Shown here: positions 1 through 64,000 of the stretch, piece after piece
Layout of the letters: each line of letters starts with the position of its first letter
Numbering within the stretch: the first letter of the stretch is position 1
Origin: Aestuariibaculum sp. M13
GTDB lineage: Bacteria > Bacteroidota > Bacteroidia > Flavobacteriales > Flavobacteriaceae
NCBI RefSeq assembly: GCF_024723255.1
Contig: NZ_JANIAC010000002.1
Span: 620,001-684,000 of the forward strand
Direction: 5' to 3'
Length of the DNA stretch: 64,000 nt
Made by a program: the position numbers and the translations under genes
The notes under the pieces: generated by a model
The model's input: the letters and a program-made list of their open reading frames with translations, nothing else
Told to the model about the DNA's origin: nothing
Databases searched by the model: none

Positions 1-420
1 CACTTCTTCCTTTTCATTTAAAGTTTCAATTTTAAGTAATCCACTTAAAAAACAAGCATCACTTGCCAATTTACTACCTTTTCCATGATCAATATGTCTA
101 TCGTCAATAGCATTGCAGATTACAATATCTGGCTGGTATTTTCTAATTTTTGAAATTAAGGCCAACTGATGCGCCTTATCATTTACAAAAAAGCCATCCG
201 CAAACCTCATATTCTCTCGTACCAGGACATTAAGAATTTCTGCGGCAGCTAAAGCCTCCTCGTCTCTTGTTTCAGCAGTACCACGAGTCCCTAATTCCCC
301 TCGAGTTAAATCTATAATACCAACTTTTTTTCCGTTAGCTACCTCTTTTGCTATGGTCGCACCGCATCCTAACTCAACATCATCTGGATGGGCCCCAATA
401 GCAAGTATGTCTAATTTCAT
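1..420 (-). CDS. bshB1: Bacillithiol biosynthesis deacetylase BshB1 (3' part outside window)
   Basis: PIG-L/LmbE-family zinc deacetylase. The family member BshB1 removes the acetyl group from N-acetylglucosaminyl-malate during synthesis of the thiol bacillithiol in the cytoplasm. Reading the minus strand from ATG at 420 gives 140 residues with no stop, so the C-terminus is cut by the window edge. The N-terminus MKLDILAIGAHPDDVELGCG carries the AHPDD zinc motif (residues 10-14), followed by LTRGELGTRGTAETR and later DDRHIDHGKGS with the further metal-site histidines. These motifs are the BshB1 signature within the family. It is divergent from the transporter at 776. There is no signal peptide, unlike the large PIG-L protein at 16317. 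Confidence 0.9.
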   Translation of the reverse strand, partial: MKLDILAIGAHPDDVELGCGATIAKEVANGKKVGIIDLTRGELGTRGTAETRDEEALAAAEILNVLVRENMRFADGFFVNDKAHQLALISKIRKYQPDIVICNAIDDRHIDHGKGSKLASDACFLSGLLKIETLNEKEEV

Positions 421-775
421 ATGCTATAATTTTTATTAAAAAGAACCTGATTTCCCTTACCAATAAGTTACTTATTCCTGAAAAATTTTTAATTTTTATC
501 AAAAAAACAAAAAAGCTTACAAACAATTAACTGTGATAATCTTTTAAATCCATAAAAAACAGAATTACTACCACGTTTTCGCTTACGTTTTTACTACAAT
601 TTTACTATTAAAACTTCTAATAATTGAAAAAATAACACTTAATAAAAAGTATGACTTTAGTCATAATTATTAGTACCTCTGTACAGTAATTTTAACAAAG
701 AATTAAGAACCAAACCAGATAAAGCCTACCTTTAAGGAAAATGGTTATTGTAAAATTAATAAACAAATATTAGAT
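421..775. other. Divergent intergenic region with two palindromes
   Basis: This 355-base AT-rich region separates bshB1 (minus) from the SLC13 transporter (plus) and should hold both promoters. I found no convincing open reading frame or RNA gene. Two short perfect palindromes are visible: TATGACTTTAGTCATA at 650-665 and CTGTACAG at 679-686. They lie 110 and 90 bases upstream of the transporter start and could be operator sites. No clear TAnnTTTG element could be placed with confidence. Confidence 0.5.
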
Positions 776-2617
776 ATGATCTATTTAATGCTCTTCATTT
801 TAGCTGCAACTATTGCCCTTTTCATTTGGGGAAAATTCACTCCTGATATCGTTGCCCTAATCTCAATGTTAGCCTTATTTTTAACTGGAATTTTAGATGC
901 CACTGAAACATTAAGCGGATTTAGTAATCCTACGGTTATTATGATTGCCGCCCTCTTTATTGTAGGCGAAGGTATTGCCCAAACCGGATGGACAGCTATG
1001 GCGGGTAAAAAGTTTGTAGAATGGGCGGGCAAAAGTGTTCCTAAACTTCTTGTAATCATCACATTGGGAGCAGGAATATTATCCGGTTTTGTTAGTAACA
1101 CCGGTACTGTAGCAACACTAACTCCTTTAACCATATCATCAGCCTGGAGCATTGGTACGCTACCTTCAAAAATGCTTATGCCTGTTGCTTTCGGTTCAAA
1201 TACAGGAGGACTTTTAACTTTAACAGGAACGCCTCCTAATATTATTGCAAGTAATGCTTTAGTGGAATCAGGTTTCGAAGGCTTTTCATTCTTTGAATTT
1301 GCTTTAATTGGTATTCCTCTGTTAATTGTCTGCCTACTTTACTTCAGATATATAGGGTATAAATTATTACCGAATAACAAAACAAACAACAAACCTGTAA
1401 ATATAGAATCTACCCTTCACAACTGGATTGAGGCCTATAAGGTACATGATGACTACTACAGACTACGTATTCGCTCCATATCTCCTCTTATTAACACTAA
1501 AATGGAAGAATGGCAGTTTGAAAAAGAATATAATGTTAATATTATTCGAATTAAACGCAGACATCCTAATGTGTTAAAAGGTATTAATAGTTTTATTGAA
1601 TTTCCTAATCCTCAAACCGAATTATACTATCACGATATCATTACGGTTAAAGGAAGTACAGAAGCCATTAATAAATTAATGATTAGCTTCAGACTTGGTT
1701 TATTACCACTGGAACCTATTACAGACGAGTTAAAACACAACTTGATTAATCAGGAAGTTGGTATGACCGAAGTTATTGTAAATCCTAATTCTATGTTAGT
1801 AGGTAGAAAATACAAATTAGGAGACTACTTTAAAAGATATGGTATTCAGCTTTTAGCAGCTTCACGAAATAATAAACCTCTTCAAGATAAAGACATTGTG
1901 GTAAAAGCCGGAGATGCCTTTTTATTACGAGGAACCTGGGAAGCCATTGATGATCTTAAAAAACAACACGAACACCTTGTTATTATTGGTAGTCCTGAAG
2001 GTATGGCTAAAAACGTCGAGAACTTAAACTTTAAATCTTATATCGCTTTAGGCACCTTAATATTCATGATTTTATTAATGGTATTTAAAGTAGTACCTGG
2101 ATCTATTGCTGCATTAATTAGTGCAGGTATCGTTTTACTAACAGGTTGCGTACCTATTTCAAAAGCATACAAAGGTATAAGCTGGACTAGTGTTGTGATG
2201 ATTGCCGCCATGATACCAATGGGTATTGCGTTACAAAAAACAGGAACAGCTCAATTAATTGCTAACGGATTGGTAGAACATTTAGGAGGCATTCACCCTA
2301 TTGTACTTTTAGGTGGTATATTTTTACTTACCACAACGTTTAGTCAAGTTATTAATAATTCAGCTACAGCGGTTTTAATGGCGCCAATTGCCATGCTGGC
2401 CGCAAGCTCATTAAATTTAGATCCGCATCCGTTTATGATTGTCATTGCAATTAGTGCTTCAACAGCCTTTTTAACCCCGATAGGCACCACAACAAATGCC
2501 ATGGTTATGACAGCCGGAGGATATAAGTTTATGGATTATTTTAAAGTAGGTGCCCCCCTATTACTCCTGCTATTTATATTAACATTATTATTAGTGCCTG
2601 TAATATGGCCATTATAA
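776..2617 (+). CDS. SLC13/DASS-family transporter with two central TrkA-C (RCK_C) domains
   Basis: Inner-membrane permease of 613 residues, about the usual length for the SLC13-with-TrkA-C type. Hydrophobic segments fill residues 1-190 and 410-613. Between them lies a soluble insert (about 205-390) with two TrkA-C-like modules, each ending in a ...DAFLLRGTWEAIDDL-type strand-helix. The paired SNTGTVATLTP (about 107-117) and NNSATAVLMAP (about 525-535) stretches are the repeated helical-hairpin substrate and ion sites of the family, and GTPPN (about 152-156) is typical. Related members carry dicarboxylates, sulfate or other anions with Na+; the substrate is not readable here. It lies 30 bases upstream of pckA in the same direction, so a C4-dicarboxylate is a reasonable guess only. 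Confidence 0.85.
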   Translation: MIYLMLFILAATIALFIWGKFTPDIVALISMLALFLTGILDATETLSGFSNPTVIMIAALFIVGEGIAQTGWTAMAGKKFVEWAGKSVPKLLVIITLGAGILSGFVSNTGTVATLTPLTISSAWSIGTLPSKMLMPVAFGSNTGGLLTLTGTPPNIIASNALVESGFEGFSFFEFALIGIPLLIVCLLYFRYIGYKLLPNNKTNNKPVNIESTLHNWIEAYKVHDDYYRLRIRSISPLINTKMEEWQFEKEYNVNIIRIKRRHPNVLKGINSFIEFPNPQTELYYHDIITVKGSTEAINKLMISFRLGLLPLEPITDELKHNLINQEVGMTEVIVNPNSMLVGRKYKLGDYFKRYGIQLLAASRNNKPLQDKDIVVKAGDAFLLRGTWEAIDDLKKQHEHLVIIGSPEGMAKNVENLNFKSYIALGTLIFMILLMVFKVVPGSIAALISAGIVLLTGCVPISKAYKGISWTSVVMIAAMIPMGIALQKTGTAQLIANGLVEHLGGIHPIVLLGGIFLLTTTFSQVINNSATAVLMAPIAMLAASSLNLDPHPFMIVIAISASTAFLTPIGTTTNAMVMTAGGYKFMDYFKVGAPLLLLLFILTLLLVPVIWPL

Positions 2618-2647
2618 TATTATCAAAACATTTAAAACCAATTACAA

Positions 2648-4279
2648 ATGGAAGACTCAGCAACTATTGAAGTTCATGCTAGCTTAGAGCAGTATGGCTT
2701 AAAAGATGTCAATGTACATTGGAACCTACCACCAGAAGAGCTTCAACGTATCACTGTTGAAAACAAAATGGGAAAAGAAACCGCTAATGGCACCCTAGCC
2801 GTTAATACTGGAAAATTTACTGGACGCTCGCCGCAAGATCGTTTTATAGTAAGAGACAGCTATACCGATAAAAAGGTATGGTGGGGAAAAACCAACAAGC
2901 CAGTTTCTACTGAAAACTTTAACAGTTTAAAACATGAAGTCATTCAATATCTTTCTGGAAAAGAAATTTATGCTCGGGATGCCTTCGCTTGCGCGGAACC
3001 AGAATTTAAAACAAAAATTCGCGCCATAACCGAACTACCCTGGTCAAACCTGTTTATCTATAATATGTTTTTACGCCCAAGTGCAAAAGAACTTGAAAAC
3101 TTCGAAGAAGACTGGTTAATCTTATGTGCTCCGGGTTATGTTTGCCCAGATCCTGAAGCTTATGGCATTCGTCAAGGGAATTTTTCAATCATCAATTTTA
3201 GTCAAAGAGTAGCGTTAATTGGAGGTTCGGCTTATACCGGAGAAATGAAAAAAGGTATTTTCTCTGCTCTTAATTTAATTTTACCGGTGGAGCGAAATGT
3301 ACTCCCAATGCACTGCTCTGCCAATGTCGGGAAAAAAGGTGACACTGCTATTTTCTTCGGTTTATCGGGCACAGGAAAAACCACGCTTTCGGCAGATCCT
3401 GAAAGAAAACTTATTGGTGATGACGAGCATGGTTGGACAGAAGACAATGTTATCTTTAACTTTGAAGGCGGATGCTACGCTAAGGTTATCGATTTAAGCG
3501 AGGAAAAAGAACCTGATATTTATAGAGCAGTAAGACCTGGTGCTATGCTCGAAAATGTTGTTTTTAAAAATAATGGAGAGGTAGATTATTTGGATAGCTC
3601 TATTACACAGAATACACGTGTAAGCTACCCTATTTATCATATTGATAATATTCAGGAAACACTTTATGCTAATAATCCTAAAAATATCTTTTTCTTAACC
3701 TGCGATGCTTTTGGTGTATTACCACCGGTATCCAAATTAACTCCTGGCCAGGCAGCTTATCACTTTATTTCTGGATACACCGCAAAAGTTGCCGGAACAG
3801 AGGCTGGAATTACTGAACCTGTACCGTCATTTTCTGCATGTTTCGGTGAACCGTTCATGCCTTTACACCCAACTATATATGGAGAAATGCTGAGTGATAA
3901 AATGCAGGAAGCTGGTGTTAATGTGTGGTTAATTAATACCGGTTGGAGTGCCGGACCATACGGTATAGGATCTCGTATAAAACTAAAATATACCAGAGCT
4001 ATGATTACTGCGATTCTTAACGGAGATTTAGATAACGTAGATTATGAACAAAACCCAATTTTTGGTTTATTCATGCCGAAATATTGTCCCGGCGTACCAT
4101 CAGAAATACTTGACCCAATGAATACCTGGTTGCAAAAAGGAGCCTATATAGGAAAAGCTATTCAGTTAGCACATTCCTTTCACCTAAACTTTGAAAAATT
4201 CGCCCTTCAGGCCTCAAAACAAATAATGGAAGGTGGTCCATTAATTGACGAACACCACCACTTAGAAGAACATATTTAA
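2648..4279 (+). CDS. pckA: Phosphoenolpyruvate carboxykinase (ATP)
   Basis: Converts oxaloacetate and ATP to phosphoenolpyruvate, CO2 and ADP, the first step of gluconeogenesis, in the cytosol. At 543 residues it has the normal length of the ATP-dependent enzyme. Visible motifs are TGRSPQDRF near the N-terminus (substrate binding), MHCSANVGKKGDTAIFFGLS with the P-loop GLSGTGKTTLSADP directly after (about 238-251), and the kinase-2 metal motif IGDDEHGW. It probably forms a two-gene unit with the SLC13 transporter 30 bases upstream and ends at a strong terminator (4300-4348). Being next to a possible dicarboxylate carrier fits growth on C4 acids or amino acids. Confidence 0.96.
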   Translation: MEDSATIEVHASLEQYGLKDVNVHWNLPPEELQRITVENKMGKETANGTLAVNTGKFTGRSPQDRFIVRDSYTDKKVWWGKTNKPVSTENFNSLKHEVIQYLSGKEIYARDAFACAEPEFKTKIRAITELPWSNLFIYNMFLRPSAKELENFEEDWLILCAPGYVCPDPEAYGIRQGNFSIINFSQRVALIGGSAYTGEMKKGIFSALNLILPVERNVLPMHCSANVGKKGDTAIFFGLSGTGKTTLSADPERKLIGDDEHGWTEDNVIFNFEGGCYAKVIDLSEEKEPDIYRAVRPGAMLENVVFKNNGEVDYLDSSITQNTRVSYPIYHIDNIQETLYANNPKNIFFLTCDAFGVLPPVSKLTPGQAAYHFISGYTAKVAGTEAGITEPVPSFSACFGEPFMPLHPTIYGEMLSDKMQEAGVNVWLINTGWSAGPYGIGSRIKLKYTRAMITAILNGDLDNVDYEQNPIFGLFMPKYCPGVPSEILDPMNTWLQKGAYIGKAIQLAHSFHLNFEKFALQASKQIMEGGPLIDEHHHLEEHI

Positions 4280-4299
4280 TAGTTGTTTTTTTTATTGGA

Positions 4300-4348
4300 A
4301 CTGTACAGGAAACTTAAATTGGTCGTTTCCTGTACAGTATTTTTTTTC
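4300..4348 (+). terminator. Rho-independent terminator of pckA
   Basis: A perfect 14-base-pair stem has arms ACTGTACAGGAAAC at 4300-4313 and GTTTCCTGTACAGT at 4325-4338. The loop is 11 bases and a run of eight T starts at 4340. It lies 21 bases after the pckA stop and 18 bases before the end of the convergent RuBisCO-like gene. The T-run is only on the plus-strand side, so it terminates the SLC13-pckA transcript. Confidence 0.9.
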
Positions 4349-4365
4349 TTAATAATTAAAAAGGG

Positions 4366-5646
4366 TTAACCTTCATTAACACTCACTTTATTTAATAACT
4401 CCTTATTTCCAAATTTCAATACAGATTCTCTAAATTCCTTATAATCGTTTGCTGTTTCCTCCAAAGTCATTCCGTTAACCGCTGCATTCCAAGCCTGTTT
4501 GACAGACAAAACTCCAGCCTCAATTCCTGAGGAATGTCCAAATATAGCATCTCCAGCCATATACAATAAGTCGGTAGACTTTATACGTTTATAAGTTTCA
4601 AACGCCTGACCTCCCCATTGCTCTGAAGATACCACTGGTAAAACCGCTTCGCTGTTCAAAAAGGGTTTAAGACACGATTTTATAGAGCGCACGGCCGAAT
4701 CATTCGACTCCCAAAATCCATTATCAATTCCATTAACATACATTTGGTCTATACCTGCTAATCTGGCAATTTTATCATAGGCCGGGAAGTTTATTCCCAA
4801 ATAAGGATGTCGATTAAACATTCCCCAACCGTTTCGATGTGCATGAATGGACAAACCTCCCCAGTTACAAACTTGCTTGGTCGCTGTCCAGCCAACACTA
4901 TTTACACTTAGCATCGCACAATTTCCTCCTGCATTTACAACCGTTTCATAATTAGACTGCATTGTTCTAATATCTCCTGTGATATTGAATCCGTACATAA
5001 TTTTCTTTCCTGTCTTATCGGCATGAGCGTTAATAACATTCATCACTTTTTCAACACGCTCAGCAAATGGAGAGTTAGATGATGATGTTAAAAGCTCATC
5101 ATCTTTAATAAAATCAATTCCGGCTTCTGCCAATTGCTTTACCAAAAAGGCCGTATGTTCTGGTGTTACGCCTAAACTTGGTTTAATAGCAGCTCCTATC
5201 ATAGGGCGTTTTAGGCCTACACCAGCCAAAGCTTTTGTTCCGCGCATCCCAAATTTTGGTCCTCTAAAGTGCTGCCTATAAGAATTAGGCACTTCAAAAT
5301 CATCTAATTTAAGTCCTGTAAATTGTCTTGATTCATATAGACTTCCAAGAAGTGTAGTCATTAATGCCGGAATATTATATCCAAAATTCCCAACAGGCCA
5401 AGACACAATAACTTTAGCGCGTTTAAACAATGTACCTGCAGTAAAATCTCCAGGAATACTTGGTATTGAAACTTCATCTAACAGTTCAATATGTTCAACT
5501 TGCGCAGCTAAATGTTTCTTAAGTTCTTCTGCTTCTTTCGGAACAAATAATAAAGTTTCTTTTAATGGTTCACCCGCCAAAACTGCGGCTGCTTGTTCTA
5601 CCTCATAGGGTGTTTCTATAAGGTAGGTTGCGAAAATTCTTTCCAT
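4366..5646 (-). CDS. RuBisCO-like protein (form IV type, RuBisCO large-subunit superfamily)
   Basis: A protein of 426 residues with the fold of the RuBisCO large chain. Recognisable elements are AAIKPSLGVTPE (152-163, aligning with the Lys175 region), DFIKDDE (178-184, the carbamylated-Lys/metal site Lys-Asp-Asp-Glu, intact), IHAHRNGWGMF (267-277, His-His-Arg region) and FGHSSGI near 369-375. Residues needed for carboxylation are absent: Lys177 aligns with Ser157, and loop-6 Lys334 aligns with Phe311 in NGIDNGFWES. It is therefore a metal-dependent enolase, isomerase or decarboxylase-like enzyme of unknown substrate rather than a CO2-fixing enzyme. It is convergent with pckA, and no phosphoribulokinase is visible. 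Members of such families act in methionine salvage or apiose-type sugar acid catabolism, but nothing nearby fixes the role. Confidence 0.85.
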   Translation of the reverse strand: MERIFATYLIETPYEVEQAAAVLAGEPLKETLLFVPKEAEELKKHLAAQVEHIELLDEVSIPSIPGDFTAGTLFKRAKVIVSWPVGNFGYNIPALMTTLLGSLYESRQFTGLKLDDFEVPNSYRQHFRGPKFGMRGTKALAGVGLKRPMIGAAIKPSLGVTPEHTAFLVKQLAEAGIDFIKDDELLTSSSNSPFAERVEKVMNVINAHADKTGKKIMYGFNITGDIRTMQSNYETVVNAGGNCAMLSVNSVGWTATKQVCNWGGLSIHAHRNGWGMFNRHPYLGINFPAYDKIARLAGIDQMYVNGIDNGFWESNDSAVRSIKSCLKPFLNSEAVLPVVSSEQWGGQAFETYKRIKSTDLLYMAGDAIFGHSSGIEAGVLSVKQAWNAAVNGMTLEETANDYKEFRESVLKFGNKELLNKVSVNEG

Positions 5647-5796
5647 TTTAAATAATCAGCTATCAATTAATTTAATTAGGGTTGTAGGTAAAATTGGCGC
5701 AAATTTTTGTTAATACTATCCTGCTGTAACCTGTTTCGAAATCGGTCGTTAGCAAATTCTATAAAAGATACGCATTTTTAGTCATCTATCATAGTA

Positions 5797-5804
5797 TATC
5801 TTTA
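5797..5804 (+). promoter_or_regulatory. Possible -7 element for the HAD phosphatase gene
   Basis: TATCTTTA resembles the Bacteroidota -7 consensus TAnnTTTG, with the last base deviating. It ends 17 bases before the ATG at 5822. No clear -33 TTTG was seen at the expected distance, so this is a weak call. Confidence 0.3.
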
Positions 5805-5821
5805 TATTAGCGCAAAAAACG

Positions 5822-6478
5822 ATGTTAAAGGCTGTAATTTTTGATATGGATGGTGTTATAATTGATAGTGAACCCCTACACTACAAGGCTTACCATAAAA
5901 TGTTTGAAGATGTAAAGGTTGATGTTTCTCCTGAACTTTATGAATCCTTTACCGGAAAATCCACCCTTAATGTCTGCAAACAGGTATGTGATACTTTTAA
6001 TTTAAATGAAACACCAGAAACTTTAGTTAGCATAAAAAGGAAACATTACGAATATATTTTCGATAACGATAAAGACTTCGATTTAATCGATGGCGTTTTG
6101 AATCTGATAAAAGATTATCACGCTAACGGACTGACTTTGGTTCTTGGTTCTTCGGCTTCCATGCCTAATATCGAGCGTATTTTTAAACGTTTTGATTTGA
6201 ACCAATATTTCAAAGCGAAATTAAGCGGTGCCGATTTAAAAGCTTCTAAACCGCATCCTGAAATTTTTATTAAAGCTACCGAAGCTTCAGGATTTCAAGC
6301 TCACGAATGTATGGTTATTGAAGATTCTACAAATGGTATTGAAGCCGCTAAAGGGGCAGGTATTTTCTGTACAGGTTACGACAGTAAGCATTCCAAAAAT
6401 CAGGATTACAGTAAAGCCGATTTAGTCGTAAAGTGCTTTAGTGAAATTCCTTATGATCGGGTAAAAACCTTAATTTAG
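5822..6478 (+). CDS. HAD-superfamily hydrolase, beta-phosphoglucomutase-like (subfamily IA)
   Basis: Cytosolic 218-residue HAD phosphatase or phosphomutase. Motif I is FDMDGVIIDSEP with the nucleophile Asp8 and acid/base Asp10. A four-helix cap follows. Motif II is the VLGSSAS stretch (about 106-112). Motif III is the Lys in LKASKPHPEIF. Motif IV is VIEDSTNGIEAAKGAG, which binds Mg2+. The IA family covers beta-phosphoglucomutases, phosphoglycolate phosphatases and sugar-phosphate phosphatases, and the substrate cannot be told from sequence. Its last nine bases overlap the end of the convergent DM13 gene, so the two transcripts must be antisense at their 3' ends. Confidence 0.85.
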   Translation: MLKAVIFDMDGVIIDSEPLHYKAYHKMFEDVKVDVSPELYESFTGKSTLNVCKQVCDTFNLNETPETLVSIKRKHYEYIFDNDKDFDLIDGVLNLIKDYHANGLTLVLGSSASMPNIERIFKRFDLNQYFKAKLSGADLKASKPHPEIFIKATEASGFQAHECMVIEDSTNGIEAAKGAGIFCTGYDSKHSKNQDYSKADLVVKCFSEIPYDRVKTLI

Positions 6479-6892
6479 TACCGCATAACCAAAGTTTACT
6501 GAAAAAGGAACACACCATATGATAACATGATTGTATTGATTATAGTCTATATTATCAGGTAAGTTATATTCGTAATTTCCTTCAGTACCTTTTAAAGCAC
6601 CTAATGAAACATAACTGGACGCCGATGTATCTGTTGCAAGATACACTTCTAAACCCGGTCCAGAGTCAGTTTTAAAATCACTAAAGGATACTATTTTTTT
6701 ATCTTTATCAATAGTTACCTTTCCTGAAGTAGGATGAGCACTAGAAATAAAATTTCCAGAGTAAGCAACTTCGACTGAAGACATCTCCTCCATTTCCATA
6801 TTTTCTTCTGATAACATTTCAGAATCATCGGAAGTTGAACAAGACATAATTAACAATAATAAAATAAAACCAAACAAATAAGGACGTTTCAT
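6470..6892 (-). CDS. DM13-domain lipoprotein
   Basis: A 140-residue secreted lipoprotein. The N-terminal signal MKRPYLFGFILLLLIMSCS has a lipobox ending at Cys18, followed by an acidic linker of Ser, Glu and Met. Residues about 45-140 form a DM13 domain (YSGNFISSAHPTSGKVTI, later LEVYLATD and HVIIWCVPFSVNFGYAVL), with the single conserved Cys in IIWC. DM13 domains are proposed to take part in electron transfer or redox reactions at the cell surface, but this is not proven. It is the last gene of an apparent mscL-56 aa-DM13 run on the minus strand. It tail-overlaps the HAD gene by nine bases. Confidence 0.82.
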   Translation of the reverse strand: MKRPYLFGFILLLLIMSCSTSDDSEMLSEENMEMEEMSSVEVAYSGNFISSAHPTSGKVTIDKDKKIVSFSDFKTDSGPGLEVYLATDTSASSYVSLGALKGTEGNYEYNLPDNIDYNQYNHVIIWCVPFSVNFGYAVLN

Positions 6893-6942
6893 AACAATCA
6901 GTTTTAGTTAGTTCCTTAATTGGTCGAAATTAATTTAGAAGT

Positions 6943-7113
6943 TTACACCTCATCATTACCATCATCTTTACTTTCTTTAATTTTTTGCTTCAAAGCTTTA
7001 AGGCGCTCTTTTCGTAATTCAGCTTCCTTACGTTTTTTATTCTTTTTCTGGTCAACCAATCTGGAATGTTTGGCTTTATTTTTCGTGTTTTTATCCCGAC
7101 CTGTTTTTGCCAT
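6943..7113 (-). CDS. Small highly basic protein, 56 residues
   Basis: An ATG at 7113 opens a 56-codon frame ending at TAA 6943-6945, starting MAKTGRDKNTKNKAKHSRLV and ending in the acidic tail KESKDDGNDEV. More than a third of residues are Lys or Arg, and residues 20-49 should form one charged helix. The start lies two bases after the mscL stop, which argues for translation from the same mRNA and against a chance frame. No function can be assigned. The composition resembles small nucleic-acid or ribosome-associated proteins, which is only a guess. Confidence 0.65.
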   Translation of the reverse strand: MAKTGRDKNTKNKAKHSRLVDQKKNKKRKEAELRKERLKALKQKIKESKDDGNDEV

Positions 7114-7115
7114 GC

Positions 7116-7562
7116 TTATTTATTAGATTTTATTAAATTATTCTGCTCTTCCATCAACTTTGTAAGCTTTGCTAATAGCTCAATATCTTTAGGTGTAGTG
7201 ACTGTTTCATCTTCGACATCCTGCGATTTGTTTCGAAGGCGATTCATAAACTTTACAACAATGAATATAGTAAACGACACAATTAAAAAATCTATTAATG
7301 TTTCTCCAAGAATCCCATAACCTATAGCCACTTCATCAGTTACAATTTTCCCTGATGTATCTAAAACCGCTTCTTTTAAAATGATGCGCTTATCGTGAAA
7401 ATTCACGCCATTGGTTAATAACGACAATGGTGGTAAAAATACTTGTTTCACTAATACATCAATAATTTTATTGAAAGCTGCCCCGATAATAATTCCGACA
7501 GCCATATCCATCATATTACCTTTAACGGCAAACTCTTTAAATTCTACAAATAACTTCTTCAT
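7116..7562 (-). CDS. mscL: Large-conductance mechanosensitive channel MscL
   Basis: Homopentameric inner-membrane safety valve that opens on hypo-osmotic shock. The 148 residues start MKKLFVEFKEFAVKGNMMDM, with the amphipathic N-terminal helix followed by TM1 VGIIIGAAFNKIIDVLV (about 23-39), which contains the pore-lining Gly/Ala pattern. A periplasmic loop follows, then TM2 about 88-110 and a charged C-terminal helix bundle (LAKLTKLMEEQN). The length is normal. It is followed after two bases by the small basic gene. The gene upstream (ccsBA) ends at its own terminator, so mscL probably starts a new transcript. Confidence 0.95.
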   Translation of the reverse strand: MKKLFVEFKEFAVKGNMMDMAVGIIIGAAFNKIIDVLVKQVFLPPLSLLTNGVNFHDKRIILKEAVLDTSGKIVTDEVAIGYGILGETLIDFLIVSFTIFIVVKFMNRLRNKSQDVEDETVTTPKDIELLAKLTKLMEEQNNLIKSNK

Positions 7563-7603
7563 AAGTTCACATTTTAAATATTACGTTAACTTTAAAACTA
7601 AAA

Positions 7604-7637
7604 AATCTTGCTAACATAAAAGCACGTTAGCAAGATT
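7604..7637 (-). terminator. Terminator after ccsBA
   Basis: A perfect 12-base-pair inverted repeat has arms AATCTTGCTAAC (7604-7615) and GTTAGCAAGATT (7626-7637) and a 10-base loop. Read on the minus strand, the hairpin begins 29 bases after the ccsBA stop and is followed by a T-rich stretch (complement of 7593-7603). It separates ccsBA from mscL. Confidence 0.8.
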
Positions 7638-7665
7638 AATAACTTATAAATTGGTTTTAAAACCT

Positions 7666-10600
7666 TTATTTTTTGTAATATTTACTGTATCCGCGGTAAG
7701 CAAAGAATCCTAAAACTGCTACAATTGCACAAGCAATGCCTATAAATTTCAAGCTTACAATCTGATCTCCGCTGGCGTAACTGTGTAATCCTGCTAAATA
7801 GAAATTCACCCCAAAATACGTCATCATAATGCTTGAAAACGCCACAATAGACATTAAGTTATAAAACCAGCGTCCGCGTAAGCCCGGTACCAAACGCATG
7901 TGAATAACAAAGGCATACACCATAATACTAATTAATGCCCAGGTTTCTTTAGGATCCCAGCCCCAGTAACGACCCCAACTTTCGTTAGCCCACATACCAC
8001 CTAAAAAGTTTCCTATAGTAAGCATGGTTAAACCAACAGTTAAAGCCATTTCGTTAATTATGGTAAGCTCCTGAATATTTAAATCTAGTTTCTTTCTATT
8101 CTTTTCGTTAGTAAAAATCATCAGTAATAACGACACCACCCCTAAAATCATTCCCAGTGTAAACGGACCGTAACTTGCCACGATAACCGCCACGTGAATC
8201 ATTAACCAATAACTATTTAATACGGGTTGAAGGTTAGCGATTGCAGGATCCATCCAGTTCCAGTGTGCTACCATTAAAATCATTGACGTTACAAAAGCGG
8301 TTGACGCCAAAGTTAAATCGCTTTTTCTTCCAAAAGCCAATCCGAAAAACATGGTTGCCCAAGCGACATAAATCATAGATTCGTAAGCATCACTCCAAGG
8401 TGCATGCCCCGAGATATACCAACGTGCAATTAATCCTGCGGTGTGCAGTAAAAACAGACCAAGAATAATGAATTTAAATACTGTTACCGATATATTTAAA
8501 GTCTTGTTTTTTTCTTTAAAAATCTGAATAATCAATAAGATAAACAGCAAAGACCCCGCATACATATACCAGCTAAACAGCTTTTTAAATACATCGTATT
8601 TATTGTATAATATTTCGGTTTTTATTTTTTTATCGCTTAGCATGACAGAACCTCCATACTGATGCTGTGTTTTCTTAAAGGCTTCTAATAATTTTGATGC
8701 TTCTGAAAAATCTCCGGATTGCTTTGACTGATTTAGCGTAAACAAATAGGCTCTGAAACCATTTCTAACAAAATTAGAATACAGTGAATCCTGAATTTTA
8801 TAGTTTCCGAATTTATAATCGTAAGCCGATACCCATTTATTATTTGCATCGTTTGGAATTGGGAAAATCTTTAATGAAGCTCCTTCTATAGTATTGAATA
8901 ATAAACGAACACGTTCGTCGGTTTCCTTAATTTTTTTCTGATACCCATTTGGTACAGCTACACTGTAAGCATCATCTAAATAAGGCTCTAATTTATAGGT
9001 TCCATCTTCATTTAAAAAATCGACTAAAGCAAAATGTTTCCCTTCCTTACTAACACCAATAATGCTTCGTAATGAATCGGTTTCCATGGGGCGTAAATAA
9101 ATAACAGGTACATTATACCATAGTGTCGGGCTTTCCTGAATAGATAAAAATACCTGGTTCGCATCAAAACCTTCATAAGTATCACTTTTACTCAATTTAC
9201 GCAACATTTCAGAAGCATACGTATTCACTGGCATCATACGTCCGCCAACATCCTGAATTACCAAATGTCCAAATTCATCGGCAACATCTTTTGGCGTTAT
9301 ATTGGCCGCTAAAATAGAATCTATTTGCGATTTAGAAGGTTTGGTATGATCATGACCATCGTGCTCTGAATGGGTTTGCGCAAACGTCGAAAGTCCAAAA
9401 AGCAATACAACAACACCTAGCATTTTTGCTTTTTTAGCTTTTACTTTTTCAAGCATTACTTTTAATTCTCCAAAACGCGACCCTTTAACAAATAATATGG
9501 CTAATAATCCTGCATATAATAAGAAATAGCCAATGTACGTTAGTAATGTTCCCCAGTAATCATGGTTTACAGAAAGTATGGTTCCTTTTTCATCGGGATC
9601 AAAACTCGATTGGAAGAAACGATATCCGCGGTGATCAAGAATGTTATTCATGAAAATTTTATAATCGAAATTTCCTTCCTGTTCATCAATAACTGTTACT
9701 TTACTTGAATACGCTGAGTTTACATTCGATCCCGGGAATTTTTCGGCTTCAAAATCATTCAATTTTATTGAAAACGGTAATTCCAAAACTTTAGACCCAT
9801 ATTTAAAAGCAAAATCAAGACCTCCAATTTTTATTTGCTTGAAAGCGTTATTCATCCCTTTTCCGCCTAACAAACCAACGCGTTTGGTTTCTCCGCCTGT
9901 TGTTACTTTTAAAACCACTCCATCAGAATCATTTTTCAGCATTTGCGATTTCTGAACAACATCGAATTCTCCTTTAATAACAGGCTTTGGAAATACCATT
10001 TGCATATCGCCAATCACATAACGTGAGCGCAACATTAATGGCTGCAGGCTGTCTTTTACCAATTTACCCTGAGCCATGGTTGCCATAACCATGTATTCGC
10101 CTTCAAACGGCGATTGTATATTTAATTTTCCGTCTTGGTAAGTAATATTAATGGCTCCCGGTGTTGGCTTATTTAAAGCAAACAGTACGCTGTGGATACT
10201 TTGAATTTCACCAACCTTTAAAAAGTGATTATGTGGCGCACCGCCTCCGGCTTCAACAATTTTTAAATATTCTTCGCCATCTTCAGTTGGTACAATATCT
10301 TCTTCGGCGCCTTTTACGAATTTCTCTAATTCGATAGTTACCGGTTGCTGGTCGTATCTGGTTTCTATTTTAAAATCATTGTCTAAACGACCCGAAAAAT
10401 CTACTTTATGCTCCAGAGGTAAACGTTGCGGTACACCATCAATTTCGTAATCTCCATCAATGTAAGTCGTGATGTATGTTTCTCTGGATAAGAATGCATT
10501 TTCTGTTTCGCCTTCTCGAATAGCCATCATCCCTTCAAAACTCACATAGCGCGTAATACCGGCACCAATAATGATAAAAATAAAGGCTAAATGCAGTAAT

Positions 10601-10848
10601 AAAGTGGCCCACTTTTCTTTTTTATGCAAACGATATCTGAAAATATTACCAAAAAAATTGATAACAAAAAGCACCATAATAGCCTCAAACCACCAGGTAT
10701 CATAAATTAAATTTCTGGTATATGCTGTTGGTGATGTATCTTGTCCGGCATCTAAAAACGTACCTGTTGCCATAGCTGCGGCAAAAGCGATAAATAAAAC
10801 AGATGTTAGGCGTGTTGAAAAAAGAATTTTGGAGAGTTTATTTTGCAT
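7666..10848 (-). CDS. Fused cytochrome c biogenesis protein CcsBA (ResB-CcsA fusion)
   Basis: System II heme exporter and ligase of 1060 residues that passes heme across the inner membrane and attaches it to CXXCH motifs of c-type cytochromes. Residues about 1-440 are the CcsB/ResB part: TM segments near 15, 55 and 85, a large periplasmic domain, and a fourth TM near 440. Residues about 500-770 are a periplasmic stretch. Residues about 770-1055 are the CcsA part, with the tryptophan-rich WGWDPKETWALI heme-handling motif and conserved His residues in the TM segments (TAGLIARWYISGHAPW, HVAVIVASYGP). Fusion of both halves is usual in Bacteroidota. It implies that the cell makes c-type cytochromes. 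An internal segment after TM4 resembles a signal sequence (LFGLSTFAQTHSEHDGHDH), as in related fusions. Confidence 0.92.
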   Translation of the reverse strand: MQNKLSKILFSTRLTSVLFIAFAAAMATGTFLDAGQDTSPTAYTRNLIYDTWWFEAIMVLFVINFFGNIFRYRLHKKEKWATLLLHLAFIFIIIGAGITRYVSFEGMMAIREGETENAFLSRETYITTYIDGDYEIDGVPQRLPLEHKVDFSGRLDNDFKIETRYDQQPVTIELEKFVKGAEEDIVPTEDGEEYLKIVEAGGGAPHNHFLKVGEIQSIHSVLFALNKPTPGAINITYQDGKLNIQSPFEGEYMVMATMAQGKLVKDSLQPLMLRSRYVIGDMQMVFPKPVIKGEFDVVQKSQMLKNDSDGVVLKVTTGGETKRVGLLGGKGMNNAFKQIKIGGLDFAFKYGSKVLELPFSIKLNDFEAEKFPGSNVNSAYSSKVTVIDEQEGNFDYKIFMNNILDHRGYRFFQSSFDPDEKGTILSVNHDYWGTLLTYIGYFLLYAGLLAILFVKGSRFGELKVMLEKVKAKKAKMLGVVVLLFGLSTFAQTHSEHDGHDHTKPSKSQIDSILAANITPKDVADEFGHLVIQDVGGRMMPVNTYASEMLRKLSKSDTYEGFDANQVFLSIQESPTLWYNVPVIYLRPMETDSLRSIIGVSKEGKHFALVDFLNEDGTYKLEPYLDDAYSVAVPNGYQKKIKETDERVRLLFNTIEGASLKIFPIPNDANNKWVSAYDYKFGNYKIQDSLYSNFVRNGFRAYLFTLNQSKQSGDFSEASKLLEAFKKTQHQYGGSVMLSDKKIKTEILYNKYDVFKKLFSWYMYAGSLLFILLIIQIFKEKNKTLNISVTVFKFIILGLFLLHTAGLIARWYISGHAPWSDAYESMIYVAWATMFFGLAFGRKSDLTLASTAFVTSMILMVAHWNWMDPAIANLQPVLNSYWLMIHVAVIVASYGPFTLGMILGVVSLLLMIFTNEKNRKKLDLNIQELTIINEMALTVGLTMLTIGNFLGGMWANESWGRYWGWDPKETWALISIMVYAFVIHMRLVPGLRGRWFYNLMSIVAFSSIMMTYFGVNFYLAGLHSYASGDQIVSLKFIGIACAIVAVLGFFAYRGYSKYYKK

Positions 10849-10874
10849 AATTGGTACCCTTTTTTGAGGTCGTG

Positions 10875-10882
10875 CAAATTTA
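10875..10882 (-). promoter_or_regulatory. Possible -7 element of ccsBA
   Basis: On the minus strand this reads TAAATTTG, a perfect match to TAnnTTTG, and it ends 26 bases before the ccsBA ATG at 10848. The -33 region is only a run of T (complement of 10900-10903), so the call rests on the -7 element alone. Confidence 0.4.
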
Positions 10883-10980
10883 AGTATTTCAATTAACTTA
10901 AAATTGTTAAAATTGGAAAGAATTGTTAATCAAATCCTAATGTTTAAAAGGCAACTTAATTTATAATTTAAGATGAAAGA

Positions 10981-11373
10981 TCACTCACATTGGCGTGCTT
11001 TAAAAATTTCCATGTAAAGAAACGTTCCCATTTTTCTGGCACGTCGTTTAGCATTTCCAGCATAATCACCTTGAAAAAGTTCATCGATGGTTTGAAACCA
11101 AAGATTTAACCATAGTCCGAAATGTACATCGGTAATCGAATGATTATTCTCCTGATCAACTTTTACGTGTACCTCTAACGGATTACCTAAATATTTAGTC
11201 TTTAAGAACAAACTCGATTCCCAAAAGGTTGTTAGCTTTTCAATATGTGCATCCCAATCGGTAATAACGTTATTAAAAAAGGGGCCTAAAACCGAATCCT
11301 TTCTAACTTTAGTATAGAACGAAGACACCAATAAATAAACATCTTCACGGGTAGTGATATCTTTTTTAGTCAT
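10981..11373 (-). CDS. Group III truncated hemoglobin
   Basis: Small heme protein (130 residues from ATG 11373) of the 2-on-2 globin fold, group III. The group is linked to O2, NO or peroxide chemistry, without an agreed role. DVYLLVSSFYTKVRKDSVLGPFFN gives helices A-B with the conserved Phe-Tyr (B9/B10 region), and FWESSLF is the typical CD/E region. HFGLWLNLWFQTIDELF contains the proximal His (F8) and the Trp typical of group III. A longer frame from a TTG at 11382 exists, but that codon lies inside the -7 element (11380-11387), so ATG 11373 is preferred. It is divergent from the DUF2520 gene across a 59-base gap. Confidence 0.88.
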   Translation of the reverse strand: MTKKDITTREDVYLLVSSFYTKVRKDSVLGPFFNNVITDWDAHIEKLTTFWESSLFLKTKYLGNPLEVHVKVDQENNHSITDVHFGLWLNLWFQTIDELFQGDYAGNAKRRARKMGTFLYMEIFKARQCE

Positions 11374-11379
11374 AGAAAA

Positions 11380-11387
11380 CAAAGATA
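11380..11387 (-). promoter_or_regulatory. -7 element of the truncated hemoglobin gene, leaderless arrangement
   Basis: The minus strand reads TATCTTTG, a perfect TAnnTTTG, with only six bases between it and the ATG at 11373. A start site five to seven bases downstream would make the mRNA leaderless. The -33 box is not clear. Confidence 0.5.
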
Positions 11388-11420
11388 TGGCTTTGGGTTT
11401 TTATATCGCGCAATATTCTC

Positions 11421-11428
11421 TATTTTTG
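11421..11428 (+). promoter_or_regulatory. -7 element of the DUF2520 gene, leaderless arrangement
   Basis: TATTTTTG is a perfect TAnnTTTG and ends four bases before the ATG at 11433. TTTT at 11398-11401 lies 19 bases upstream as a possible -33 box. Transcription would begin at or next to the start codon. Confidence 0.5.
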
Positions 11429-11432
11429 CCAT

Positions 11433-12200
11433 ATGATTTCAGTAGTAATTCTTGGTGCTGGCAATGTGGCCACACATTTATACAAAGCCTTTAAAACAAC
11501 CGGTGACGTTAAGGTTACACAATGGTATAATCGTAATATAGAAGCTATTAATGCGTATAAAAATGAGGTTTCTATTACCGATGATTTATCGCAACTTGTA
11601 GAAGCCGATGTGTATATTATTTCAGTTAGTGACGACGCTGTAAAAGGATTGACAAAAAAATTGCCTTTTGAAAACCGATTAGTTGTTCACACTTCGGGAA
11701 CGGTTAAAATTAGTGACATCGATAAAAAAAATCGTCAGGGTGTTTTTTACCCATTACAAAGTTTTAGCAAATCGGCTAAAATGGATTTTGCTAATGTACC
11801 TTTCTGTATCGAAGCTATTAAAAGTGAAGATTATCACTTATTGAAAGATATAGCCATTGCCTTAGGAAGTCCTTCTAAAAAAGTAAACAGCGATCAGCGT
11901 AAAGTGTTACATTTAGCCGCTGTATTTGTAAATAACTTTACGAATCAGTTGTACCGGGTAGCTCATGAAATTACAGAAAGTGAAGGTGCCGAATTCGAAA
12001 TGTTAAAACCTCTTATTTTAGAAACTGCTAAAAAGGTACAGGATTTATCACCATATGTGGCGCAAACCGGTCCGGCAAAACGCAACGACAAAAAAACATT
12101 AAACAAACACGCAAAACTTTTAACTAATCCGCATCATAAAGACATTTATGATTTGCTGACAAAATCAATTCAACATACCCATGGAAGAAAAAAGCTATAA
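11433..12200 (+). CDS. Rossmann-fold DUF2520 oxidoreductase-like protein
   Basis: A 255-residue protein with an N-terminal NADP-binding fold (VVILGAGNVATHLYKAF, residues 4-20, glycine-rich loop GAGNVA) and a C-terminal helical DUF2520 domain (about 125-250), which resembles the dimerising domain of ketopantoate reductase and 3-hydroxyacid dehydrogenases. FYPLQSFSKS and VNNFTNQLY are typical of this group. The substrate is unknown. Its end overlaps the next gene by 20 bases, so the two are translationally coupled. It heads a five-gene run (11433-14543) with a KdsC-like phosphatase, a small membrane protein, UbiA and Maf. An upstream start is not possible because the promoter lies directly before the ATG. 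Confidence 0.85.
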   Translation: MISVVILGAGNVATHLYKAFKTTGDVKVTQWYNRNIEAINAYKNEVSITDDLSQLVEADVYIISVSDDAVKGLTKKLPFENRLVVHTSGTVKISDIDKKNRQGVFYPLQSFSKSAKMDFANVPFCIEAIKSEDYHLLKDIAIALGSPSKKVNSDQRKVLHLAAVFVNNFTNQLYRVAHEITESEGAEFEMLKPLILETAKKVQDLSPYVAQTGPAKRNDKKTLNKHAKLLTNPHHKDIYDLLTKSIQHTHGRKKL

Positions 12201-12690
12201 AGAGTATTTACAACACATAACAACCTTTATTTTTGACGTTGACGGTGTTTTAACCGATGGTTCTTTAAATGTGACCACAACAGGTGAATTATTAAGAACC
12301 ATGAATGTTCGAGATGGTTTTGCTCTTAAATTTGCTGTAAATGCTGGTTACAACGTAGCTATTATTTCCGCTGGACAAAACGAAGGTGTAAAAGTTAGAT
12401 TAGAAGCTTTAGGTGTTAACCCAGTATTTTTGAATGCCAGCAATAAAGCCGAAAAATTTACAAACTACACTCAGGAAAACAACATAAAACCTGAAAATGT
12501 ACTTTATATGGGCGATGACATTCCTGATTACGCTGTAATGCAATTGGTTGGTTTGCCTACTTGTCCACAAGATGCTGTTCCCGAAATAAAAAGCGTTTCA
12601 AAATATATTTCTCACAAAAAGGGTGGCGAAGGCGCTGTTCGTGATGTTATCGAACAAGTACTTAAAGTTCAAGGAAAATGGGTATTTTAA
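12181..12690 (+). CDS. kdsC: KdsC-like 3-deoxy-manno-octulosonate-8-phosphate phosphatase (HAD type C0)
   Basis: Hydrolyses KDO 8-phosphate to KDO for the lipopolysaccharide inner core. The 169-residue protein is a capless HAD: motif I FIFDVDGVLTDGSL with Asp19 and Asp21, then MNVRDGFALKFAVNAGY and the Ser of IISAGQNEGV, Lys in NASNKAEKF, and motif IV YMGDDIPDYAVM. The VDGVLTDG plus RDGFALK pattern is the KdsC/YrbI signature. The same family includes sialic-acid phosphatases, so the exact sugar is inferred. It overlaps the DUF2520 gene by 20 bases. Confidence 0.88.
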   Translation: MEEKSYKEYLQHITTFIFDVDGVLTDGSLNVTTTGELLRTMNVRDGFALKFAVNAGYNVAIISAGQNEGVKVRLEALGVNPVFLNASNKAEKFTNYTQENNIKPENVLYMGDDIPDYAVMQLVGLPTCPQDAVPEIKSVSKYISHKKGGEGAVRDVIEQVLKVQGKWVF

Positions 12691-12710
12691 CGGCTTAAAT
12701 AATTTAAGTT

Positions 12711-13028
12711 TTGAAAAGAATAAGCAGACGGATTGCCAATAATTTTGGTTACATAGGTTTTGGTAATAGCCAAAACGTATTTAATCAGAAATCGGCAATC
12801 CCGTTTTCTACGTTAAAAGATAAACTTCACAGCACATCACACGACCATCACCAACTTGATTTTCTACATCACAGTCTTACCAAAGCAGAAAAGGAAAACA
12901 TAAAACAAAAAATCAGAAGAGAAAGTAAAGAACAAAATCAAAAAATCTTTACTGTTTTTATTGTGCTTTTTATAGGTGTGCTATACTTTATAAAGACACT
13001 TATAGATAGTTTAATGGCTAACATTTAA
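12711..13028 (+). CDS. Small C-terminally anchored membrane protein of unknown function
   Basis: A 105-residue frame read from a TTG at 12711, since no ATG lies in a usable position. The N-terminal two-thirds are basic and soluble (KRISRRIANNFGYIGFGNSQ). A His-rich patch STSHDHHQLDFLHH (about 42-55) and a charged helix EKENIKQKIRRESKEQNQK follow. One membrane segment FTVFIVLFIGVLYFIKTLI (about 80-98) sits near the C-terminus. I do not recognise the family. The position 20 bases after kdsC and seven before ubiA makes it part of that transcript. Confidence 0.6.
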   Translation: MKRISRRIANNFGYIGFGNSQNVFNQKSAIPFSTLKDKLHSTSHDHHQLDFLHHSLTKAEKENIKQKIRRESKEQNQKIFTVFIVLFIGVLYFIKTLIDSLMANI

Positions 13029-13035
13029 TTTCCCC

Positions 13036-13950
13036 TTGAAGTTTTTAAACCTAATTCGCTGGAAAAACCTACTCATGATTGCCTTTGTGCAATTACTTAT
13101 TAAATATGCACTTTTAGAACCATATGGTGCTTCAACAAGATTAGATAGTTTTGGAATTTTCATTCTAATAGTGGCAACTATTTGTATTGCAGCGGCAGGT
13201 AATATAATAAATGATATTTGTGACATTCATACAGATTTCATCAACAAACCTGATAAACTCATTGTAAGCAAAAGCATTTCTGAGCAGACCGCTTACAACT
13301 TATTCATTGCTTTCAATGTTATTGGAGTTGGATTGGGCTACTACATGTCATACAGTATAGGCAAAAGTGGTTTCTTTGCCATTTTCGTTGTTATCTCGGC
13401 GTTGCTTTATATTTATTCAACTTACCTGAAACAACTGTTTTTAATAGGTAATATTGTCGTTTCAATTTTGGTTGCTTGCAGTATTTTGATCGTTGGTCTG
13501 TTTGATATTCTGCCCGAAATAACAGAATTAAACAGGCAAACGCAATTGTTCTTTTTTAAAATTATTTTCAACTATGCCGTTTTTGCATTCAGCATAAATC
13601 TACTTCGTGAAATAGTAAAAGATTTAGAAGATATTGATGGAGATAAAAAAACGGGAATGCACACATTACCCATTGTTTTAGGAGAAAAATTAACCAAAAA
13701 CATTTTGTTCACTTTAAGCCTTCTAACGGCCACAACTCTGTTTATTTATGTTTTCAATAGTTTATATAAAAACATCATAGTCAGCCTGTATTTTATCACG
13801 TTAATTATCGGTCCTGTAATTTTCACCTCCATTAAAATCTTTAGTGCAAAAGATAAAACCACTTATGGTCAAGTGAGTAACCTTTTTAAAATAATTATGC
13901 TTTTCGGAATGCTTTCACTACTTTTATACAAGTATATTTTACTTAAATAA
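13036..13950 (+). CDS. UbiA-family prenyltransferase
   Basis: Polytopic membrane enzyme (304 residues, about eight TM segments) that transfers a polyprenyl chain to an acceptor. The first Asp-rich motif is NDICDIHTDFINKPDK (about 56-71) and the second is DLEDIDGDKKTGMHTLP (about 196-212); both bind the Mg-diphosphate. The sequence type is closest to the geranylgeranylglycerol-phosphate geranylgeranyltransferase-like members common in Flavobacteriia, whose acceptor is unsettled. The frame starts at TTG 13036 (MKFLNLIRWKNLLMIAFVQ). The first ATG lies 13 codons later within that conserved N-terminus, so TTG is preferred. Its last base is shared with the next gene's ATG. Confidence 0.85.
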   Translation: MKFLNLIRWKNLLMIAFVQLLIKYALLEPYGASTRLDSFGIFILIVATICIAAAGNIINDICDIHTDFINKPDKLIVSKSISEQTAYNLFIAFNVIGVGLGYYMSYSIGKSGFFAIFVVISALLYIYSTYLKQLFLIGNIVVSILVACSILIVGLFDILPEITELNRQTQLFFFKIIFNYAVFAFSINLLREIVKDLEDIDGDKKTGMHTLPIVLGEKLTKNILFTLSLLTATTLFIYVFNSLYKNIIVSLYFITLIIGPVIFTSIKIFSAKDKTTYGQVSNLFKIIMLFGMLSLLLYKYILLK

Positions 13951-14543
13951 TGCTTAACGAAAAACTAAAAAATCACCATATTATATTAGCCTCAGGTTCA
14001 CCAAGACGACAGGATTTTTTTAAAAATCTGGGCTTAGATTTTGAAATTAGATTAAAACCGGTAAAAGAAGACTATCCTTCTCGCCTTACCCATTTTGAAA
14101 TCAGTAATTACCTGGCACAGTTAAAAGCGCTACCGTTTAAAAATGAATTAAAACCTAACGATATACTAATTACCAGCGACACCATAGTTTGGCATGACAA
14201 CAAAGCTTTAGGGAAACCTGAAGATGAAAATGAAGCTTTTAGCATACTAAAATCGCTGAGTGATAAAACCCATCAGGTGATTACATCGGTTTGTTTTACA
14301 ACTACAAGTTTTGAAAAAACCTTATACAGTATTACCGACGTCACTTTTAAGGCATTAACCGACGAAGAAATCTGGTATTATATCAACACCTGTAAGCCTT
14401 TTGACAAAGCTGGTGCTTATGGCATTCAGGAATGGATTGGTCAAATTGGCGTTACCGAAATTAAAGGCTCATACTTTAATGTTATGGGCTTACCAACACA
14501 CTTAGTTTATAAGACATTAAACAGTATTGCCGAAACTTTTTAA
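13950..14543 (+). CDS. maf: Maf-family nucleotide pyrophosphatase
   Basis: Hydrolyses non-canonical or modified nucleoside triphosphates (dTTP/UTP type) and is linked to septum-arrest phenotypes in other bacteria. The 197 residues carry the Maf signature ASGSPRRQDFFKNLG (14-28), then ITSDTIVWHDNKALGKP with the catalytic Asp, and KAGAYGIQEWIG (about 151-162). The start codon overlaps the stop of the UbiA gene by one base, so it is the last gene of the 11433-14543 run. Confidence 0.92.
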   Translation: MLNEKLKNHHIILASGSPRRQDFFKNLGLDFEIRLKPVKEDYPSRLTHFEISNYLAQLKALPFKNELKPNDILITSDTIVWHDNKALGKPEDENEAFSILKSLSDKTHQVITSVCFTTTSFEKTLYSITDVTFKALTDEEIWYYINTCKPFDKAGAYGIQEWIGQIGVTEIKGSYFNVMGLPTHLVYKTLNSIAETF

Positions 14544-14599
14544 TCTTACTTTAATTCGATTAAAATTGAGGCTCATGTTTAATTTTAAAAATTAATATT

Positions 14600-15139
14600 A
14601 TGGTTTTAGACATTTTACAAGACAACAAAAAAGAAATTATATTTTCTACTATTGTCCTCGTTATACTTCTTATTATCTATTACACTTTAAATTTTGCAGT
14701 GACTAAAATTGCAAAAAAAAGCGGTTTTAACGATGCTCGTATCCGACTGGTTCGGCGCTATATTCACGTTACCTTATTCTTTACCGGACTCATTACATTG
14801 GCTTATATTTTTGGCACAGATTTTAAAGATTTAGCCGTTATTTTTTCATCGGTTTTTGCTGTTATTGGTGTTGGTTTCGTTGCCGTTTGGTCTATTTTAA
14901 GCAACATCACTTCAGGAGTTATTATGTTTTTTAACTTTCCGCATAAAGTGGGCGATAAAATAAAAATTCACGACAGCGATTTTCCTATTGTTGGCATTAT
15001 TGAAGATATTGCCGCTTTTCATCTTCATTTAAGATTAGATAATGGTGATTTGGTAACCTACCCTAATAACTTAATGTTACAAAGAGCAGTAACATTAATC
15101 AAAAAAGACGCTATTGAGGATGATGCCGATGCTGTTTAA
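14600..15139 (+). CDS. Small MscS-type mechanosensitive channel
   Basis: A 179-residue inner-membrane protein of the MscS superfamily, about 100 residues shorter than E. coli MscS. TM segments are at about 15-33, 54-74 and 76-107. The last contains the Gly/Ala-rich pore helix (VFAVIGVGFVAVWSILSNIT), followed by the signature MFFNFPHKVGDKIKIHD and the beta-domain (about 115-165). It lacks the long C-terminal alpha/beta domain. Together with mscL at 7116 it gives the cell two osmotic valves in this window. CorA follows in the same direction after 20 bases. Confidence 0.85.
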   Translation: MVLDILQDNKKEIIFSTIVLVILLIIYYTLNFAVTKIAKKSGFNDARIRLVRRYIHVTLFFTGLITLAYIFGTDFKDLAVIFSSVFAVIGVGFVAVWSILSNITSGVIMFFNFPHKVGDKIKIHDSDFPIVGIIEDIAAFHLHLRLDNGDLVTYPNNLMLQRAVTLIKKDAIEDDADAV

Positions 15140-15159
15140 ATATTCTATATATTTATAAC

Positions 15160-16227
15160 ATGGCTAAGAAAAGAACAAAAAAACAAAACAAAAAATCGGG
15201 TCTTGCTCCTGGAAGTGTTATTTACACCGGAGATAAATCCGATAAAAATCTGTTTATTGAAGTCTTCGATTACAATAAAGAGCAGTGTATTGAAAAGGAA
15301 TTACACAGCATTGAAGAAGCTTTCGATTTTAAACTTACCGACTGTGTTTCGTGGATTAACATTAACGGTTTAAACCATGTTGATTCAATTGAAAAGCTTG
15401 GAAACCACTTTAGCTTACATCCTTTAGTAATTGAGGATTTGGTAAGCATTTCTCAAAGGCCTAAAATTGATGAATATGAAGATTATTTATTTGTTGTCCT
15501 TAAAATGCTTCATCTTGATGCCGAAGAAAAACTAAATTACGAGCAGGTCAGTTTTATTTTGGGGCCTAATTATGTGTTATCATTTCAGGAATCTGAAGGC
15601 GATGTTTTTGGTTCGGTAAGAGAACGAATCCGCCAAGGTAAAGGCCGCGTAAGAACCATGCAATCAGACTATCTGCTTTATATTCTTATGGATGCTATTG
15701 TCGATGAATATTTTAGCGTTATTGAAACTTTAGGAGATAAAATTGAAGATTTAGAAGCCGATATTTTTGAAGGAACCATAGATGAATCTGCAACAAAAAA
15801 CATTCAGGAGCTAAAGAAAGAAGTTCTTAAAGTTAGACGTTCCATTTTCCCTCTTCGTGAAGTAATTAATCGTATTGAAAAACATGAGAGTGACCTCATT
15901 CAACAACGAACAAAAACCTATTACCGAGATATTTACGATCACCTCATTCAAGTGACTGAAAATATAGATATTTACCGAGAAATGATCTGGAGTTTAATGG
16001 ATATGTACATGACAACCATTAGCAACAAGATGAACGAAGTCATGAAAGTACTTACCATTATGGCTTCTATTTTTATTCCGTTAACCTTTATTGCCGGTAT
16101 TTATGGTATGAATTTCGAGTACATCCCTGAACTGCATTATAAGTATTCTTACTTTATTTTGTGGGGGGTTATGATTGTCCTTTTTATAGCCATGCTTATT
16201 TATTTCAAACGTCGAAAATGGCTTTAA
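15160..16227 (+). CDS. corA: CorA magnesium/cobalt transporter
   Basis: Pentameric divalent cation channel in the inner membrane (355 residues). It has a large N-terminal cytoplasmic funnel domain and two C-terminal TM helices (about 291-311 and 325-347). The selectivity signature YGMNFEYIPEL follows TM1, and the C-terminus is the usual basic tail KRRKWL. The N-terminal 15 residues are Lys-rich (MAKKRTKKQNKKSG). The length and motifs are those of ordinary CorA. It is co-directional with the MscS-type gene 20 bases upstream. Confidence 0.95.
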   Translation: MAKKRTKKQNKKSGLAPGSVIYTGDKSDKNLFIEVFDYNKEQCIEKELHSIEEAFDFKLTDCVSWININGLNHVDSIEKLGNHFSLHPLVIEDLVSISQRPKIDEYEDYLFVVLKMLHLDAEEKLNYEQVSFILGPNYVLSFQESEGDVFGSVRERIRQGKGRVRTMQSDYLLYILMDAIVDEYFSVIETLGDKIEDLEADIFEGTIDESATKNIQELKKEVLKVRRSIFPLREVINRIEKHESDLIQQRTKTYYRDIYDHLIQVTENIDIYREMIWSLMDMYMTTISNKMNEVMKVLTIMASIFIPLTFIAGIYGMNFEYIPELHYKYSYFILWGVMIVLFIAMLIYFKRRKWL

Positions 16228-16263
16228 ACCTTAGTATTTTAACGTTAAAGAAATTCTAAACCC

Positions 16264-16295
16264 TTCGATTACCGCTATTAACTTTGGTATATTTG
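16264..16295 (+). promoter_or_regulatory. Promoter of the PIG-L/symporter operon
   Basis: TATATTTG at 16288-16295 matches TAnnTTTG exactly and is preceded, with a 20-base spacer, by TTCG at 16264-16267 as a one-mismatch -33 box. The ATG at 16317 is 22 bases downstream. This also argues against a longer reading of the gene from a TTG at 16284, which would lie inside the promoter. Confidence 0.55.
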
Positions 16296-16316
16296 GATTT
16301 AGCTAACAACTCAACT

Positions 16317-18842
16317 ATGCGAAAACTTACCCTATTGTTCCTTATTTTTTTCCTAACCTTTTCGTTTACACAGGCGCAAAAACCGAAAACACCAGCTTCG
16401 TCAGAGATTTTTGAATCTATTCAAAAACTAAACTTTTTGGGTTCTGTTTTATATATTGCTGCGCACCCCGACGATGAGAATACAAGACTTATTTCATACA
16501 TGTCTAATCATGTTAAAGCAAGAACTGCGTATTTATCGCTTACTCGAGGTGATGGCGGTCAAAACCTTATCGGACCAGAAATAAGAGAGCTTTTAGGCGT
16601 TATAAGAACCCAGGAATTATTAGCGGCTCGCCGTGTTGATGGTGGCGAACAACTTTTTACCAGAGCTAACGATTTCGGGTATTCAAAACACCCGGACGAG
16701 ACTTTGGAAATCTGGGAAAAAGATGAAGTTTTAAGCGATGTAGTTCTCGCTATTCGAGAATTCCAGCCAGATATTATCATAAATAGATTCGACCATAGAA
16801 CACCAGGAACCACACATGGGCACCATACCGGCTCTGCGATGTTAAGTTTTGAAGCTTTCGATTTAGCCAGCGATAAATCGGCCTTTTCTGAACAATTAGA
16901 AACTACCGAAACATGGCAGCCAAAACGCTTATTTTTTAACACTAACTCCTGGTTTTACCGTAGTCAGGAAGACTTCGATAAAGCCGATAAAAGCAACATG
17001 CTAAGCTTTGATATTGGGGTTTATTATCCGTTGAAAGGTTTATCAAATAACGAAATAGCATCTATTGCCAGCAGTCAGCACCTGTGTCAAGGCTTCGGAA
17101 GGCTTCATCAGCGCGGTTCTCAAAAGGAATATATTGAGTTTTTAAAAGGCAACCCTGTAACAGATAAATCGGATGTATTTTCTGGCATCGACACTTCGTG
17201 GAATCGAATTAAAGGAGGAAATGCCATTGGAGATATTTTGAATGCTATTGAGCAAAACTTCAATTTCAATAATCCATCCATCCATATTCCTGAGCTTTTA
17301 AAAGCCTATGAATTACTACAAAACATTCAAAATGAACATTGGAAAATTCAAAAAACAAAAGAATTAAAAGCCATTATTGAAATGTGTGCCGGGTTGTATT
17401 TGGAAGCGTCCGCTGAAGCGCCTTCAAGCACACCTAATACCTCTGTGAAAATAAATATTGAAGCCTTAAACCGAAGCAACCAAAATATTGTTTTAGAAAG
17501 CATCACCCAAACCGATGGTAAAATCTTAGACAAACATCTTGTTCTGGAAAATAACGATTCAGAAAAATTTGAAAGTACATTTCACATTTCTGAAAATTCC
17601 GACTATACGACTCCTTACTGGTTAGAAAAGAAAGGAACTTTAGGCATGTATACCGTTGAAAATAAAAACCTGATTGGAAAACCCGAAACACCAAGAAGTG
17701 CTGTTTTCAACTTTAATTTAAAAATAAATAATACACCTATCACAATTAGTAAACCTGTTGTTTATCGCTATTCCGAGCCCGACAAAGGCGAATTATATCG
17801 TCCGTTTGAAATCATCCCCGAAACATCAGCTAAAATCACAGAAAAGGTTATTATTTTCGATAACGGACATGAACATACTATTACACTTGTTGTAAAGGCA
17901 GGACACGATAATTTAAAAGGGGCGGCTGAAATTTGTCATCCAGAAAACTGGAAAGTCTACCCTGAAAAACAAGACGTAAACATTGCTAACAAAGGCGAAG
18001 AACAAATACTAACATTTACCATTATTCCACCTATAAATCAGGATGAAGGTTATATTAGTCCTATCATTCATATTGGTGATAAAACCTATACCAAAGAACT
18101 TATAGAAATCAATTACGAGCATATTCCTTATCAAACTGTATTGCTTCCGAGTGAAAGTAAAGTGGTTAGATTAGATATAAAAAAACATGGAGAAAACATC
18201 GCTTACATTGCCGGTGCAGGTGATGTGGTGCCGGAAAGCTTAGAACAAATAGGTTATCAAGTACGTGTTATAAACCCTGAAGATATTACCAGAGAAACTT
18301 TAAGCCGTTTTGATGCCGTTGTTGTGGGTATTAGAGCCTACAACACTATTGACAATCTTAAATTCAAACAACAAATTCTTTTCGACTTTGTAAAAGAAGG
18401 CGGAAATATGATTGTTCAATATAATACCAATCGCGGATTAAAAACCGACAATTTAGCTCCATATAGTTTATCCCTTTCGCGAGATCGAGTAACCGATGAG
18501 AATGCTGAAGTTAAAATTTTAGACCCGAAGCATCCGTTATTGAATTCACCTAACAAAATCACACAAAAAGATTTTGAAGGCTGGACTCAGGAACGAGGCT
18601 TATATTTTCCCAATAAATGGGATAAAGCTTTCACTCCTATTCTGTCAATGCACGACAAAGACGAATCGGATAAAGAAGGTAGTTTATTAGTGGCGCAATA
18701 CGGAAAAGGCTACTATATTTATACAGGATTGAGCTTTTTCAGAGAATTTCCAGAAGGTGTTTCAGGGGCTTACCGCCTATTTGCCAATATGCTTTCTATT
18801 GGAAAAGATCATTTACAACCCAACCAAAAACTAAACGACTAA
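16317..18842 (+). CDS. Secreted multidomain PIG-L-family deacetylase
   Basis: An 841-residue exported protein. The signal peptide is MRKLTLLFLIFFLTFSFTQA (cleavage near TQAQ). The PIG-L/LmbE zinc deacetylase domain (about 30-270) has AAHPDDEN, the SLTRGDGGQN strand and the later TTHGHHTGS, which supplies metal ligands. Residues about 340-620 look like beta-sandwich or NPCBM-like modules, and residues about 640-840 form a ThuA/glutaminase-like fold (YQVRVINPEDI, VVVGIRAYN, GGNMIVQYN). It presumably deacetylates an N-acetyl sugar or glycoside in the periplasm. A 36-residue membrane peptide, a Na+ symporter and a Gfo/Idh dehydrogenase follow on the same strand, suggesting an uptake and breakdown unit for the released product. 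Confidence 0.85.
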   Translation: MRKLTLLFLIFFLTFSFTQAQKPKTPASSEIFESIQKLNFLGSVLYIAAHPDDENTRLISYMSNHVKARTAYLSLTRGDGGQNLIGPEIRELLGVIRTQELLAARRVDGGEQLFTRANDFGYSKHPDETLEIWEKDEVLSDVVLAIREFQPDIIINRFDHRTPGTTHGHHTGSAMLSFEAFDLASDKSAFSEQLETTETWQPKRLFFNTNSWFYRSQEDFDKADKSNMLSFDIGVYYPLKGLSNNEIASIASSQHLCQGFGRLHQRGSQKEYIEFLKGNPVTDKSDVFSGIDTSWNRIKGGNAIGDILNAIEQNFNFNNPSIHIPELLKAYELLQNIQNEHWKIQKTKELKAIIEMCAGLYLEASAEAPSSTPNTSVKINIEALNRSNQNIVLESITQTDGKILDKHLVLENNDSEKFESTFHISENSDYTTPYWLEKKGTLGMYTVENKNLIGKPETPRSAVFNFNLKINNTPITISKPVVYRYSEPDKGELYRPFEIIPETSAKITEKVIIFDNGHEHTITLVVKAGHDNLKGAAEICHPENWKVYPEKQDVNIANKGEEQILTFTIIPPINQDEGYISPIIHIGDKTYTKELIEINYEHIPYQTVLLPSESKVVRLDIKKHGENIAYIAGAGDVVPESLEQIGYQVRVINPEDITRETLSRFDAVVVGIRAYNTIDNLKFKQQILFDFVKEGGNMIVQYNTNRGLKTDNLAPYSLSLSRDRVTDENAEVKILDPKHPLLNSPNKITQKDFEGWTQERGLYFPNKWDKAFTPILSMHDKDESDKEGSLLVAQYGKGYYIYTGLSFFREFPEGVSGAYRLFANMLSIGKDHLQPNQKLND

Positions 18843-18844
18843 TT

Positions 18845-18955
18845 ATGGAAAACAATGACCAACCCAAGCCCAAATGGTTAAAATTATATTCTCTGGTATT
18901 AATCGCCAATGCCATTTATTTTTTCATATTCTATCTAATTACCAAGGCTTTTTAA
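18845..18955 (+). CDS. 36-residue single-span membrane peptide, possible symporter partner
   Basis: The frame starts two bases after the deacetylase stop and ends one base before the symporter ATG. It begins MENNDQPKPKWLKLYSLVLI and continues with one hydrophobic helix (about 16-33) ending TKAF. The PKPKWLKLYSLVLIANAIYF layout, with a Pro/Lys-rich lead and a single membrane span, and the tight fit between two genes mark it as a real gene. Small membrane proteins preceding sodium:solute symporters are known (YhdT before PanF), so an accessory role for the transporter is likely, but this is an inference. Confidence 0.75.
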   Translation: MENNDQPKPKWLKLYSLVLIANAIYFFIFYLITKAF

Positions 18956-18956
18956 T

Positions 18957-20717
18957 ATGCAGACATTAAACTGGATAGATTGGGTCGTTCTTTCTTTAAC
19001 TCTTTTTGCAATAGTTGCTTACGGTACATGGCAAACCCGTGGCAGTAAAAATGTAAAAGATTACTTAAAGGGAGGCAGCGCTTCGCATTGGTGGACTATA
19101 GGTTTATCGGTTATGGCTACACAAGCCAGCGCAATAACCTTTCTATCAACCCCCGGACAAGCATTTAATGAAGGTATGGGCTTCGTGCAATTTTATTTTG
19201 GCTTACCTATTGCCATGATAGTTATTTGTATGGTGTTTATTCCTTTATATCACAGATTAAAAGTTTACACCGCCTACGAATTTCTTGAAAATCGCTTCGA
19301 TCTCAAAACCAGAACACTTACTGCGATCTTATTCTTAATTCAACGGGGCTTGGCCGCTGGAATTACCATTTTTGCTCCGGCTATTGTCCTTTCGGTAGTC
19401 CTAGGGTGGGATTTACTAACACTTAACATCATTATTGGTGTCATCGTAATAATTTACACGGTTTCTGGAGGAACACGTGCAGTGAATGTAACACAAAAAC
19501 ACCAAATGGTTGTTATTTTTATAGGTATGCTAGTCGCTTTCTTTTTAATTGTTAGCGATCTTCCGGAAGATATTACGTTTAGAGAAGCTGTGGATATTGC
19601 TGGTGCCAGCGGGAAAATGGAAGCTTTAGATTTCTCTTTTAACCTTAACAACCGATATACGTTTTGGAGTGGTATTATAGGAGGCACCTTTTTAATGCTT
19701 TCCTATTTCGGGACAGACCAAAGCCAGGTACAGCGTTACCTTTCTGGAAAATCGGTTAAAGAAATGCAACTTGGTTTAATTTTTAACGGACTTTTGAAAG
19801 TACCCATGCAGTTCTTTATTTTGTTTATTGGTGTTATGGTATTTGTGTTTTATCAGTTCAATGAAGCACCAATTAATTTCAACCCAACCGCAACAGAACT
19901 AGTCTTAAATTCTGAATATTCCGAAGACTATCAAACCCTTCAAAACCAACAAAAACATATTTTTAAAGAAAAAAAAGAGCTCATTTATTCTTTTGTAAAT
20001 CAAGACAATCAGCAAGCTAAAGAACAACTGATTGAGATTAACGAAAAATCAAATAAGCTAAAACAACAAGCAAAATACTTAATTGAGCAAGCTGGTGAAA
20101 AACAACAGATTAAAGTTGAGAGTAACGATGAAGATTATGTGTTTATTCATTTCATTTTAAACAATCTACCCAGAGGTTTAATAGGCTTACTCCTGGCAGT
20201 AATTTTAAGTGCAGCCATGTCAAGTACTGCCAGTGAATTAAATGCGTTGGGCTCGACTACTACTATTGATTTATACAAAAGGAATGTAGGAGAAAAAACC
20301 GAAGAACAAATGGTTTCTGCATCAAAATGGTTCACTTTACTTTGGGGTATTATCGCCATAGGCGTAGCCTGTGTTGGTGAACTTGCTGAAAATTTAATTC
20401 AGCTAGTAAACATTATTGGCTCCATTTTTTACGGTAATGTGCTTGGAATATTTTTAGTCGCTTTTTTCTTTAAAAGCGTTAAAGGAAACGCCGTTTTTAT
20501 TAGCGGTATTATAACCCAGATAATCATTATCGGATTATACTTTTTAAACCTTTATGAATTTATAAACTTGCCGTTTCTTTGGTTAAATTTCGTAGGCTGT
20601 ATGGTTGTTATCATTTTAAGCCTAATTATCGATTTCAACAAAACAACTCACATCGACAAAGGTATTTTAGTAGCCTTAATAGGCATACTATCTTACTTTG
20701 GCTCTCTAATTGTCTAA
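18957..20717 (+). CDS. Sodium:solute symporter (SSS family)
   Basis: Inner-membrane Na+-coupled importer of 586 residues with the 13 to 14 TM LeuT-like layout. The N-terminus LNWIDWVVLSLTLFAIV is TM1. The discontinuous helix SVMATQASAITFLSTPGQAF (about 51-70) is the substrate site. SSTASELNALGSTTTIDLYK (about 422-441) is the Na2 site with its Ser/Thr ligands. Residues about 325-385 form a charged coiled-coil loop rich in Lys, Glu and Gln between TM segments, longer than in canonical members. The substrate is unknown but is probably a sugar or sugar derivative released by the upstream deacetylase and then oxidised by the downstream dehydrogenase. Confidence 0.92.
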   Translation: MQTLNWIDWVVLSLTLFAIVAYGTWQTRGSKNVKDYLKGGSASHWWTIGLSVMATQASAITFLSTPGQAFNEGMGFVQFYFGLPIAMIVICMVFIPLYHRLKVYTAYEFLENRFDLKTRTLTAILFLIQRGLAAGITIFAPAIVLSVVLGWDLLTLNIIIGVIVIIYTVSGGTRAVNVTQKHQMVVIFIGMLVAFFLIVSDLPEDITFREAVDIAGASGKMEALDFSFNLNNRYTFWSGIIGGTFLMLSYFGTDQSQVQRYLSGKSVKEMQLGLIFNGLLKVPMQFFILFIGVMVFVFYQFNEAPINFNPTATELVLNSEYSEDYQTLQNQQKHIFKEKKELIYSFVNQDNQQAKEQLIEINEKSNKLKQQAKYLIEQAGEKQQIKVESNDEDYVFIHFILNNLPRGLIGLLLAVILSAAMSSTASELNALGSTTTIDLYKRNVGEKTEEQMVSASKWFTLLWGIIAIGVACVGELAENLIQLVNIIGSIFYGNVLGIFLVAFFFKSVKGNAVFISGIITQIIIIGLYFLNLYEFINLPFLWLNFVGCMVVIILSLIIDFNKTTHIDKGILVALIGILSYFGSLIV

Positions 20718-20721
20718 ACTT

Positions 20722-21708
20722 ATGAAAACGCCAATTGAAAAAAGAAAAATACGTTGGGGCATTATAGGCCTAGGAAAAATAGCAGATAAATTCGCCACCG
20801 ATCTGGCTACCATTCCTGATGCTGAACTTTATGCTGTAGCTTCCAGAAATCAAGAAAAGGCCAACGAATTTTCTAAAAAGCATAACGCTTTAAAAGCCTA
20901 CGATAGCTACGAAACTTTAGCGAACGACCCCAATGTTGATGCCGTATATATTGCGACACCGCATACTCTGCATAGAGAAAACACCATCATGTGTTTAGAA
21001 AAAGGCATTGCCGTATTGTGTGAAAAGCCTTTTGCTATGAATGCTGAAGAAGTAGAAGAAATGATTTCTGTAGCCAAGGCAAACAACACCTTGCTCATGG
21101 AAGCGCTTTGGACCTACTTTTTACCACATTACCAATATGTTTTGAAACTCATAAAAGATAAAACCTTTGGTGACGTACAATCATTATCAGCAGATTTCGG
21201 GTTTCAACGCCCTTACGACACGAGCACAAGACTATTTAATAAAGACTTAGGCGGCGGCAGCCTTTTAGATATTGGCATTTACCCTGTTTTTGCTTCCCTG
21301 TCAGCTTTAGGATTACCTGAAAACATTGAAGCAAATGCTACTTTTTTTGAAAATGGAGCAGACTCTACTTGTAGCATGACATTTAATTACCCCAATAATG
21401 TGAATGCCTATTTAAAAAGTTCACTCATTGAAGAACTTCCTACACAAGCCATTTTTGAATGCGAAAAGGCAACCATTAAAATAAACACACAGTTTCATGC
21501 ACCAACAACCGTATCTATCATTAAAGATGGACAAGAAGAAATAAAAGATTTTAATTATAACACTATTGGGTACAATTTTGAAACCATTCACTTTAACAAC
21601 TTACTTCGTGAAGGAAAAACTGAAAGCAGTATCATGACATTCGACTTTAGTCGCAATCTTATAAAAACACTGGATAAGCTTAGAAAACTTATAAACCTGG
21701 AATATTAA
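20722..21708 (+). CDS. Gfo/Idh/MocA-family oxidoreductase
   Basis: NAD(P)-dependent dehydrogenase of 328 residues. The N-terminal Rossmann domain has the GIIGLGKIADKFATDL glycine loop (about 14-29). LCEKPFAMN carries the conserved Glu-Lys-Pro motif. The C-terminal domain includes DFGFQRPYD and GGGSLLDIGIYPV with the catalytic Asp-Ile-Gly-Ile-Tyr stretch. Substrates in this family are sugars, inositols and their derivatives. A reading from TTG 20710 overlaps the symporter end, but ATG 20722 lies just after that stop and is preferred. It is the last gene of the PIG-L-symporter run. Confidence 0.9.
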   Translation: MKTPIEKRKIRWGIIGLGKIADKFATDLATIPDAELYAVASRNQEKANEFSKKHNALKAYDSYETLANDPNVDAVYIATPHTLHRENTIMCLEKGIAVLCEKPFAMNAEEVEEMISVAKANNTLLMEALWTYFLPHYQYVLKLIKDKTFGDVQSLSADFGFQRPYDTSTRLFNKDLGGGSLLDIGIYPVFASLSALGLPENIEANATFFENGADSTCSMTFNYPNNVNAYLKSSLIEELPTQAIFECEKATIKINTQFHAPTTVSIIKDGQEEIKDFNYNTIGYNFETIHFNNLLREGKTESSIMTFDFSRNLIKTLDKLRKLINLEY

Positions 21709-21714
21709 TGAAAA

Positions 21715-21744
21715 AGCAAAATCCCATCGGAAAGGGATTTTGCT
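21715..21744 (-). terminator. Hairpin between convergent genes
   Basis: A perfect 11-base-pair inverted repeat has arms AGCAAAATCCC (21715-21725) and GGGATTTTGCT (21734-21744) with an eight-base loop. On the minus strand it is followed directly by TTTT (complement of 21711-21714), so it mainly serves the gene at 21764-22288. The plus-strand side has no T-run. Confidence 0.75.
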
Positions 21745-21763
21745 AAAACATAATAAAAATAAA

Positions 21764-22288
21764 TTAATATTTCAATGAACCTTCAGAATCGAGCTTTAAC
21801 TTTTTTGTCTTGTTTCCTTTTTTTACTGTCACTTTATAAGTCTTATCCGCAACGGACTTATCAATATCATAAAGAACAGAATAATTAACCTGGTCTATCG
21901 ACCAATCAGGAAATTCCTCATAAACAGAATATCTGATATGCTCAGGAATCTCAATGTCGTTGTACTTTTCCGAAGTACTTAATATTTTACCTTCTTTATC
22001 ATAATACGCATCTATAAATCCTTTAGTTCCGGTTAAACGTGCTCTAAACTCTTCATCTCTGCCATCATACAATGGAGAATCCAATACATTATGCCTAGAA
22101 GCGGCATATTCTAATTTTCTCACAATTTTAGCAACATCTCTATCTTGAACTATAGCTAAATAATCGCCATTAATATTGGTTACCACTATATCATCCAATA
22201 TCACTCTATGAAACTCCCAACCTCTATCTTGAGAAAAACCAAGATTAGTAAACCACATAAACAAAAAAACAATTAATAAATTTTTCAT
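21764..22288 (-). CDS. Secreted protein with PepSY-like repeat, function unknown
   Basis: A 174-residue exported protein with the signal peptide MKNLLIVFLFMWFTNLGFSQ. The mature part has two similar stretches that end in a strand-turn-strand (FIDAYYDKEGKILSTSEKYN and YKVTVKKGNKTKKLKLDSEG). The pattern of a helix with IPEHIRYSVYEEFPDWSIDQ followed by strands resembles PepSY-like or beta-lactamase-inhibitor-like periplasmic domains of Bacteroidota. I cannot name a substrate or partner. It stands alone, divergent from the DsbA-family gene, and ends at a hairpin terminator. Confidence 0.6.
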   Translation of the reverse strand: MKNLLIVFLFMWFTNLGFSQDRGWEFHRVILDDIVVTNINGDYLAIVQDRDVAKIVRKLEYAASRHNVLDSPLYDGRDEEFRARLTGTKGFIDAYYDKEGKILSTSEKYNDIEIPEHIRYSVYEEFPDWSIDQVNYSVLYDIDKSVADKTYKVTVKKGNKTKKLKLDSEGSLKY

Positions 22289-22378
22289 GACAATAGATTT
22301 AAATTAAACAAATACTATTGCTATTATTTAGGGAGAAAAATTCAATGTCAAAATTAGGTTTTTAATTAAATCAGCCAT

Positions 22379-22392
22379 GCTACTTAAGTAGC
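22379..22392. promoter_or_regulatory. Perfect 14-base palindrome, possible operator
   Basis: GCTACTTAAGTAGC is a perfect palindrome located 81 bases before the DsbA-family gene and 91 bases before the divergent secreted-protein gene. It is followed by TACTTTTAATATTTTTG, a T-rich stretch. It may be a binding site for a dimeric regulator or a small hairpin. Confidence 0.35.
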
Positions 22393-22472
22393 TACTTTTA
22401 ATATTTTTGTTTTAAACATTCTGAAAGTTTCAATTAAAGAACACGTCTAATTGCAAATACAAAGAAAAAATT

Positions 22473-23168
22473 ATGCATATAAAAATATGGTCCGATATAC
22501 GTTGCCCCTTCTGTTATATCGGAAAAAGACATTTTGAATCTGCTTTAAACAGCTTCCCTGAAAAAGAAAAAATAACCGTAGAATGGAAAAGTTTTGAGCT
22601 TGATCCTAATTTACAAACAACAACTACAACAGATGCCTTAACGCATTTTGTAGAGAGCAAAGGCATTGATCCTGAACGCGCCAAACATATGTTTAATAAT
22701 GTGACGGCAATGGCTGCTAGTGCAGGATTAGATTTTTATCTGGAACAATCTGTTCCTGCCAACTCCTTTAACGCGCATCGTCTTTTACATTATGCCAAAG
22801 AAGAAGGACTAGCTAACAAAACAAAAGAAGCACTTCTTAAGGCACATTTAACTGAAGGTGAAAATATTGATGATCATACGGTTTTATTAGATCTTGCAAA
22901 ATCTGTAGGCTTAAATACTTTAAAAGTGAAACAAATGTTAGAATCTGATGATTTCGCCTACGACGTAAGACAAGACCAAATGGAAGCCAGAAATCTGGGG
23001 ATTAACTCTGTGCCGTTTTTTGTTTTAGATAACAAATATGGAATTTCTGGGGCACAACCTGTTGAAGTATTCTCTAAAGCTCTTCAGGATGCCTGGTATA
23101 AACACCAAAATAATTTAACAATAGTTGCGGACGACAACTCCTGCGATATAAATGGAAACTGTTATTAA
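22473..23168 (+). CDS. DsbA-family (FrnE-type) oxidoreductase
   Basis: Cytosolic thioredoxin-fold protein of 231 residues without a signal peptide. The active site CPFCYIGK (Cys11 and Cys14) lies after the first strand, a helical insertion fills about 60-165, and GINSVPFFVLDNKYGISGAQ (about 172-191) contains the cis-Pro loop. This is the FrnE / 2-hydroxychromene-2-carboxylate isomerase-like group, with FrnE members acting as disulfide isomerases in oxidative stress. The tail ADDNSCDINGNC holds two further Cys residues, which could form an extra redox pair. It is monocistronic: a terminator follows immediately. Confidence 0.88.
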   Translation: MHIKIWSDIRCPFCYIGKRHFESALNSFPEKEKITVEWKSFELDPNLQTTTTTDALTHFVESKGIDPERAKHMFNNVTAMAASAGLDFYLEQSVPANSFNAHRLLHYAKEEGLANKTKEALLKAHLTEGENIDDHTVLLDLAKSVGLNTLKVKQMLESDDFAYDVRQDQMEARNLGINSVPFFVLDNKYGISGAQPVEVFSKALQDAWYKHQNNLTIVADDNSCDINGNCY

Positions 23169-23171
23169 AAT

Positions 23172-23203
23172 AAAAAAAGCGCCTTAAATAAGGCGCTTTT
23201 TTT
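23172..23203. terminator. Bidirectional terminator
   Basis: A perfect 15-base-pair inverted repeat has a GCGCC core flanked by seven A on the left and seven T on the right, with a two-base centre. It starts four bases after the DsbA-family stop and lies 20 bases before the end of the convergent DUF2911 gene, so it can serve both strands. Confidence 0.92.
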
Positions 23204-23222
23204 ATATCATATTGAAATACCA

Positions 23223-24071
23223 TTACATAGCACCCCACTCTTTTAAAGAATCTTTGTTCATTTTTACATAATCAGCATTTCCGGCAGCTTCAGCGCCAGA
23301 TAAAGATTTCTTAGCAGCAGCAATAGCACCTTTCTTATCACCGGCCTTTGCATAAATTAAAGACTGTTGTCTTAACTGCCAAAACGGTGCTTTATCGCCA
23401 GACATCTCTATCGATTTATCAATCCATTCCTTCGCTTGATTAATGTCTTTACCTTCTTGTAAATAATATACAGCCGCAGAATAATAATCACCTGCACCCG
23501 GCCCATTCATCGTTTTTTCAATAGAAGCTGAAACTATAGACTCGGTTGGCACATCAATTTTTACGCCTACATAAACATCTTCCCATAAAATACCTAATAT
23601 TGCCGAATTGTTTGTTAAATCGTCAAAGGTCATGGTAAAAGTTTCAATCTTTACCGGCATTTTGTAAACTTCGGCTTTAGCCTTAGCAACTACTTTAGAA
23701 TCATCCCATTTTTGAGGTGTTCCCCAGTTTGACGTATCACTGTAAAACACAACCTCCCACGAGTCCTTTCCTGGCGTTGCAAAAACAGCATATTCCCCTG
23801 CCTTAACTTTAGAATCGCCAATAGTTACATCGGTGTTAAAACTAATTTTGGTGTTGGCATTGGCCCCCAAACGCCATAACTTGTTATAAGGAACCAAATC
23901 TCCAAATATAACCCGCCCTCTCATGCTTGGGCGACTGTATTCTAAAGTCATATTAGTTAATCCAACCATTTGTTCAATTTTAGAAGTCGGACTAGGTTGC
24001 GGTGTTTTAATCTGTGAAAAGCCTGTGAATGACATGGCCACAAATAAAACAGAAGCGATAATTTTTTTCAT
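23223..24071 (-). CDS. Secreted DUF2911 protein with C-terminal tetratricopeptide-like helices
   Basis: A 282-residue exported protein with the signal peptide MKKIIASVLFVAMSFTGFSQ. DUF2911 spans about 25-170, with the conserved EYSRPSMRGRVIFGDLVPY, WRLGANANTKISF and the ILWEDVYV strand. Residues about 190-282 form helix pairs with a TPR-like rhythm (AAVYYLQEGKDINQAKEWID, QQSLIYAKAGDKKGAIAAAK). DUF2911 is common in Bacteroidota and its function is unknown. It shares a terminator with the DsbA-family gene and is divergent from the TetR regulator at 24249. Confidence 0.82.
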   Translation of the reverse strand: MKKIIASVLFVAMSFTGFSQIKTPQPSPTSKIEQMVGLTNMTLEYSRPSMRGRVIFGDLVPYNKLWRLGANANTKISFNTDVTIGDSKVKAGEYAVFATPGKDSWEVVFYSDTSNWGTPQKWDDSKVVAKAKAEVYKMPVKIETFTMTFDDLTNNSAILGILWEDVYVGVKIDVPTESIVSASIEKTMNGPGAGDYYSAAVYYLQEGKDINQAKEWIDKSIEMSGDKAPFWQLRQQSLIYAKAGDKKGAIAAAKKSLSGAEAAGNADYVKMNKDSLKEWGAM

Positions 24072-24182
24072 TTTGATGTAGTTGTTTAGTTATTGAATCT
24101 TAAAATTAATAAAACTTCTTATACTCCACTAAAAATAATCAAATCTCACGAAACAAACTCGATTATTAAAATTAACAAAATA

Positions 24183-24228
24183 TTTTGTTTAACTTTAACT
24201 TTAAAAAATTAAACATTTTGTATCTTTA
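24183..24228 (+). promoter_or_regulatory. Promoter/operator copy A, head of the photolyase locus
   Basis: The 14-mer TTTTGTTTAACTTT (24183-24196), a 14-base spacer, then AAACATT (24211-24217) and the -7 element TATCTTTA (24221-24228), which is 20 bases before the TetR ATG. GTTTA at 24187-24191 and TAAAC at 24210-24214 form an inverted repeat with an 18-base spacer just upstream of the -7 element. The same element recurs at 32788-32833 with 36 of 45 positions identical and no gaps. Confidence 0.65.
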
Positions 24229-24248
24229 CAAATAAATAAGCTTCAGTT

Positions 24249-24905
24249 ATGGCTAAAAAAAAATCTATCTCGAAAGAAGACTTTATGTCTTATTATATGA
24301 ATTATGTTCTGGAACATAACGAACGCCCAAAGACTATATTTTCATTATGTAAAGTTATGGGAACGGAAGAACCGTTCTTCTACGAATTCTTCGGTTCTTT
24401 TGAAGGTTTAGAAAAAAACATTTTCAATCAGTTCTATATAAACACCAAAAATCTACTTGAAAAAGCCCCTGATTTCAGCGCTTTCGATTCCAGAGACAAG
24501 CTTTTGAGTTTTTACTATACATTTTTTGAAATACTGACTGCTAACAGAAGCTTTGTAGTTTTTATGTTAGATGGTTATAAAACAGATTTGAAACGTTTAA
24601 AAGTACTTTCTACACTAAGACAAAGTTTCATTGAATTTATTGAAGACTTAAACATTGAAACCATTGAAACGAAACAAAAAGACATTGATAAATTTCAGCA
24701 AAAAGCATTGACCGAATCTGCCTGGCTTCAACTAGTAGTTACAATAGAATTCTGGCTAAATGATACCTCTGCAAAATTTGAAAAAACAGATATCTTCATT
24801 GAAAAATCGGTTAATACCAGTTTCGACATTATCAATACAACACCAATAAAAAGCATAATCGACCTTGGAAAATTTCTGTTTAAAGAAAAAGTACAAATGT
24901 CTTAA
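24249..24905 (+). CDS. TetR-family transcriptional regulator
   Basis: A 218-residue protein with an N-terminal helix-turn-helix (about 1-55: FSLCKVMGTEEPFFYEFFGS as recognition region) and an all-helical C-terminal ligand-binding and dimerisation domain. The second HTH helix is unusual: EEPFFYEFFGSFEGLEKNIF replaces the common ...YxHFxSKEEL pattern but keeps its spacing. It is the first gene of the 13-kb photolyase locus and lies directly downstream of an inverted-repeat operator, so it may control itself and the genes behind it. Its inducer is unknown. It could also be a passenger while another factor reads the inverted repeat. Confidence 0.78.
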   Translation: MAKKKSISKEDFMSYYMNYVLEHNERPKTIFSLCKVMGTEEPFFYEFFGSFEGLEKNIFNQFYINTKNLLEKAPDFSAFDSRDKLLSFYYTFFEILTANRSFVVFMLDGYKTDLKRLKVLSTLRQSFIEFIEDLNIETIETKQKDIDKFQQKALTESAWLQLVVTIEFWLNDTSAKFEKTDIFIEKSVNTSFDIINTTPIKSIIDLGKFLFKEKVQMS

Positions 24906-24914
24906 ACAACAGCC

Positions 24915-26228
24915 ATGAAAACCATAGATCACATACCAACATCCAAAATTCAAAGGGCCACGAAACTCGTTTCTACTGGTGCTAAAGTTGGCGTGAATTA
25001 TTTAAAATATTACGGTGATAAAATCACTAAATCTGAGGCCGAAGCCTTAGAAACGCTTAACAAAAATAACGCTGAAGATATTTACGACAGCCTAAAACAG
25101 CTTAAAGGCAGCGCTTTAAAAGTGGCACAAATGCTTAGCATGGAAAAGAATATTTTACCAACGGCCTACGTCGAAAAATTTTCTTTGTCGCAGTTTTCTG
25201 TTCCGCCGCTATCCGCGCCTTTGGTGCTAAAAACATTTAAAACAAATTTAGGGAAGTTACCAAGCCAGATTTACGACTCTTTTAACCTTAATTCTGTAAA
25301 TGCTGCCAGTATTGGTCAGGTACATGAAGCCGAAAAGGATGGGAAAAAACTTGCTGTGAAAATTCAATATCCTGGAGTCGCTAACAGTATTGCCAGCGAT
25401 TTGGCTTTGGTAAAACCTATTGCCATTAAAATGTTTAATATTAAAGGAAAGGATTCTGATAAGTATTTTAAAGAGGTAGAAAACAAACTTATTGAAGAAA
25501 CCAATTATATTTTAGAAGTTGAACAAAGTAAATTTATTGCAGAAAGCTGTAAACATATCCCGAACTTAAAGTTCCCCAATTATTACGAGAACTTGTCATC
25601 GGAGCGCATTATTACTATGGATTGGATGGACGGTGAACACCTTTCGGAATTCAACGCCCACAATTCCGATGATAAAACAGCTCAAAAACTCGGTCAGGCA
25701 CTTTGGGATTTTTATATGTACCAGATGCATGTTCTAAAAAAAGTCCATGCAGACCCGCATCCCGGAAATTTTCTGGTTTCCGAACATGGAGAACTCATTG
25801 TTCTCGATTTTGGTTGTATTAAGACTGTTCCCGATAGCTTTTACAAACCTTATTTTGAGTTAGCAAAAAAGGAAAACATCAATAATCCAGAAGTTTTTAA
25901 GGCCAAAATGTTTGAATTAGAAATATTACGAGAAGATGACAGTAAAAAAGAATTAGAGTTTTTCTCAGCTATGTTTTTCGATATGCTTAGCTTGTTTACG
26001 CAACCATTTCATGCCGAAACTTTCGACTTTTCAAACAAAGCATTTTTTAGAGCTATTTCCGAAATGGGACAACGTTACAGTAAAAGTACCGAACTTAAAC
26101 AAATGAATGGCAATCGGGGTTCTAAACATTTTATTTACATCAACCGAACCTTTTTTGGCTTATACAATCTCATGTTCGATTTAAAAGCAAAAGGCATAAA
26201 AATCAACAATTTTAAAACGCTTCAATAA
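24915..26228 (+). CDS. AarF/UbiB/ABC1-family atypical kinase
   Basis: A 437-residue protein-kinase-like ATPase. The variant KxGQ-type motif ALKVAQMLS (about 67-75) replaces the usual KLGQ sequence. The Ala-rich nucleotide loop is AASIGQVHEA (about 129-138), the catalytic-loop motif is VHADPHPGNFLV (about 274-285) and the metal-binding motif is LDFGCIK. Family members support quinone or prenyl-lipid metabolism and stress tolerance. The last base is shared with the start of the next gene, so translation is coupled. In this locus a role in lipid or quinone protection under light stress is plausible, but it is inferred from neighbours. Confidence 0.87.
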   Translation: MKTIDHIPTSKIQRATKLVSTGAKVGVNYLKYYGDKITKSEAEALETLNKNNAEDIYDSLKQLKGSALKVAQMLSMEKNILPTAYVEKFSLSQFSVPPLSAPLVLKTFKTNLGKLPSQIYDSFNLNSVNAASIGQVHEAEKDGKKLAVKIQYPGVANSIASDLALVKPIAIKMFNIKGKDSDKYFKEVENKLIEETNYILEVEQSKFIAESCKHIPNLKFPNYYENLSSERIITMDWMDGEHLSEFNAHNSDDKTAQKLGQALWDFYMYQMHVLKKVHADPHPGNFLVSEHGELIVLDFGCIKTVPDSFYKPYFELAKKENINNPEVFKAKMFELEILREDDSKKELEFFSAMFFDMLSLFTQPFHAETFDFSNKAFFRAISEMGQRYSKSTELKQMNGNRGSKHFIYINRTFFGLYNLMFDLKAKGIKINNFKTLQ

Positions 26229-26854
26229 TGTATTTCAGTAGGAACGATATTAATGACATGCATCATCTGTACCGCATCAATTTAATTAATAGTTGTTCGG
26301 GATTTAAAAGCGCCAATCTCATTGGCACCAAATCTAAGGATGGCATTGAAAATGTGGCTGTGTTTAGCTCGGTAACGCATTTAGGTAGTCATCCGCCACT
26401 TCTCGGTTTCGTCCTGCGACCAACTACCGTTCTAAGAAATACCTACGAAAACATCAAGGAAACCGGTGTTTACACCATTAATCACATACATAAATCCATT
26501 ATTGAAGATGCGCATCATACGTCGGCAAAATACAGTAAAGACGTTTCTGAATTTGAAGTAACAAACTTAATATCAGAATATAAGACTGGCTGTTTTGCTC
26601 CATTTGTTCAAAATGCTCCGGTGCAGTTACAAATGAGATATGTTTCTGAATATTTTATTAAAGAAAACGATACCATTCTACTTATTGGAGAAGTTGAAGG
26701 CTTGTTTTTAAATGATGATTTACTCGAAGACGACGGATTTATAAATCTTTCAAAAGCTGAAATTGCTTCCATTAACGGACTAGACGCCTATACGATTCCG
26801 AAGTTTGAAAAACGTCTGGAATACCAGCGCCCAAAGCAATTATCAGAAAACTAA
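26228..26854 (+). CDS. Flavin reductase-like, FMN-binding split-barrel protein
   Basis: A 208-residue protein of the flavin reductase / FMN-binding split-barrel group. The FMN-contacting region is SCSGFKSANLIGTKSKDGIE through AVFSSVTHLGSHPPLLGFVL, with TYENIKETGVYTINHI after it, a typical order for this family. It would bind FMN and either reduce it or use it in an oxidoreductase reaction. The start ATG overlaps the stop of the kinase gene by one base. Its presence beside four flavoproteins that need reduced FAD is notable, but no direct supply has been shown. Confidence 0.82.
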   Translation: MYFSRNDINDMHHLYRINLINSCSGFKSANLIGTKSKDGIENVAVFSSVTHLGSHPPLLGFVLRPTTVLRNTYENIKETGVYTINHIHKSIIEDAHHTSAKYSKDVSEFEVTNLISEYKTGCFAPFVQNAPVQLQMRYVSEYFIKENDTILLIGEVEGLFLNDDLLEDDGFINLSKAEIASINGLDAYTIPKFEKRLEYQRPKQLSEN

Positions 26855-26871
26855 TTTAAAAATATACAACC

Positions 26872-28296
26872 ATGAAAGTTCTCATTACAGGAGCAACAGG
26901 CTACATTGGGAAACGCATCATCCCTCTCCTTTTAAACGAAGGGCATAGTGTAGTTTGCGCTGTTCGCGGAAAACTGAGAACCGAACAAAAATTTTTTGAT
27001 GAAGAGGACATTGAAGTTGTTGAAGCCGATTTTTTAAAACCCGAAACATTAGGAAATATCCCGAAAGATATTGATGCAGCCTACTACTTGATTCATTCCA
27101 TGTCTACGTCGGTAGACCAGTTTCATAAAATGGAAGAAGCCTGTGCTGTTAATTTCAAAAACTATATCGAAACCACGAATGCCAGACAGGTTATTTACCT
27201 AAGCGGCATTACCAACGACACCAAGCTCTCTAAACATTTGTTATCGAGAAAAAATGTAGAAAACACTTTAAAATCTAAGGTTTATGCCTTGACCGTCTTC
27301 AAAGCAGGTATTATTGTAGGTTCTGGTAGTGCCAGCTTCGAAATCATTAGAGATTTAGTTGAAAAACTCCCTGTGATGGTTACTCCAAAATGGCTGAATA
27401 CCAAAACACAGCCTATTGGTATTAGAGATGTTTTAAGCTTTTTGGTTAAGGCTTTAGGCCGAACAGAACTTTATAATAGATCTCACGATATTTTCGGTCC
27501 GGAAATTTTAACTTATAAAACCATGTTGCTGGAGTTTGCTGAAATCCGACAATTAAAACGATACATTGTTACGCTCCCGGTTATGACACCTAAACTATCC
27601 AGTTACTGGCTGTATTTTGTTACATCCACATCATACAAACTCGCCAGAAGTCTAGTAAACAGCATGGGGATAGAAATTATTGGAAAACCCAGTAATATTA
27701 ATGCGTTATTAGAAGTTAAGCCTATGACTTACAAAGATGCTGTTGCATTAGCGTTCGAAAAAATTGAAAGTAATCATATTGCCTCAAGCTGGAAAGATGC
27801 CCTTATTAATAGCCGACACAAAAAACGCGCTTCAAGTAAATATTTAAAAGTTCCTAAATACGGTTGTTTTAAAGATATAAAAGAACGGCACGTCATAGAC
27901 GAACAGCGCACGTTAGATAAAATATGGTCTATTGGTGGCGAAAACGGCTGGTATTATGGTAATTTTTTATGGCAAATTCGAGGGTTTTTAGACAAACTTG
28001 TTGGAGGGATTGGTTTACGTCGTGGTCGAACTAATAAAACAGAAATACACACCGGAGATGCTTTAGATTTTTGGCGTGTGCTTATAGCCGACAGACAGCA
28101 AAAACGGTTAGTTCTTTTTGCTGAAATGAAACTACCCGGAGAAGCCTGGCTGGAGTTTAGAGTCAACAAAGGTAAAGTCTACCAACGCGCCACATTTAGA
28201 CCACGAGGTCTAGCCGGAAGACTCTATTGGTATTGTGTTTTACCTTTTCATGGTTTTATTTTTAAAGGCATGATTAACCAATTAGCCAAAGCTTAA
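26872..28296 (+). CDS. NAD(P)-binding epimerase-like protein with DUF2867 C-terminal domain
   Basis: A 474-residue protein. The N-terminal atypical short-chain dehydrogenase fold has VLITGATGYIGKRIIPLLL (2-20) and YYLIHSM, but no clear Tyr-x-x-x-Lys pair in the usual place. Residues about 320-474 are a DUF2867 domain (GGENGWYYGNFLWQIRGFLD, GDALDFWRVL, PGEAWLEFRV). Proteins of this architecture are frequent next to photolyases in bacteria, with unknown substrate. It precedes the DUF2256 microgene by two bases, so it belongs to the same operon. Confidence 0.85.
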   Translation: MKVLITGATGYIGKRIIPLLLNEGHSVVCAVRGKLRTEQKFFDEEDIEVVEADFLKPETLGNIPKDIDAAYYLIHSMSTSVDQFHKMEEACAVNFKNYIETTNARQVIYLSGITNDTKLSKHLLSRKNVENTLKSKVYALTVFKAGIIVGSGSASFEIIRDLVEKLPVMVTPKWLNTKTQPIGIRDVLSFLVKALGRTELYNRSHDIFGPEILTYKTMLLEFAEIRQLKRYIVTLPVMTPKLSSYWLYFVTSTSYKLARSLVNSMGIEIIGKPSNINALLEVKPMTYKDAVALAFEKIESNHIASSWKDALINSRHKKRASSKYLKVPKYGCFKDIKERHVIDEQRTLDKIWSIGGENGWYYGNFLWQIRGFLDKLVGGIGLRRGRTNKTEIHTGDALDFWRVLIADRQQKRLVLFAEMKLPGEAWLEFRVNKGKVYQRATFRPRGLAGRLYWYCVLPFHGFIFKGMINQLAKA

Positions 28297-28298
28297 TT

Positions 28299-28451
28299 GT
28301 GCCAAAAACAGTAAAAAAAGAAAATTTACCGGTTAAAATATGCCCGGTTTGTAACCGACCCTTTTCGTGGCGTAAAAAATGGAAAAATCACTGGAACGAT
28401 GTAAAATATTGTAGCGAACAATGCAAACGCTGGAAAACAAAACAAGCTTAA
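28299..28451 (+). CDS. DUF2256 zinc-ribbon microprotein
   Basis: A 50-residue protein starting at GTG 28299. Four Cys in two pairs (KICPVCNRPFSWRKKW and YCSEQCKRW) form a likely zinc ribbon, with the WRKKWKNHWNDVKYCS signature of DUF2256. Such proteins are found beside photolyase or cryptochrome genes in many bacteria, and their function is unknown. The GTG lies two bases after the previous stop. The gene's last 31 bases overlap the CRY-DASH gene, which starts at an ATG in another frame. Confidence 0.85.
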   Translation: MPKTVKKENLPVKICPVCNRPFSWRKKWKNHWNDVKYCSEQCKRWKTKQA

Positions 28452-29734
28452 TCTGGTTTCGAAATAATTTAAGGATTCATGATAATTCGTCCATAACAAA
28501 AGCCATTACTAAGGGCAAGAAAGTCATTGCTGTTTACTGTTTCGACCCCAGACAATTTAAAATGAACCGTTTCGGATTTAAAAAGACCGAAAAATTTCGT
28601 GCCAGATTTCTAATTGAATCTGTTTCCGATTTAAAAAATAATCTTAAAAAACATAACATTCCATTATTCGTTTATCTCGATAAACCTGAAAACTGCATTC
28701 CTAATTTAGTTGTCAACCATCAAGTTACCGAAATTTATCTTCAGGAAGAATGGACACCAGAAGAAACTTCTGTACTTAGAAAAGTTAAGAATCAACTTTC
28801 CAAGAATATTCTTTTTACAACATCTTACGATCAGTTTTTATTTCACCCACTAGATTTACCATTTAAAATTGAACATCTTCCAAATGTATTTACCGACTTC
28901 CGGAAAATTATTGAAAAACAGATTAATGTTCGGCCCATTTGTAAAGACTACCTCATTAATTTCAATCAACCAAAAATTAATAATACCACTAAAATTCCTT
29001 CGTTAACAGATTTAGGATTTGAAGATTTCAAGACACACCCTAAAAGCGCATTTCCTTTTAAAGGAGGTGAGACCAAAGCCTTAAAACATATTCAACATTA
29101 TATGTTCAACACTAAAAACCTAGGGGTTTACAAAAACACAAGAAATGGACTTATTGGTACAGACTACAGCTCTAAGCTATCACCCTGGCTAGCCAATGGA
29201 TGCGTTTCTGCTAAACTTATTTATTATAAAGTAAAGCAGTTTGAAAAAGAATATTTCAGTAATCAATCCACCTACTGGCTCGTCTTCGAACTCATCTGGA
29301 GAGACTATTTCAAATACCTATCTCTAAAAAACGGAAATCTCATTTTTAAAATTGAAGGCATCCTTGATAAAACTTACCCATGGTTAAACGATAATGATAT
29401 CATTCTAAAATGGATAGAAGGCAAAACACCTGAACCTTTCGTTAATGCTAATATGATTGAACTTAACAAAACAGGCTGGATGAGTAATCGTGGTAGACAA
29501 AATGTAGCCAGCTACTTTGCTAAACATTTAAAATTAGACTGGCGCATTGGAGCCAGTTATTTTGAAATTCTGCTTCTTGATTACGATGTGCACAGCAATT
29601 ATGGTAACTGGATGTATGTAGCAGGTGTAGGCAACGACCCAAGAGACCGAAAATTTAATATAAAGTCGCAAGCCGAAAATTACGACAAAAACGGTTCGTA
29701 CCAACGCTTATGGCTTAAAAATACGCTGTTTTAA
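28421..29734 (+). CDS. DASH-type cryptochrome/photolyase
   Basis: A 437-residue flavoprotein of the cryptochrome/photolyase family. The N-terminal antenna-binding domain begins SLIWFRNNLRIHDNSSITKA. The FAD-binding domain has GTDYSSKLSPWLANGCVSA (about 247-265), FELIWRDYFKYLS and the DASH hallmark YGNWMYVAGVGNDPRDRKFN (about 394-413). DASH enzymes bind FAD and often methenyl-tetrahydrofolate, repair cyclobutane dimers in single-stranded DNA and may also signal. The gene starts inside the DUF2256 gene, and no later ATG fits. Cytosolic. Confidence 0.9.
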   Translation: MQTLENKTSLIWFRNNLRIHDNSSITKAITKGKKVIAVYCFDPRQFKMNRFGFKKTEKFRARFLIESVSDLKNNLKKHNIPLFVYLDKPENCIPNLVVNHQVTEIYLQEEWTPEETSVLRKVKNQLSKNILFTTSYDQFLFHPLDLPFKIEHLPNVFTDFRKIIEKQINVRPICKDYLINFNQPKINNTTKIPSLTDLGFEDFKTHPKSAFPFKGGETKALKHIQHYMFNTKNLGVYKNTRNGLIGTDYSSKLSPWLANGCVSAKLIYYKVKQFEKEYFSNQSTYWLVFELIWRDYFKYLSLKNGNLIFKIEGILDKTYPWLNDNDIILKWIEGKTPEPFVNANMIELNKTGWMSNRGRQNVASYFAKHLKLDWRIGASYFEILLLDYDVHSNYGNWMYVAGVGNDPRDRKFNIKSQAENYDKNGSYQRLWLKNTLF

Positions 29735-29737
29735 AAT

Positions 29738-31270
29738 TTGAAAACCCTTAGACTTATACTAGGCGACCAACTAAACAGCAAACACAGCTGGTATAAAACA
29801 AAGCAGGATAATTACGTGTATTGTATGTTTGAAATGCGTCAGGAAACCGATTATGTCACGCATCATATTCAAAAAATTACTGGCTTCTTTGCTGCCATGC
29901 GCGATTTTGCAAGGTTATTAAAATCTAAAGGCTTCCAAGTTGAATACATCACGTTAGACAATCCTAAAAACACTCAAAATCTGGTTGAGAATTTAAATAT
30001 ACTCATCAATATCTTTAACATTGAAAAATTTGAATACCAGCTTCCTGACGAGTATAGATTGGACGAGCAACTACTTAATTTCACAAAAACACTGGCAATA
30101 CCATCGCGAGCATTTTCAACCGAACATTTTTATACGAAACGCTTTGATTTAAAAACTTTTTTCAAGGATAAAAATCACCACCTTATGGAAACGTTTTACC
30201 GCCATATGCGTAAAAAACACAACATTTTAATAGTTGCGAATCAACCGGAAGGCGGCAAATGGAATTTCGATAAAAGCAATAGAAACAAATGGAAAGGCTC
30301 TCCCGATATTCCGCCATATAAGAACTTCGATAATGAGGTTTCAAATATTCTGGAATTGATAAAAAGTAAAAACATAAAAACCATTGGAATATTTGAGGCT
30401 CATACTTTCGAATACCCTATAAACCGAGAGCAAGCTTTAAGTCAACTTAAATACTTTTGTGAAAATCTTCTGGTTCATTTTGGCGATTATCAGGACGCTA
30501 TGCACACAAAGGAAGTGAATCTATATCACTCTCGATTGTCATTTGCAATGAATTTGAAACTCATTTCACCAAAAAACGTTGTCGATACCGTTTTAAATTA
30601 CTGGACCCAATACGGTAATCACATCCAGATTTCACAAGTAGAAGGCTTTATAAGGCAAATTATTGGCTGGCGAGAATATATGAGAGGCATGTACTGGGCT
30701 TTCATGCCGGATTACAAAACCTTAAATCATTTAAAAAGCACCCAAGCACTTCCTGATTTTTACTGGACAGGAAACACAAAAATGAATTGTCTGAAACATT
30801 GCATTACCAACAGCTTAAATAACGGTTATGCACACCACATTCAACGCCTTATGGTTACAGGTAACTTTGCATTATTAGCTCAAATTCATCCAGACGAAGT
30901 CGATAAATGGTATTTAGGGATATATATAGATGCTATAGAATGGGTGCAACTCCCAAACACGCGAGGCATGAGTCAATTTGCCGACGGTGGAAAAATCGCA
31001 ACAAAACCTTACGTTTCCAGTGGAAGATACATTAATAAAATGAGCAATTATTGTGACTCCTGTCTATACAATAAAAATGAAAAATCAGGAGATAATGCCT
31101 GCCCCTTTAATAGTTTATACTGGAATTTTTTATTTGAAAAACGCAATGCTCTAAAAGATAACCATCGTATGCAGATGATGTTTAACCTTCTTGATAACAT
31201 GGATAAAAATCAATTAATAAAAATAAGAGCACGAGCACAGAAAATTATTGAATCGCCAGATGAATTTTAA
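29738..31270 (+). CDS. Fe-S bacterial cryptochrome/photolyase (FeS-BCP, (6-4)-photolyase type)
   Basis: A 510-residue member of the iron-sulfur photolyase class (PhrB-like), whose studied members repair (6-4) photoproducts and bind FAD, a lumazine antenna and a 4Fe-4S cluster. Cys351, Cys439, Cys442 and Cys455 sit at the spacing expected for the cluster (MNCLKHC, YCDSC, NACPFN). [19 protein letters not shown] (about 363-381) and [17 protein letters not shown] (about 402-418) are class hallmarks. It starts at TTG 29738, three bases after the CRY-DASH stop ([13 protein letters not shown]), as no ATG precedes this conserved start. Confidence 0.9.
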
Positions 31271-31277
31271 CAAAAAC

Positions 31278-32762
31278 ATGAAACAAAATTTAAGCATTGT
31301 CTGGTTAAAAAGAGATCTTCGATTACATGATAACGAAGCTATTACGAATGCCATAGCAACTAATCATCGGGTACTCCTGCTCTATGTTTTCGAAGACTTC
31401 TTACTTCAAGACCAACATTATACCGAACGGCATTGGAATTTTGTAAAAGAATCTTTAAAAGACCTAAACAACACGCTTGCGAATTATCATTCAAAAGTAT
31501 TTATCATCAATAGTTCCATTGAAAGAACGATACAATCGCTTCAAAATAGTTTTAACATTCAAGAGGTATTTTCACATCAGGAAACAGGAATAAATTCTAC
31601 TTACAAAAGAGATATCGCTTTTGCTGAATTTTGCAAATTAAACAACATAACATGGAAAGAAAACATAAATAACGGCATTCAAAGGGGCCTTTCAAATCGA
31701 GCCACATGGATTAAGGACTGGGAATATTTTATGTCTATACCTGAATTCATTTTCAACCCTAAACCAGAACAACTACTTTCTATAAACGAAATCAACACCT
31801 TAGAAATACCTTTTAAGACGGTTAATTTAATCACACTTGGCACCAATACATTTCAGAAAGGAGGAACAACTATGGGCTTAAAATACATGAGATCTTTCTT
31901 TAACAATCGCTTTGAAAATTACATGATTCACATTTCAAAGCCCTCAGAGTCGCGAACTGCCTGCAGCCGATTATCCCCTTACCTGGCATGGGGTAATATA
32001 TCTGTAAAACAGGTGTTAAACGCGGCCCAAAAAACTTATCAAAATTCAAAACATAAACGTCAATTAAACGCCTTTACATCACGTTTGCGCTGGCAGGCAC
32101 ACTTTATTCAAAAGTTTGAAATGGAACATGAGATGGAGTTCAGGAGTGTAAATAAAGGATATTCCATTCTAAAAAAACCAAAAAACAACGACTATCAGGA
32201 AGCCTGGAAATCGGGTAACACTGGTTTTCCTTTAGTTGATGCATGCATGCGCTGCCTTAAGGAAACCGGCTATTTAAACTTTAGAATGCGGGCCATGGTC
32301 GTTTCATTCTTCACGCATAATTTATGGCAACCGTGGGAAGATTTAAGCCCCTATCTTGCCAGTTTATTCCTTGACTTCGAACCTGGTATCCACTACCCTC
32401 AAATTCAAATGCAGGCCGGAGAAACCGGAATTAATACGTTACGTATTTACAATCCTTTAAAAAACAGTATAGAACTTGATCCCAAAGGTACATTTATTAA
32501 AAAATGGGTTCCTGAACTTGAGGGGCTGGAAACACCTTTTATTCACAACCCTAGTAAAATGACCTATTTTGACCAACAACTTTCAGGTTTTGAAATAGGA
32601 AAAGATTACCCATTTCCCATTGTAGACGAGCAAACTACCCGTCAACATGCCAGCAAAATTTTATGGAATATGAAAAATAATACATTAGTTAAACAAGAAA
32701 GCTTTCGCATCTTAAAACGTCATACCTTAAGTAGTAAGAACAACGAATTAAAAAATAAGTAA
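31278..32762 (+). CDS. Deviant photolyase/cryptochrome-family protein
   Basis: A 494-residue flavoprotein. The antenna domain begins [23 protein letters not shown]-domain elements include [14 protein letters not shown] and [20 protein letters not shown]. At the position where class I enzymes have the proximal electron-transfer tryptophan (NxGxWQW) this protein reads [20 protein letters not shown], so Trp-Gln-Trp is replaced by Ile-Gln-Met. It is thus a distinct class, not a duplicate of the enzyme at 36007. The ATG at 31278 is chosen because residues from [15 protein letters not shown] match family N-termini. An ATG at 31260 and a TTG at 31248 are alternatives overlapping the previous gene. 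Whether it repairs DNA or signals is unknown. Confidence 0.85.
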
Positions 32763-32787
32763 AGCCAAAACTGTGTAGATTGTTAAT

Positions 32788-32833
32788 TTTTGTTTAACTT
32801 TTACAAACAAAAGATAAACATTATGTATTTTTG
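32788..32833 (+). promoter_or_regulatory. Promoter/operator copy B inside the photolyase locus
   Basis: TTTTGTTTAACTTT (32788-32801), a 14-base spacer, AAACATT (32816-32822) and the perfect -7 element TATTTTTG (32826-32833). GTTTA (32792-32796) and TAAAC (32815-32819) form an inverted repeat with an 18-base spacer. It lies in the only gap of about 90 bases between the gene at 31278 and the gene at 32853, 19 bases before the latter's start. It matches copy A at 24183-24228 in every fixed position of the design. Confidence 0.65.
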
Positions 32834-32852
32834 AATCATAAAATAACACCAA

Positions 32853-33278
32853 TTGATTTTAGACACTTCATATACAAACAAGGCTAACAACGAATTAATA
32901 AATGATTTGGTAGGTAGACCTTACAGTATTTTTGAAAAATTAAAGTTAAGAGGCGTTGGATCTAAACGAATGATTATTGAGCAGGCAAGTCCTAATTTTA
33001 AACCTTTTTTGAATAGTAATTCAAATATTAATTACGCTAATTTAGAATTACGTCCTAAAGGCCTTTTAATTCGATTTAACAAAGGATTACAAACCTTCAC
33101 CTGGATTATACCCTTTTATCATCTGACTTTATTTAAAATAAACGGATCCAGCATACATGCTCAAGGAAAATTTATTCATTTTAAAAACAACATCACGTTT
33201 AAAGAAAATAAGAATTTCTTTAAAAAATTAATCGATAGAAAATTACAGTTTGACAAACAATATAATTTCAATTTGTAA
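32853..33278 (+). CDS. Protein of unknown function in the photolyase locus
   Basis: A 141-residue soluble protein read from TTG 32853 (MILDTSYTNKANNELINDLVG); no ATG gives the full frame. The C-terminal half consists of alternating strands (ANLELRPKGLLIRFNKGLQTF, WIIPFYHLTLFKINGSSIHA) that look like a PH-like or small beta-barrel fold. I do not recognise the family. It is the first gene behind promoter copy B and shares its last base with the start of the DUF2805 gene, so the two are coupled. Confidence 0.65.
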   Translation: MILDTSYTNKANNELINDLVGRPYSIFEKLKLRGVGSKRMIIEQASPNFKPFLNSNSNINYANLELRPKGLLIRFNKGLQTFTWIIPFYHLTLFKINGSSIHAQGKFIHFKNNITFKENKNFFKKLIDRKLQFDKQYNFNL

Positions 33279-33559
33279 TGATAAGCAGCATATTTTCAGA
33301 ACGAGAACTTGACCGAATTATTGAAATGGCCTGGGAAGACCGTACACCTTTTGAGGCTATAACATTTCAATTTCAACTTAAAGAACAGGAAGTTATCGAA
33401 ATTATGCGAAAAGAAATGAAACCCGGAAGCTTTAAACTTTGGCGTAATCGGATACAAGGAAGAGTCACTAAACATAAAAAATTGAGAGACTTCGAAAATG
33501 GACGATTTAAAAGTTACAGCCAAAAACAAATCACAGGAAACAAAATTTCAAAAAGGTAA
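33278..33559 (+). CDS. DUF2805/TIGR03643-family protein
   Basis: A 93-residue basic, helical protein. It contains a helix-turn-helix-like stretch (ELDRIIEMAWEDRTPFEAIT, then FQLKEQEVIEIMRKEM) and the family signature KPGSFKLWRNRIQGRVTKHK. It occurs beside DUF2256 and photolyase genes in other bacteria, function unknown. The sequence looks capable of nucleic-acid binding, but this is inferred from the helix-turn-helix shape and the positive charge of the second half. Its ATG overlaps the previous stop by one base. Confidence 0.82.
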   Translation: MISSIFSERELDRIIEMAWEDRTPFEAITFQFQLKEQEVIEIMRKEMKPGSFKLWRNRIQGRVTKHKKLRDFENGRFKSYSQKQITGNKISKR

Positions 33560-33607
33560 ACATAGTAGAGACTTAAAATAAAAAATAACATCTAAACTAA
33601 AAACACC

Positions 33608-33838
33608 ATGAGTACAATTGAACAAGCCTTAGCATTTGAACAAACCAGCCTAAAATCATTATCTACTAACGATCGCATTAAATTATCCAGACAGGCAAAA
33701 GCCTTGATTTTAGATTTAAATCAAATCTACAAAGCAAAAAAAGACCAAAGCATTATGGATTTAATGAAACGCTTAACCGCCATTAAACGTAAAGTAGAAA
33801 AGCGCTTAAATGGTAAGCATTTACTAAACAATATCTAA
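33608..33838 (+). CDS. Small helical protein of unknown function
   Basis: A 76-residue protein that should be entirely alpha-helical: two amphipathic helices at about 18-45 (NDRIKLSRQAKALILDLNQI) and 47-68 (DLMKRLTAIKRKVEKRL). No Cys or recognised motif is present. The position 48 bases after DUF2805 and one base before the SDR gene makes it part of the locus. I do not recognise the family. Confidence 0.6.
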   Translation: MSTIEQALAFEQTSLKSLSTNDRIKLSRQAKALILDLNQIYKAKKDQSIMDLMKRLTAIKRKVEKRLNGKHLLNNI

Positions 33839-33839
33839 A

Positions 33840-34523
33840 ATGAAATCAGTAATTATTATTGGAGGAAGTAAAGGCATTGGCAATGCTATTTTAAATCAGC
33901 TTATAGACACACACAAAGTCATAAACCTGAGCAGAACAGCTCCCAGTCAGCAACATACCAACCTTCTACATAAAAATTACAACGTTTTAACTGACGAGTT
34001 ACCGGAAATTGAAGCAGCCGATGCTTTAATTTACTGTCCGGGGAGCATTAATTTAAAACCCTTTTCAAGATTATCAATTGATGAATTTAAAGCAGATTTT
34101 GAAATTAATGTCTTAGGCGCCATTAAAGTAATTCAACACTATTTACCTGTTTTGAGGCAAGGAAAAAACCCCTCAATACTCTTGTTTAGTACGGTGGCAA
34201 CAAAGTTAGGCATGCCATTTCACACCAGTGTAGCCATGGCTAAATCGGGCGTTGAAGGTTTGGTGAAATCTTTAGGAGCCGAACTCGCACCCAGCGTTAG
34301 AATAAATGGTATCGCTCCCTCGGTTACCGATACCGAATTAGCATCGAAATTACTTAGAAACGAAAAAATGATTGAAACGATTACAGAACGCCATCCATTA
34401 AAAAAACTATTAAAACCTGAAGAAGTTGCGGAATTGGCTGTATTTTTAATTTCCGATAAAGCATTAGCCATGTCTGGACAAATTTTCCAGATGGATAACG
34501 GCATCGTAACATTTAAAATCTAA
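33840..34523 (+). CDS. Short-chain dehydrogenase/reductase (SDR)
   Basis: A 227-residue NAD(P)-dependent oxidoreductase. The cofactor loop is IIGGSKGIGNAIL (5-17). The Asn of VLGAIKV lies in the active-site helix. LLFSTVATKLGMPFHTSVAMAKSG replaces the usual Tyr-x-x-x-Lys with Val-Ala-Met-Ala-Lys: the catalytic Lys is present, but the Tyr position appears to be another residue, so the activity may differ from classical SDRs. NGIAPSVTDTELASK and GQIFQMDNGI are ordinary for the family. It starts one base after the 76-residue gene. The substrate is unknown. Confidence 0.82.
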   Translation: MKSVIIIGGSKGIGNAILNQLIDTHKVINLSRTAPSQQHTNLLHKNYNVLTDELPEIEAADALIYCPGSINLKPFSRLSIDEFKADFEINVLGAIKVIQHYLPVLRQGKNPSILLFSTVATKLGMPFHTSVAMAKSGVEGLVKSLGAELAPSVRINGIAPSVTDTELASKLLRNEKMIETITERHPLKKLLKPEEVAELAVFLISDKALAMSGQIFQMDNGIVTFKI

Positions 34524-34537
34524 ATAAATAACATTCA

Positions 34538-35083
34538 ATGAGAAATTCAATTTTAATCCTAATTACCATGTTTTCATTCTTTACAAAATCTAATGCACAA
34601 GCCACCCCTGTAGAATCCATTTATGACATACAAATTAACAGTCTTGAAAGTGAACCTATAGATTTATCAACCTTTAAAGGTAAAAATATACTTTTTGTTA
34701 ATGTGGCTTCAAAATGCGGATTTACCGGGCAATATGAAGATTTGCAAAAGCTTTATGACACCTATCAAGACAACCTAATGATTATTGGAGTGCCTTGTAA
34801 CCAGTTCGGTAGTCAGGAGCCTGGTACTGCCGAAGACATTCAAACGTTTTGCCAACGAAACTATGGGGTAACGTTTTTAATGACCGAAAAAGTCAATGTT
34901 AAAGGCGACAACCAACATCCGCTTTACCAATGGCTCACCCAAAAAGCAAAAAACGGGAATATGGATACCTCAGTAAAATGGAACTTTCAAAAATATTTGG
35001 TAAATGGCAATGGACAATTAGTTGATTACTACCTATCGGCTACAAAACCTTTAAGCGATAAGATTACACAACATTTACAATGA
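34538..35083 (+). CDS. Exported glutathione/thioredoxin peroxidase (GPx family)
   Basis: A 181-residue thiol peroxidase that reduces lipid or hydrogen peroxides. The signal peptide is MRNSILILITMFSFFTKSNA, and the mature part is a full GPx fold: VASKCGFTGQYEDLQKLYD with peroxidatic Cys60, VPCNQFGSQEPG (about 85-96), and WNFQKYLV with the conserved Trp. The Cys version (no selenocysteine) with a second Cys in VPCNQF suits thioredoxin-dependent use. It overlaps the TspO gene by four bases (ATGA). Peroxide defence in the envelope fits the photo-oxidative theme of the locus. Confidence 0.92.
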   Translation: MRNSILILITMFSFFTKSNAQATPVESIYDIQINSLESEPIDLSTFKGKNILFVNVASKCGFTGQYEDLQKLYDTYQDNLMIIGVPCNQFGSQEPGTAEDIQTFCQRNYGVTFLMTEKVNVKGDNQHPLYQWLTQKAKNGNMDTSVKWNFQKYLVNGNGQLVDYYLSATKPLSDKITQHLQ

Positions 35084-35541
35084 AAAAAGTAAAGTATTTT
35101 TTAGTCTTTCTTATCATAAATTTCGGAGCTTTAGCTTTAGGGGTCTGGTTGATGCAAAATGGCCCCCTTTCGGAATGGTATTTTAATTTAAATAAAGCCC
35201 CCTGGACACCTCCGGGCTGGGTCTTTGGTGCGGCATGGAGTTTCATTATGTTCTGTTTTTCAATCTACATTGCGTTTTTATGGAACAGCGATTCTTCAAA
35301 AAAAGTAAAATCACTTTTTACTGTTCAATTTTTACTAAATGTAGGTTGGAATTATGTGTTTTTTAATCGACATCTGGTAGGTTTGGGCCTTGTAGTCATA
35401 CTGCTTCTAACAGCTATTATCTGTATTTTTCAATATGATTACCGAAAAATTCTGGGTTTAAAATCCTTGTTTATCACCCCATACATGCTTTGGCTATTTA
35501 TTGCAAATTCACTTAACTTATACATTTGGCTTTACAACTAA
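35080..35541 (+). CDS. tspO: TspO/MBR-family membrane protein
   Basis: A 153-residue protein with five TM helices. The first loop holds the family's NLNKAPWTPPGWVFGAAWSF signature (about 37-56), and LLNVGWNYVFFNRHLVGLG is the helix with the Trp-Asn site. TspO binds porphyrins such as protoporphyrin IX and has been tied to oxygen and light control of photosynthesis genes and to porphyrin-linked oxidative stress. Its start overlaps the GPx stop by four bases. Here, without photosynthesis genes in view, a role in handling light-reactive porphyrins is the most natural guess. Confidence 0.93.
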   Translation: MKKVKYFLVFLIINFGALALGVWLMQNGPLSEWYFNLNKAPWTPPGWVFGAAWSFIMFCFSIYIAFLWNSDSSKKVKSLFTVQFLLNVGWNYVFFNRHLVGLGLVVILLLTAIICIFQYDYRKILGLKSLFITPYMLWLFIANSLNLYIWLYN

Positions 35542-35544
35542 ATT

Positions 35545-36006
35545 ATGAAGATTTATACTTTACATAAAAAGCAAAACTTACCCATTAGCGTTGACGAAGC
35601 CTGGGCATTTTTTTCGGATCCTAAAAATCTAAAAACCATCACGCCCGATTATATGAGCTTCGATATCCTTTCGGGTGCCGATCGTCCTATGTTTTCTGGT
35701 CAGATTATACAATATATCGTCACGCCTATTTTAGGCATAAAAACCAAATGGGTTACCGAAATTACACATGTGGTCGACAAACAATATTTTGTAGATGAGC
35801 AACGCTTCGGCCCCTACCGTTTATGGCACCATAAGCATTTTATAAAACCTATTGATGGGGGTGTTGAAATGGAAGATATTGTAGATTACAAGCTTCCTTT
35901 TGGATTTCTTGGTCAACTCGTTCATCCTATCATGGTTAAACCTAAACTTGAAGAAATTTTTAACTACAGAACTAAAAAATTAGAAGCCCTTTTCGGAACA
36001 CTATAA
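35545..36006 (+). CDS. SRPBCC (START-like) domain protein
   Basis: A 153-residue single-domain protein with the helix-grip fold that encloses a hydrophobic ligand. FFSDPKNLKTITPDYMSFDI, FSGQIIQYIV and GGVEMEDIVDYKLPFG are typical of the ligand-binding SRPBCC proteins next to photolyases. Its ligand is unknown; a porphyrin, carotenoid precursor or lipid is possible. It ends immediately before the ATG of the class I photolyase. Confidence 0.85.
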   Translation: MKIYTLHKKQNLPISVDEAWAFFSDPKNLKTITPDYMSFDILSGADRPMFSGQIIQYIVTPILGIKTKWVTEITHVVDKQYFVDEQRFGPYRLWHHKHFIKPIDGGVEMEDIVDYKLPFGFLGQLVHPIMVKPKLEEIFNYRTKKLEALFGTL

Positions 36007-37314
36007 ATGAAAAAAACAATAAACATCTTCTGGTTTCGTCGCGATCTACGACTTCATGATAACCACGGACTTTTTGAAGCCTTGTCATCTGAACATCCTG
36101 TTTTACCTGTGTTTATTTTTGACATTGAAATCTTAGATAAACTCCCTAAAGATGATGCCAGAGTTACTTTTATTTTTGACGCACTTGAGCACATCAAATC
36201 CACTCTTAAAGGAAAGCATCGTAAATCGTTAGCCATTTATTTTGGTAAACCTTTGGATATTTATAAAACCATTTGCGAAACCTACCACATAAATACGGTG
36301 TTTACCAATCACGATTACGAGCCGTATGCTATGAAACGTGATGCAGAAATTGAAGCGTTCTTAAAAACCAAAAGTATAAATTTCAAAACATTTAAAGATC
36401 AGGTAATTTTTGAGCGTAACGACATTACAAAAGCCGATGGCACCCCTTATGTTGTGTATACGCCATATATGAAGGTTTGGAAATCACATTTTAAATCTCA
36501 AAAAATCACATCTTACCCAAGCGAATCTTTATTAAATGAAATAATTGATGAGCAATCTTTACCAAATGTCGATTTAGAAACTATCGGCTTTACAAGGTCG
36601 GCACAACATATTGAAGATTATAAAATAAATCCTGAACTCATTTCAACTTACGAAGACCTAAGAAATTTTCCTGCTAAAGACGCCACTTCAAAATTAGGCC
36701 CTCACCTACGTTTTGGTACGGTAAGTGTGCGAGTTATGGCCAATAAAGCCAACCAATCTAAAAATGAAGTCTTTCTTCAGGAATTAATTTGGCGTGAGTT
36801 TTTTATGCAGATTTTATGGCATTTTCCACATACGGTTACCAAAAGTTTCAAACCATCCTACGATAGGATTATCTGGAGAAATAATGAAGAAGAATTTAAA
36901 GCCTGGTGTGAAGGAAAAACAGGTTATCCTCTGGTTGATGCCGGGATGAGACAACTCAATGCTACCGGATTTATGCATAACCGTGTAAGAATGCTTGTTG
37001 GTAGCTTTTTATGTAAACATTTATTAATCGACTGGCGTTGGGGTGAAGCCTACTTTGCTGAAAAACTGCACGACTACGAGATGGCCAGTAATATTGGAAA
37101 CTGGCAATGGGTGGCTGGATCTGGTGTAGATGCTGCTCCTTACTTTAGGATTTTTAATCCGACCACACAAATTGAAAAATTCGATAAAAATTTAGAGTAT
37201 ATCAGACAATGGGTTCCCGAATTTCAAGAACTCACCTACCCGCAGCCCATAGTCGATCATAAATTTGCTCGCGAACGCTGTTTGAAAGTCTATAAGGAAG
37301 CTTTAAACAATTAA
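36007..37314 (+). CDS. phrB: Class I cyclobutane-dimer DNA photolyase
   Basis: A 435-residue flavoenzyme that splits cyclobutane pyrimidine dimers with blue or near-UV light. The antenna domain begins [20 protein letters not shown]. The FAD-binding domain has ATSKLGPHLRFGTVSVRVM, GYPLVDAGMRQLNATGFMHN, RMLVGSFLCKHLLIDWRWGE, and the diagnostic ASNIGNWQWVAGSGVDAAPY with both tryptophans, followed by FRIFNP. This is the normal class I pattern. It is the last of the co-directional run, and the gap to the fhs gene is 80 bases. Start ATG 36007 follows the SRPBCC stop without a gap. Confidence 0.93.
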   Translation: MKKTINIFWFRRDLRLHDNHGLFEALSSEHPVLPVFIFDIEILDKLPKDDARVTFIFDALEHIKSTLKGKHRKSLAIYFGKPLDIYKTICETYHINTVFTNHDYEPYAMKRDAEIEAFLKTKSINFKTFKDQVIFERNDITKADGTPYVVYTPYMKVWKSHFKSQKITSYPSESLLNEIIDEQSLPNVDLETIGFTRSAQHIEDYKINPELISTYEDLRNFPAKDATSKLGPHLRFGTVSVRVMANKANQSKNEVFLQELIWREFFMQILWHFPHTVTKSFKPSYDRIIWRNNEEEFKAWCEGKTGYPLVDAGMRQLNATGFMHNRVRMLVGSFLCKHLLIDWRWGEAYFAEKLHDYEMASNIGNWQWVAGSGVDAAPYFRIFNPTTQIEKFDKNLEYIRQWVPEFQELTYPQPIVDHKFARERCLKVYKEALNN

Positions 37315-37328
37315 AGAGTAAGTATAAA

Positions 37329-37372
37329 ATGACAAAAATCACGTCATAACTAGTCTTTATTTTTTAACTTTA
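37329..37372 (+). promoter_or_regulatory. Possible promoter region of fhs with a small inverted repeat
   Basis: An inverted repeat ATGAC (37329-37333) and GTCAT (37343-37347) lies upstream of TAACTTTA (37365-37372), which resembles the -7 consensus with one deviating base and is 22 bases before the fhs ATG. No clear terminator for the photolyase run was found in the gap. Confidence 0.3.
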
Positions 37373-37394
37373 GAAGAACTAAAACTAAAATGAC

Positions 37395-39062
37395 ATGACT
37401 GATTTAGACATAGCAAAAACTGTTACTCTAAAACCTATTACTCAAATTTCTGAAATGTTTGGCATCAACCCCGACGACATTGAAATGTACGGAAAGTATA
37501 AAGCCAAGATTCCATTACAATATATTAACAAAGAAAAGGCTCAAAAAAGCAACCTGATATTAGTTTCTGCTATTTCACCTACTCCTGCAGGCGAAGGTAA
37601 AACAACCATGTCTATTGGGCTTTCTGAAGGCTTGAATCGGTTAAACAAAAAAACAACCGTTGTTTTAAGAGAACCATCTTTAGGACCTGTTTTTGGAATA
37701 AAAGGTGGTGCCACTGGAGGTGGATATTCGCAGGTACTTCCAATGGAAGATATTAACCTTCATTTTACCGGTGACTTTTCAGCCATTGAAAAGGCACACA
37801 ACCTCTTGGCAGCCATCATCGATAATAATATTCAAAGCAAAACCAATTCGCTGCAATTAGACCCAAGAACCATAAGCTGGAAGCGTGTGGTTGATTTAAA
37901 CGACCGTGCCTTAAGACGTGTTATTGTAGGATTGGGCGGAACAACATCGGGTATTCCAAGAGAAACGGGGTTCGACATTACGGCGGCCTCTGAAATTATG
38001 GCCATTCTTTGTTTGGCTCAAAATATTACCGATTTAAAAACACGATTAGGCAAAATTTTTATTGGCTACACCTTTAATAAACAACCTATTTACGCTAAAG
38101 ATTTAAAAGCCGAAGGTGCCATGGCTGCTTTATTAAAGGATGCTATAAAACCTAATTTAGTCCAGACTATCGAAGGTAATCCGGCCATTATTCATGGTGG
38201 ACCATTTGCAAACATCGCTCAAGGAACCAACTCGGTTATTGCGACACTTATGGGGATGTCGCATTCTGAATACACGGTAACCGAAGCAGGTTTTGGTTTC
38301 GATTTGGGTGCCGAAAAATTTTTCGATATAAAATGTCAAAGTGCGGGATTAAAACCAAAAGCCGTTGTGCTTACCACTACTATTCGCGCTTTAAAATATC
38401 ATGGTGGTGCCGATTTAAAATCATTAACCGAAGAAAACATTGAAGTTTTAAAAAACGGACTTCCCAACCTTGAAAAACACCTTGAGAATATTGCAAAGTT
38501 TAACGTGATTCCAGTTATAGCCATTAATAAATTTTCAAGTGATACTCAAGCTGAAATAGATGTCATTAAAACCTTTGCTGCTGCAAAACAAATTAAAATA
38601 GCAGTAGCCGACATTTGGGCCAAAGGTGGTGAAGGCGCTTTAGATTTAGCTCAACAGGTTATAGATGTTGTAGAATCTCCCCATTCAGATTTTAAACCGT
38701 TATACAACTGGAAATCGCCTGTTAAAACTAAAATAGAAACTATAGCAAAAGAAATTTATGGTGCCGAGCATGTTGATTATACAGCAAAGGCAAAATCTCA
38801 TCTCCAAAAAATTTCTGATTTAAAACTCGATCACTTACCCGTTTGTATTGCAAAAACACAAAAATCATTATCCGACAATCCTAAACTGTTGGGGCGTCCA
38901 AAGGATTTTATCATTACTGTTAGAGAAATAGAAATTGCAGCTGGAGCCGGCTTTTTAATTCCAATCACCGGCGACATTATGCGTATGCCAGGACTTCCCG
39001 CCCACCCTGCTTCAGAACACATAGACATTAATGATAATGGAGAAATTAGCGGGTTGTTTTAA
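37395..39062 (+). CDS. fhs: Formate--tetrahydrofolate ligase
   Basis: ATP-dependent enzyme (555 residues) that makes 10-formyl-tetrahydrofolate from formate and THF for purine and one-carbon metabolism. The nucleotide loop is SPTPAGEGKTTMSIGLSEGL (about 57-76). LREPSLGPVFGIKGGATGGG (about 85-104) and IHGGPFANIAQGTNS (about 259-273) are family signatures. Its length is normal. It follows the photolyase locus on the same strand but looks like an ordinary metabolic gene with its own promoter region. The ATG at 37390 is closed by a stop after two codons, so 37395 is the start. Confidence 0.97.
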   Translation: MTDLDIAKTVTLKPITQISEMFGINPDDIEMYGKYKAKIPLQYINKEKAQKSNLILVSAISPTPAGEGKTTMSIGLSEGLNRLNKKTTVVLREPSLGPVFGIKGGATGGGYSQVLPMEDINLHFTGDFSAIEKAHNLLAAIIDNNIQSKTNSLQLDPRTISWKRVVDLNDRALRRVIVGLGGTTSGIPRETGFDITAASEIMAILCLAQNITDLKTRLGKIFIGYTFNKQPIYAKDLKAEGAMAALLKDAIKPNLVQTIEGNPAIIHGGPFANIAQGTNSVIATLMGMSHSEYTVTEAGFGFDLGAEKFFDIKCQSAGLKPKAVVLTTTIRALKYHGGADLKSLTEENIEVLKNGLPNLEKHLENIAKFNVIPVIAINKFSSDTQAEIDVIKTFAAAKQIKIAVADIWAKGGEGALDLAQQVIDVVESPHSDFKPLYNWKSPVKTKIETIAKEIYGAEHVDYTAKAKSHLQKISDLKLDHLPVCIAKTQKSLSDNPKLLGRPKDFIITVREIEIAAGAGFLIPITGDIMRMPGLPAHPASEHIDINDNGEISGLF

Positions 39063-39124
39063 AAAATAGTTTTTAAATTAGAAATTTTTTAAACACTGAA
39101 CTTAACCCAATTCATCTTACTTAT

Positions 39125-40531
39125 ATGAATTTACTGAGAAGCTTCATTTTACTTCTAATATGTTTCTACACGCATTCGCAACAAAATAATAATTTATTTT
39201 CCTCCGAAGTAATAAACGCTAAAAATGAAGTTAAAACAATTGATTGGACACCATTTCAAGACCTTTCAAAATCGTCTCCACAACAAATTATGATGGGTAA
39301 AATATTACTCAACTCAAACAAATATGCATTAACAACCTGGTGGGAAAACCGTGGGTTTTCAGAAACGCCAATAAATAATTATCTAGATCTAAAAGGTATT
39401 ACGGAACATAAAATTCGCCCTGTCGCTGCACAGGCGGAAGCTCTGGCTGGTTCTTTAAGAATGGGACTCTACAACTCTGAAATTACAGGAATTTCTGAAG
39501 GTGAAGCGCAAGCTAAAACGGTTCAGCTAATAAAAAGCTTAGCCCATACACATCAATCAAATTTTGAAGAAGGATGGGGACGAAAATGGCAATCGGCGTT
39601 ATGGGCTGGTTACACCGGTTTCGCCGCATGGATGATGTGGGACAAATTAGATGAACAAACTCAGTTAGAAGTATTAAATATGATTTATAACGAGTGCGAT
39701 TGGGTTATGAATAACAAAGATTCAAAATCCATAAAAACCTACCGAGACCTTACCGGAGTTATTATTAGTCCAGGAGATACTGGCGCAGAAGAAAATGCAT
39801 GGGATAGCCTTATTCTTTCTGTTGCTTGTGCTATGATGCCTGAAAATCCAAACTATGATACGTGGATGAACAAAATGATTTTTCTTAACCTTAATGCCCT
39901 GGCGCGTCCATTAGATTTGAATTTAAATAAAAAATACAATGGCAAACCATTAAATGAATGGTTGGTTGGCACAAATATTAATGACGATGGTACTATTGTA
40001 AATCATCATTTTATTCATCCCGATTATATGACATCGCCTTTTGAGTTTAATCCTATACGTTTTTTTTCACTCGCCCAAACACCTGCTCCCAAAGCCTTAA
40101 AACGACATTTGGATTTAGTATATAAAGCATTTACAGAATTACATTTTCAGGAAGGAGATTCCATTACAGGTGGACAAGTAAAATCTCCCGGAGGAACCAT
40201 TTTCAAAGAGGATACAAACACTATTTTTTACCCTTTAGGTACCGATTGGGGCGAAGGCAGACGCATGAACTTTGTCTCATTTTGCAGTACTGTAGGAACT
40301 TTTGCAAATAACCGTAAAATCAAAGAGGATGCCTCGATGTGGATTTTAAAATATGGGCAATTGGCTCTGGACATGCAAAGCCGATTTAACGATGGACATA
40401 CCTACACAGATAAAAGTGAAGACAGTTACCCTTCCCGAGAAGAATGGGTGGCAGATAAGGCCTTAACAGCCTATCTAACTGAAACTTTAAAATTAATTAA
40501 CAAAACTAAATTTACCAATAAATCGTATTGA
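39125..40531 (+). CDS. Secreted protein of unknown function, probable helical-toroid fold
   Basis: A 468-residue exported protein with the signal peptide MNLLRSFILLLICFYTHSQ. The body is a series of helices with many Trp residues (WTPF, TTWWENRGF, GWGRKWQSALWAGYTGFAAW, GTDWGEGRRMNFVSF), which recalls (alpha/alpha)-toroid carbohydrate-active proteins such as lyases or unsaturated-sugar hydrolases. I cannot place it in a named family. It stands convergent to, and 20 bases from, the end of the xyloglucan-type locus, so a role with carbohydrates is plausible but not shown. There is no lipobox, so the protein should be periplasmic or released. Confidence 0.6.
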   Translation: MNLLRSFILLLICFYTHSQQNNNLFSSEVINAKNEVKTIDWTPFQDLSKSSPQQIMMGKILLNSNKYALTTWWENRGFSETPINNYLDLKGITEHKIRPVAAQAEALAGSLRMGLYNSEITGISEGEAQAKTVQLIKSLAHTHQSNFEEGWGRKWQSALWAGYTGFAAWMMWDKLDEQTQLEVLNMIYNECDWVMNNKDSKSIKTYRDLTGVIISPGDTGAEENAWDSLILSVACAMMPENPNYDTWMNKMIFLNLNALARPLDLNLNKKYNGKPLNEWLVGTNINDDGTIVNHHFIHPDYMTSPFEFNPIRFFSLAQTPAPKALKRHLDLVYKAFTELHFQEGDSITGGQVKSPGGTIFKEDTNTIFYPLGTDWGEGRRMNFVSFCSTVGTFANNRKIKEDASMWILKYGQLALDMQSRFNDGHTYTDKSEDSYPSREEWVADKALTAYLTETLKLINKTKFTNKSY

Positions 40532-40550
40532 CGTTTTTTTCCTATTAATT

Positions 40551-42497
40551 TTAAAACTTATAAATTTCATCTTTGGTTAATGTCTTCCAATTATCAGTTC
40601 TAAATGGTAAGGCAGGAAAACCTTCGTTATTATACAGATTACAATCGCTTGCATCATCTGCCCATCCGTAGCGAACAGCCTGTGGATTTGTAACGTCTTT
40701 TGAATGTGCAATTACTTTATCTCCTTCAATATATGCTTGTGCATAATGAAAAATCTGATCTGCACCTGCTATTTCAAAACCTTTTAAATACCCATATTTG
40801 TCTGAAGTTTTTAATCCTGTTCCTATATTATTAAATATCAGGATTGCCTTGTTGTTATCAATTTCCATAGACTTAAATGCAGGACCACGGCTTACTATTT
40901 TTTCTTGATAAATATCGTTTAATGCCATCGCTGCCAGTCGCTTCCCTACCTCTTGTTTATTTGTAGGGTGTATATCTTTAGGATTTCCTATATCTATAGT
41001 TACTGCCATTCCGGTATTAATCACATTCGCTTCGGTGTTATTCTGCGCTTCTCTTAATTCTGCCCATTTACTACCCGCATTGCTATTACCTCCAAATTCA
41101 TCAAACGTTGATAATTGGACAAAATAAAATGGAAAATCACCCATATTCCAATGTTTACGCCAATCTGCAATCATTAAAGGAAATGCCTTTTTGTATTGTG
41201 CTGCGCGATTAACATTAGCTTCTCCCTGATACCAAAGTACGCCTTGACAAGCAAAAGGTATTAATGGATTAATCATGGCATTAAATAACAAGGACGGATA
41301 TGAATTAGGCGATACAGAACTTTTTACATCGGTTACCAAATATTTCCACTTCCCTGATAGTGGAATTTCAGTTTGACCTACATTCAATTTTAAATCTGAA
41401 GCTTCTCCCCATATTCCACCACCACCCGCATAATCGAATATTTTAATAGAAATAACATTTAAACCTTCTTTTAAAATGTTCTCTTTAATTTGATATACTC
41501 GGTCTTCATCATACCGATTGGTGGTTCCTACTTGTACCCCATTTACATAGGTCGTATCCTGATCGTCTATTTTTGCCAACTTCAACACAGCCACCTTACC
41601 AGCATCTTCTTTAGATACATTAAAGGTTTTACGCATCCATACAACACCATCAAGCTCTCCCAATTCCTGGAGTTCCCATAATTTAGGCGCATACATTTCA
41701 GGCCAATTCGAATCATTAAAACCTACATTTTTGTATTCCCCTTGATTAGATGCATTAATTATATTTCCTTGAACCTGTTCTATACGGCTGTAAACCTCAC
41801 TTTTTTGTTGCTCCTGAAGTTCGTCAATATCGACGTCAGGCATTTGTGAAATCATATTTTTAAACTCTGTACTTCCCTGAAAAGCCTCTCTACTTGTCCA
41901 GGTTTCAACACAGGTACCACCCCATGACGTATTAATAATCCCGATTGGAATTTTTAATTTTTTATATAATTGTTTAGCAAAAAAGTAACCTACTGCGGTA
42001 AAGTCGCCTACTGTATTTTTATTACATATTTGCCAATTACCGCCTGTTAATGTTTTTTTTGGTTGCCCGCTCATAGCCTTTTCTACCAAAAACTGCCTGA
42101 TTTCAGGGTAATCACTATCGTTTTGTTCTGTATAAAAATTATCAGCTTGACTTACCGGCCATTCCATATTTGATTGTCCGCTGCAAATCCAGACTTCGCC
42201 AATTAAAATATCTGTTAACTCGATCTGGTTTTTACCTTCTATAATCATTTTAAAAGGCCCTCCCGCTTCCTGGTCTTTTAAAACTACGCTCCAATTCCCG
42301 TTCCTATCTGCCTTTGTTTTTAAAACCTGATTTTTAAAAACTACCTTTATAGGCTCATGAGGTTTAGCCCACCCCCATACCGGTATAGGTTTATTACGTT
42401 GCATCACCATGCCATCTGAGAACAATTTTGGTAATTTAACCTGCGCACCCACAGTGATGCTTAAACATAGAATTAAAAATGATAAAATAGTTTTCAT
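40551..42497 (-). CDS. SGNH-family acetylesterase (sialate O-acetylesterase-like, CE20-type)
   Basis: A 648-residue exported esterase with the signal peptide MKTILSFLILCLSITVGAQ. The SGNH hydrolase domain is split: CSGQSNMEWPV (about 105-115) holds the catalytic Ser region, WYQGEANVNRA the Gly/Asn block, and DIHPTNKQEVGKRLA the Asp-His of the triad. Between the first two blocks an inserted jelly-roll (about 255-375, WMRKTFNVSKED, VNGVQVGTTNRYDEDRVYQI) is present, as in CE20 xyloglucan acetylesterases. It probably removes acetyl groups from imported side chains. It is the last gene of the minus-strand locus, five bases after the GH29 stop. Confidence 0.82.
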   Translation of the reverse strand: MKTILSFLILCLSITVGAQVKLPKLFSDGMVMQRNKPIPVWGWAKPHEPIKVVFKNQVLKTKADRNGNWSVVLKDQEAGGPFKMIIEGKNQIELTDILIGEVWICSGQSNMEWPVSQADNFYTEQNDSDYPEIRQFLVEKAMSGQPKKTLTGGNWQICNKNTVGDFTAVGYFFAKQLYKKLKIPIGIINTSWGGTCVETWTSREAFQGSTEFKNMISQMPDVDIDELQEQQKSEVYSRIEQVQGNIINASNQGEYKNVGFNDSNWPEMYAPKLWELQELGELDGVVWMRKTFNVSKEDAGKVAVLKLAKIDDQDTTYVNGVQVGTTNRYDEDRVYQIKENILKEGLNVISIKIFDYAGGGGIWGEASDLKLNVGQTEIPLSGKWKYLVTDVKSSVSPNSYPSLLFNAMINPLIPFACQGVLWYQGEANVNRAAQYKKAFPLMIADWRKHWNMGDFPFYFVQLSTFDEFGGNSNAGSKWAELREAQNNTEANVINTGMAVTIDIGNPKDIHPTNKQEVGKRLAAMALNDIYQEKIVSRGPAFKSMEIDNNKAILIFNNIGTGLKTSDKYGYLKGFEIAGADQIFHYAQAYIEGDKVIAHSKDVTNPQAVRYGWADDASDCNLYNNEGFPALPFRTDNWKTLTKDEIYKF

Positions 42498-42502
42498 GGT
42501 TT

Positions 42503-44002
42503 TTACTTTATTTCAATTTTCACGACAAATGCTCTGTTATCAATTATTTCACGGGGTGTTTTAAAATGCAGTCCGGTGTCATTCTGATTAAACACGACAT
42601 CTTGCTGGTAACCCAAAATAGAAAGCTTATCTACATTTGGCACTTGTTTACCTAATACGTCGCTTGTAAAAGAATTTAAAGTTACAGGCACATGCTCCCC
42701 TGGCCAACCTAAAACAATCGCATAAATAGTATTTCCTTTTTTAGTATAACGCACATCTTGCGCCGTATAAGTAATTTTATCTAAAAACATGCCTGATTTC
42801 TCCTGCTTGGTTGGACCTTCGCCAAAAACCTGCCAGGGCCGAGTTTCATAAATAGCCTCGCCATTAACATTTAACCACTCGCCTATTTCTAATATAATGT
42901 TTTGCTGATTTTCAGGAATAATTCCATTGGCTTTTGGGGAAACGTTAAGCATTAAAGCGCCATTTTTACTAACCACATCAACTAATACATGAATAATCTC
43001 GGCTGTTGTTTTTAAAGCTAAATTCTCTGTATAGCTCCAACTTCCCAACGATACTGTTTCGTCTGTTAGCCAAAATTCTTCGGTGATTCGGTTCATTCTT
43101 CCTTTTTCAAAATCCTCTAAACTCACAGATTTCGGGAACTCTCCCTCTTTATGTGTAAATACTACTTCTTTATTTTTCTTGTCGGCATCATTAAAATAAT
43201 AAGCGGCAAATTCTTTTTTATAAGACTCTGGAATTTTTTGTGTCTGGCTATCAAAATAAATTAAATCCGGACTATAATTATCAATAACTTCTTTTAACTG
43301 ACCCAGCCAATCTTCACTGAATTTATCTTTTGAAATATTGCCGTACATTTTAGCGAATAAAGGATCTTCTGAAGATGTTGGCATTTTAGGATTATACGGA
43401 AAATAAGAGGTATCATTTAACCATTTTTGTGGTTGCTCTTTAAATATCTGAAGATTTCTGGCCATATGAAAAGAAGCCACCAATTTCATGTCGCGCTCAT
43501 GAATAGCCTTAGCCAATTCGCCATACACGTCGCGTTTTGGCCCCATATCAACTGCATTCCATGGATTTATTTTACTCCCCCAGTTGGACCAACCATCGTG
43601 ATGTTCGGCTACCAGACCCGCAAACTTTGCTCCCGATTTTTTAAACAAGTCTGCCCAGGTCTCGGCATCAAAATTCTCGGCTTTAAACATGGGCACAAAA
43701 TCGTGATATCCAAACTCAGAAGGTTTGCCATAAGTTTCTACATGGTGTTTATACTCATTACTCCCTTCAATATGCATATTTCGGGCATACCAGTCGTTGG
43801 CGAAAGCCGGCACCGACATAACACCCCAATGGGCATAAATACCAAATTTAGCATCTTTAAACCAATCGGCAGCTTCCTTGTAATTAGATAAAGATTCCCA
43901 GTCTGCTTCGTATTTATCATTAGTAATTTCGACTTTGGTTGCCTTTTCCTTACAGCCCCATATAAATATTACGAGACCTAATGTGCCTATTATTTTTTTC
44001 AT
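42503..44002 (-). CDS. GH29-type alpha-L-fucosidase
   Basis: A 499-residue lipoprotein with signal MKKIIGTLGLVIFIWGC (lipid anchor Cys17). The GH29 barrel shows FGIYAHWGVMSVPAFANDWY, AEHHDGWSNW (about 132-141) and YSPDLIYFDSQTQ, where Asp251 fits the nucleophile. The segment before the nucleophile reads SFHMARNL where common GH29 enzymes have YYS-type sequence, so the group is divergent and the acid/base residue is not obvious. A C-terminal beta-sandwich follows (about 390-499). In the locus it would remove terminal fucose or a fucose-like sugar, as found on some xyloglucans. Two bases separate it from the GH42 gene. Confidence 0.83.
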   Translation of the reverse strand: MKKIIGTLGLVIFIWGCKEKATKVEITNDKYEADWESLSNYKEAADWFKDAKFGIYAHWGVMSVPAFANDWYARNMHIEGSNEYKHHVETYGKPSEFGYHDFVPMFKAENFDAETWADLFKKSGAKFAGLVAEHHDGWSNWGSKINPWNAVDMGPKRDVYGELAKAIHERDMKLVASFHMARNLQIFKEQPQKWLNDTSYFPYNPKMPTSSEDPLFAKMYGNISKDKFSEDWLGQLKEVIDNYSPDLIYFDSQTQKIPESYKKEFAAYYFNDADKKNKEVVFTHKEGEFPKSVSLEDFEKGRMNRITEEFWLTDETVSLGSWSYTENLALKTTAEIIHVLVDVVSKNGALMLNVSPKANGIIPENQQNIILEIGEWLNVNGEAIYETRPWQVFGEGPTKQEKSGMFLDKITYTAQDVRYTKKGNTIYAIVLGWPGEHVPVTLNSFTSDVLGKQVPNVDKLSILGYQQDVVFNQNDTGLHFKTPREIIDNRAFVVKIEIK

Positions 44003-44003
44003 T

Positions 44004-46088
44004 TTATTTTTCTTTCCAAACCGTTACACCTCCAGGTTTTAAAATGGTTGTTCCCATAATTATTTCTGAATTTGCAGGTATTGTTAACATATAATCTTCA
44101 GAAGAATAATTTACCGCTACCCAAAAACCATCTCGCCATTGTACATAAATACCTTCCGGATAATTTTCAATGGAAGCGCCAGTTTTTTGATAAACCGATT
44201 GTAGAATGTCCTTTTCCAGCTTAGCATCATCAGTATCTACACCAATATAAGTTACTGTGCCTTTACCAATGCTATTCGTTACAACTGCTGCTTTACCTGC
44301 ATAAAACTGATTGGTATAAGTTGCCAGCACATTTCCTGAATGGTTAGCATCAATTAAGTCCGCCCAATTATTCCAGAAATATGTTTCACCATTCGCATTA
44401 ATTGTACCCTTCATATTTGGTAATAAATGATCGAAATATTCTATTTCAGCATCTATTAACGGATACATTTTTGCCCCGTAACCCGATTGAAATAAATGTC
44501 CGTTATTATCTTTAACCCCTGTTCTGGTAGTTAGTACTAAATTACCTCCTTGCTTTACGTAGTTAGTCCATTTCTCAATAATTTCATCATCTATCAATTC
44601 AAAAGCAGGCGCTATAACAAGGGTATAATCACTTAAATCGTCATTTTCATAGAGTATATCAACAGGTGCACCGAAGGATTTAACTATTTCTAAATACTTC
44701 TGAAAAAATCCTAAAGTATGCCATTGACTGGTTTGTGCTTGTCTATCTAAACTCCAGCGGTTATCGAAACTCCAGAGCATAGCCGTTTTTCGTTTCTTTA
44801 ATGCTTCAGGCATTTTAGCCGATGGATTATAAGCTTTTTTCAATAATTTCATTTCCTGAATAACCTGCTTATATTCCTTTCCACCTTGCGACAAACTCAC
44901 ACCATCTAAGGTGGTAATTCCACTATGATACTGCTCTGCTCCATAATTTATTTGACGATAACGATAGGAACAAGCAAAAGATAGGTCACCGCCAAAACAA
45001 TGATACAACCACATACGTAACGCTCCAGGTTGTAACAACGGATTAATTTGCCCCCAATTCACAAAGCCTGGTTGTAATTCCATAACCCCGGAAATTGTAT
45101 TTTGTTGTTTAAAAAAGCTCAAGGCAAAAGACAGTTCTTTGGGGTCTCCTAATCTAAAACCTAAATCTCCAATATTAGCCTGGCCTTTATTCGGGTAGCT
45201 GGTAAACGCATTAAAATCCAGATTTTTAGTTCGGCGCGGGTCTGCGCCATAAGTTGTCGCTGTATAATTGGTAGTGATATACTGATTTGTTGAAATTAAT
45301 GGTCTTAAAATATCAGCTTGAAAATCTAAAAAATCAGCCTGAGTATCTGCTGAAAAACGTTTAAAATCCAACAAAGCGTGAGGATTTGTTCCCCACCACC
45401 CTACATGACTGGCATTATGAATTTGTACTTGATTAAAATCACTATAGGTCTGACTCCAGAATTGCGTGCCCCAGGCTTTATTTAAAGCTTCAATAGATTG
45501 GTATTTCTTTTCAAGCCATTTACGAAAAGCATCCTGAGAGGACGGACTATAATCTTCCTTTGCTTCAGGTTCATTATCTAATTGCCAACCAATTACCGTT
45601 AAATTATGTCCATATCGTTCGCCTAATTTTGTGATTATCTTTTCTGAAAACGCTCTCCAAATTGGATTACTTAACGATTGCTGAGCTCGTGTTCCATGTT
45701 CGGCGCGTAAATAATTTGCCCCCATAGCATAAATCTCGGGATATTTTATCCCCATCCATACCGGAGCTATCGCAGTTGGTGTTCCCAAAATAACTTTTAA
45801 ATGATATTTTTCGGCTAAGGCAATGACCTCATCTAACCAACCAAAAGTATACACGCCTTCCTGTGGTTCTAAATTAATCCAAGCAAATTCTGCTAAATGT
45901 ATAAACTCGAAACCTAACTCCGATATATTCTTAATATCACGTTCCCATTCGCTCTTATTCCAATGTTCAGGATAATAATAAATGCCTATAGACATTAAAT
46001 CTTCCTTTTGAAAAAACACATGTTTTGATTGAGCATTAAGCCCAATTGAACAAATGAATACAAAAACTAAAAAAATACTATTCCTCAT
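44004..46088 (-). CDS. GH42 beta-galactosidase
   Basis: A 694-residue exported enzyme with the signal peptide MRNSIFLVFVFICSIGLNAQ. The barrel begins GIYYYPEHWNKSEWERDI, the GH42 signature. The acid/base is Glu173 in GWQLDNEPE and the nucleophile Glu337 in VMELQPGFVNWG. A trimerisation-type domain (about 440-640, with a ThuA-like fold, VLTTRTGVKDNNG) and a C-terminal beta domain follow. It probably removes beta-galactose from side chains. Its start overlaps the end of the GH43 gene by 11 bases. Confidence 0.9.
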   Translation of the reverse strand: MRNSIFLVFVFICSIGLNAQSKHVFFQKEDLMSIGIYYYPEHWNKSEWERDIKNISELGFEFIHLAEFAWINLEPQEGVYTFGWLDEVIALAEKYHLKVILGTPTAIAPVWMGIKYPEIYAMGANYLRAEHGTRAQQSLSNPIWRAFSEKIITKLGERYGHNLTVIGWQLDNEPEAKEDYSPSSQDAFRKWLEKKYQSIEALNKAWGTQFWSQTYSDFNQVQIHNASHVGWWGTNPHALLDFKRFSADTQADFLDFQADILRPLISTNQYITTNYTATTYGADPRRTKNLDFNAFTSYPNKGQANIGDLGFRLGDPKELSFALSFFKQQNTISGVMELQPGFVNWGQINPLLQPGALRMWLYHCFGGDLSFACSYRYRQINYGAEQYHSGITTLDGVSLSQGGKEYKQVIQEMKLLKKAYNPSAKMPEALKKRKTAMLWSFDNRWSLDRQAQTSQWHTLGFFQKYLEIVKSFGAPVDILYENDDLSDYTLVIAPAFELIDDEIIEKWTNYVKQGGNLVLTTRTGVKDNNGHLFQSGYGAKMYPLIDAEIEYFDHLLPNMKGTINANGETYFWNNWADLIDANHSGNVLATYTNQFYAGKAAVVTNSIGKGTVTYIGVDTDDAKLEKDILQSVYQKTGASIENYPEGIYVQWRDGFWVAVNYSSEDYMLTIPANSEIIMGTTILKPGGVTVWKEK

Positions 46089-47607
46089 GAGTTATAGACT
46101 GGTATTTAAAGTTTTTAAATTTTACTTCACCATCGCCCATAGACACCAAACCAATACGTAAACTTAAAAATCCGCTGAGCACATTATGGTTATACGACCC
46201 AGCCTCTAATGAATTTTCTATTTTATTCCAGATTTTCCCATCTAAACTATAAAACATATCAACGGTATTCGACGTATTTTTCAATCGTAAAAACACGTGA
46301 TTATTGATAACATTCGATTCGGTTACAAATTGCCATCCTCTTAGATTGGCCAAAATATTATTAGAATCTGCCAAAATACCAGAAAATGCACGTTCGTTAT
46401 AAAACAGAATCAAACCACCAACAGCCTCATTACTTAGTTCCATTTCAACATCAACTATATAACTATGATCTAACGGAATAGTTAATAAAGGTGAAGTATT
46501 TGCTACGTTGTCACCCATAGCTTTCACTATTAAACTTTCATCGATTAAATGAAATCTATTATAACTGAAACCTTTATAAAACGTCCATTGCGATTTTAAT
46601 GTTTCCCCTGAAAAATCATCGTTTAAATCGAACGATTTTTCAATATTATTTTTTAATGGCGGTACTTTAATAGGGCTTTCCAAATCTATTTCATCCGGTA
46701 TTTTGTACCAGCCATCTTCTGTCCAAGTAATTGGTACAAGCATGGTTTGTCTTCCTTTATTATAAAATTCATTTTCATAACCATGAAACACCATATACCA
46801 GTTATCCTGGCTATCATTAAATACTGTTCCATGCCCGACAGACCACCATTTTTCATTTTTAGATGTGGTTCTTAAAATTGGATTTTGCGGTGAGTTTTCC
46901 CAAGGTCCCAAAGGAGACTTGGAACGTGCTGAAATCACCATGTGTCCTGTTGCCGGCCCCGCAGTTCCTCCTTCGGCGACGGTTAAGTAATAATAATCGC
47001 CACGTTTGAATAATTTTGGGCCTTCCATACAAAAGCATTCAATAGACCACTCCCGTGGTATTTCCCATCCATCATACACATGCTTTACATCTCCGGCTAC
47101 CGAGAGCCCATCTTTTGATAGCGGCACATAACTTCCACTACTAAAATACAAATATCGGTTACCCTCATCATCGGTAATATGCCCCGGATCTATCATTGAA
47201 ACTTTTAATTCTATTGGTGCACTCCAGGGACCAGCAATATTATCGGCTGTTATAACATAATTGGTATTACTTGCAGGAAAATAAATAAAATATTTATTCT
47301 CATATTTCACCAAATCTGGCGCCCATACCGACCCTAAATATTCGGTTAAAGCATGCGTTACCGGTTCCCAGTTAATTAAATCTGTTGAATGCCAGATTAA
47401 AAGTCCCGGATAATATTCAAATGAAGAATGCACCATATAAAAATCGTCGCCATCACGTAGTATACTCGGGTCTGGATAATCTCCTGAAAAAATGGGATTT
47501 GTATAAGTATTTGATGCAACTGACGGGGTGGCAACTTCTACCTTTATCTCCTCTTTGCAGGAAAAAATAAATAATAAAACCAAACAAGTTACTATCCTGA
47601 ATTTCAT
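46078..47607 (-). CDS. GH43-family glycosidase with C-terminal beta-sandwich domain
   Basis: A 509-residue lipoprotein with signal MKFRIVTCLVLLFIFSC (Cys17). The five-bladed propeller starts NPIFSGDYPDPSILRDGDDF with general base Asp46. The pKa-setting Asp140 is in SMIDPGHITD, and the acid Glu195 in CFCMEGPKLF. The C-terminal beta-sandwich (about 325-505) is of the beta-xylosidase or DUF1349 type, and it has DDFSGETLKSQWTF at its start. Such GH43 enzymes act as arabinofuranosidases or xylosidases; arabinose side chains of xyloglucan are the likely target. It overlaps the GH42 gene downstream and follows GH39 by 11 bases. Confidence 0.88.
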   Translation of the reverse strand: MKFRIVTCLVLLFIFSCKEEIKVEVATPSVASNTYTNPIFSGDYPDPSILRDGDDFYMVHSSFEYYPGLLIWHSTDLINWEPVTHALTEYLGSVWAPDLVKYENKYFIYFPASNTNYVITADNIAGPWSAPIELKVSMIDPGHITDDEGNRYLYFSSGSYVPLSKDGLSVAGDVKHVYDGWEIPREWSIECFCMEGPKLFKRGDYYYLTVAEGGTAGPATGHMVISARSKSPLGPWENSPQNPILRTTSKNEKWWSVGHGTVFNDSQDNWYMVFHGYENEFYNKGRQTMLVPITWTEDGWYKIPDEIDLESPIKVPPLKNNIEKSFDLNDDFSGETLKSQWTFYKGFSYNRFHLIDESLIVKAMGDNVANTSPLLTIPLDHSYIVDVEMELSNEAVGGLILFYNERAFSGILADSNNILANLRGWQFVTESNVINNHVFLRLKNTSNTVDMFYSLDGKIWNKIENSLEAGSYNHNVLSGFLSLRIGLVSMGDGEVKFKNFKYQSITHEE

Positions 47608-47618
47608 ATCATTATAAT

Positions 47619-49187
47619 TTAAAGCCGCTTAAAATTTAATAGACATACTTCGTTTTCATTAAGAGGCATACTCTGTTTAAAAATTTGATTTGCAGGTATT
47701 TTGATTCTCTTCACTATTTCAGGTTTCCCTGAACTTTTATCCTTTAGCATTTCTACCTGCGCCTTAGTGAGTTGAGAAGGTTTATTTAATTCAAGATAAT
47801 GTGTAAAAGGATCATTGTGTTTATAGCCTATTTTAGAAATTTCCAGTTGATAATTGCCTTTTGGAATATTTAAAATTTCAATTTCAATCTGTCCTTTTTC
47901 TTTTGAAGGCAAATTTCGATTGTAATAATCCTGATTATTCGTGTTCTCAGGTAAGGTATAGGTGTAATCCCATAATAACACCTGAACATCTCCGGCTTCA
48001 GATTTTGTTACCCATGACTCCCGATCTGAATTCTCCAATTCCAGATTTCCCAATGTATTCAAAAAGGCATAGGCGTGATATGCGGGCTTTTTAATCCCCT
48101 GGATATTCATTAAACCAAAACCACCATGAAAAGGTGTAAACCTGGGTCCTGGTTCCTCAAATATATCTGTAAACACCCAATAAGACATCGAATTTGCGGC
48201 GTTACCTATCTGTTTTATTTTTTGAAGAATATAGGCCGCCTCATGATAGCTATCATGCAATGGATCGGCAGGTGTATAAGAGGAACTCCACTCGGTGTAA
48301 TGCAATTCTAAATCTGGTCTCGAAGATTCTAAAATTTCATGTTTAGACTCCTTAACTTCTTCGCTTACGCTCCATTCATTCTTACTTAAAACAGTACCTG
48401 CCCCCCCGTATTCATCTAAAAAACCAACATCTACGCCGTAGGCATGTGTACTTATAAAATCCAGCGGCACCTTGTTTTGTTCGCAATACTTAATCATTTC
48501 AGGTTCCCAGGCGGCTCCTGCTGTTGCCGGGCCTCCTATTCTATAATCTAAATTTACCTGTTTTACTGCCTGTGCAGCGTACTCATATAATTTAAAATAT
48601 TCCGCCTGCGTTCCTGTCCAGAACCCAGGAGTTAAATTAGGTTCGTTCCAGACTTCAAAATACCAGGTTCTAACCTCATCACTTCCGTATCTGTCGGTCC
48701 AGTGCTGAACCAAATTTTCAACAAGTTTTCCCCATTCATTATAATCCTTTGGAGGTGTTACGTTACCCTTCCACCAAAATATAGTCTGGTTTCCGCTAGC
48801 CATTGCCGAAGGCATAAACCCAAGTTCTACAAACGGTTTCATTCCTATACTTAGAATATAATCGTAGAGTACATCAATGTATTGATAATTATAAACGGTC
48901 TTGCCCTGACGGTCTGTTTTATAAACCGCCATATCATCGCATAAAAGCCCATGCATTCTTATATACTTAAAATCGCAGTCTTGTTTTGCAATTTTTAACT
49001 GCTGTTGCCAGTCGGCTCTAAGTCCTTCATTTGCTCTGCCCGCACCAATACATTCTTTAAACATGGAGTTGGTTTTTCCCTTTTCTTTTAAAAAATCTAC
49101 AGTTATATGCCTGTTCTGAGCAAAACCAGAAAACCCGGTTGTTGCTAGGTAGAATATAAATACATAAAACATGTGTTTGTTTGACAT
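47619..49187 (-). CDS. GH39-family beta-xylosidase-like glycosidase
   Basis: A 522-residue exported protein with the signal peptide MSNKHMFYVFIFYLATTGFSGFAQ. The GH39 barrel includes IGAGRANEGLRADWQQQL, YIRMHGLLCDDM, and acid/base Glu182 in YFEVWNEPNLTPGFW. The nucleophile is Glu299 in LHYTEWSSSY, and FTPFHGGFGLMNIQG follows as in the family. A C-terminal beta-sandwich is present (about 395-520). The family acts on xylosides, among other sugars. GH39 is not part of the best-known xyloglucan loci, so its target here is open. It is 10 bases downstream of the GH5 gene. Confidence 0.88.
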   Translation of the reverse strand: MSNKHMFYVFIFYLATTGFSGFAQNRHITVDFLKEKGKTNSMFKECIGAGRANEGLRADWQQQLKIAKQDCDFKYIRMHGLLCDDMAVYKTDRQGKTVYNYQYIDVLYDYILSIGMKPFVELGFMPSAMASGNQTIFWWKGNVTPPKDYNEWGKLVENLVQHWTDRYGSDEVRTWYFEVWNEPNLTPGFWTGTQAEYFKLYEYAAQAVKQVNLDYRIGGPATAGAAWEPEMIKYCEQNKVPLDFISTHAYGVDVGFLDEYGGAGTVLSKNEWSVSEEVKESKHEILESSRPDLELHYTEWSSSYTPADPLHDSYHEAAYILQKIKQIGNAANSMSYWVFTDIFEEPGPRFTPFHGGFGLMNIQGIKKPAYHAYAFLNTLGNLELENSDRESWVTKSEAGDVQVLLWDYTYTLPENTNNQDYYNRNLPSKEKGQIEIEILNIPKGNYQLEISKIGYKHNDPFTHYLELNKPSQLTKAQVEMLKDKSSGKPEIVKRIKIPANQIFKQSMPLNENEVCLLNFKRL

Positions 49188-49197
49188 AAGAAAGCTA

Positions 49198-50712
49198 TTA
49201 ATTTAACCCATTGATTAAAGCATCTAAGGCCTGTTGATCATAAACCGTATTATTAGATCTGTTGAATAAAGCCGAAGAATGATTCCCCATATTTCCGGCA
49301 TCCCAATAAAAAGGCAGCAAACCATTGGCTTTGGCCTGTTGCACCACCGATTTTAAGTAATACGCTCTGGAATTAAGATGTAACTGTAAATTTTCGCCTG
49401 ATAAATTCTCACGTTTTATTGCTGCAAACTCTCCCAATACCACAGGAATACCTTTATCTACAAATTGAGATTTCATGAGTTTAAAATAATTTTGCAAAGC
49501 AGCTTCTTCCCCCCAATTGGCATTTCTGGAATTGTCGGTGGCAGAATGGTAGTTTGTTCCCCAGTAATAAAACATTTTTCCCCAGGTAGCATCTTCAGTC
49601 ATTAAGGCAAATTGATAAGGTGTGTAGTAATGTACTTCGACCATTAAGCGGTTCTCGACAGCATCAACAGGTAAACTAGTCATTAACGTATTTGTTTTTT
49701 CTACATCGGTTGAAGGCCCTTGAACCACCAAGGTTCGATAAGCATTTTTACCTCCTGTAGAACGCACTGCATCAATAAAAGTCTGGTGATAACTGTTTAA
49801 AACAGCCATTTGCCCTTCATCTTCTGCGTTAGGTTCGTTAGCACTTGCAAACAATAAACGTTCGTCAAAATCTCTTAAATGAATAGCTATCTGCTCCCAA
49901 AATGCCTTTTGTTTGGCGTTTACATTTGTCTTACTGGTTTCATTAACATTGTTTTCCAGCCAACCGCCATCCCAATGAATATTTAAAATGACATGCATAT
50001 CGTTATCTATACAATACTGCACCACCTCTTTTACGCGATTTAACCAGCTCTCCTTTAGTTTTGCATTATCCGCATCTTCTAAATACTGGTTCCATGAACA
50101 GGGAATTCTAATGGCATTAAAACCATTTGCTTTAACCGTGGAAATTAATTCTTTAGTAACCATAGGGTTACCCCAAGCGGTTTCTCCTCCTATAGCCTCC
50201 AAAGTATTTCCAATATTCCAACCTAATGAAATTTTTGCTGCTATTTCCTGAGCTGTACTGGACATACCAGTGGCATCAGCAGGAATAGGATTTAAATTAT
50301 AATCCGGATAAATGCCATTACTTGAAAATGCCCCTTTTTGATTCACTGCAATTTTTACAGCTGAAATGCCATTGGCATTAACCGTTATTATAGCAGAGCG
50401 TGCAGCTATACTTGAATTATTTTCAGCAGAAATAGTTACCGTTGATACGCCTGAACTTCCGGTTGTTTTATCTAATGACAACCAACTGGTTCCTGAGGTA
50501 CTAATAACCCAGGTTTCTACATTTGTATCAATAGATAACTCAAAATTGCCTTCTGCATTTTCAAAATCGATAGCATTAGCATTAACGGTTAACGTTTTTG
50601 CAACGGGTTCTTCTTCAACCTCTTCAATGGGGTTGCTATCGCTGCTACATGACCAAAATCCCAAAAGAATGATTGCCATAAAATGTCTTAAACTAAATAC
50701 TTTAAATTCCAT
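49198..50712 (-). CDS. BACON-GH5 endo-glucanase (GH5_4-type xyloglucanase candidate)
   Basis: A 504-residue surface lipoprotein with signal MEFKVFSLRHFMAIILLGFWSC (Cys22) and an acidic linker. A BACON domain (about 40-128, with ASGTSWLSLDKT-like strands and TVTISAEN) is followed by the GH5 catalytic barrel (about 150-500): LGWNIGNTLEA, IRIPCSWNQY, IHWDGGW, acid/base Glu293 in ASANEPN and nucleophile Glu428 in VVLGEFA. BACON plus GH5_4 is the layout of the outer-membrane xyloglucanase BoGH5A. It would cut the backbone outside the cell. It lies 15 bases downstream of GH3 in the operon. Confidence 0.9.
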   Translation of the reverse strand: MEFKVFSLRHFMAIILLGFWSCSSDSNPIEEVEEEPVAKTLTVNANAIDFENAEGNFELSIDTNVETWVISTSGTSWLSLDKTTGSSGVSTVTISAENNSSIAARSAIITVNANGISAVKIAVNQKGAFSSNGIYPDYNLNPIPADATGMSSTAQEIAAKISLGWNIGNTLEAIGGETAWGNPMVTKELISTVKANGFNAIRIPCSWNQYLEDADNAKLKESWLNRVKEVVQYCIDNDMHVILNIHWDGGWLENNVNETSKTNVNAKQKAFWEQIAIHLRDFDERLLFASANEPNAEDEGQMAVLNSYHQTFIDAVRSTGGKNAYRTLVVQGPSTDVEKTNTLMTSLPVDAVENRLMVEVHYYTPYQFALMTEDATWGKMFYYWGTNYHSATDNSRNANWGEEAALQNYFKLMKSQFVDKGIPVVLGEFAAIKRENLSGENLQLHLNSRAYYLKSVVQQAKANGLLPFYWDAGNMGNHSSALFNRSNNTVYDQQALDALINGLN

Positions 50713-50727
50713 TTGATTAATTATTAT

Positions 50728-52977
50728 CTATTTATGTATTTCTATAACAACCTCTTTTTCAATATGCCTTGAAGAATTCCCTAACTTAAGAATATACGTT
50801 CCCGGTTCTACTAACCAACTTTTTTTAACCTCGTTATAATAAGCTAATTCTTTAACCGGTAGTGTCATAACTACTTCCTGATCTTCACCTTGTTTTACAA
50901 ATACTTTTTTAAAACCTTTTAGCTCTTTGGCGGCCTTCTCGACATAAGATTCGGGGTCGCTAACGTAAAGCTGCGCCACTTCCTTTCCACTAAAGTCACC
51001 CGTATTTTTCACTTTGAAAGAAACCTGAATAACCTCATCTGTTTTATAAGTAGACTTATTGGTTTTTAAATCTGAAAACTCAAAATTCGTATAAGATAAT
51101 CCGTAGCCAAAAGGATATAACGGCGCTATATTTTTGGTGTCGAACCAACGATAACCAACAAGAATGCCTTCGGTATAATTAACCGATTCGTCACCAGGAA
51201 AACTATGTGTGGCATGTGCTGGTGAGTCTTCCAGTTTTTTAGGCATGGTCCATGGTAATTTACCTGACGGGTTTACATTTCCTAAAATAACATCTGCCAG
51301 AGCATTTCCACCTTCCGATCCGTTGAACCAGCTCCAGATTAGCACTGATGATTTTTGACTGATATTTTGAATATCGAAAGGTGCTCCTGCTATAATAACT
51401 ACAATAGTATTCGGGTTAACCTCAAGAACTTTTTCGATAAGTTCCTCCTGACCAAAGGGTAATTTTAAACTCGCTCTGTCTGATGCTTCTGTTTCATAAT
51501 CTCTGTTTGATCCGGCGAAAATAATGGCCACATCAGAGCTTTTAGCGGCCTTTATAGCCTCTTCTAACATATCGGGTTCCAGCTTATCAATAGTTACAGG
51601 CCCATTAAGTGTAATATCGCCTAGTTTTGCCTTTTCATCGTTAGAATAACGCTCTAAATACCCCTCGGCATAATTAATGGTTACCGATTCTGGTAATCGG
51701 TTTTGTAATCCTTCAAGAGGTGTGACTTCACGTTTGGTTTTCACACCAGCTCCAAATCCGCCCAAAGCATTTTTCTTTTTAGCATTGTTACCAATAACCG
51801 CAATACTTTTAACACCGTCTAGTTTTATTGGCAATTGATTGTTCTCATTTTTAAGCAACACTACCGATTCGGCTGCTATTTTGTATGCATCCTGAAAATG
51901 ATCTTCTGTATTGATACTTCCTTTTGCACGACCAGCATCGTCTATACTTTTTAAACTAAACATGAGTTGTAAAACACGTTTTACATGTACATCGACATCG
52001 GCTTCAGCTATAACACCAGATTTTACTTTTTCTATCAAGGCATCGGCGTAATAGAATTCGTTAAAGGGCTTAGGTGTACCCATTTCAACATCCAGTCCGT
52101 TTTCTATAGATTTTTTAGTATCATGAACTGCTGCCCAATCGGAAATAACAATGCCTTTAAAACCCCATTCATCACGCAACACATCATTTAGCATATAACC
52201 ATTTTCACATAAATATTCACCCCTAAATTTATTATAAGCTCCCATAAAACTGTAAGCCTGTGCTTCCTGAACAGCGGCTTTAAAGGCTGGCAAATAAATT
52301 TCACGAAGTGCTCTTTCATCAATTTGAACATCGACATAATCTCTATGTGTTTCCTGGTTGTTAGCGGCATAATGTTTAACACAAACCGCTACGTCGTTCT
52401 CCTGAACACCAACAATAAAAGGCACGGTTAATTTCTTGTTTAAGAACGGATCTTCGGTAAAATACTCGTAAGTTCTTCCTCCTAAAGGCGTCCTGATAAT
52501 ATTGATGGCAGGAGACAGTAAAACATCTTTATCCCTAGCTATAGCCTCCTCTCCTACACTGGTCCCAAACAAATACGATAACTCGGTATTCCAGGTAGCA
52601 GCCAGCCCGCCACCGGCAGGGTAATAGGTTGCAAAATCGTTATCCCATCCTGCAGCCGCCCAAGAATCTCTGGAAATTTCTTCTCTTACCCCTAAAGGCC
52701 CATCGGCCATGGTAAGTTCCGGAATTCCTAAACGCTCAATGGCTTTTGTTGCAAACATACTGTTACCATGTAGCATGCCCGTTTTTTCTTCAATCGTCAT
52801 TAAAGCAATAAGGCTATCTATTTTAGAATCATATGCATTGGTTATCGGCACTCCTTGGTAGGTAACCTCAACCGTTTCTTTGGGTTTTATCGGTTCTGTT
52901 TCTTTTTCATTTTGCTTACACGAAGATGCAAACAAAAACGCAGATAAAACCGTCATGTACATTACATGCTTTTTCAT
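50728..52977 (-). CDS. GH3 beta-glucosidase
   Basis: A 749-residue lipoprotein with signal MKKHVMYMTVLSAFLFASSC (Cys20). The first barrel domain has LTMADGPLGVREEIS and KHYAANNQETHRDYVD, with nucleophile Asp280 in GIVISDWAAVH. The second alpha/beta domain (about 380-600) contains AGSNRDYETEASDRASL, with the Glu acid/base region. A fibronectin type III domain ends the protein (about 640-745). It would release glucose from backbone oligosaccharides in the periplasm. It is 15 bases upstream of the GH5 gene and 50 bases downstream of GH31. Confidence 0.92.
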   Translation of the reverse strand: MKKHVMYMTVLSAFLFASSCKQNEKETEPIKPKETVEVTYQGVPITNAYDSKIDSLIALMTIEEKTGMLHGNSMFATKAIERLGIPELTMADGPLGVREEISRDSWAAAGWDNDFATYYPAGGGLAATWNTELSYLFGTSVGEEAIARDKDVLLSPAINIIRTPLGGRTYEYFTEDPFLNKKLTVPFIVGVQENDVAVCVKHYAANNQETHRDYVDVQIDERALREIYLPAFKAAVQEAQAYSFMGAYNKFRGEYLCENGYMLNDVLRDEWGFKGIVISDWAAVHDTKKSIENGLDVEMGTPKPFNEFYYADALIEKVKSGVIAEADVDVHVKRVLQLMFSLKSIDDAGRAKGSINTEDHFQDAYKIAAESVVLLKNENNQLPIKLDGVKSIAVIGNNAKKKNALGGFGAGVKTKREVTPLEGLQNRLPESVTINYAEGYLERYSNDEKAKLGDITLNGPVTIDKLEPDMLEEAIKAAKSSDVAIIFAGSNRDYETEASDRASLKLPFGQEELIEKVLEVNPNTIVVIIAGAPFDIQNISQKSSVLIWSWFNGSEGGNALADVILGNVNPSGKLPWTMPKKLEDSPAHATHSFPGDESVNYTEGILVGYRWFDTKNIAPLYPFGYGLSYTNFEFSDLKTNKSTYKTDEVIQVSFKVKNTGDFSGKEVAQLYVSDPESYVEKAAKELKGFKKVFVKQGEDQEVVMTLPVKELAYYNEVKKSWLVEPGTYILKLGNSSRHIEKEVVIEIHK

Positions 52978-53027
52978 TTGTTATTAGTTTAAGTTAAAGC
53001 CTGAAAAGACTTTCTAAATAATTTGGT

Positions 53028-55904
53028 TTAGTTGTTTTTTAATGAAATAATCTGAGATTCTCCATTATATTTAACCGTTATTCCCTGAGGATCGAACTGA
53101 AAAGGTTTGGGTTCTTCTTGACTCACCGGAACAACAATAAATATTCTGTTTTTCAGGACACCTTCAAAAGTTCCCTGTCTTTCACCTATGGTTAAAGTTT
53201 CTTCTGTATCATTATAGCTAAATGAAATGGTTGCATACGCGTCCTTTTCATAATTATAATTCACACCTTCATCTTCGTATAATTCAAATTGTCCGTCTTT
53301 ACCTTTGTAAACAAACAACGTCATGGTTTCTGCAGGTTTTTCATCGGTATACTGAATCTCCGGCCCCACAGGAATTATCGCGCCTTCAGGAATAAATAAA
53401 GGAATTTGCTCGTAAGGAGCTTCAATATTTAGATGTTGACCTCCCTGTATATAGGCTCCCGAATAAAAATCGTACCAATTGCTTGTTTTAGGAAAATATA
53501 CCTGTCTGTTTCTGGCTTCGTATTGGTATATAGGGCAAACCATTATGGAAGGCCCAAACATGAACTGATCGCTAATATTTTGAACCTTACTATCATTTTG
53601 ATAATCCATTACCAAAGGGCGCATAATGGTATAATCGTCGAAATAGGTCTTTCCCGCCAAACTATAGATATACGGCATGAGTCGATACCTTAAATTGGTA
53701 TAATACACAATAGATTGATATGCCGGGTGACCTTTAGGAGCAATATTCCAGACTTCACGAAACGGAAATTGCCCATGCGCTCTAAATAGTGGCGTAAAAG
53801 CTCCAAATTGATACCAACGGGTATTTAACTCGCGCCACTCTTTGTAATCGGCATTTTCTTGTCCGTTTTTATAATATTCAACTTGAGCGGCAACATAGCG
53901 GTCCTCAACACAAAACCCGCCAATATCCATGGTCCAGTAAGGAATTCCGCTAACTGAAAAATTTAATCCTGCAGCCAGTTGCGCTTTCATATCTTCCCAA
54001 CGGGTAGCAATATCGCCACTCCAGGTAGCTGTAGAATACCGTTGTAATCCTGCAAATCCCGAACGCGTTAAAAGGAACACCCTTTTATTCGGGTTAACAT
54101 CACGCTGCCCATTATAAATAGCTTCGGCATTCATTAAAGCATAAGTATTAAAAAACTCGGTTGAAGGCCCTAAAGCCGTTGGACCCTGAAGTGATTTTCG
54201 ATAATCCATATCTGTACAATCAAGTACATTTGGCTCGCTGGCATCCATCCACCAGGCATCAATATTTAATGGATAATAATGTTCATAAATTTGATTCCAA
54301 AACAGTTTTCTGGCTCCTGCAGAATAGGCATCGTAAAACGATCCTATATAGCCAGGTCCTACCCAATCGCGTATACTATCCTTTATGGCTTGTTGGTACA
54401 TCCAGCCTTTTCCATCAAATTCTTTAAAGTGTTCTGTGTTTTTATAAAATTTAGGCCAGACCGAAATCATCATTTTACCATGCATGGCGTGAATAGAATC
54501 GACCATAGCCTTTGGATCTGGAAAACGTGCTTTATCAAATTCATGACTTCCCCACTGGTCTTCTTCCCAATGATTCCAGTCTAAAACAATATTATCGATA
54601 GGTATTTCGCGTTCTCTGAATTCTTTAAGCACGCCTAAAATCTCATCTTCGGTTTTATAACGCTCACGGCTTTGCCAATACCCCATGGCCCATTTTGGCA
54701 TAATTGGAGATTTTCCGGTAAGGGTTCGGTACCCTTTTATAACTTCATCCATGTTATCCCCATGAACAAAGTAATAATTTAAAGACTTGTTCATCTCACT
54801 CCACCATACCTGTTTCCCTAATTCTAATTCCGGCTGGGGTGTTCTAACACGTAATCCGCAATACGAAGTTCCTCCGTTCGGTTTCCATTCTATGCGCAAT
54901 GGCACTCGTTTTCCTTGTTCTAAATTAAAATTAAATTTATAAGCATTCGGGTTCCACGCGGTTCGCCAGCGTTCTGGCACAACCAATTCGTTATTTACAA
55001 AAACCTTTATATATCCGGCATAATAGAGAATGAATTTAAATTCGCCTGTTTCTTGAGCTTCTATATCACCTTCATAAACCACATTGGCATTTTTTAAAGG
55101 AATATCTTTTGGCAAATTCTTGATGCTTTTCTGGTCTTCAAAAAAGATTGAAGGCTCCTTTCTTATAATATCATTCTGAATTTCTGATGCCGCGTATGTT
55201 CCTGTTAACCCACCTGATTCTCCGTTTTTATCATAGAGTTTAAACACGTCGTTTAATTGTTGATAAGAACGGCTATCACCAAATCGGCTTAACGAATAGC
55301 TATCCCAAAGCAGACCGTAATTTTTATTTGATACGATAAAAGGAACAGACACTTTAGTGTTGTACTGAAATAACTCTTCACTTTTATTTTTATAATTAAA
55401 CTCATCAGACTGGTGCTGACCAAGCCCATAAAAAGCTTCGTCGTCTGGCGACTCAAAAATCTGACGCACGGTTTGGCCTTTTGTTCCTTCTACCTCTATA
55501 GATGTAAAGGTTTTTCCTCCTCCAGCGACTTCTGTTAAAACCGCCTGATCATTTTTGTCTTTAAAACAAATACCTCCATCTATTTTTGAAACCCAAACGC
55601 TAAGTTTAGAAGTTTTCAATATAATAGAATCCTGATGTTCTTTAACAGAAAAAGGTACTGTTTCTTGATCAGGTACAATAATTAAACTGGAATCCTTTGG
55701 AAATTCATTTTCAGGTGTTGCCGAAACATGTATGAGCTCCTCTCCCAACACCTTTAATTTCATTTTTTTTACTTGTGTATCTGGATTGTTTAAACTTATA
55801 ACAATACCATCTTGAACCTGATTATAATTTTTATTTTCACAAGAGTATATTATGAATAAAAGAAAAATTAATGGATATAATATTTTCATTTTTGAATATT
55901 TCAT
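53028..55904 (-). CDS. GH31 alpha-xylosidase with PA14 insert
   Basis: A 958-residue lipoprotein with signal MKYSKMKILYPLIFLLFIIYSC (Cys22). After the N-terminal beta domain comes an inserted PA14-like module (about 278-355, EFKFILYYAGYIKVFVNNEL, LRIEWKPNGG), then the GH31 barrel (about 400-770): nucleophile Asp554 in WWMDASEPN, acid/base Asp631 in TATWSGDIATRW. PA14 in this position is a known feature of xyloglucan-specific alpha-xylosidases such as CjXyl31A. It removes the non-reducing-end xylose. It starts about 170 bases after the surface-protein gene, past a hairpin. A second in-frame ATG is at codon six. Confidence 0.92.
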   Translation of the reverse strand: MKYSKMKILYPLIFLLFIIYSCENKNYNQVQDGIVISLNNPDTQVKKMKLKVLGEELIHVSATPENEFPKDSSLIIVPDQETVPFSVKEHQDSIILKTSKLSVWVSKIDGGICFKDKNDQAVLTEVAGGGKTFTSIEVEGTKGQTVRQIFESPDDEAFYGLGQHQSDEFNYKNKSEELFQYNTKVSVPFIVSNKNYGLLWDSYSLSRFGDSRSYQQLNDVFKLYDKNGESGGLTGTYAASEIQNDIIRKEPSIFFEDQKSIKNLPKDIPLKNANVVYEGDIEAQETGEFKFILYYAGYIKVFVNNELVVPERWRTAWNPNAYKFNFNLEQGKRVPLRIEWKPNGGTSYCGLRVRTPQPELELGKQVWWSEMNKSLNYYFVHGDNMDEVIKGYRTLTGKSPIMPKWAMGYWQSRERYKTEDEILGVLKEFREREIPIDNIVLDWNHWEEDQWGSHEFDKARFPDPKAMVDSIHAMHGKMMISVWPKFYKNTEHFKEFDGKGWMYQQAIKDSIRDWVGPGYIGSFYDAYSAGARKLFWNQIYEHYYPLNIDAWWMDASEPNVLDCTDMDYRKSLQGPTALGPSTEFFNTYALMNAEAIYNGQRDVNPNKRVFLLTRSGFAGLQRYSTATWSGDIATRWEDMKAQLAAGLNFSVSGIPYWTMDIGGFCVEDRYVAAQVEYYKNGQENADYKEWRELNTRWYQFGAFTPLFRAHGQFPFREVWNIAPKGHPAYQSIVYYTNLRYRLMPYIYSLAGKTYFDDYTIMRPLVMDYQNDSKVQNISDQFMFGPSIMVCPIYQYEARNRQVYFPKTSNWYDFYSGAYIQGGQHLNIEAPYEQIPLFIPEGAIIPVGPEIQYTDEKPAETMTLFVYKGKDGQFELYEDEGVNYNYEKDAYATISFSYNDTEETLTIGERQGTFEGVLKNRIFIVVPVSQEEPKPFQFDPQGITVKYNGESQIISLKNN

Positions 55905-56035
55905 TTGGTAGCATTTACTTCAATACACTCTCTATTTTTAGCACAAAAAAAACGCAACAAAACCCTGTAAACAAACCTCATAAGATTTATTCAATTCGTT
56001 TCATGCTGTTATTAGATAAATGTATTTTTAGATTA

Positions 56036-56066
56036 TCCGGGGATATACCAGCAGCACATCCCCGGA
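56036..56066 (-). terminator. Intercistronic hairpin between the transport/binding genes and the enzyme genes
   Basis: A GC-rich 9-base-pair stem has arms TCCGGGGAT (56036-56044) and ATCCCCGGA (56058-56066) with a 13-base loop. It begins eight bases after the stop of the surface lipoprotein (56075). The following minus-strand bases are AT-rich without a long T-run, so it may be a leaky terminator or an mRNA-stabilising structure rather than a full stop. Confidence 0.6.
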
Positions 56067-56074
56067 CTTTAATT

Positions 56075-58006
56075 TTATGATTTAGGAACAAATACCCAGG
56101 TAATCCAGAAAGCATCTTCTCCTGATCCGGCAGGGTCTCTGTTTGCTTGTAGTAACAAAGCTCCTGGTTCAATTTTAAAAGTTCTGATTGCGGTCCAGTC
56201 TGCCACGTAATTATCACCAACAAGGCTTCCGTTTACCTCATGAGTTGCAGACCAAGGATGTAACATTTCGGCAGTTATCGTTAATTCACCTTCAGTTACA
56301 CTCCAGTTTCCTGTTAACTGCACCATAGATCCCGTATCTGCCCACTGGTTAACAACCATAGTACCATCGGCATTAAACGTCATATCTCCATAATCGACGC
56401 CTACATCTCCTGCTGCATATTGATCACCAGGCATTGGATTCCAAGCCCAGGTGGCAAAATCGGAATAAATTGTAGGCCCTTGTAAAGCACCATAACTGGT
56501 TGCTACATCGTAAGTTCTATTAGAATCTAATACCCATGTGTTACTGGTTAAAATTGACTTAACCTCAGCATCTGGGTCGGTATCTCCATTATCTAAAACA
56601 AAGTGGAATACCATATATTCACTTTTACCAGATTCATCTCGTTTACCAAACCAAATATCTGTAACGACAGAACCTGTAGTGGCAGTTTTAACAATTTTCC
56701 ATTGGTTTTCTGATGTGGTCCCCACAGTTGCCCATGAACTTCCAATAGGGAAATAAGGTGTTATACCTTCAAAGGAAATTATGTTGGTTGATTGATCTGT
56801 TGTATAAGTTCCAGACATTTCTGTTCCATTACTGTCTATTGTTGTTACAGTACCATCGTTAGAAAACGTAATTTTATTATTTATAACAGTTGCCTGATCC
56901 GCAGAAGTGTACCCTGGCCAACCGGCAGCTTCATAGTCAGCAGCTGTTTGCCAACCATTTAATAACGTTCCGTTTAAGTCAGTCCAGTCGAAAGGACTAT
57001 CCGGGCTTAAATGCCAGGTTTTTGTGGTCGTTGTTGTAGTAGATAATAAATCGCCAACTGTACCCCCATTTAAATCAATATCCGGTGTTGGATCTGGTAC
57101 ATCTTCAGGCACCCAATTGTCGTTATAATTTTTAGAAATGAAATTAAATACTAATAATACGCGGCCACCACAACCATCTTTTCTAAACACCCCTAATTGC
57201 ATAGTATCTTCGGTAAGCGAAAAAAGTTTAGCATCAGACCAGCTTTCAACACAATCCTGATTTCCAAAATCATGTAACATGGTCGCATCTGTAAAAGTTA
57301 AGGTGTGATTATCTTTATCTAAAAAGTAGGTTCCTTCTTCATTTGTCCCCGTTGATAAATTGTTTGTAGTTACAAAAGGACCTCCATCCAAACTAAAGGT
57401 CATGGTTCCAAAATCTTCTGCACCGTTAGGGAATAACCATTCATTACCATTCCAATCGGGATTCCAGTTCCAGCAATCTCCGCCATAACATCCTCCATCT
57501 CCACCTTCAAGCCATCCCATATCTGTACCATAAAAATACATAGGGCCTGCAAAGTACTTAGAAACCCCTTCAGCATTTAAATCTAAATACCAGGTTTTAG
57601 AATTGCCAACCCCTCCGGATAGATACGTCCATAAAGGATCGTTTACATAGTTTAAATTATCGTCGGTTACCGTTATGGTTACGGGATCTAATTCAACCAA
57701 TCCTCCAGCGGTTACAGCCGTTATTTTTATGGTATAATCGCCTTTGAAAGCGTATTGAACTGTTTCCTGTTTTTTGTTAGACCGTCCTGTTCCATAATCC
57801 CAGGTAAGGGTAACCCCATCGGTAAGATTGGTCATATTTACGGTATTCCCTCCCGGATCTACTGCAAAATCCTGAGAAATTTCAAACTTAATTTCAGATT
57901 TATCGGGCAACTTACCTAAAGAGTAGGTTTCCGGATCACATGATGAAGCCAGGTAAGCAATACCTAACGTCAACATTAAAGCTATAAATATTTTAATTTT
58001 TTTCAT
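56075..58006 (-). CDS. Surface glycan-binding lipoprotein with PKD domain and three TW-modules
   Basis: A 643-residue outer-membrane lipoprotein candidate with signal MKKIKIFIALMLTLGIAYLASSC (Cys23). A PKD-like domain spans about 45-115 (VNMTNLTDGVTLTWDYGTG, YTIKITAVTAGG). Then three similar modules each start with a Thr-Trp motif (KTWYLD at 137-142, KTWHLS at 329-334, NTWVLD at 489-494) and contain a strand-turn of the type MTF-x-x-DG (202, 380 and near 544). This is the position of SusE/SGBP-type glycan-binding proteins after SusD. No catalytic signature is visible. The Trp-rich surface suggests sugar binding. Confidence 0.75.
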   Translation of the reverse strand: MKKIKIFIALMLTLGIAYLASSCDPETYSLGKLPDKSEIKFEISQDFAVDPGGNTVNMTNLTDGVTLTWDYGTGRSNKKQETVQYAFKGDYTIKITAVTAGGLVELDPVTITVTDDNLNYVNDPLWTYLSGGVGNSKTWYLDLNAEGVSKYFAGPMYFYGTDMGWLEGGDGGCYGGDCWNWNPDWNGNEWLFPNGAEDFGTMTFSLDGGPFVTTNNLSTGTNEEGTYFLDKDNHTLTFTDATMLHDFGNQDCVESWSDAKLFSLTEDTMQLGVFRKDGCGGRVLLVFNFISKNYNDNWVPEDVPDPTPDIDLNGGTVGDLLSTTTTTTKTWHLSPDSPFDWTDLNGTLLNGWQTAADYEAAGWPGYTSADQATVINNKITFSNDGTVTTIDSNGTEMSGTYTTDQSTNIISFEGITPYFPIGSSWATVGTTSENQWKIVKTATTGSVVTDIWFGKRDESGKSEYMVFHFVLDNGDTDPDAEVKSILTSNTWVLDSNRTYDVATSYGALQGPTIYSDFATWAWNPMPGDQYAAGDVGVDYGDMTFNADGTMVVNQWADTGSMVQLTGNWSVTEGELTITAEMLHPWSATHEVNGSLVGDNYVADWTAIRTFKIEPGALLLQANRDPAGSGEDAFWITWVFVPKS

Positions 58007-58030
58007 CTTTAATAATTAGTTTAGTTATTA

Positions 58031-59617
58031 TTACCAACCTTGATTTTGTTTTAAAACACCACTAGATAGAGTTATCTGAGTATTTGGTATTTGCTGTAAA
58101 CCTTTAGTCGTTTCAATATTACTTGCAGAAATGGTTTTAGTCTCTTCTACTCCACCACTTAAAAGTATTGTGGACTCTGCAATGGTTGCTGCGGCTGTAC
58201 TCACACCTTGTCTTAATAAATCCCAATATCTAACGCCTTCTAAAGCAAACTCTAGATAACGTTCTTCTAAAATATTAGCCTGAGACACTGTTTTTGATAC
58301 AAAATTTCCCTGATAAGCACGTTGTCTCACCTTGTCATAATAGGCCTGTGCATTACCACTTCCTAATTCGGCAGCCATTAAAAGGACATCTGCATAACGC
58401 ATTACTACATAATCCTGATATTGATTAATTTGAAAATCGCTCACTCCATATTGGTTAACAGAAGACACGGTATTTCCTTCTTCGTCTACCATAGACATTG
58501 GGGTATACTTTTTATTATAGTAGCCGGTGTATTCACGCTGATTATCAATTTTATCGAAGGGAATTTCTTCATCGTCTATACTAATTATACTAGCGGATCT
58601 TCTGGTGTCGTTTTCATTGTAAGCATTCCATAATTTTGGATTTACCGTAATTCCCCAACCACTACCATAAGGCAATGAGGTAAACTCACGCATTCCGAAC
58701 ATAACTAACCAGTGGTTGCCATCTGTATTTCCATTATAATCACTGGTATAGGTATAACGAATTGAAAAAACAACTTCTTTGTTATCTTCACCGGCAAAGT
58801 TTTCTACAGAAGCTGCTGGCCATAGCGTTGAAAAATCGCTAACCAAATCATGACCACTTGAAGAAATAACATCTTCAAGATGAGCCAAGGTCTGAGATTT
58901 TGTAACCACGCCAACCAAATCGGTTGCGCTATAATACCCCGTGTAATATAAAAACACTCGCGCTAATAACGATTTTGCAGCCCATTTAGTGACTCTTCCC
59001 GTTTCAACCGAAGTATAGGCATCGGATGGCAAATTCTCCGCAGCAAACGATAAATCTTCGGCAATTACTGTGTATACTTCATCTGGAGTTGCCTGAGGTA
59101 CGTTTTCGGTTGTTGGTTCAATGACTAAAGGAATATTTCCCCATAATCTAACCATTTCAAAATACAGGTAAGCACGAATAAATCGAACTTCAGATTCATA
59201 ACCGGCACGTAGTGCATCATCACCCTCCCAGTCGATTTGATCCATTTTTAAAAGGAATACATTGCAACGGTACAAGGCTTTATAGTAATTTATCCAGTTA
59301 CTATTATATAAATCAACGTAAGACGGCGCCCGAGTAATATCGAACTCGTCGATAGCTGCATAATTATACCCATCGGCATTTCCTGTTCCTCCAAAACAAT
59401 TATCAGACATAACCTCACTTACTACAGGAATTCCTATTCCTGATGCTCCTGAAACTACCTGTAATCCGTCGTAACAGCCTACTAAAGCCGATTTGGCATC
59501 GTTTACATTTAAATAAAATGTAGTATCGGTTTGTTCTGTATAAGGTTCGGTGTCCAGACTACAAGATCCTAAAGTTAAAACTCCCAAACCTAATATGTAT
59601 AAAAATATATTTTTCAT
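58031..59617 (-). CDS. susD-like: SusD/RagB-family glycan-binding lipoprotein
   Basis: A 528-residue outer-membrane lipoprotein that caps the SusC pore and captures oligosaccharides. Signal MKNIFLYILGLGVLTLGSC gives a lipid anchor at Cys19. The N-terminal TPR-like part contains YTEQTDTTFYLNVNDAKSAL, WINYYKALYRCNVFLLKM and FIRAYLYFEMVRLWGNIPLV, and the C-terminal part holds DVLLMAAELG, YLEFALEGVRYWDLLRQGV. A longer frame up to 59644 overlaps SusC, but ATG 59617 gives the normal signal peptide and lies 13 bases after the SusC stop. The gene is the partner of SusC at 59631. Confidence 0.94.
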   Translation of the reverse strand: MKNIFLYILGLGVLTLGSCSLDTEPYTEQTDTTFYLNVNDAKSALVGCYDGLQVVSGASGIGIPVVSEVMSDNCFGGTGNADGYNYAAIDEFDITRAPSYVDLYNSNWINYYKALYRCNVFLLKMDQIDWEGDDALRAGYESEVRFIRAYLYFEMVRLWGNIPLVIEPTTENVPQATPDEVYTVIAEDLSFAAENLPSDAYTSVETGRVTKWAAKSLLARVFLYYTGYYSATDLVGVVTKSQTLAHLEDVISSSGHDLVSDFSTLWPAASVENFAGEDNKEVVFSIRYTYTSDYNGNTDGNHWLVMFGMREFTSLPYGSGWGITVNPKLWNAYNENDTRRSASIISIDDEEIPFDKIDNQREYTGYYNKKYTPMSMVDEEGNTVSSVNQYGVSDFQINQYQDYVVMRYADVLLMAAELGSGNAQAYYDKVRQRAYQGNFVSKTVSQANILEERYLEFALEGVRYWDLLRQGVSTAAATIAESTILLSGGVEETKTISASNIETTKGLQQIPNTQITLSSGVLKQNQGW

Positions 59618-59630
59618 GTTTTCCAGTTTT

Positions 59631-62600
59631 TTAAAGTTTAACATTTAATCCCATCATAAAGGTTCTTGGTCTTGGGTAATACCCCACATCGACACCTGAA
59701 GAAAAGCTTTGAGTACTATCGGAAGAACCAAAACCAATTTCAGGATCCATACCGTCATACTTTGTAAAGGTGTATAAGTTTAACGCTGAAAAATAGATTC
59801 TGAATTCTTTAGCGAAGAACTTATTGCTTTGCTTAATTTTCGCTAAATCAAGACCGAAGGTTAAGTTTGTTAACCTTAAGAAATCACCATCCTGAACATA
59901 TAAATCTGAAAACTGGCTAAAGTTTCTTCCATCTTCTGTTACCCTAGGCATGATGTTTGACGATCCTTCACCTGTCCATCGTTGTAAAATAGCAGAAGTA
60001 TAATTTCCTAAAGCACCTGGATTCCTGTACGATTGCACGATTTGATTTCCTGCTACGCCATTTGCTGTTAGTGAAAAATCGAAAGCCCCGTAATTTCCTG
60101 AAAAGGTAAATCCATACGTAAAATCTGGATTTGGGTCTCCAATCTCGGTTTTGTCTTCACTGTTTATAATATTATCTCCATTAACATCTGCATAAATAAT
60201 ATCACCTGGTGCTGCATTAGGTTGTAAACTATTATCTATCTCATCTTGATTTTGGAAAACACCTGCTGTTTTATACCCCCAGAAATATCCTAGCGGAAAA
60301 CCATCCTGAGCACGGTAAAATTCCTGAGAATTGTCATAAAGTTCATTGCTTAAACCATGGATAATACCGTCGGCCGTTGGTATTTCTCCAACTTCATTTT
60401 TATTGTAGGCACCATTGGCTGCGATAGTATAATTAAAACCACCAATATGGTTTTGGTAACTTAATGCCAGTTCGACCCCTGTATTTACAACATTTCCTCC
60501 GTTAATATAAGGAGCATCGGCTCCGGCAGTCGCTAGGATTGGTGCTAAAATCAACCAGTCTTTATTTGTTTTCTCGTACCAGTCAAAGTTTACACTTAGA
60601 TTGTTTTTGAAAAAGCGTGCATCCAAACCTATATTAAGTTGTTCTGAAGTTTCCCATTTTAAATCAGGGTTTGGCAATCTATTAGGATAAGCTCCAGGTG
60701 TTAAAACGCCTTCTTCTCCTCCAAAAATATAATTGGTATTATCTGTTTTTATTGGTGCTAAATACTGAAAAGCCCCAACATTCTGGTTACCTACCTGTCC
60801 CCAGCTTGCTCTAATTTTAAGGAAGTTTATTGCTGTTGATGTGCTTAAAAAATCTTCATTTGTTACAACCCAGCCTCCTGAAATTGATGGAAAATAGCCC
60901 CATCTGTTATCCGGGTGAAAATTTGAGGATCCGTCTGCCCTAAAAGTCGCATTAAGAAGGTATTTATCTTTAAAGTTATAATTAAATCTTCCGAAATAAG
61001 ACATTCGCTTATTTTCAGATTTTCCACCTCCAAGACTCATTAAAGGTGCGCCCAATTTATTAGTCGTATTATCTAACCAGGCATTGTTTAATCCGCTGAA
61101 TACATTATCTACATTAGAACCACTTATATAGGTTCCGTCGTAGTTTATAGAGGAAGAACCTACCATGGTTTCAAAATGATGATTTTCTGCTACATCAAAT
61201 TTGTAAGTCAACAGATTGTCCCAAGTAAGTGATTTTCCTTTATTCATACTTTGAGAAGTTCCATTTTGTCTTCTAAAGGAATAAATCGATAATTCATATA
61301 TAGGACTATAAGAATGGCCTTCACCCGCATAATAGTCTAAACCTAAAGTTGTTTTGAACGTTAAATTTTTAATGGGTTCAATTTGCAGATAAACATTTCC
61401 TAAAAGCTTTTGGTTATTGCTTTCATTCTGGTTGTTGTAAATCATTTCGGCATATGGATTCGACGAACCGTTTAACCAGGGATCAGTATCGTTAAAGGTA
61501 TTGTAATAATTACCATCTGCGTCGTACATAGGTAACAACGGACTTACTCTAAAAGCACTTCTTAAAGCATTATTATACTGATTTCCTACACTAATACCAT
61601 TTTGATTGATGTAGGCGAAACTTAAATTTTCACCAACCGTTAATATATCATTATAAAGTTTATGCTCTGAATTAAATCTGAAGTTATAACGTTCGTAATT
61701 CGATAAATCTTTACCACCAACAACACCTTCTTGCCCCAGATATGATAATGATCCCGAATACACTGAAGCTTCGGTACCTCCGGAAACGCCTAACGAATAA
61801 TTTTGAGTCACGGCATTATCTACAAACATTTCATCCATCCAGTTGGTTCCTTCCCCCAGAGTTGCTATTTCTGCATTGGTAAAATAAGGATTCTTACCCG
61901 AATTAACCGCTGCTTCATTAAGCATGACAGCATATTCTGTGGCATTTAACAAATCTATTTTTCTTGCCACAGACTGCAAACCGTAATACTGATCGAAGGT
62001 TAATTGAGCCGCCGAACCACGTTTTCCTTTTTTAGTAGAAACTAAGATAACCCCGTTTGATGCCTGAGATCCATAAATGGCCGCCGAAGCCGCATCTTTT
62101 AGTACCGATATCGACTCTATATCAGAGTTATTTAAATACGATATATCTCCAGTTAAAATACCATCAACAACATAAAGCGGTGTGCTTCCTGCAGTAGAAC
62201 CAACCCCTCTAATTACAACATTTAAGCTTTCTCCTGGCTGCCCTGATGTTGAGGTAATCTGTACTCCTGGAGTTTGCCCCTGCATGGCCTGAAGTGCATT
62301 AACCGTGTTCATTTTTTCTAAATTCTCTCCACTAACCTGAACACTGGCACCAGTTACTAAAGCTTTCTTTTGAACACCATAACCTATTAACACGACTTCT
62401 TCTAAAGCTGCAGTTTCTTCTTCTAAAGTAATTTTTAACATGGTTTGCCCTGAAACATTAACCTCTTTGGGCTTGAAACCAACATACGAAATTATTAAAA
62501 TGGCATTTCGGTTAGATACATCTAGTGTAAAATTACCATCAAAATCAGACTGCGTTCCATTTGTGGTTCCTTTTTCGATGATATTGGCTCCCGGCAATGG

Positions 62601-63062
62601 TTGTCCGTTAGTATCAATAACACTTCCTTTAAGGGTAAGCTCCTGAGGTTGATTAACATCTGTCGCCTCCGTAGTTATTATAGATGGTTCACTTTCTACT
62701 CTTTTTAAGAGAAAAATTTGTCGGTCTACAATATTATATGCAGTTTCTGTTTCAGCAAAAACCTGATCCAAAATAGATGCAATCGATTGTTTTTTTGCGT
62801 GAATAGAAATATTCCTGGTCAGATTTACGGCATTAATTTTATAAACAAATCTAAATTCACTTGTACTTTCAATCTCATCGATTAACCGACTTACAGTTAC
62901 ATTATTTAACTCCAGAGATAGTTTAGTTTTTTGTGAATATGAATTATTTGCCTGAAGAGAAAAGAATACTAAAAACATCAATAATGTGCTTAGTTTCACC
63001 TTCAAATCAAATGATCTCAAAGAAGAATGATGGCTTCTTTCTTTGTTAAGAAGTTTTTTCAT
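59631..63062 (-). CDS. susC-like: SusC/RagA TonB-dependent oligosaccharide transporter with STN domain
   Basis: A 1143-residue outer-membrane TonB-dependent transporter. Signal region about 24-44 (LSTLLMFLVFFSLQANNSYSQ). STN domain (about 45-120, LNNVTVSRLIDEIESTSEFR) that usually signals to a FecR protein. Carboxypeptidase-regulatory-like domain about 148-215 (LKGSVIDTNGQPLPGANI). Plug about 225-345 with the usual SDIESISVLKDAASAAIYGS. The 22-strand barrel ends in MGLNVKL. The N-terminus and barrel are complete. The STN domain together with the FecR gene upstream indicates sigma/anti-sigma control. Imports the oligosaccharides cut by the GH5 enzyme. Confidence 0.95.
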   Translation of the reverse strand: MKKLLNKERSHHSSLRSFDLKVKLSTLLMFLVFFSLQANNSYSQKTKLSLELNNVTVSRLIDEIESTSEFRFVYKINAVNLTRNISIHAKKQSIASILDQVFAETETAYNIVDRQIFLLKRVESEPSIITTEATDVNQPQELTLKGSVIDTNGQPLPGANIIEKGTTNGTQSDFDGNFTLDVSNRNAILIISYVGFKPKEVNVSGQTMLKITLEEETAALEEVVLIGYGVQKKALVTGASVQVSGENLEKMNTVNALQAMQGQTPGVQITSTSGQPGESLNVVIRGVGSTAGSTPLYVVDGILTGDISYLNNSDIESISVLKDAASAAIYGSQASNGVILVSTKKGKRGSAAQLTFDQYYGLQSVARKIDLLNATEYAVMLNEAAVNSGKNPYFTNAEIATLGEGTNWMDEMFVDNAVTQNYSLGVSGGTEASVYSGSLSYLGQEGVVGGKDLSNYERYNFRFNSEHKLYNDILTVGENLSFAYINQNGISVGNQYNNALRSAFRVSPLLPMYDADGNYYNTFNDTDPWLNGSSNPYAEMIYNNQNESNNQKLLGNVYLQIEPIKNLTFKTTLGLDYYAGEGHSYSPIYELSIYSFRRQNGTSQSMNKGKSLTWDNLLTYKFDVAENHHFETMVGSSSINYDGTYISGSNVDNVFSGLNNAWLDNTTNKLGAPLMSLGGGKSENKRMSYFGRFNYNFKDKYLLNATFRADGSSNFHPDNRWGYFPSISGGWVVTNEDFLSTSTAINFLKIRASWGQVGNQNVGAFQYLAPIKTDNTNYIFGGEEGVLTPGAYPNRLPNPDLKWETSEQLNIGLDARFFKNNLSVNFDWYEKTNKDWLILAPILATAGADAPYINGGNVVNTGVELALSYQNHIGGFNYTIAANGAYNKNEVGEIPTADGIIHGLSNELYDNSQEFYRAQDGFPLGYFWGYKTAGVFQNQDEIDNSLQPNAAPGDIIYADVNGDNIINSEDKTEIGDPNPDFTYGFTFSGNYGAFDFSLTANGVAGNQIVQSYRNPGALGNYTSAILQRWTGEGSSNIMPRVTEDGRNFSQFSDLYVQDGDFLRLTNLTFGLDLAKIKQSNKFFAKEFRIYFSALNLYTFTKYDGMDPEIGFGSSDSTQSFSSGVDVGYYPRPRTFMMGLNVKL

Positions 63063-63099
63063 ACTTAAATAGTTTAATGTGGTTATTAGTTTAGTTTCT

Positions 63100-63119
63100 C
63101 ATTTCTCTCCCAAGAAATG
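63100..63119 (-). promoter_or_regulatory. Small hairpin in the SusC leader
   Basis: CATTTCT (63100-63106) and AGAAATG (63113-63119) pair around a six-base loop, in the 103-base gap between fecR and susC, some 40 bases upstream of the susC ATG. No TAnnTTTG element was found on the minus strand in this gap, which would fit an alternative sigma factor. The hairpin may be a leader structure only. Confidence 0.3.
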
Positions 63120-63165
63120 ATGGGTTTAGTTGTTGTTATGTTTTATAGCATAGGCATGGTGCGAT

Positions 63166-64000
63166 TTATTGAATTAAAATTTTATTGTCTTTTATTTCAT
63201 AGTTAATTCCGTAAGTAATTTTAAAATATTCGAGAATTTTTTCTATAGGTTCTTTTCTAAAACTGGCGTTAAACTTCTCTTCTTTTAACTCTGAATTATT
63301 ATTTACTATTTCAATATTATAGTGGCGCTCCATACGTTTAAGCATGTCTTTAAAAGTTATGTTTCTAAACACCAATTCGCCATCTATCCATGCCGTATAA
63401 ATACTTGTAATTACAGGCTTTTTTTCAATTTTATCCTGAGAAAATTTATTAATAGATCCCTTAAATCCAGGTTCTAAAATGGCACTATTACCTTTATCTT
63501 TTACAGCAGTTAGATAAACGGAGCCCTCTAATAACACCACATCGGTATTTACATCTTCAGGGTAACTGGACATGTTAAATTGTGTTCCTAAAACCTGAAC
63601 ATCTAAACCATCGGAGTTTACAATAAACGGATGCGTTTTATCTTTGGCCACATTAAAAAAAGCCTCACCTTTTAAGAAGACGGTTCTCTGTTTTCCTTTT
63701 ATAAATTTCACAGGGTATTTTAGTGATGTTCCTGCATTTAAATTAACAACCGTTCCGTCTGATAATTGAATTTCAAAACGTTTACCGTAAGGTACTGTAA
63801 GCGTATTATAAACCAGTTTATCCTGATTGTTTTCATCAGTATAAACCAGCTGTGTTCCCGTTTGCGAACCAACAATTTCTCCTTTGGAATTGGTTACCGT
63901 AGAAGATCCATCTTCGTTTATAACTTTTACATCGCCATTCTCTAACTGAAGGGTTATTTTCTCGTTAGGAAAAACCAATTGCGGTTGAGAATTAAAATAT
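63166..64000 (-). CDS. fecR-like: FecR-family anti-sigma factor (N-terminus outside window)
   Basis: A partial protein: 277 codons ending at the stop 63166-63168 with no start needed before the window edge, since the frame stays open through position 64000. It holds the FecR periplasmic domain (LTVPYGKRFEIQLSDGTVVN, FLKGEAFFNVAKDKTHPF, LDVQVLGTQFNMSSYPED, VLLEGSVYL) and the C-terminal DUF4974 domain (ELVFRNITFKDMLKRMERHY, FRKEPIEKILEYFKITYGIN). FecR proteins span the inner membrane and hold back an ECF sigma factor until the TonB transporter reports substrate. The sigma gene would be expected just upstream, beyond the window. It precedes susC by 103 bases. Confidence 0.9.
   Translation of the reverse strand, partial: YFNSQPQLVFPNEKITLQLENGDVKVINEDGSSTVTNSKGEIVGSQTGTQLVYTDENNQDKLVYNTLTVPYGKRFEIQLSDGTVVNLNAGTSLKYPVKFIKGKQRTVFLKGEAFFNVAKDKTHPFIVNSDGLDVQVLGTQFNMSSYPEDVNTDVVLLEGSVYLTAVKDKGNSAILEPGFKGSINKFSQDKIEKKPVITSIYTAWIDGELVFRNITFKDMLKRMERHYNIEIVNNNSELKEEKFNASFRKEPIEKILEYFKITYGINYEIKDNKILIQ

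Follow-up and report, generated by a model that had tools for sequence, protein, structure and literature searches.

How a marine flavobacterium might coordinate the repair of light damage is a question raised by a gene cluster of Aestuariibaculum sp. M13, in which four different photolyase/cryptochrome genes stand in a single run. The cluster lies in a stretch of 64,000 nucleotides that was analysed as a whole (the window). We consider it probable that the locus is a light-induced operon for photorepair and photo-oxidative protection, which is repressed in the dark by a CarH-type regulator.

Gene content and conservation of the operon

Pfam and NCBIfam searches confirmed a co-directional run of 16 genes on the forward strand (24249-37314) with four photolyase/cryptochrome paralogues, and all families named in the original prediction were matched by profiles at the locus. 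Neighbouring genes overlap by at most 31 bases or are separated by at most 48 bases. The sole exception is a gap of 90 bases before 32853, which seems to be the site of a second promoter. The operon starts with a TetR_C_23-family regulator (24249..24905; PF17931, 154.7 bits, the match being confined to the C-terminal TetR domain), followed by an ABC1/AarF-type atypical kinase (24915..26228; PF03109, 182.3 bits), a flavin reductase-like protein (26228..26854; PF01613, 66.6 bits) and an NAD(P)-binding SDR with a C-terminal DUF2867 (26872..28296; PF11066, 117.6 bits; PF13460, 43.8 bits). The second half encodes an SDR oxidoreductase (33840..34523; PF13561, 122.1 bits), a glutathione peroxidase (GPx) family protein (34538..35083; PF00255, 130.6 bits), TspO/MBR (35080..35541; PF03073, 99.6 bits) and an SRPBCC (Polyketide_cyc) protein (35545..36006; PF03364, 24.6 bits with a cut-off of 23.4).

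A comparison of neighbourhoods in relatives had been proposed as a check of the original prediction. When 23 named Flavobacteriaceae loci were collected with the 141-aa protein of the operon as query, the gene order of the window was kept in 22 of them, a conservation far above chance. The odd one (L035) is accounted for by an extra copy of the 76-aa gene upstream. The TetR gene heads the operon in 21 of the 23 loci, a 55-58-aa ORF is present in 20 and folE in 22. The window copy has neither this ORF nor folE, and two folE genes are found elsewhere in the genome.

In two Pfam searches of the 4.16-Mb genome, the four paralogues of the operon were the only ones: PF03441 matched three genes and PF04244 one, all within the operon. 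The CRY-DASH (28421..29734; TIGR02765, 523.5 bits with a cut-off of 317.05; PDB 1np7, 6.4e-120), the FeS-BCP or prokaryotic (6-4) photolyase (DPRP, 29738..31270; PF04244, 243.7 bits; 7ykn, 1.3e-159) and the class I CPD-type photolyase (36007..37314; PF03441, 258.6 bits; PDB 4u63, 8.6e-87) look like ordinary members of their classes. Four cysteines in the C-terminal half of the DPRP align with those of 7ykn, as is required for an FeS photolyase. The class I enzyme has kept all six canonical residues, numbered in E. coli Phr as E274, N341, M345, N378, W382 and W384.

The fourth enzyme, a deviant FAD_binding_7 photolyase with a 14-residue motif (PhrDev, 31248..32762; PF03441, 209.8 bits), differs from class I photolyases at most surveyed positions. 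In all 27 clade members counted, Halorubrum being excluded, the class I CPD residues were not found: the six positions of E. coli Phr are occupied by R, F, A, H, never W, and M, respectively. The clade spans phyla, and its Deinococcus members are fused to a uracil-DNA glycosylase. We set aside an identity with the bifunctional PhrSph98-type enzymes because PhrSph98 is grouped with class II photolyases in the available text of PMC9649867; the ground is this placement in the literature and not sequence.

Besides these enzymes, the operon encodes a small cysteine-rich DUF2256 protein with a GTG start (28299..28451; PF10013, 70.3 bits), a DUF2805/TIGR03643 protein (33278..33559; PF10985, 117.9 bits; TIGR03643, 114.6 bits), the 141-aa protein (32853..33278) and a charged 76-aa protein (33608..33838), the latter two belonging to no family in Pfam or NCBIfam. 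The predicted DUF2805 model has four helices (pLDDT 72.9) and a weak HTH likeness (best fold-search E 1.5), and that of the 141-aa protein (pLDDT 89.7) weakly resembles a PH/PTB fold (best E 0.05). The 76-aa gene occurs in two copies in several relatives. The prediction that small genes go together with photolyases held in part. DUF2805 and DPRP were found together in 71 of the 85 genomes with a strong match (excluded were 12 genomes whose DUF2805 matches were all weak, and G025 with its DPRP match below the cut-off), and two loci without the CRY-DASH, FeS and deviant photolyases (L049 and L055) also lack DUF2256 and DUF2805, while they have kept the class I photolyase. On the other hand, none of the operon's photolyases was present within about 20 kb in 9 of the 18 DUF2805 neighbourhoods outside the own genome (L064, L069, L070, L074 and L077-L081), and a Nostoc plasmid and a Hirschia plasmid carry DUF2805 or DUF2256 without a nearby photolyase. 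This independent occurrence, named in advance as evidence against the prediction, was thus observed, and adjacency is therefore not obligate. A tie of DUF2256 and DUF2805 to FeS and deviant photolyases is nevertheless supported by the genome comparisons, which would link two families of no known role to these enzymes. Among the literature matches listed, no paper combined two of the terms DUF2256, DUF2805, TIGR03643 and photolyase.

An inverted repeat at the operon promoters

Both operon promoters contain the inverted repeat TGTTTAAC-N14-GTTAAACA, each time with one mismatch to the symmetric consensus. Candidate operator 1 (TGTTTAAC-N14-ATTAAACA, 24186..24215) is located 33 bases before the start codon of TetR, and candidate operator 2 (TGTTTAAC-N14-GATAAACA, 32791..32820) precedes the second half of the operon. 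Five bases past each of them lies a possible -7 element, TATCTTTA (24221..24228) and TATTTTTG (32826..32833), judged by TAnnTTTG, which we take to be the Bacteroidetes consensus; the former is off at the last base. Read by eye, the arrangement of the repeat and the possible -7 element is similar in many relatives.

Within the window, operators 1 and 2 are the only sites with up to two mismatches, compared to a mean of 0.08 in dinucleotide shuffles. The own genome contains four sites with up to one mismatch: the two operators, one in the gap that separates a crtI-like gene from a CarH/LitR-type gene, and one before a fasciclin-type gene (C7:107560). When two mismatches were allowed, 11 sites were found versus 7 for a control pattern, none of the element sites being near either folE gene. 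Three hits of a looser pattern look like chance: C1:1247022 is surrounded by phage-like genes as judged by eye, C3:606403 lies inside an ORF (L100:4022-6691), and C3:644877 (24877-24908 in the window) has a wider spacer and falls on the TetR-ABC1 junction.

The element was then counted in family genomes, always with up to two mismatches and against mononucleotide shuffles. Upstream of TetR a site was present in 61 of 76 genomes (1/380 shuffles), downstream of carH and before the next gene in 46 of the 86 CarH orthologues examined (0/475), in the downstream and upstream regions of carH combined in 53 of 86 (0/1720) and in rhodopsin promoters of relatives in 10 of 25 (0/500), but these shuffles preserve base composition only and the genomes are related, so that the odds against chance are overstated. 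No site was found within 200 bases downstream of carH in 40 of the 86 orthologues, nor in 15 of the 25 rhodopsin promoters. At the position of operator 2, 21 of the 23 named loci have a site. The carH counts cover 95 of 97 places and thereby 86 of the 87 genomes in which an orthologue was found; a truncated match (G298) and the second match in G249 were omitted.

A CarH-type regulator as candidate binder of the element

The gene next to the crtI gap site (C1:25544-26440) encodes a CarH/LitR-type protein that has both the MerR HTH and the cobalamin-binding domain of CarH (PF13411, MerR_1, 53.9 bits; PF02607, B12-binding_2, 41.3 bits). A PF02310 search had suggested that the genome has no CarH, as this profile scores 14.4 bits, below its cut-off; this was wrong, since the gene adjoins an element site and matches PF02607. 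Its best PDB matches are 3whp and the CarH structure 5c8d (4.1e-14 for 5c8d). The W-x9-EH cobalamin signature is present in 81 of 95 CarH homologues, the own one included, and missing from 14; W131, E141 and H142 are named as signature residues in the available text of PMC11796333. The gene is followed by crtI-, crtB-, crtZ- and cyclase-like genes (assigned by inspection of their translations), the carotenoid neighbours expected of carH.

This resembles the CarH/LitR carotenoid control of Thermus, Myxococcus and Bacillus megaterium, as far as it is described in the available part of PMC9304148, in that a MerR regulator with B12-binding domain lies beside crt-like genes and the half-sites are of the TnnACA type. 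The geometry of the candidate operator is different: the published repeats are tandem 11-bp direct repeats (nnnnTnnACAn), whereas here the TnnACA cores are within inverted arms, 22 bp apart. Both arm versions, TAAACA and TAGACA, fit the published repeat because the changed base lies in nn.

The operon site is found in 58 of 68 TetR genomes with a CarH orthologue versus 3 of 8 without (Fisher p 0.006). With spacers of 13-15 allowed, a variant of the element, TGTCTAA/TTAGACA, was found at TetR in G231, G233 and G258 (1 mismatch; 0/300 shuffles at up to one) and near carH in G290 (1 mismatch) and in G081, G231, G208 and G258 (2 mismatches). The variants occur in genomes with diverged CarH and therefore point to CarH as the binder, though not uniformly. 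In G231 and G208, the site near carH fits consensus and variant equally well. The consensus fits better in G201, where no site of either form is found at TetR, and the carH site of G233 is 3 mismatches off. The TetR site of G258 is one mismatch from either form, and in G219 the site at TetR matches the consensus perfectly whereas its carH homologue has neither form nearby. The consensus is also present in three of the TetR genomes without CarH orthologue (G219, G258 and G271). The covariation is thus uneven, and CarH binding is suggested by it. Completeness is about 80% for G258 and for G271.

Symmetric inverted repeats before their own gene are typical of TetR regulators. As such a repeat precedes tetR itself and operator 1 adjoins the gene, the TetR_C_23 protein is an ordinary suspect: it could bind the repeat and autoregulate the operon with a photo-oxidation product as chemical signal, CarH not being the binder here. 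The site in three of the eight TetR genomes without CarH orthologue fits this, in particular that of G219. However, TetR as the sole binder is weakened by genomes in which CarH but no TetR was detected, since 8 of the 18 examined carry the element at carH/crt. TetR was sought with a single query (E<=1e-10), so that other TetR paralogues are possible in these genomes. Together with the TnnACA in the arms and the variants that accompany diverged CarH in several genomes, the carH/crt sites make the explanation unlikely in our view. It is conceivable, if rather doubtful, that both proteins act on overlapping sites, CarH in light control and TetR as a second input for damage or redox state, which overlaps with the preferred reading. 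Matches to CarH in 96 and to TetR in 76 of 120 family genomes and the retention of TetR as first gene of the operon agree with this, whereas inspection of the upstream sequences, by reading rather than by a systematic motif search, revealed a single conserved element.

The cluster might also simply group DNA-repair genes that have no light control in common, and the element would then be an AT-rich promoter feature. The AT-rich genome, the likely core promoter elements that overlap or adjoin the site and the mononucleotide shuffles would all be compatible with this. We consider it very improbable, as real sequences argue against it: 31 of 361 control upstream regions have a site with up to two mismatches, of which 30 belong to TetR and the gene divergent from it, to crtI, to fasciclin/mnmA or to the 141-aa promoter, and one is unexplained. 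Moreover, the element pattern occurs in 73 of 120 genomes and the reversed control pattern in 5, the dinucleotide shuffles of the window gave next to no sites, and the element precedes crt, rhodopsin, GPx and SDR genes elsewhere.

For dark repression by CarH, the reading that we prefer, the following sequence of events is proposed. In the dark, the adenosylcobalamin-bound repressor, encoded outside the operon beside carotenoid genes, would occupy the elements overlapping both promoters, before TetR and before the 141-aa gene. Light would cleave the B12 cofactor and release CarH, upon which the expression of both operon halves would rise in concert with carotenoids and, in species that have it, with rhodopsin. 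The induced set would comprise the four photolyase-family enzymes, their partners DUF2256 and DUF2805, the oxidoreductases, GPx and TspO, with TetR perhaps as a second input. We infer CarH binding, relief of repression by light, start sites and the role of TetR from sequence comparison.

Relation to known light-responsive systems

The light-linked protection unit of the original prediction gains support from the probable operator that both promoters share with the carH-side carotenoid genes and with some rhodopsin promoters of relatives; the unit may also protect lipids and tetrapyrroles, as was proposed there. The common element may place the whole sunlight protection under one sensor. This would be a testable account of the way in which light is coupled to DNA photorepair and carotenoids in marine flavobacteria, and to rhodopsin phototrophy in some of them, with a regulator gene identified as candidate light switch. 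A wider reading, to which we give slightly less than an even chance, is that B12 photoreceptors of the CarH type act as master light switches in Flavobacteriaceae, with a single inverted-repeat operator that unites the photolyase operon, carotenoids, rhodopsin together with the enzyme for its retinal, and fasciclin proteins that are secreted, and also that PhrDev represents a class not described so far, which has a remodelled flavin/lesion pocket and works with DUF2256/DUF2805.

Among the matches listed for CarH, LitR or photolyase in Bacteroidetes, Flavobacteria or proteorhodopsin papers (titles and abstract starts, subscription papers being mostly outside the scope), no description of such a regulon was found. 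In Chryseobacterium lacus, also of the Flavobacteriales, crt genes were upregulated in light by RNA-seq and only 11 genes changed; the paper does not contain the word 'photolyase' and does not identify the regulator (PMC7064467). Known CarH/LitR systems control carotenoids, whereas the candidate targets here include photolyases and some rhodopsin genes. The class II LitR/PplR light regulon of Pseudomonas, as given in the available part of PMC9758184, comprises PhrB, UfaM, FolE and CryB, with an SDR and a FAD oxidoreductase in the cluster. The likeness lies in the light-inducible photolyase, the cryptochrome-like CryB and folE with an SDR nearby, folE being part of nearly all operon loci of the relatives. 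Class II LitR acts with a short LOV photoreceptor, whereas the regulator here is a CarH with B12-binding signatures. The gene set of the flavobacterial operon is also larger than the Pseudomonas LitR cluster and has TetR at its head.

Content and conservation of the operon

The sixteen co-directional genes from 24249 to 37314, which the original prediction had grouped into one unit with four photolyase/cryptochrome classes, were confirmed, with families assigned by Pfam and NCBIfam. The four paralogues are CRY-DASH (28421), the DPRP/FeS (6-4) photolyase FeS-BCP (29738), a deviant photolyase, PhrDev (31248), and a class I photolyase (36007). When searching the 4.16-Mb genome, PF03441 matched three genes only and PF04244 one, all inside the operon.

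Conservation was studied in 23 named loci from Algibacter, Hyunsoonleella, Winogradskyella, Psychroserpens, Hanstruepera, Lacinutrix, Seonamhaeicola, Formosa and further Flavobacteriaceae, retrieved with the 141-aa protein as query. The gene order of the window is kept in 22 of them, the exception (L035) having an additional copy of the 76-aa gene upstream. The SDR gene and the 141-aa gene, with which the sample was fetched, are present in all 23 loci; ABC1, TspO, SRPBCC, the class I photolyase, folE and the 76-aa gene in 22; TetR, SDR-DUF2867, the FeS photolyase, DUF2805 and GPx in 21; DUF2256 and a 55-58-aa ORF in 20; FlavRed in 19; CRY-DASH in 18 and PhrDev in 15, counts in which contig ends may explain some absences (L034, start of L049). 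The window copy is without folE and the 55-58-aa ORF (gaps 33559-33608; GPx-TspO junction near 35080), and the genome has two folE genes elsewhere. CRY-DASH, FeS-BCP, PhrDev, DUF2256 and DUF2805 are jointly missing from two loci (L049 and L055), where the class I photolyase is retained along with the majority of the remaining operon. A formate-tetrahydrofolate ligase gene (37395-39062) lies 80 bases past the class I photolyase; it was found at the same place in one of the 23 loci, and also in L071 and L073.

Probable operator copies at the operon and the carotenoid genes

The MerR protein beside the crtI-like gene carries MerR_1 and B12-binding_2 domains, and its top PDB matches were 3whp and CarH 5c8d, both from Thermus thermophilus. 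W-x9-EH was found in 81 of 95 CarH homologues.

The inverted repeat TGTTTAAC-N14-GTTAAACA, a candidate CarH operator, is common to many relatives upstream of TetR. Allowing two mismatches, the window holds two sites, 24186-24215 and 32791-32820, the latter in the operon's widest intergenic gap, while dinucleotide shuffles of the window gave a mean of 0.08 sites and never two. Five bases 3' of each site lies a TAnnTTT[A/G] box, a possible Bacteroidetes -7 promoter element. A looser pattern located six places in the genome, one in the 46-base gap between the MerR gene and the crtI-like gene (L097). Four sites are within one mismatch of the symmetric consensus: the two in the operon, that in the crtI gap, and one at C7:107560 preceding a secreted-protein gene, whose counterpart in a congener (G307) is a fasciclin by Pfam. 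At up to two mismatches there were 11 sites versus 7 for a control pattern, and the weaker sites were therefore regarded as noise.

At the same threshold, the first operator was found in 20 of the 21 named loci holding TetR (L056 is without) and the second in 21 of 23 (L051 and L056 are without). With R allowed at one position, exact matches to the pattern occur in 73 of 120 family genomes, and to its reversed control in 5; CarH was matched in 96 of the genomes and TetR in 76. A site with at most two mismatches lies 5' of TetR in 61 of 76 genomes (shuffles 1/380), and within 200 bases downstream of carH in 46 of the 86 orthologues examined, or 53 when 400 bases upstream were added (shuffles 0/1720). 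As a real-sequence control, 361 upstream regions gave 31 such sites, one of them unexplained. Order-wide, the exact symmetric operator was present in 34 of 196 genomes (14 of family f1, 20 of family f6), compared to 5 for the control pattern; each of the 20 f6 genomes holds one perfect copy.

CarH or TetR as candidate binder, and possible further targets

Both CarH and the TetR regulator heading the operon are candidates for binding this operator. The site at carH/crt is retained in 8 of 18 examined genomes without TetR, and in genomes with TetR the operon site is found in 58 of 68 having a CarH orthologue versus 3 of 8 without (p 0.006, uncorrected); these two observations favour CarH. The published CarH repeat, nnnnTnnACAn (PMC9304148), is matched by both arm forms, TAAACA and TAGACA. 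The arms stand inverted, which counts against CarH. For nine diverged CarH homologues (33-38% identity), a variant TGTCTAAC..GTTAGACA with spacers of 13-15 was also scored. At TetR, the variant (1 mismatch) beats the consensus (3) in G231 and G233, G258 matches both (1 each), G219 has the pure consensus (0), and neither fits in G208 and G201 at these spacers. Near carH, the variant is superior in G290 (1), G081 (2), G258 (2), G233 (3) and G222 (3), equal to the consensus in G231 and G208 (2) and inferior to it in G201 (consensus 2), and neither form fits in G219 (4). Shuffles reached one mismatch or fewer in 0/300 cases (TetR) and two or fewer in 1/450 (carH). This co-variation is suggestive of CarH binding, though not cleanly so. 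Judged from sequence, repression of the photorepair operon by CarH in the dark and its induction by light is probable.

A survey of 40 additional regions and L098 yielded 43 sites with at most one mismatch, 4 of them within long ORFs. Ten target proteins were searched with Pfam, two of them matching no family. An mnmA-like gene, recognised by eye, neighbours eight of the sites; at seven of these the other flank is a secreted-type gene, a fasciclin by Pfam in the single one tested (L302); L098:5567-6590 and relatives show this arrangement. Similar secreted genes follow operator copies in L304, L312 (Porph_ging by Pfam) and L338. Three sites precede the 141-aa gene, two precede 76-aa-like genes and one precedes SDR-DUF2867 in the TetR-less G213; others stand before GPx, before a gene that by eye resembles SRPBCC, and before those for 6-pyruvoyl-tetrahydropterin synthase and an ALO-type oxidase. 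In G310 (L326) the operator lies between rhodopsin and beta-carotene dioxygenase. Rhodopsin matches were obtained in 25 of 120 genomes (24 above the cut-off), the M13 genome giving none; 10 of the 25 promoters carry the operator at up to two mismatches (shuffles 0/500) and 15 do not. A single CarH operator regulon including rhodopsin and fasciclin genes, with PhrDev as an undescribed class accompanied by DUF2256/DUF2805, is a tentative joint reading that we rate slightly below even.

Light reportedly raises cryptochrome and photolyase transcripts in Dokdonia MED134. Given such earlier light-response work, light induction per se would not be new. The Pseudomonas LitR regulon includes PhrB, CryB and FolE (PMC9758184), and crt genes are light-induced in Chryseobacterium lacus (PMC7064467). 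Among the matches listed for CarH, Flavobacteria and photolyase, titles and abstract starts did not describe this regulon; within the literature searched, the novelty would lie in the connection to CarH and in the operator.

PhrDev and the small proteins

The expected association of the small genes with photolyases held in part: 9 of 18 order-level DUF2805 neighbourhoods outside the M13 genome hold an operon-type photolyase by profile match (L065-L068, L071-L073, L075 and L076; L072 alone weak, 56 bits), and 9 hold none. Among 196 order genomes, strong DUF2805 was found in 85, DPRP in 75 and both in 71 (relatedness not corrected), leaving 14 with DUF2805 only and 4 with DPRP only; the overlap is 71 of 97 when 12 weak-only DUF2805 genomes are counted. 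Of the same-contig pairs entered, 18 of 34 lie within 5 kb. Genomes of genus g2, such as G002 and G017, carry a DUF2805 paralogue of lower score (about 69-85 bits), and many of these genomes are without an FeS photolyase. TIGR03643, DUF2256 and a cryptochrome/photolyase gene are adjacent on an Acinetobacter plasmid. The predicted DUF2805 model has four helices with weak likeness to HTH proteins, and the 141-aa protein gave a confident predicted model with weak PH/PTB likeness.

PhrDev-like plasmid proteins (33-45% identity) were found in Vibrio, Salinivibrio, Tritonibacter, Deinococcus, Persicobacter, Novosphingobium, Duffyella, Halorubrum and others. When 27 members, Halorubrum left out, were aligned to E. 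coli Phr, E274R, N341F, M345A, N378H and W384M were present in all 27, W382 was W in none, and W306, W277 and W359 were retained in 1, 27 and 26, respectively. Since these replacements are fixed across members, PhrDev is predicted to be functional and distinct, and the alignment argues for a working but different enzyme. DUF2256 lies directly 3' of the PhrDev-like gene in Salinivibrio and Tritonibacter, and a flavin reductase gene follows it in Vibrio fortis. On a Deinococcus proteolyticus plasmid (L085:4998-7271), PhrDev and a C-terminal uracil-DNA glycosylase (UDG) domain form one protein, a fusion that hints at dimers containing deaminated cytosine as a possible substrate. Five other Deinococcus records among the matches listed carry this annotation at the matching region.
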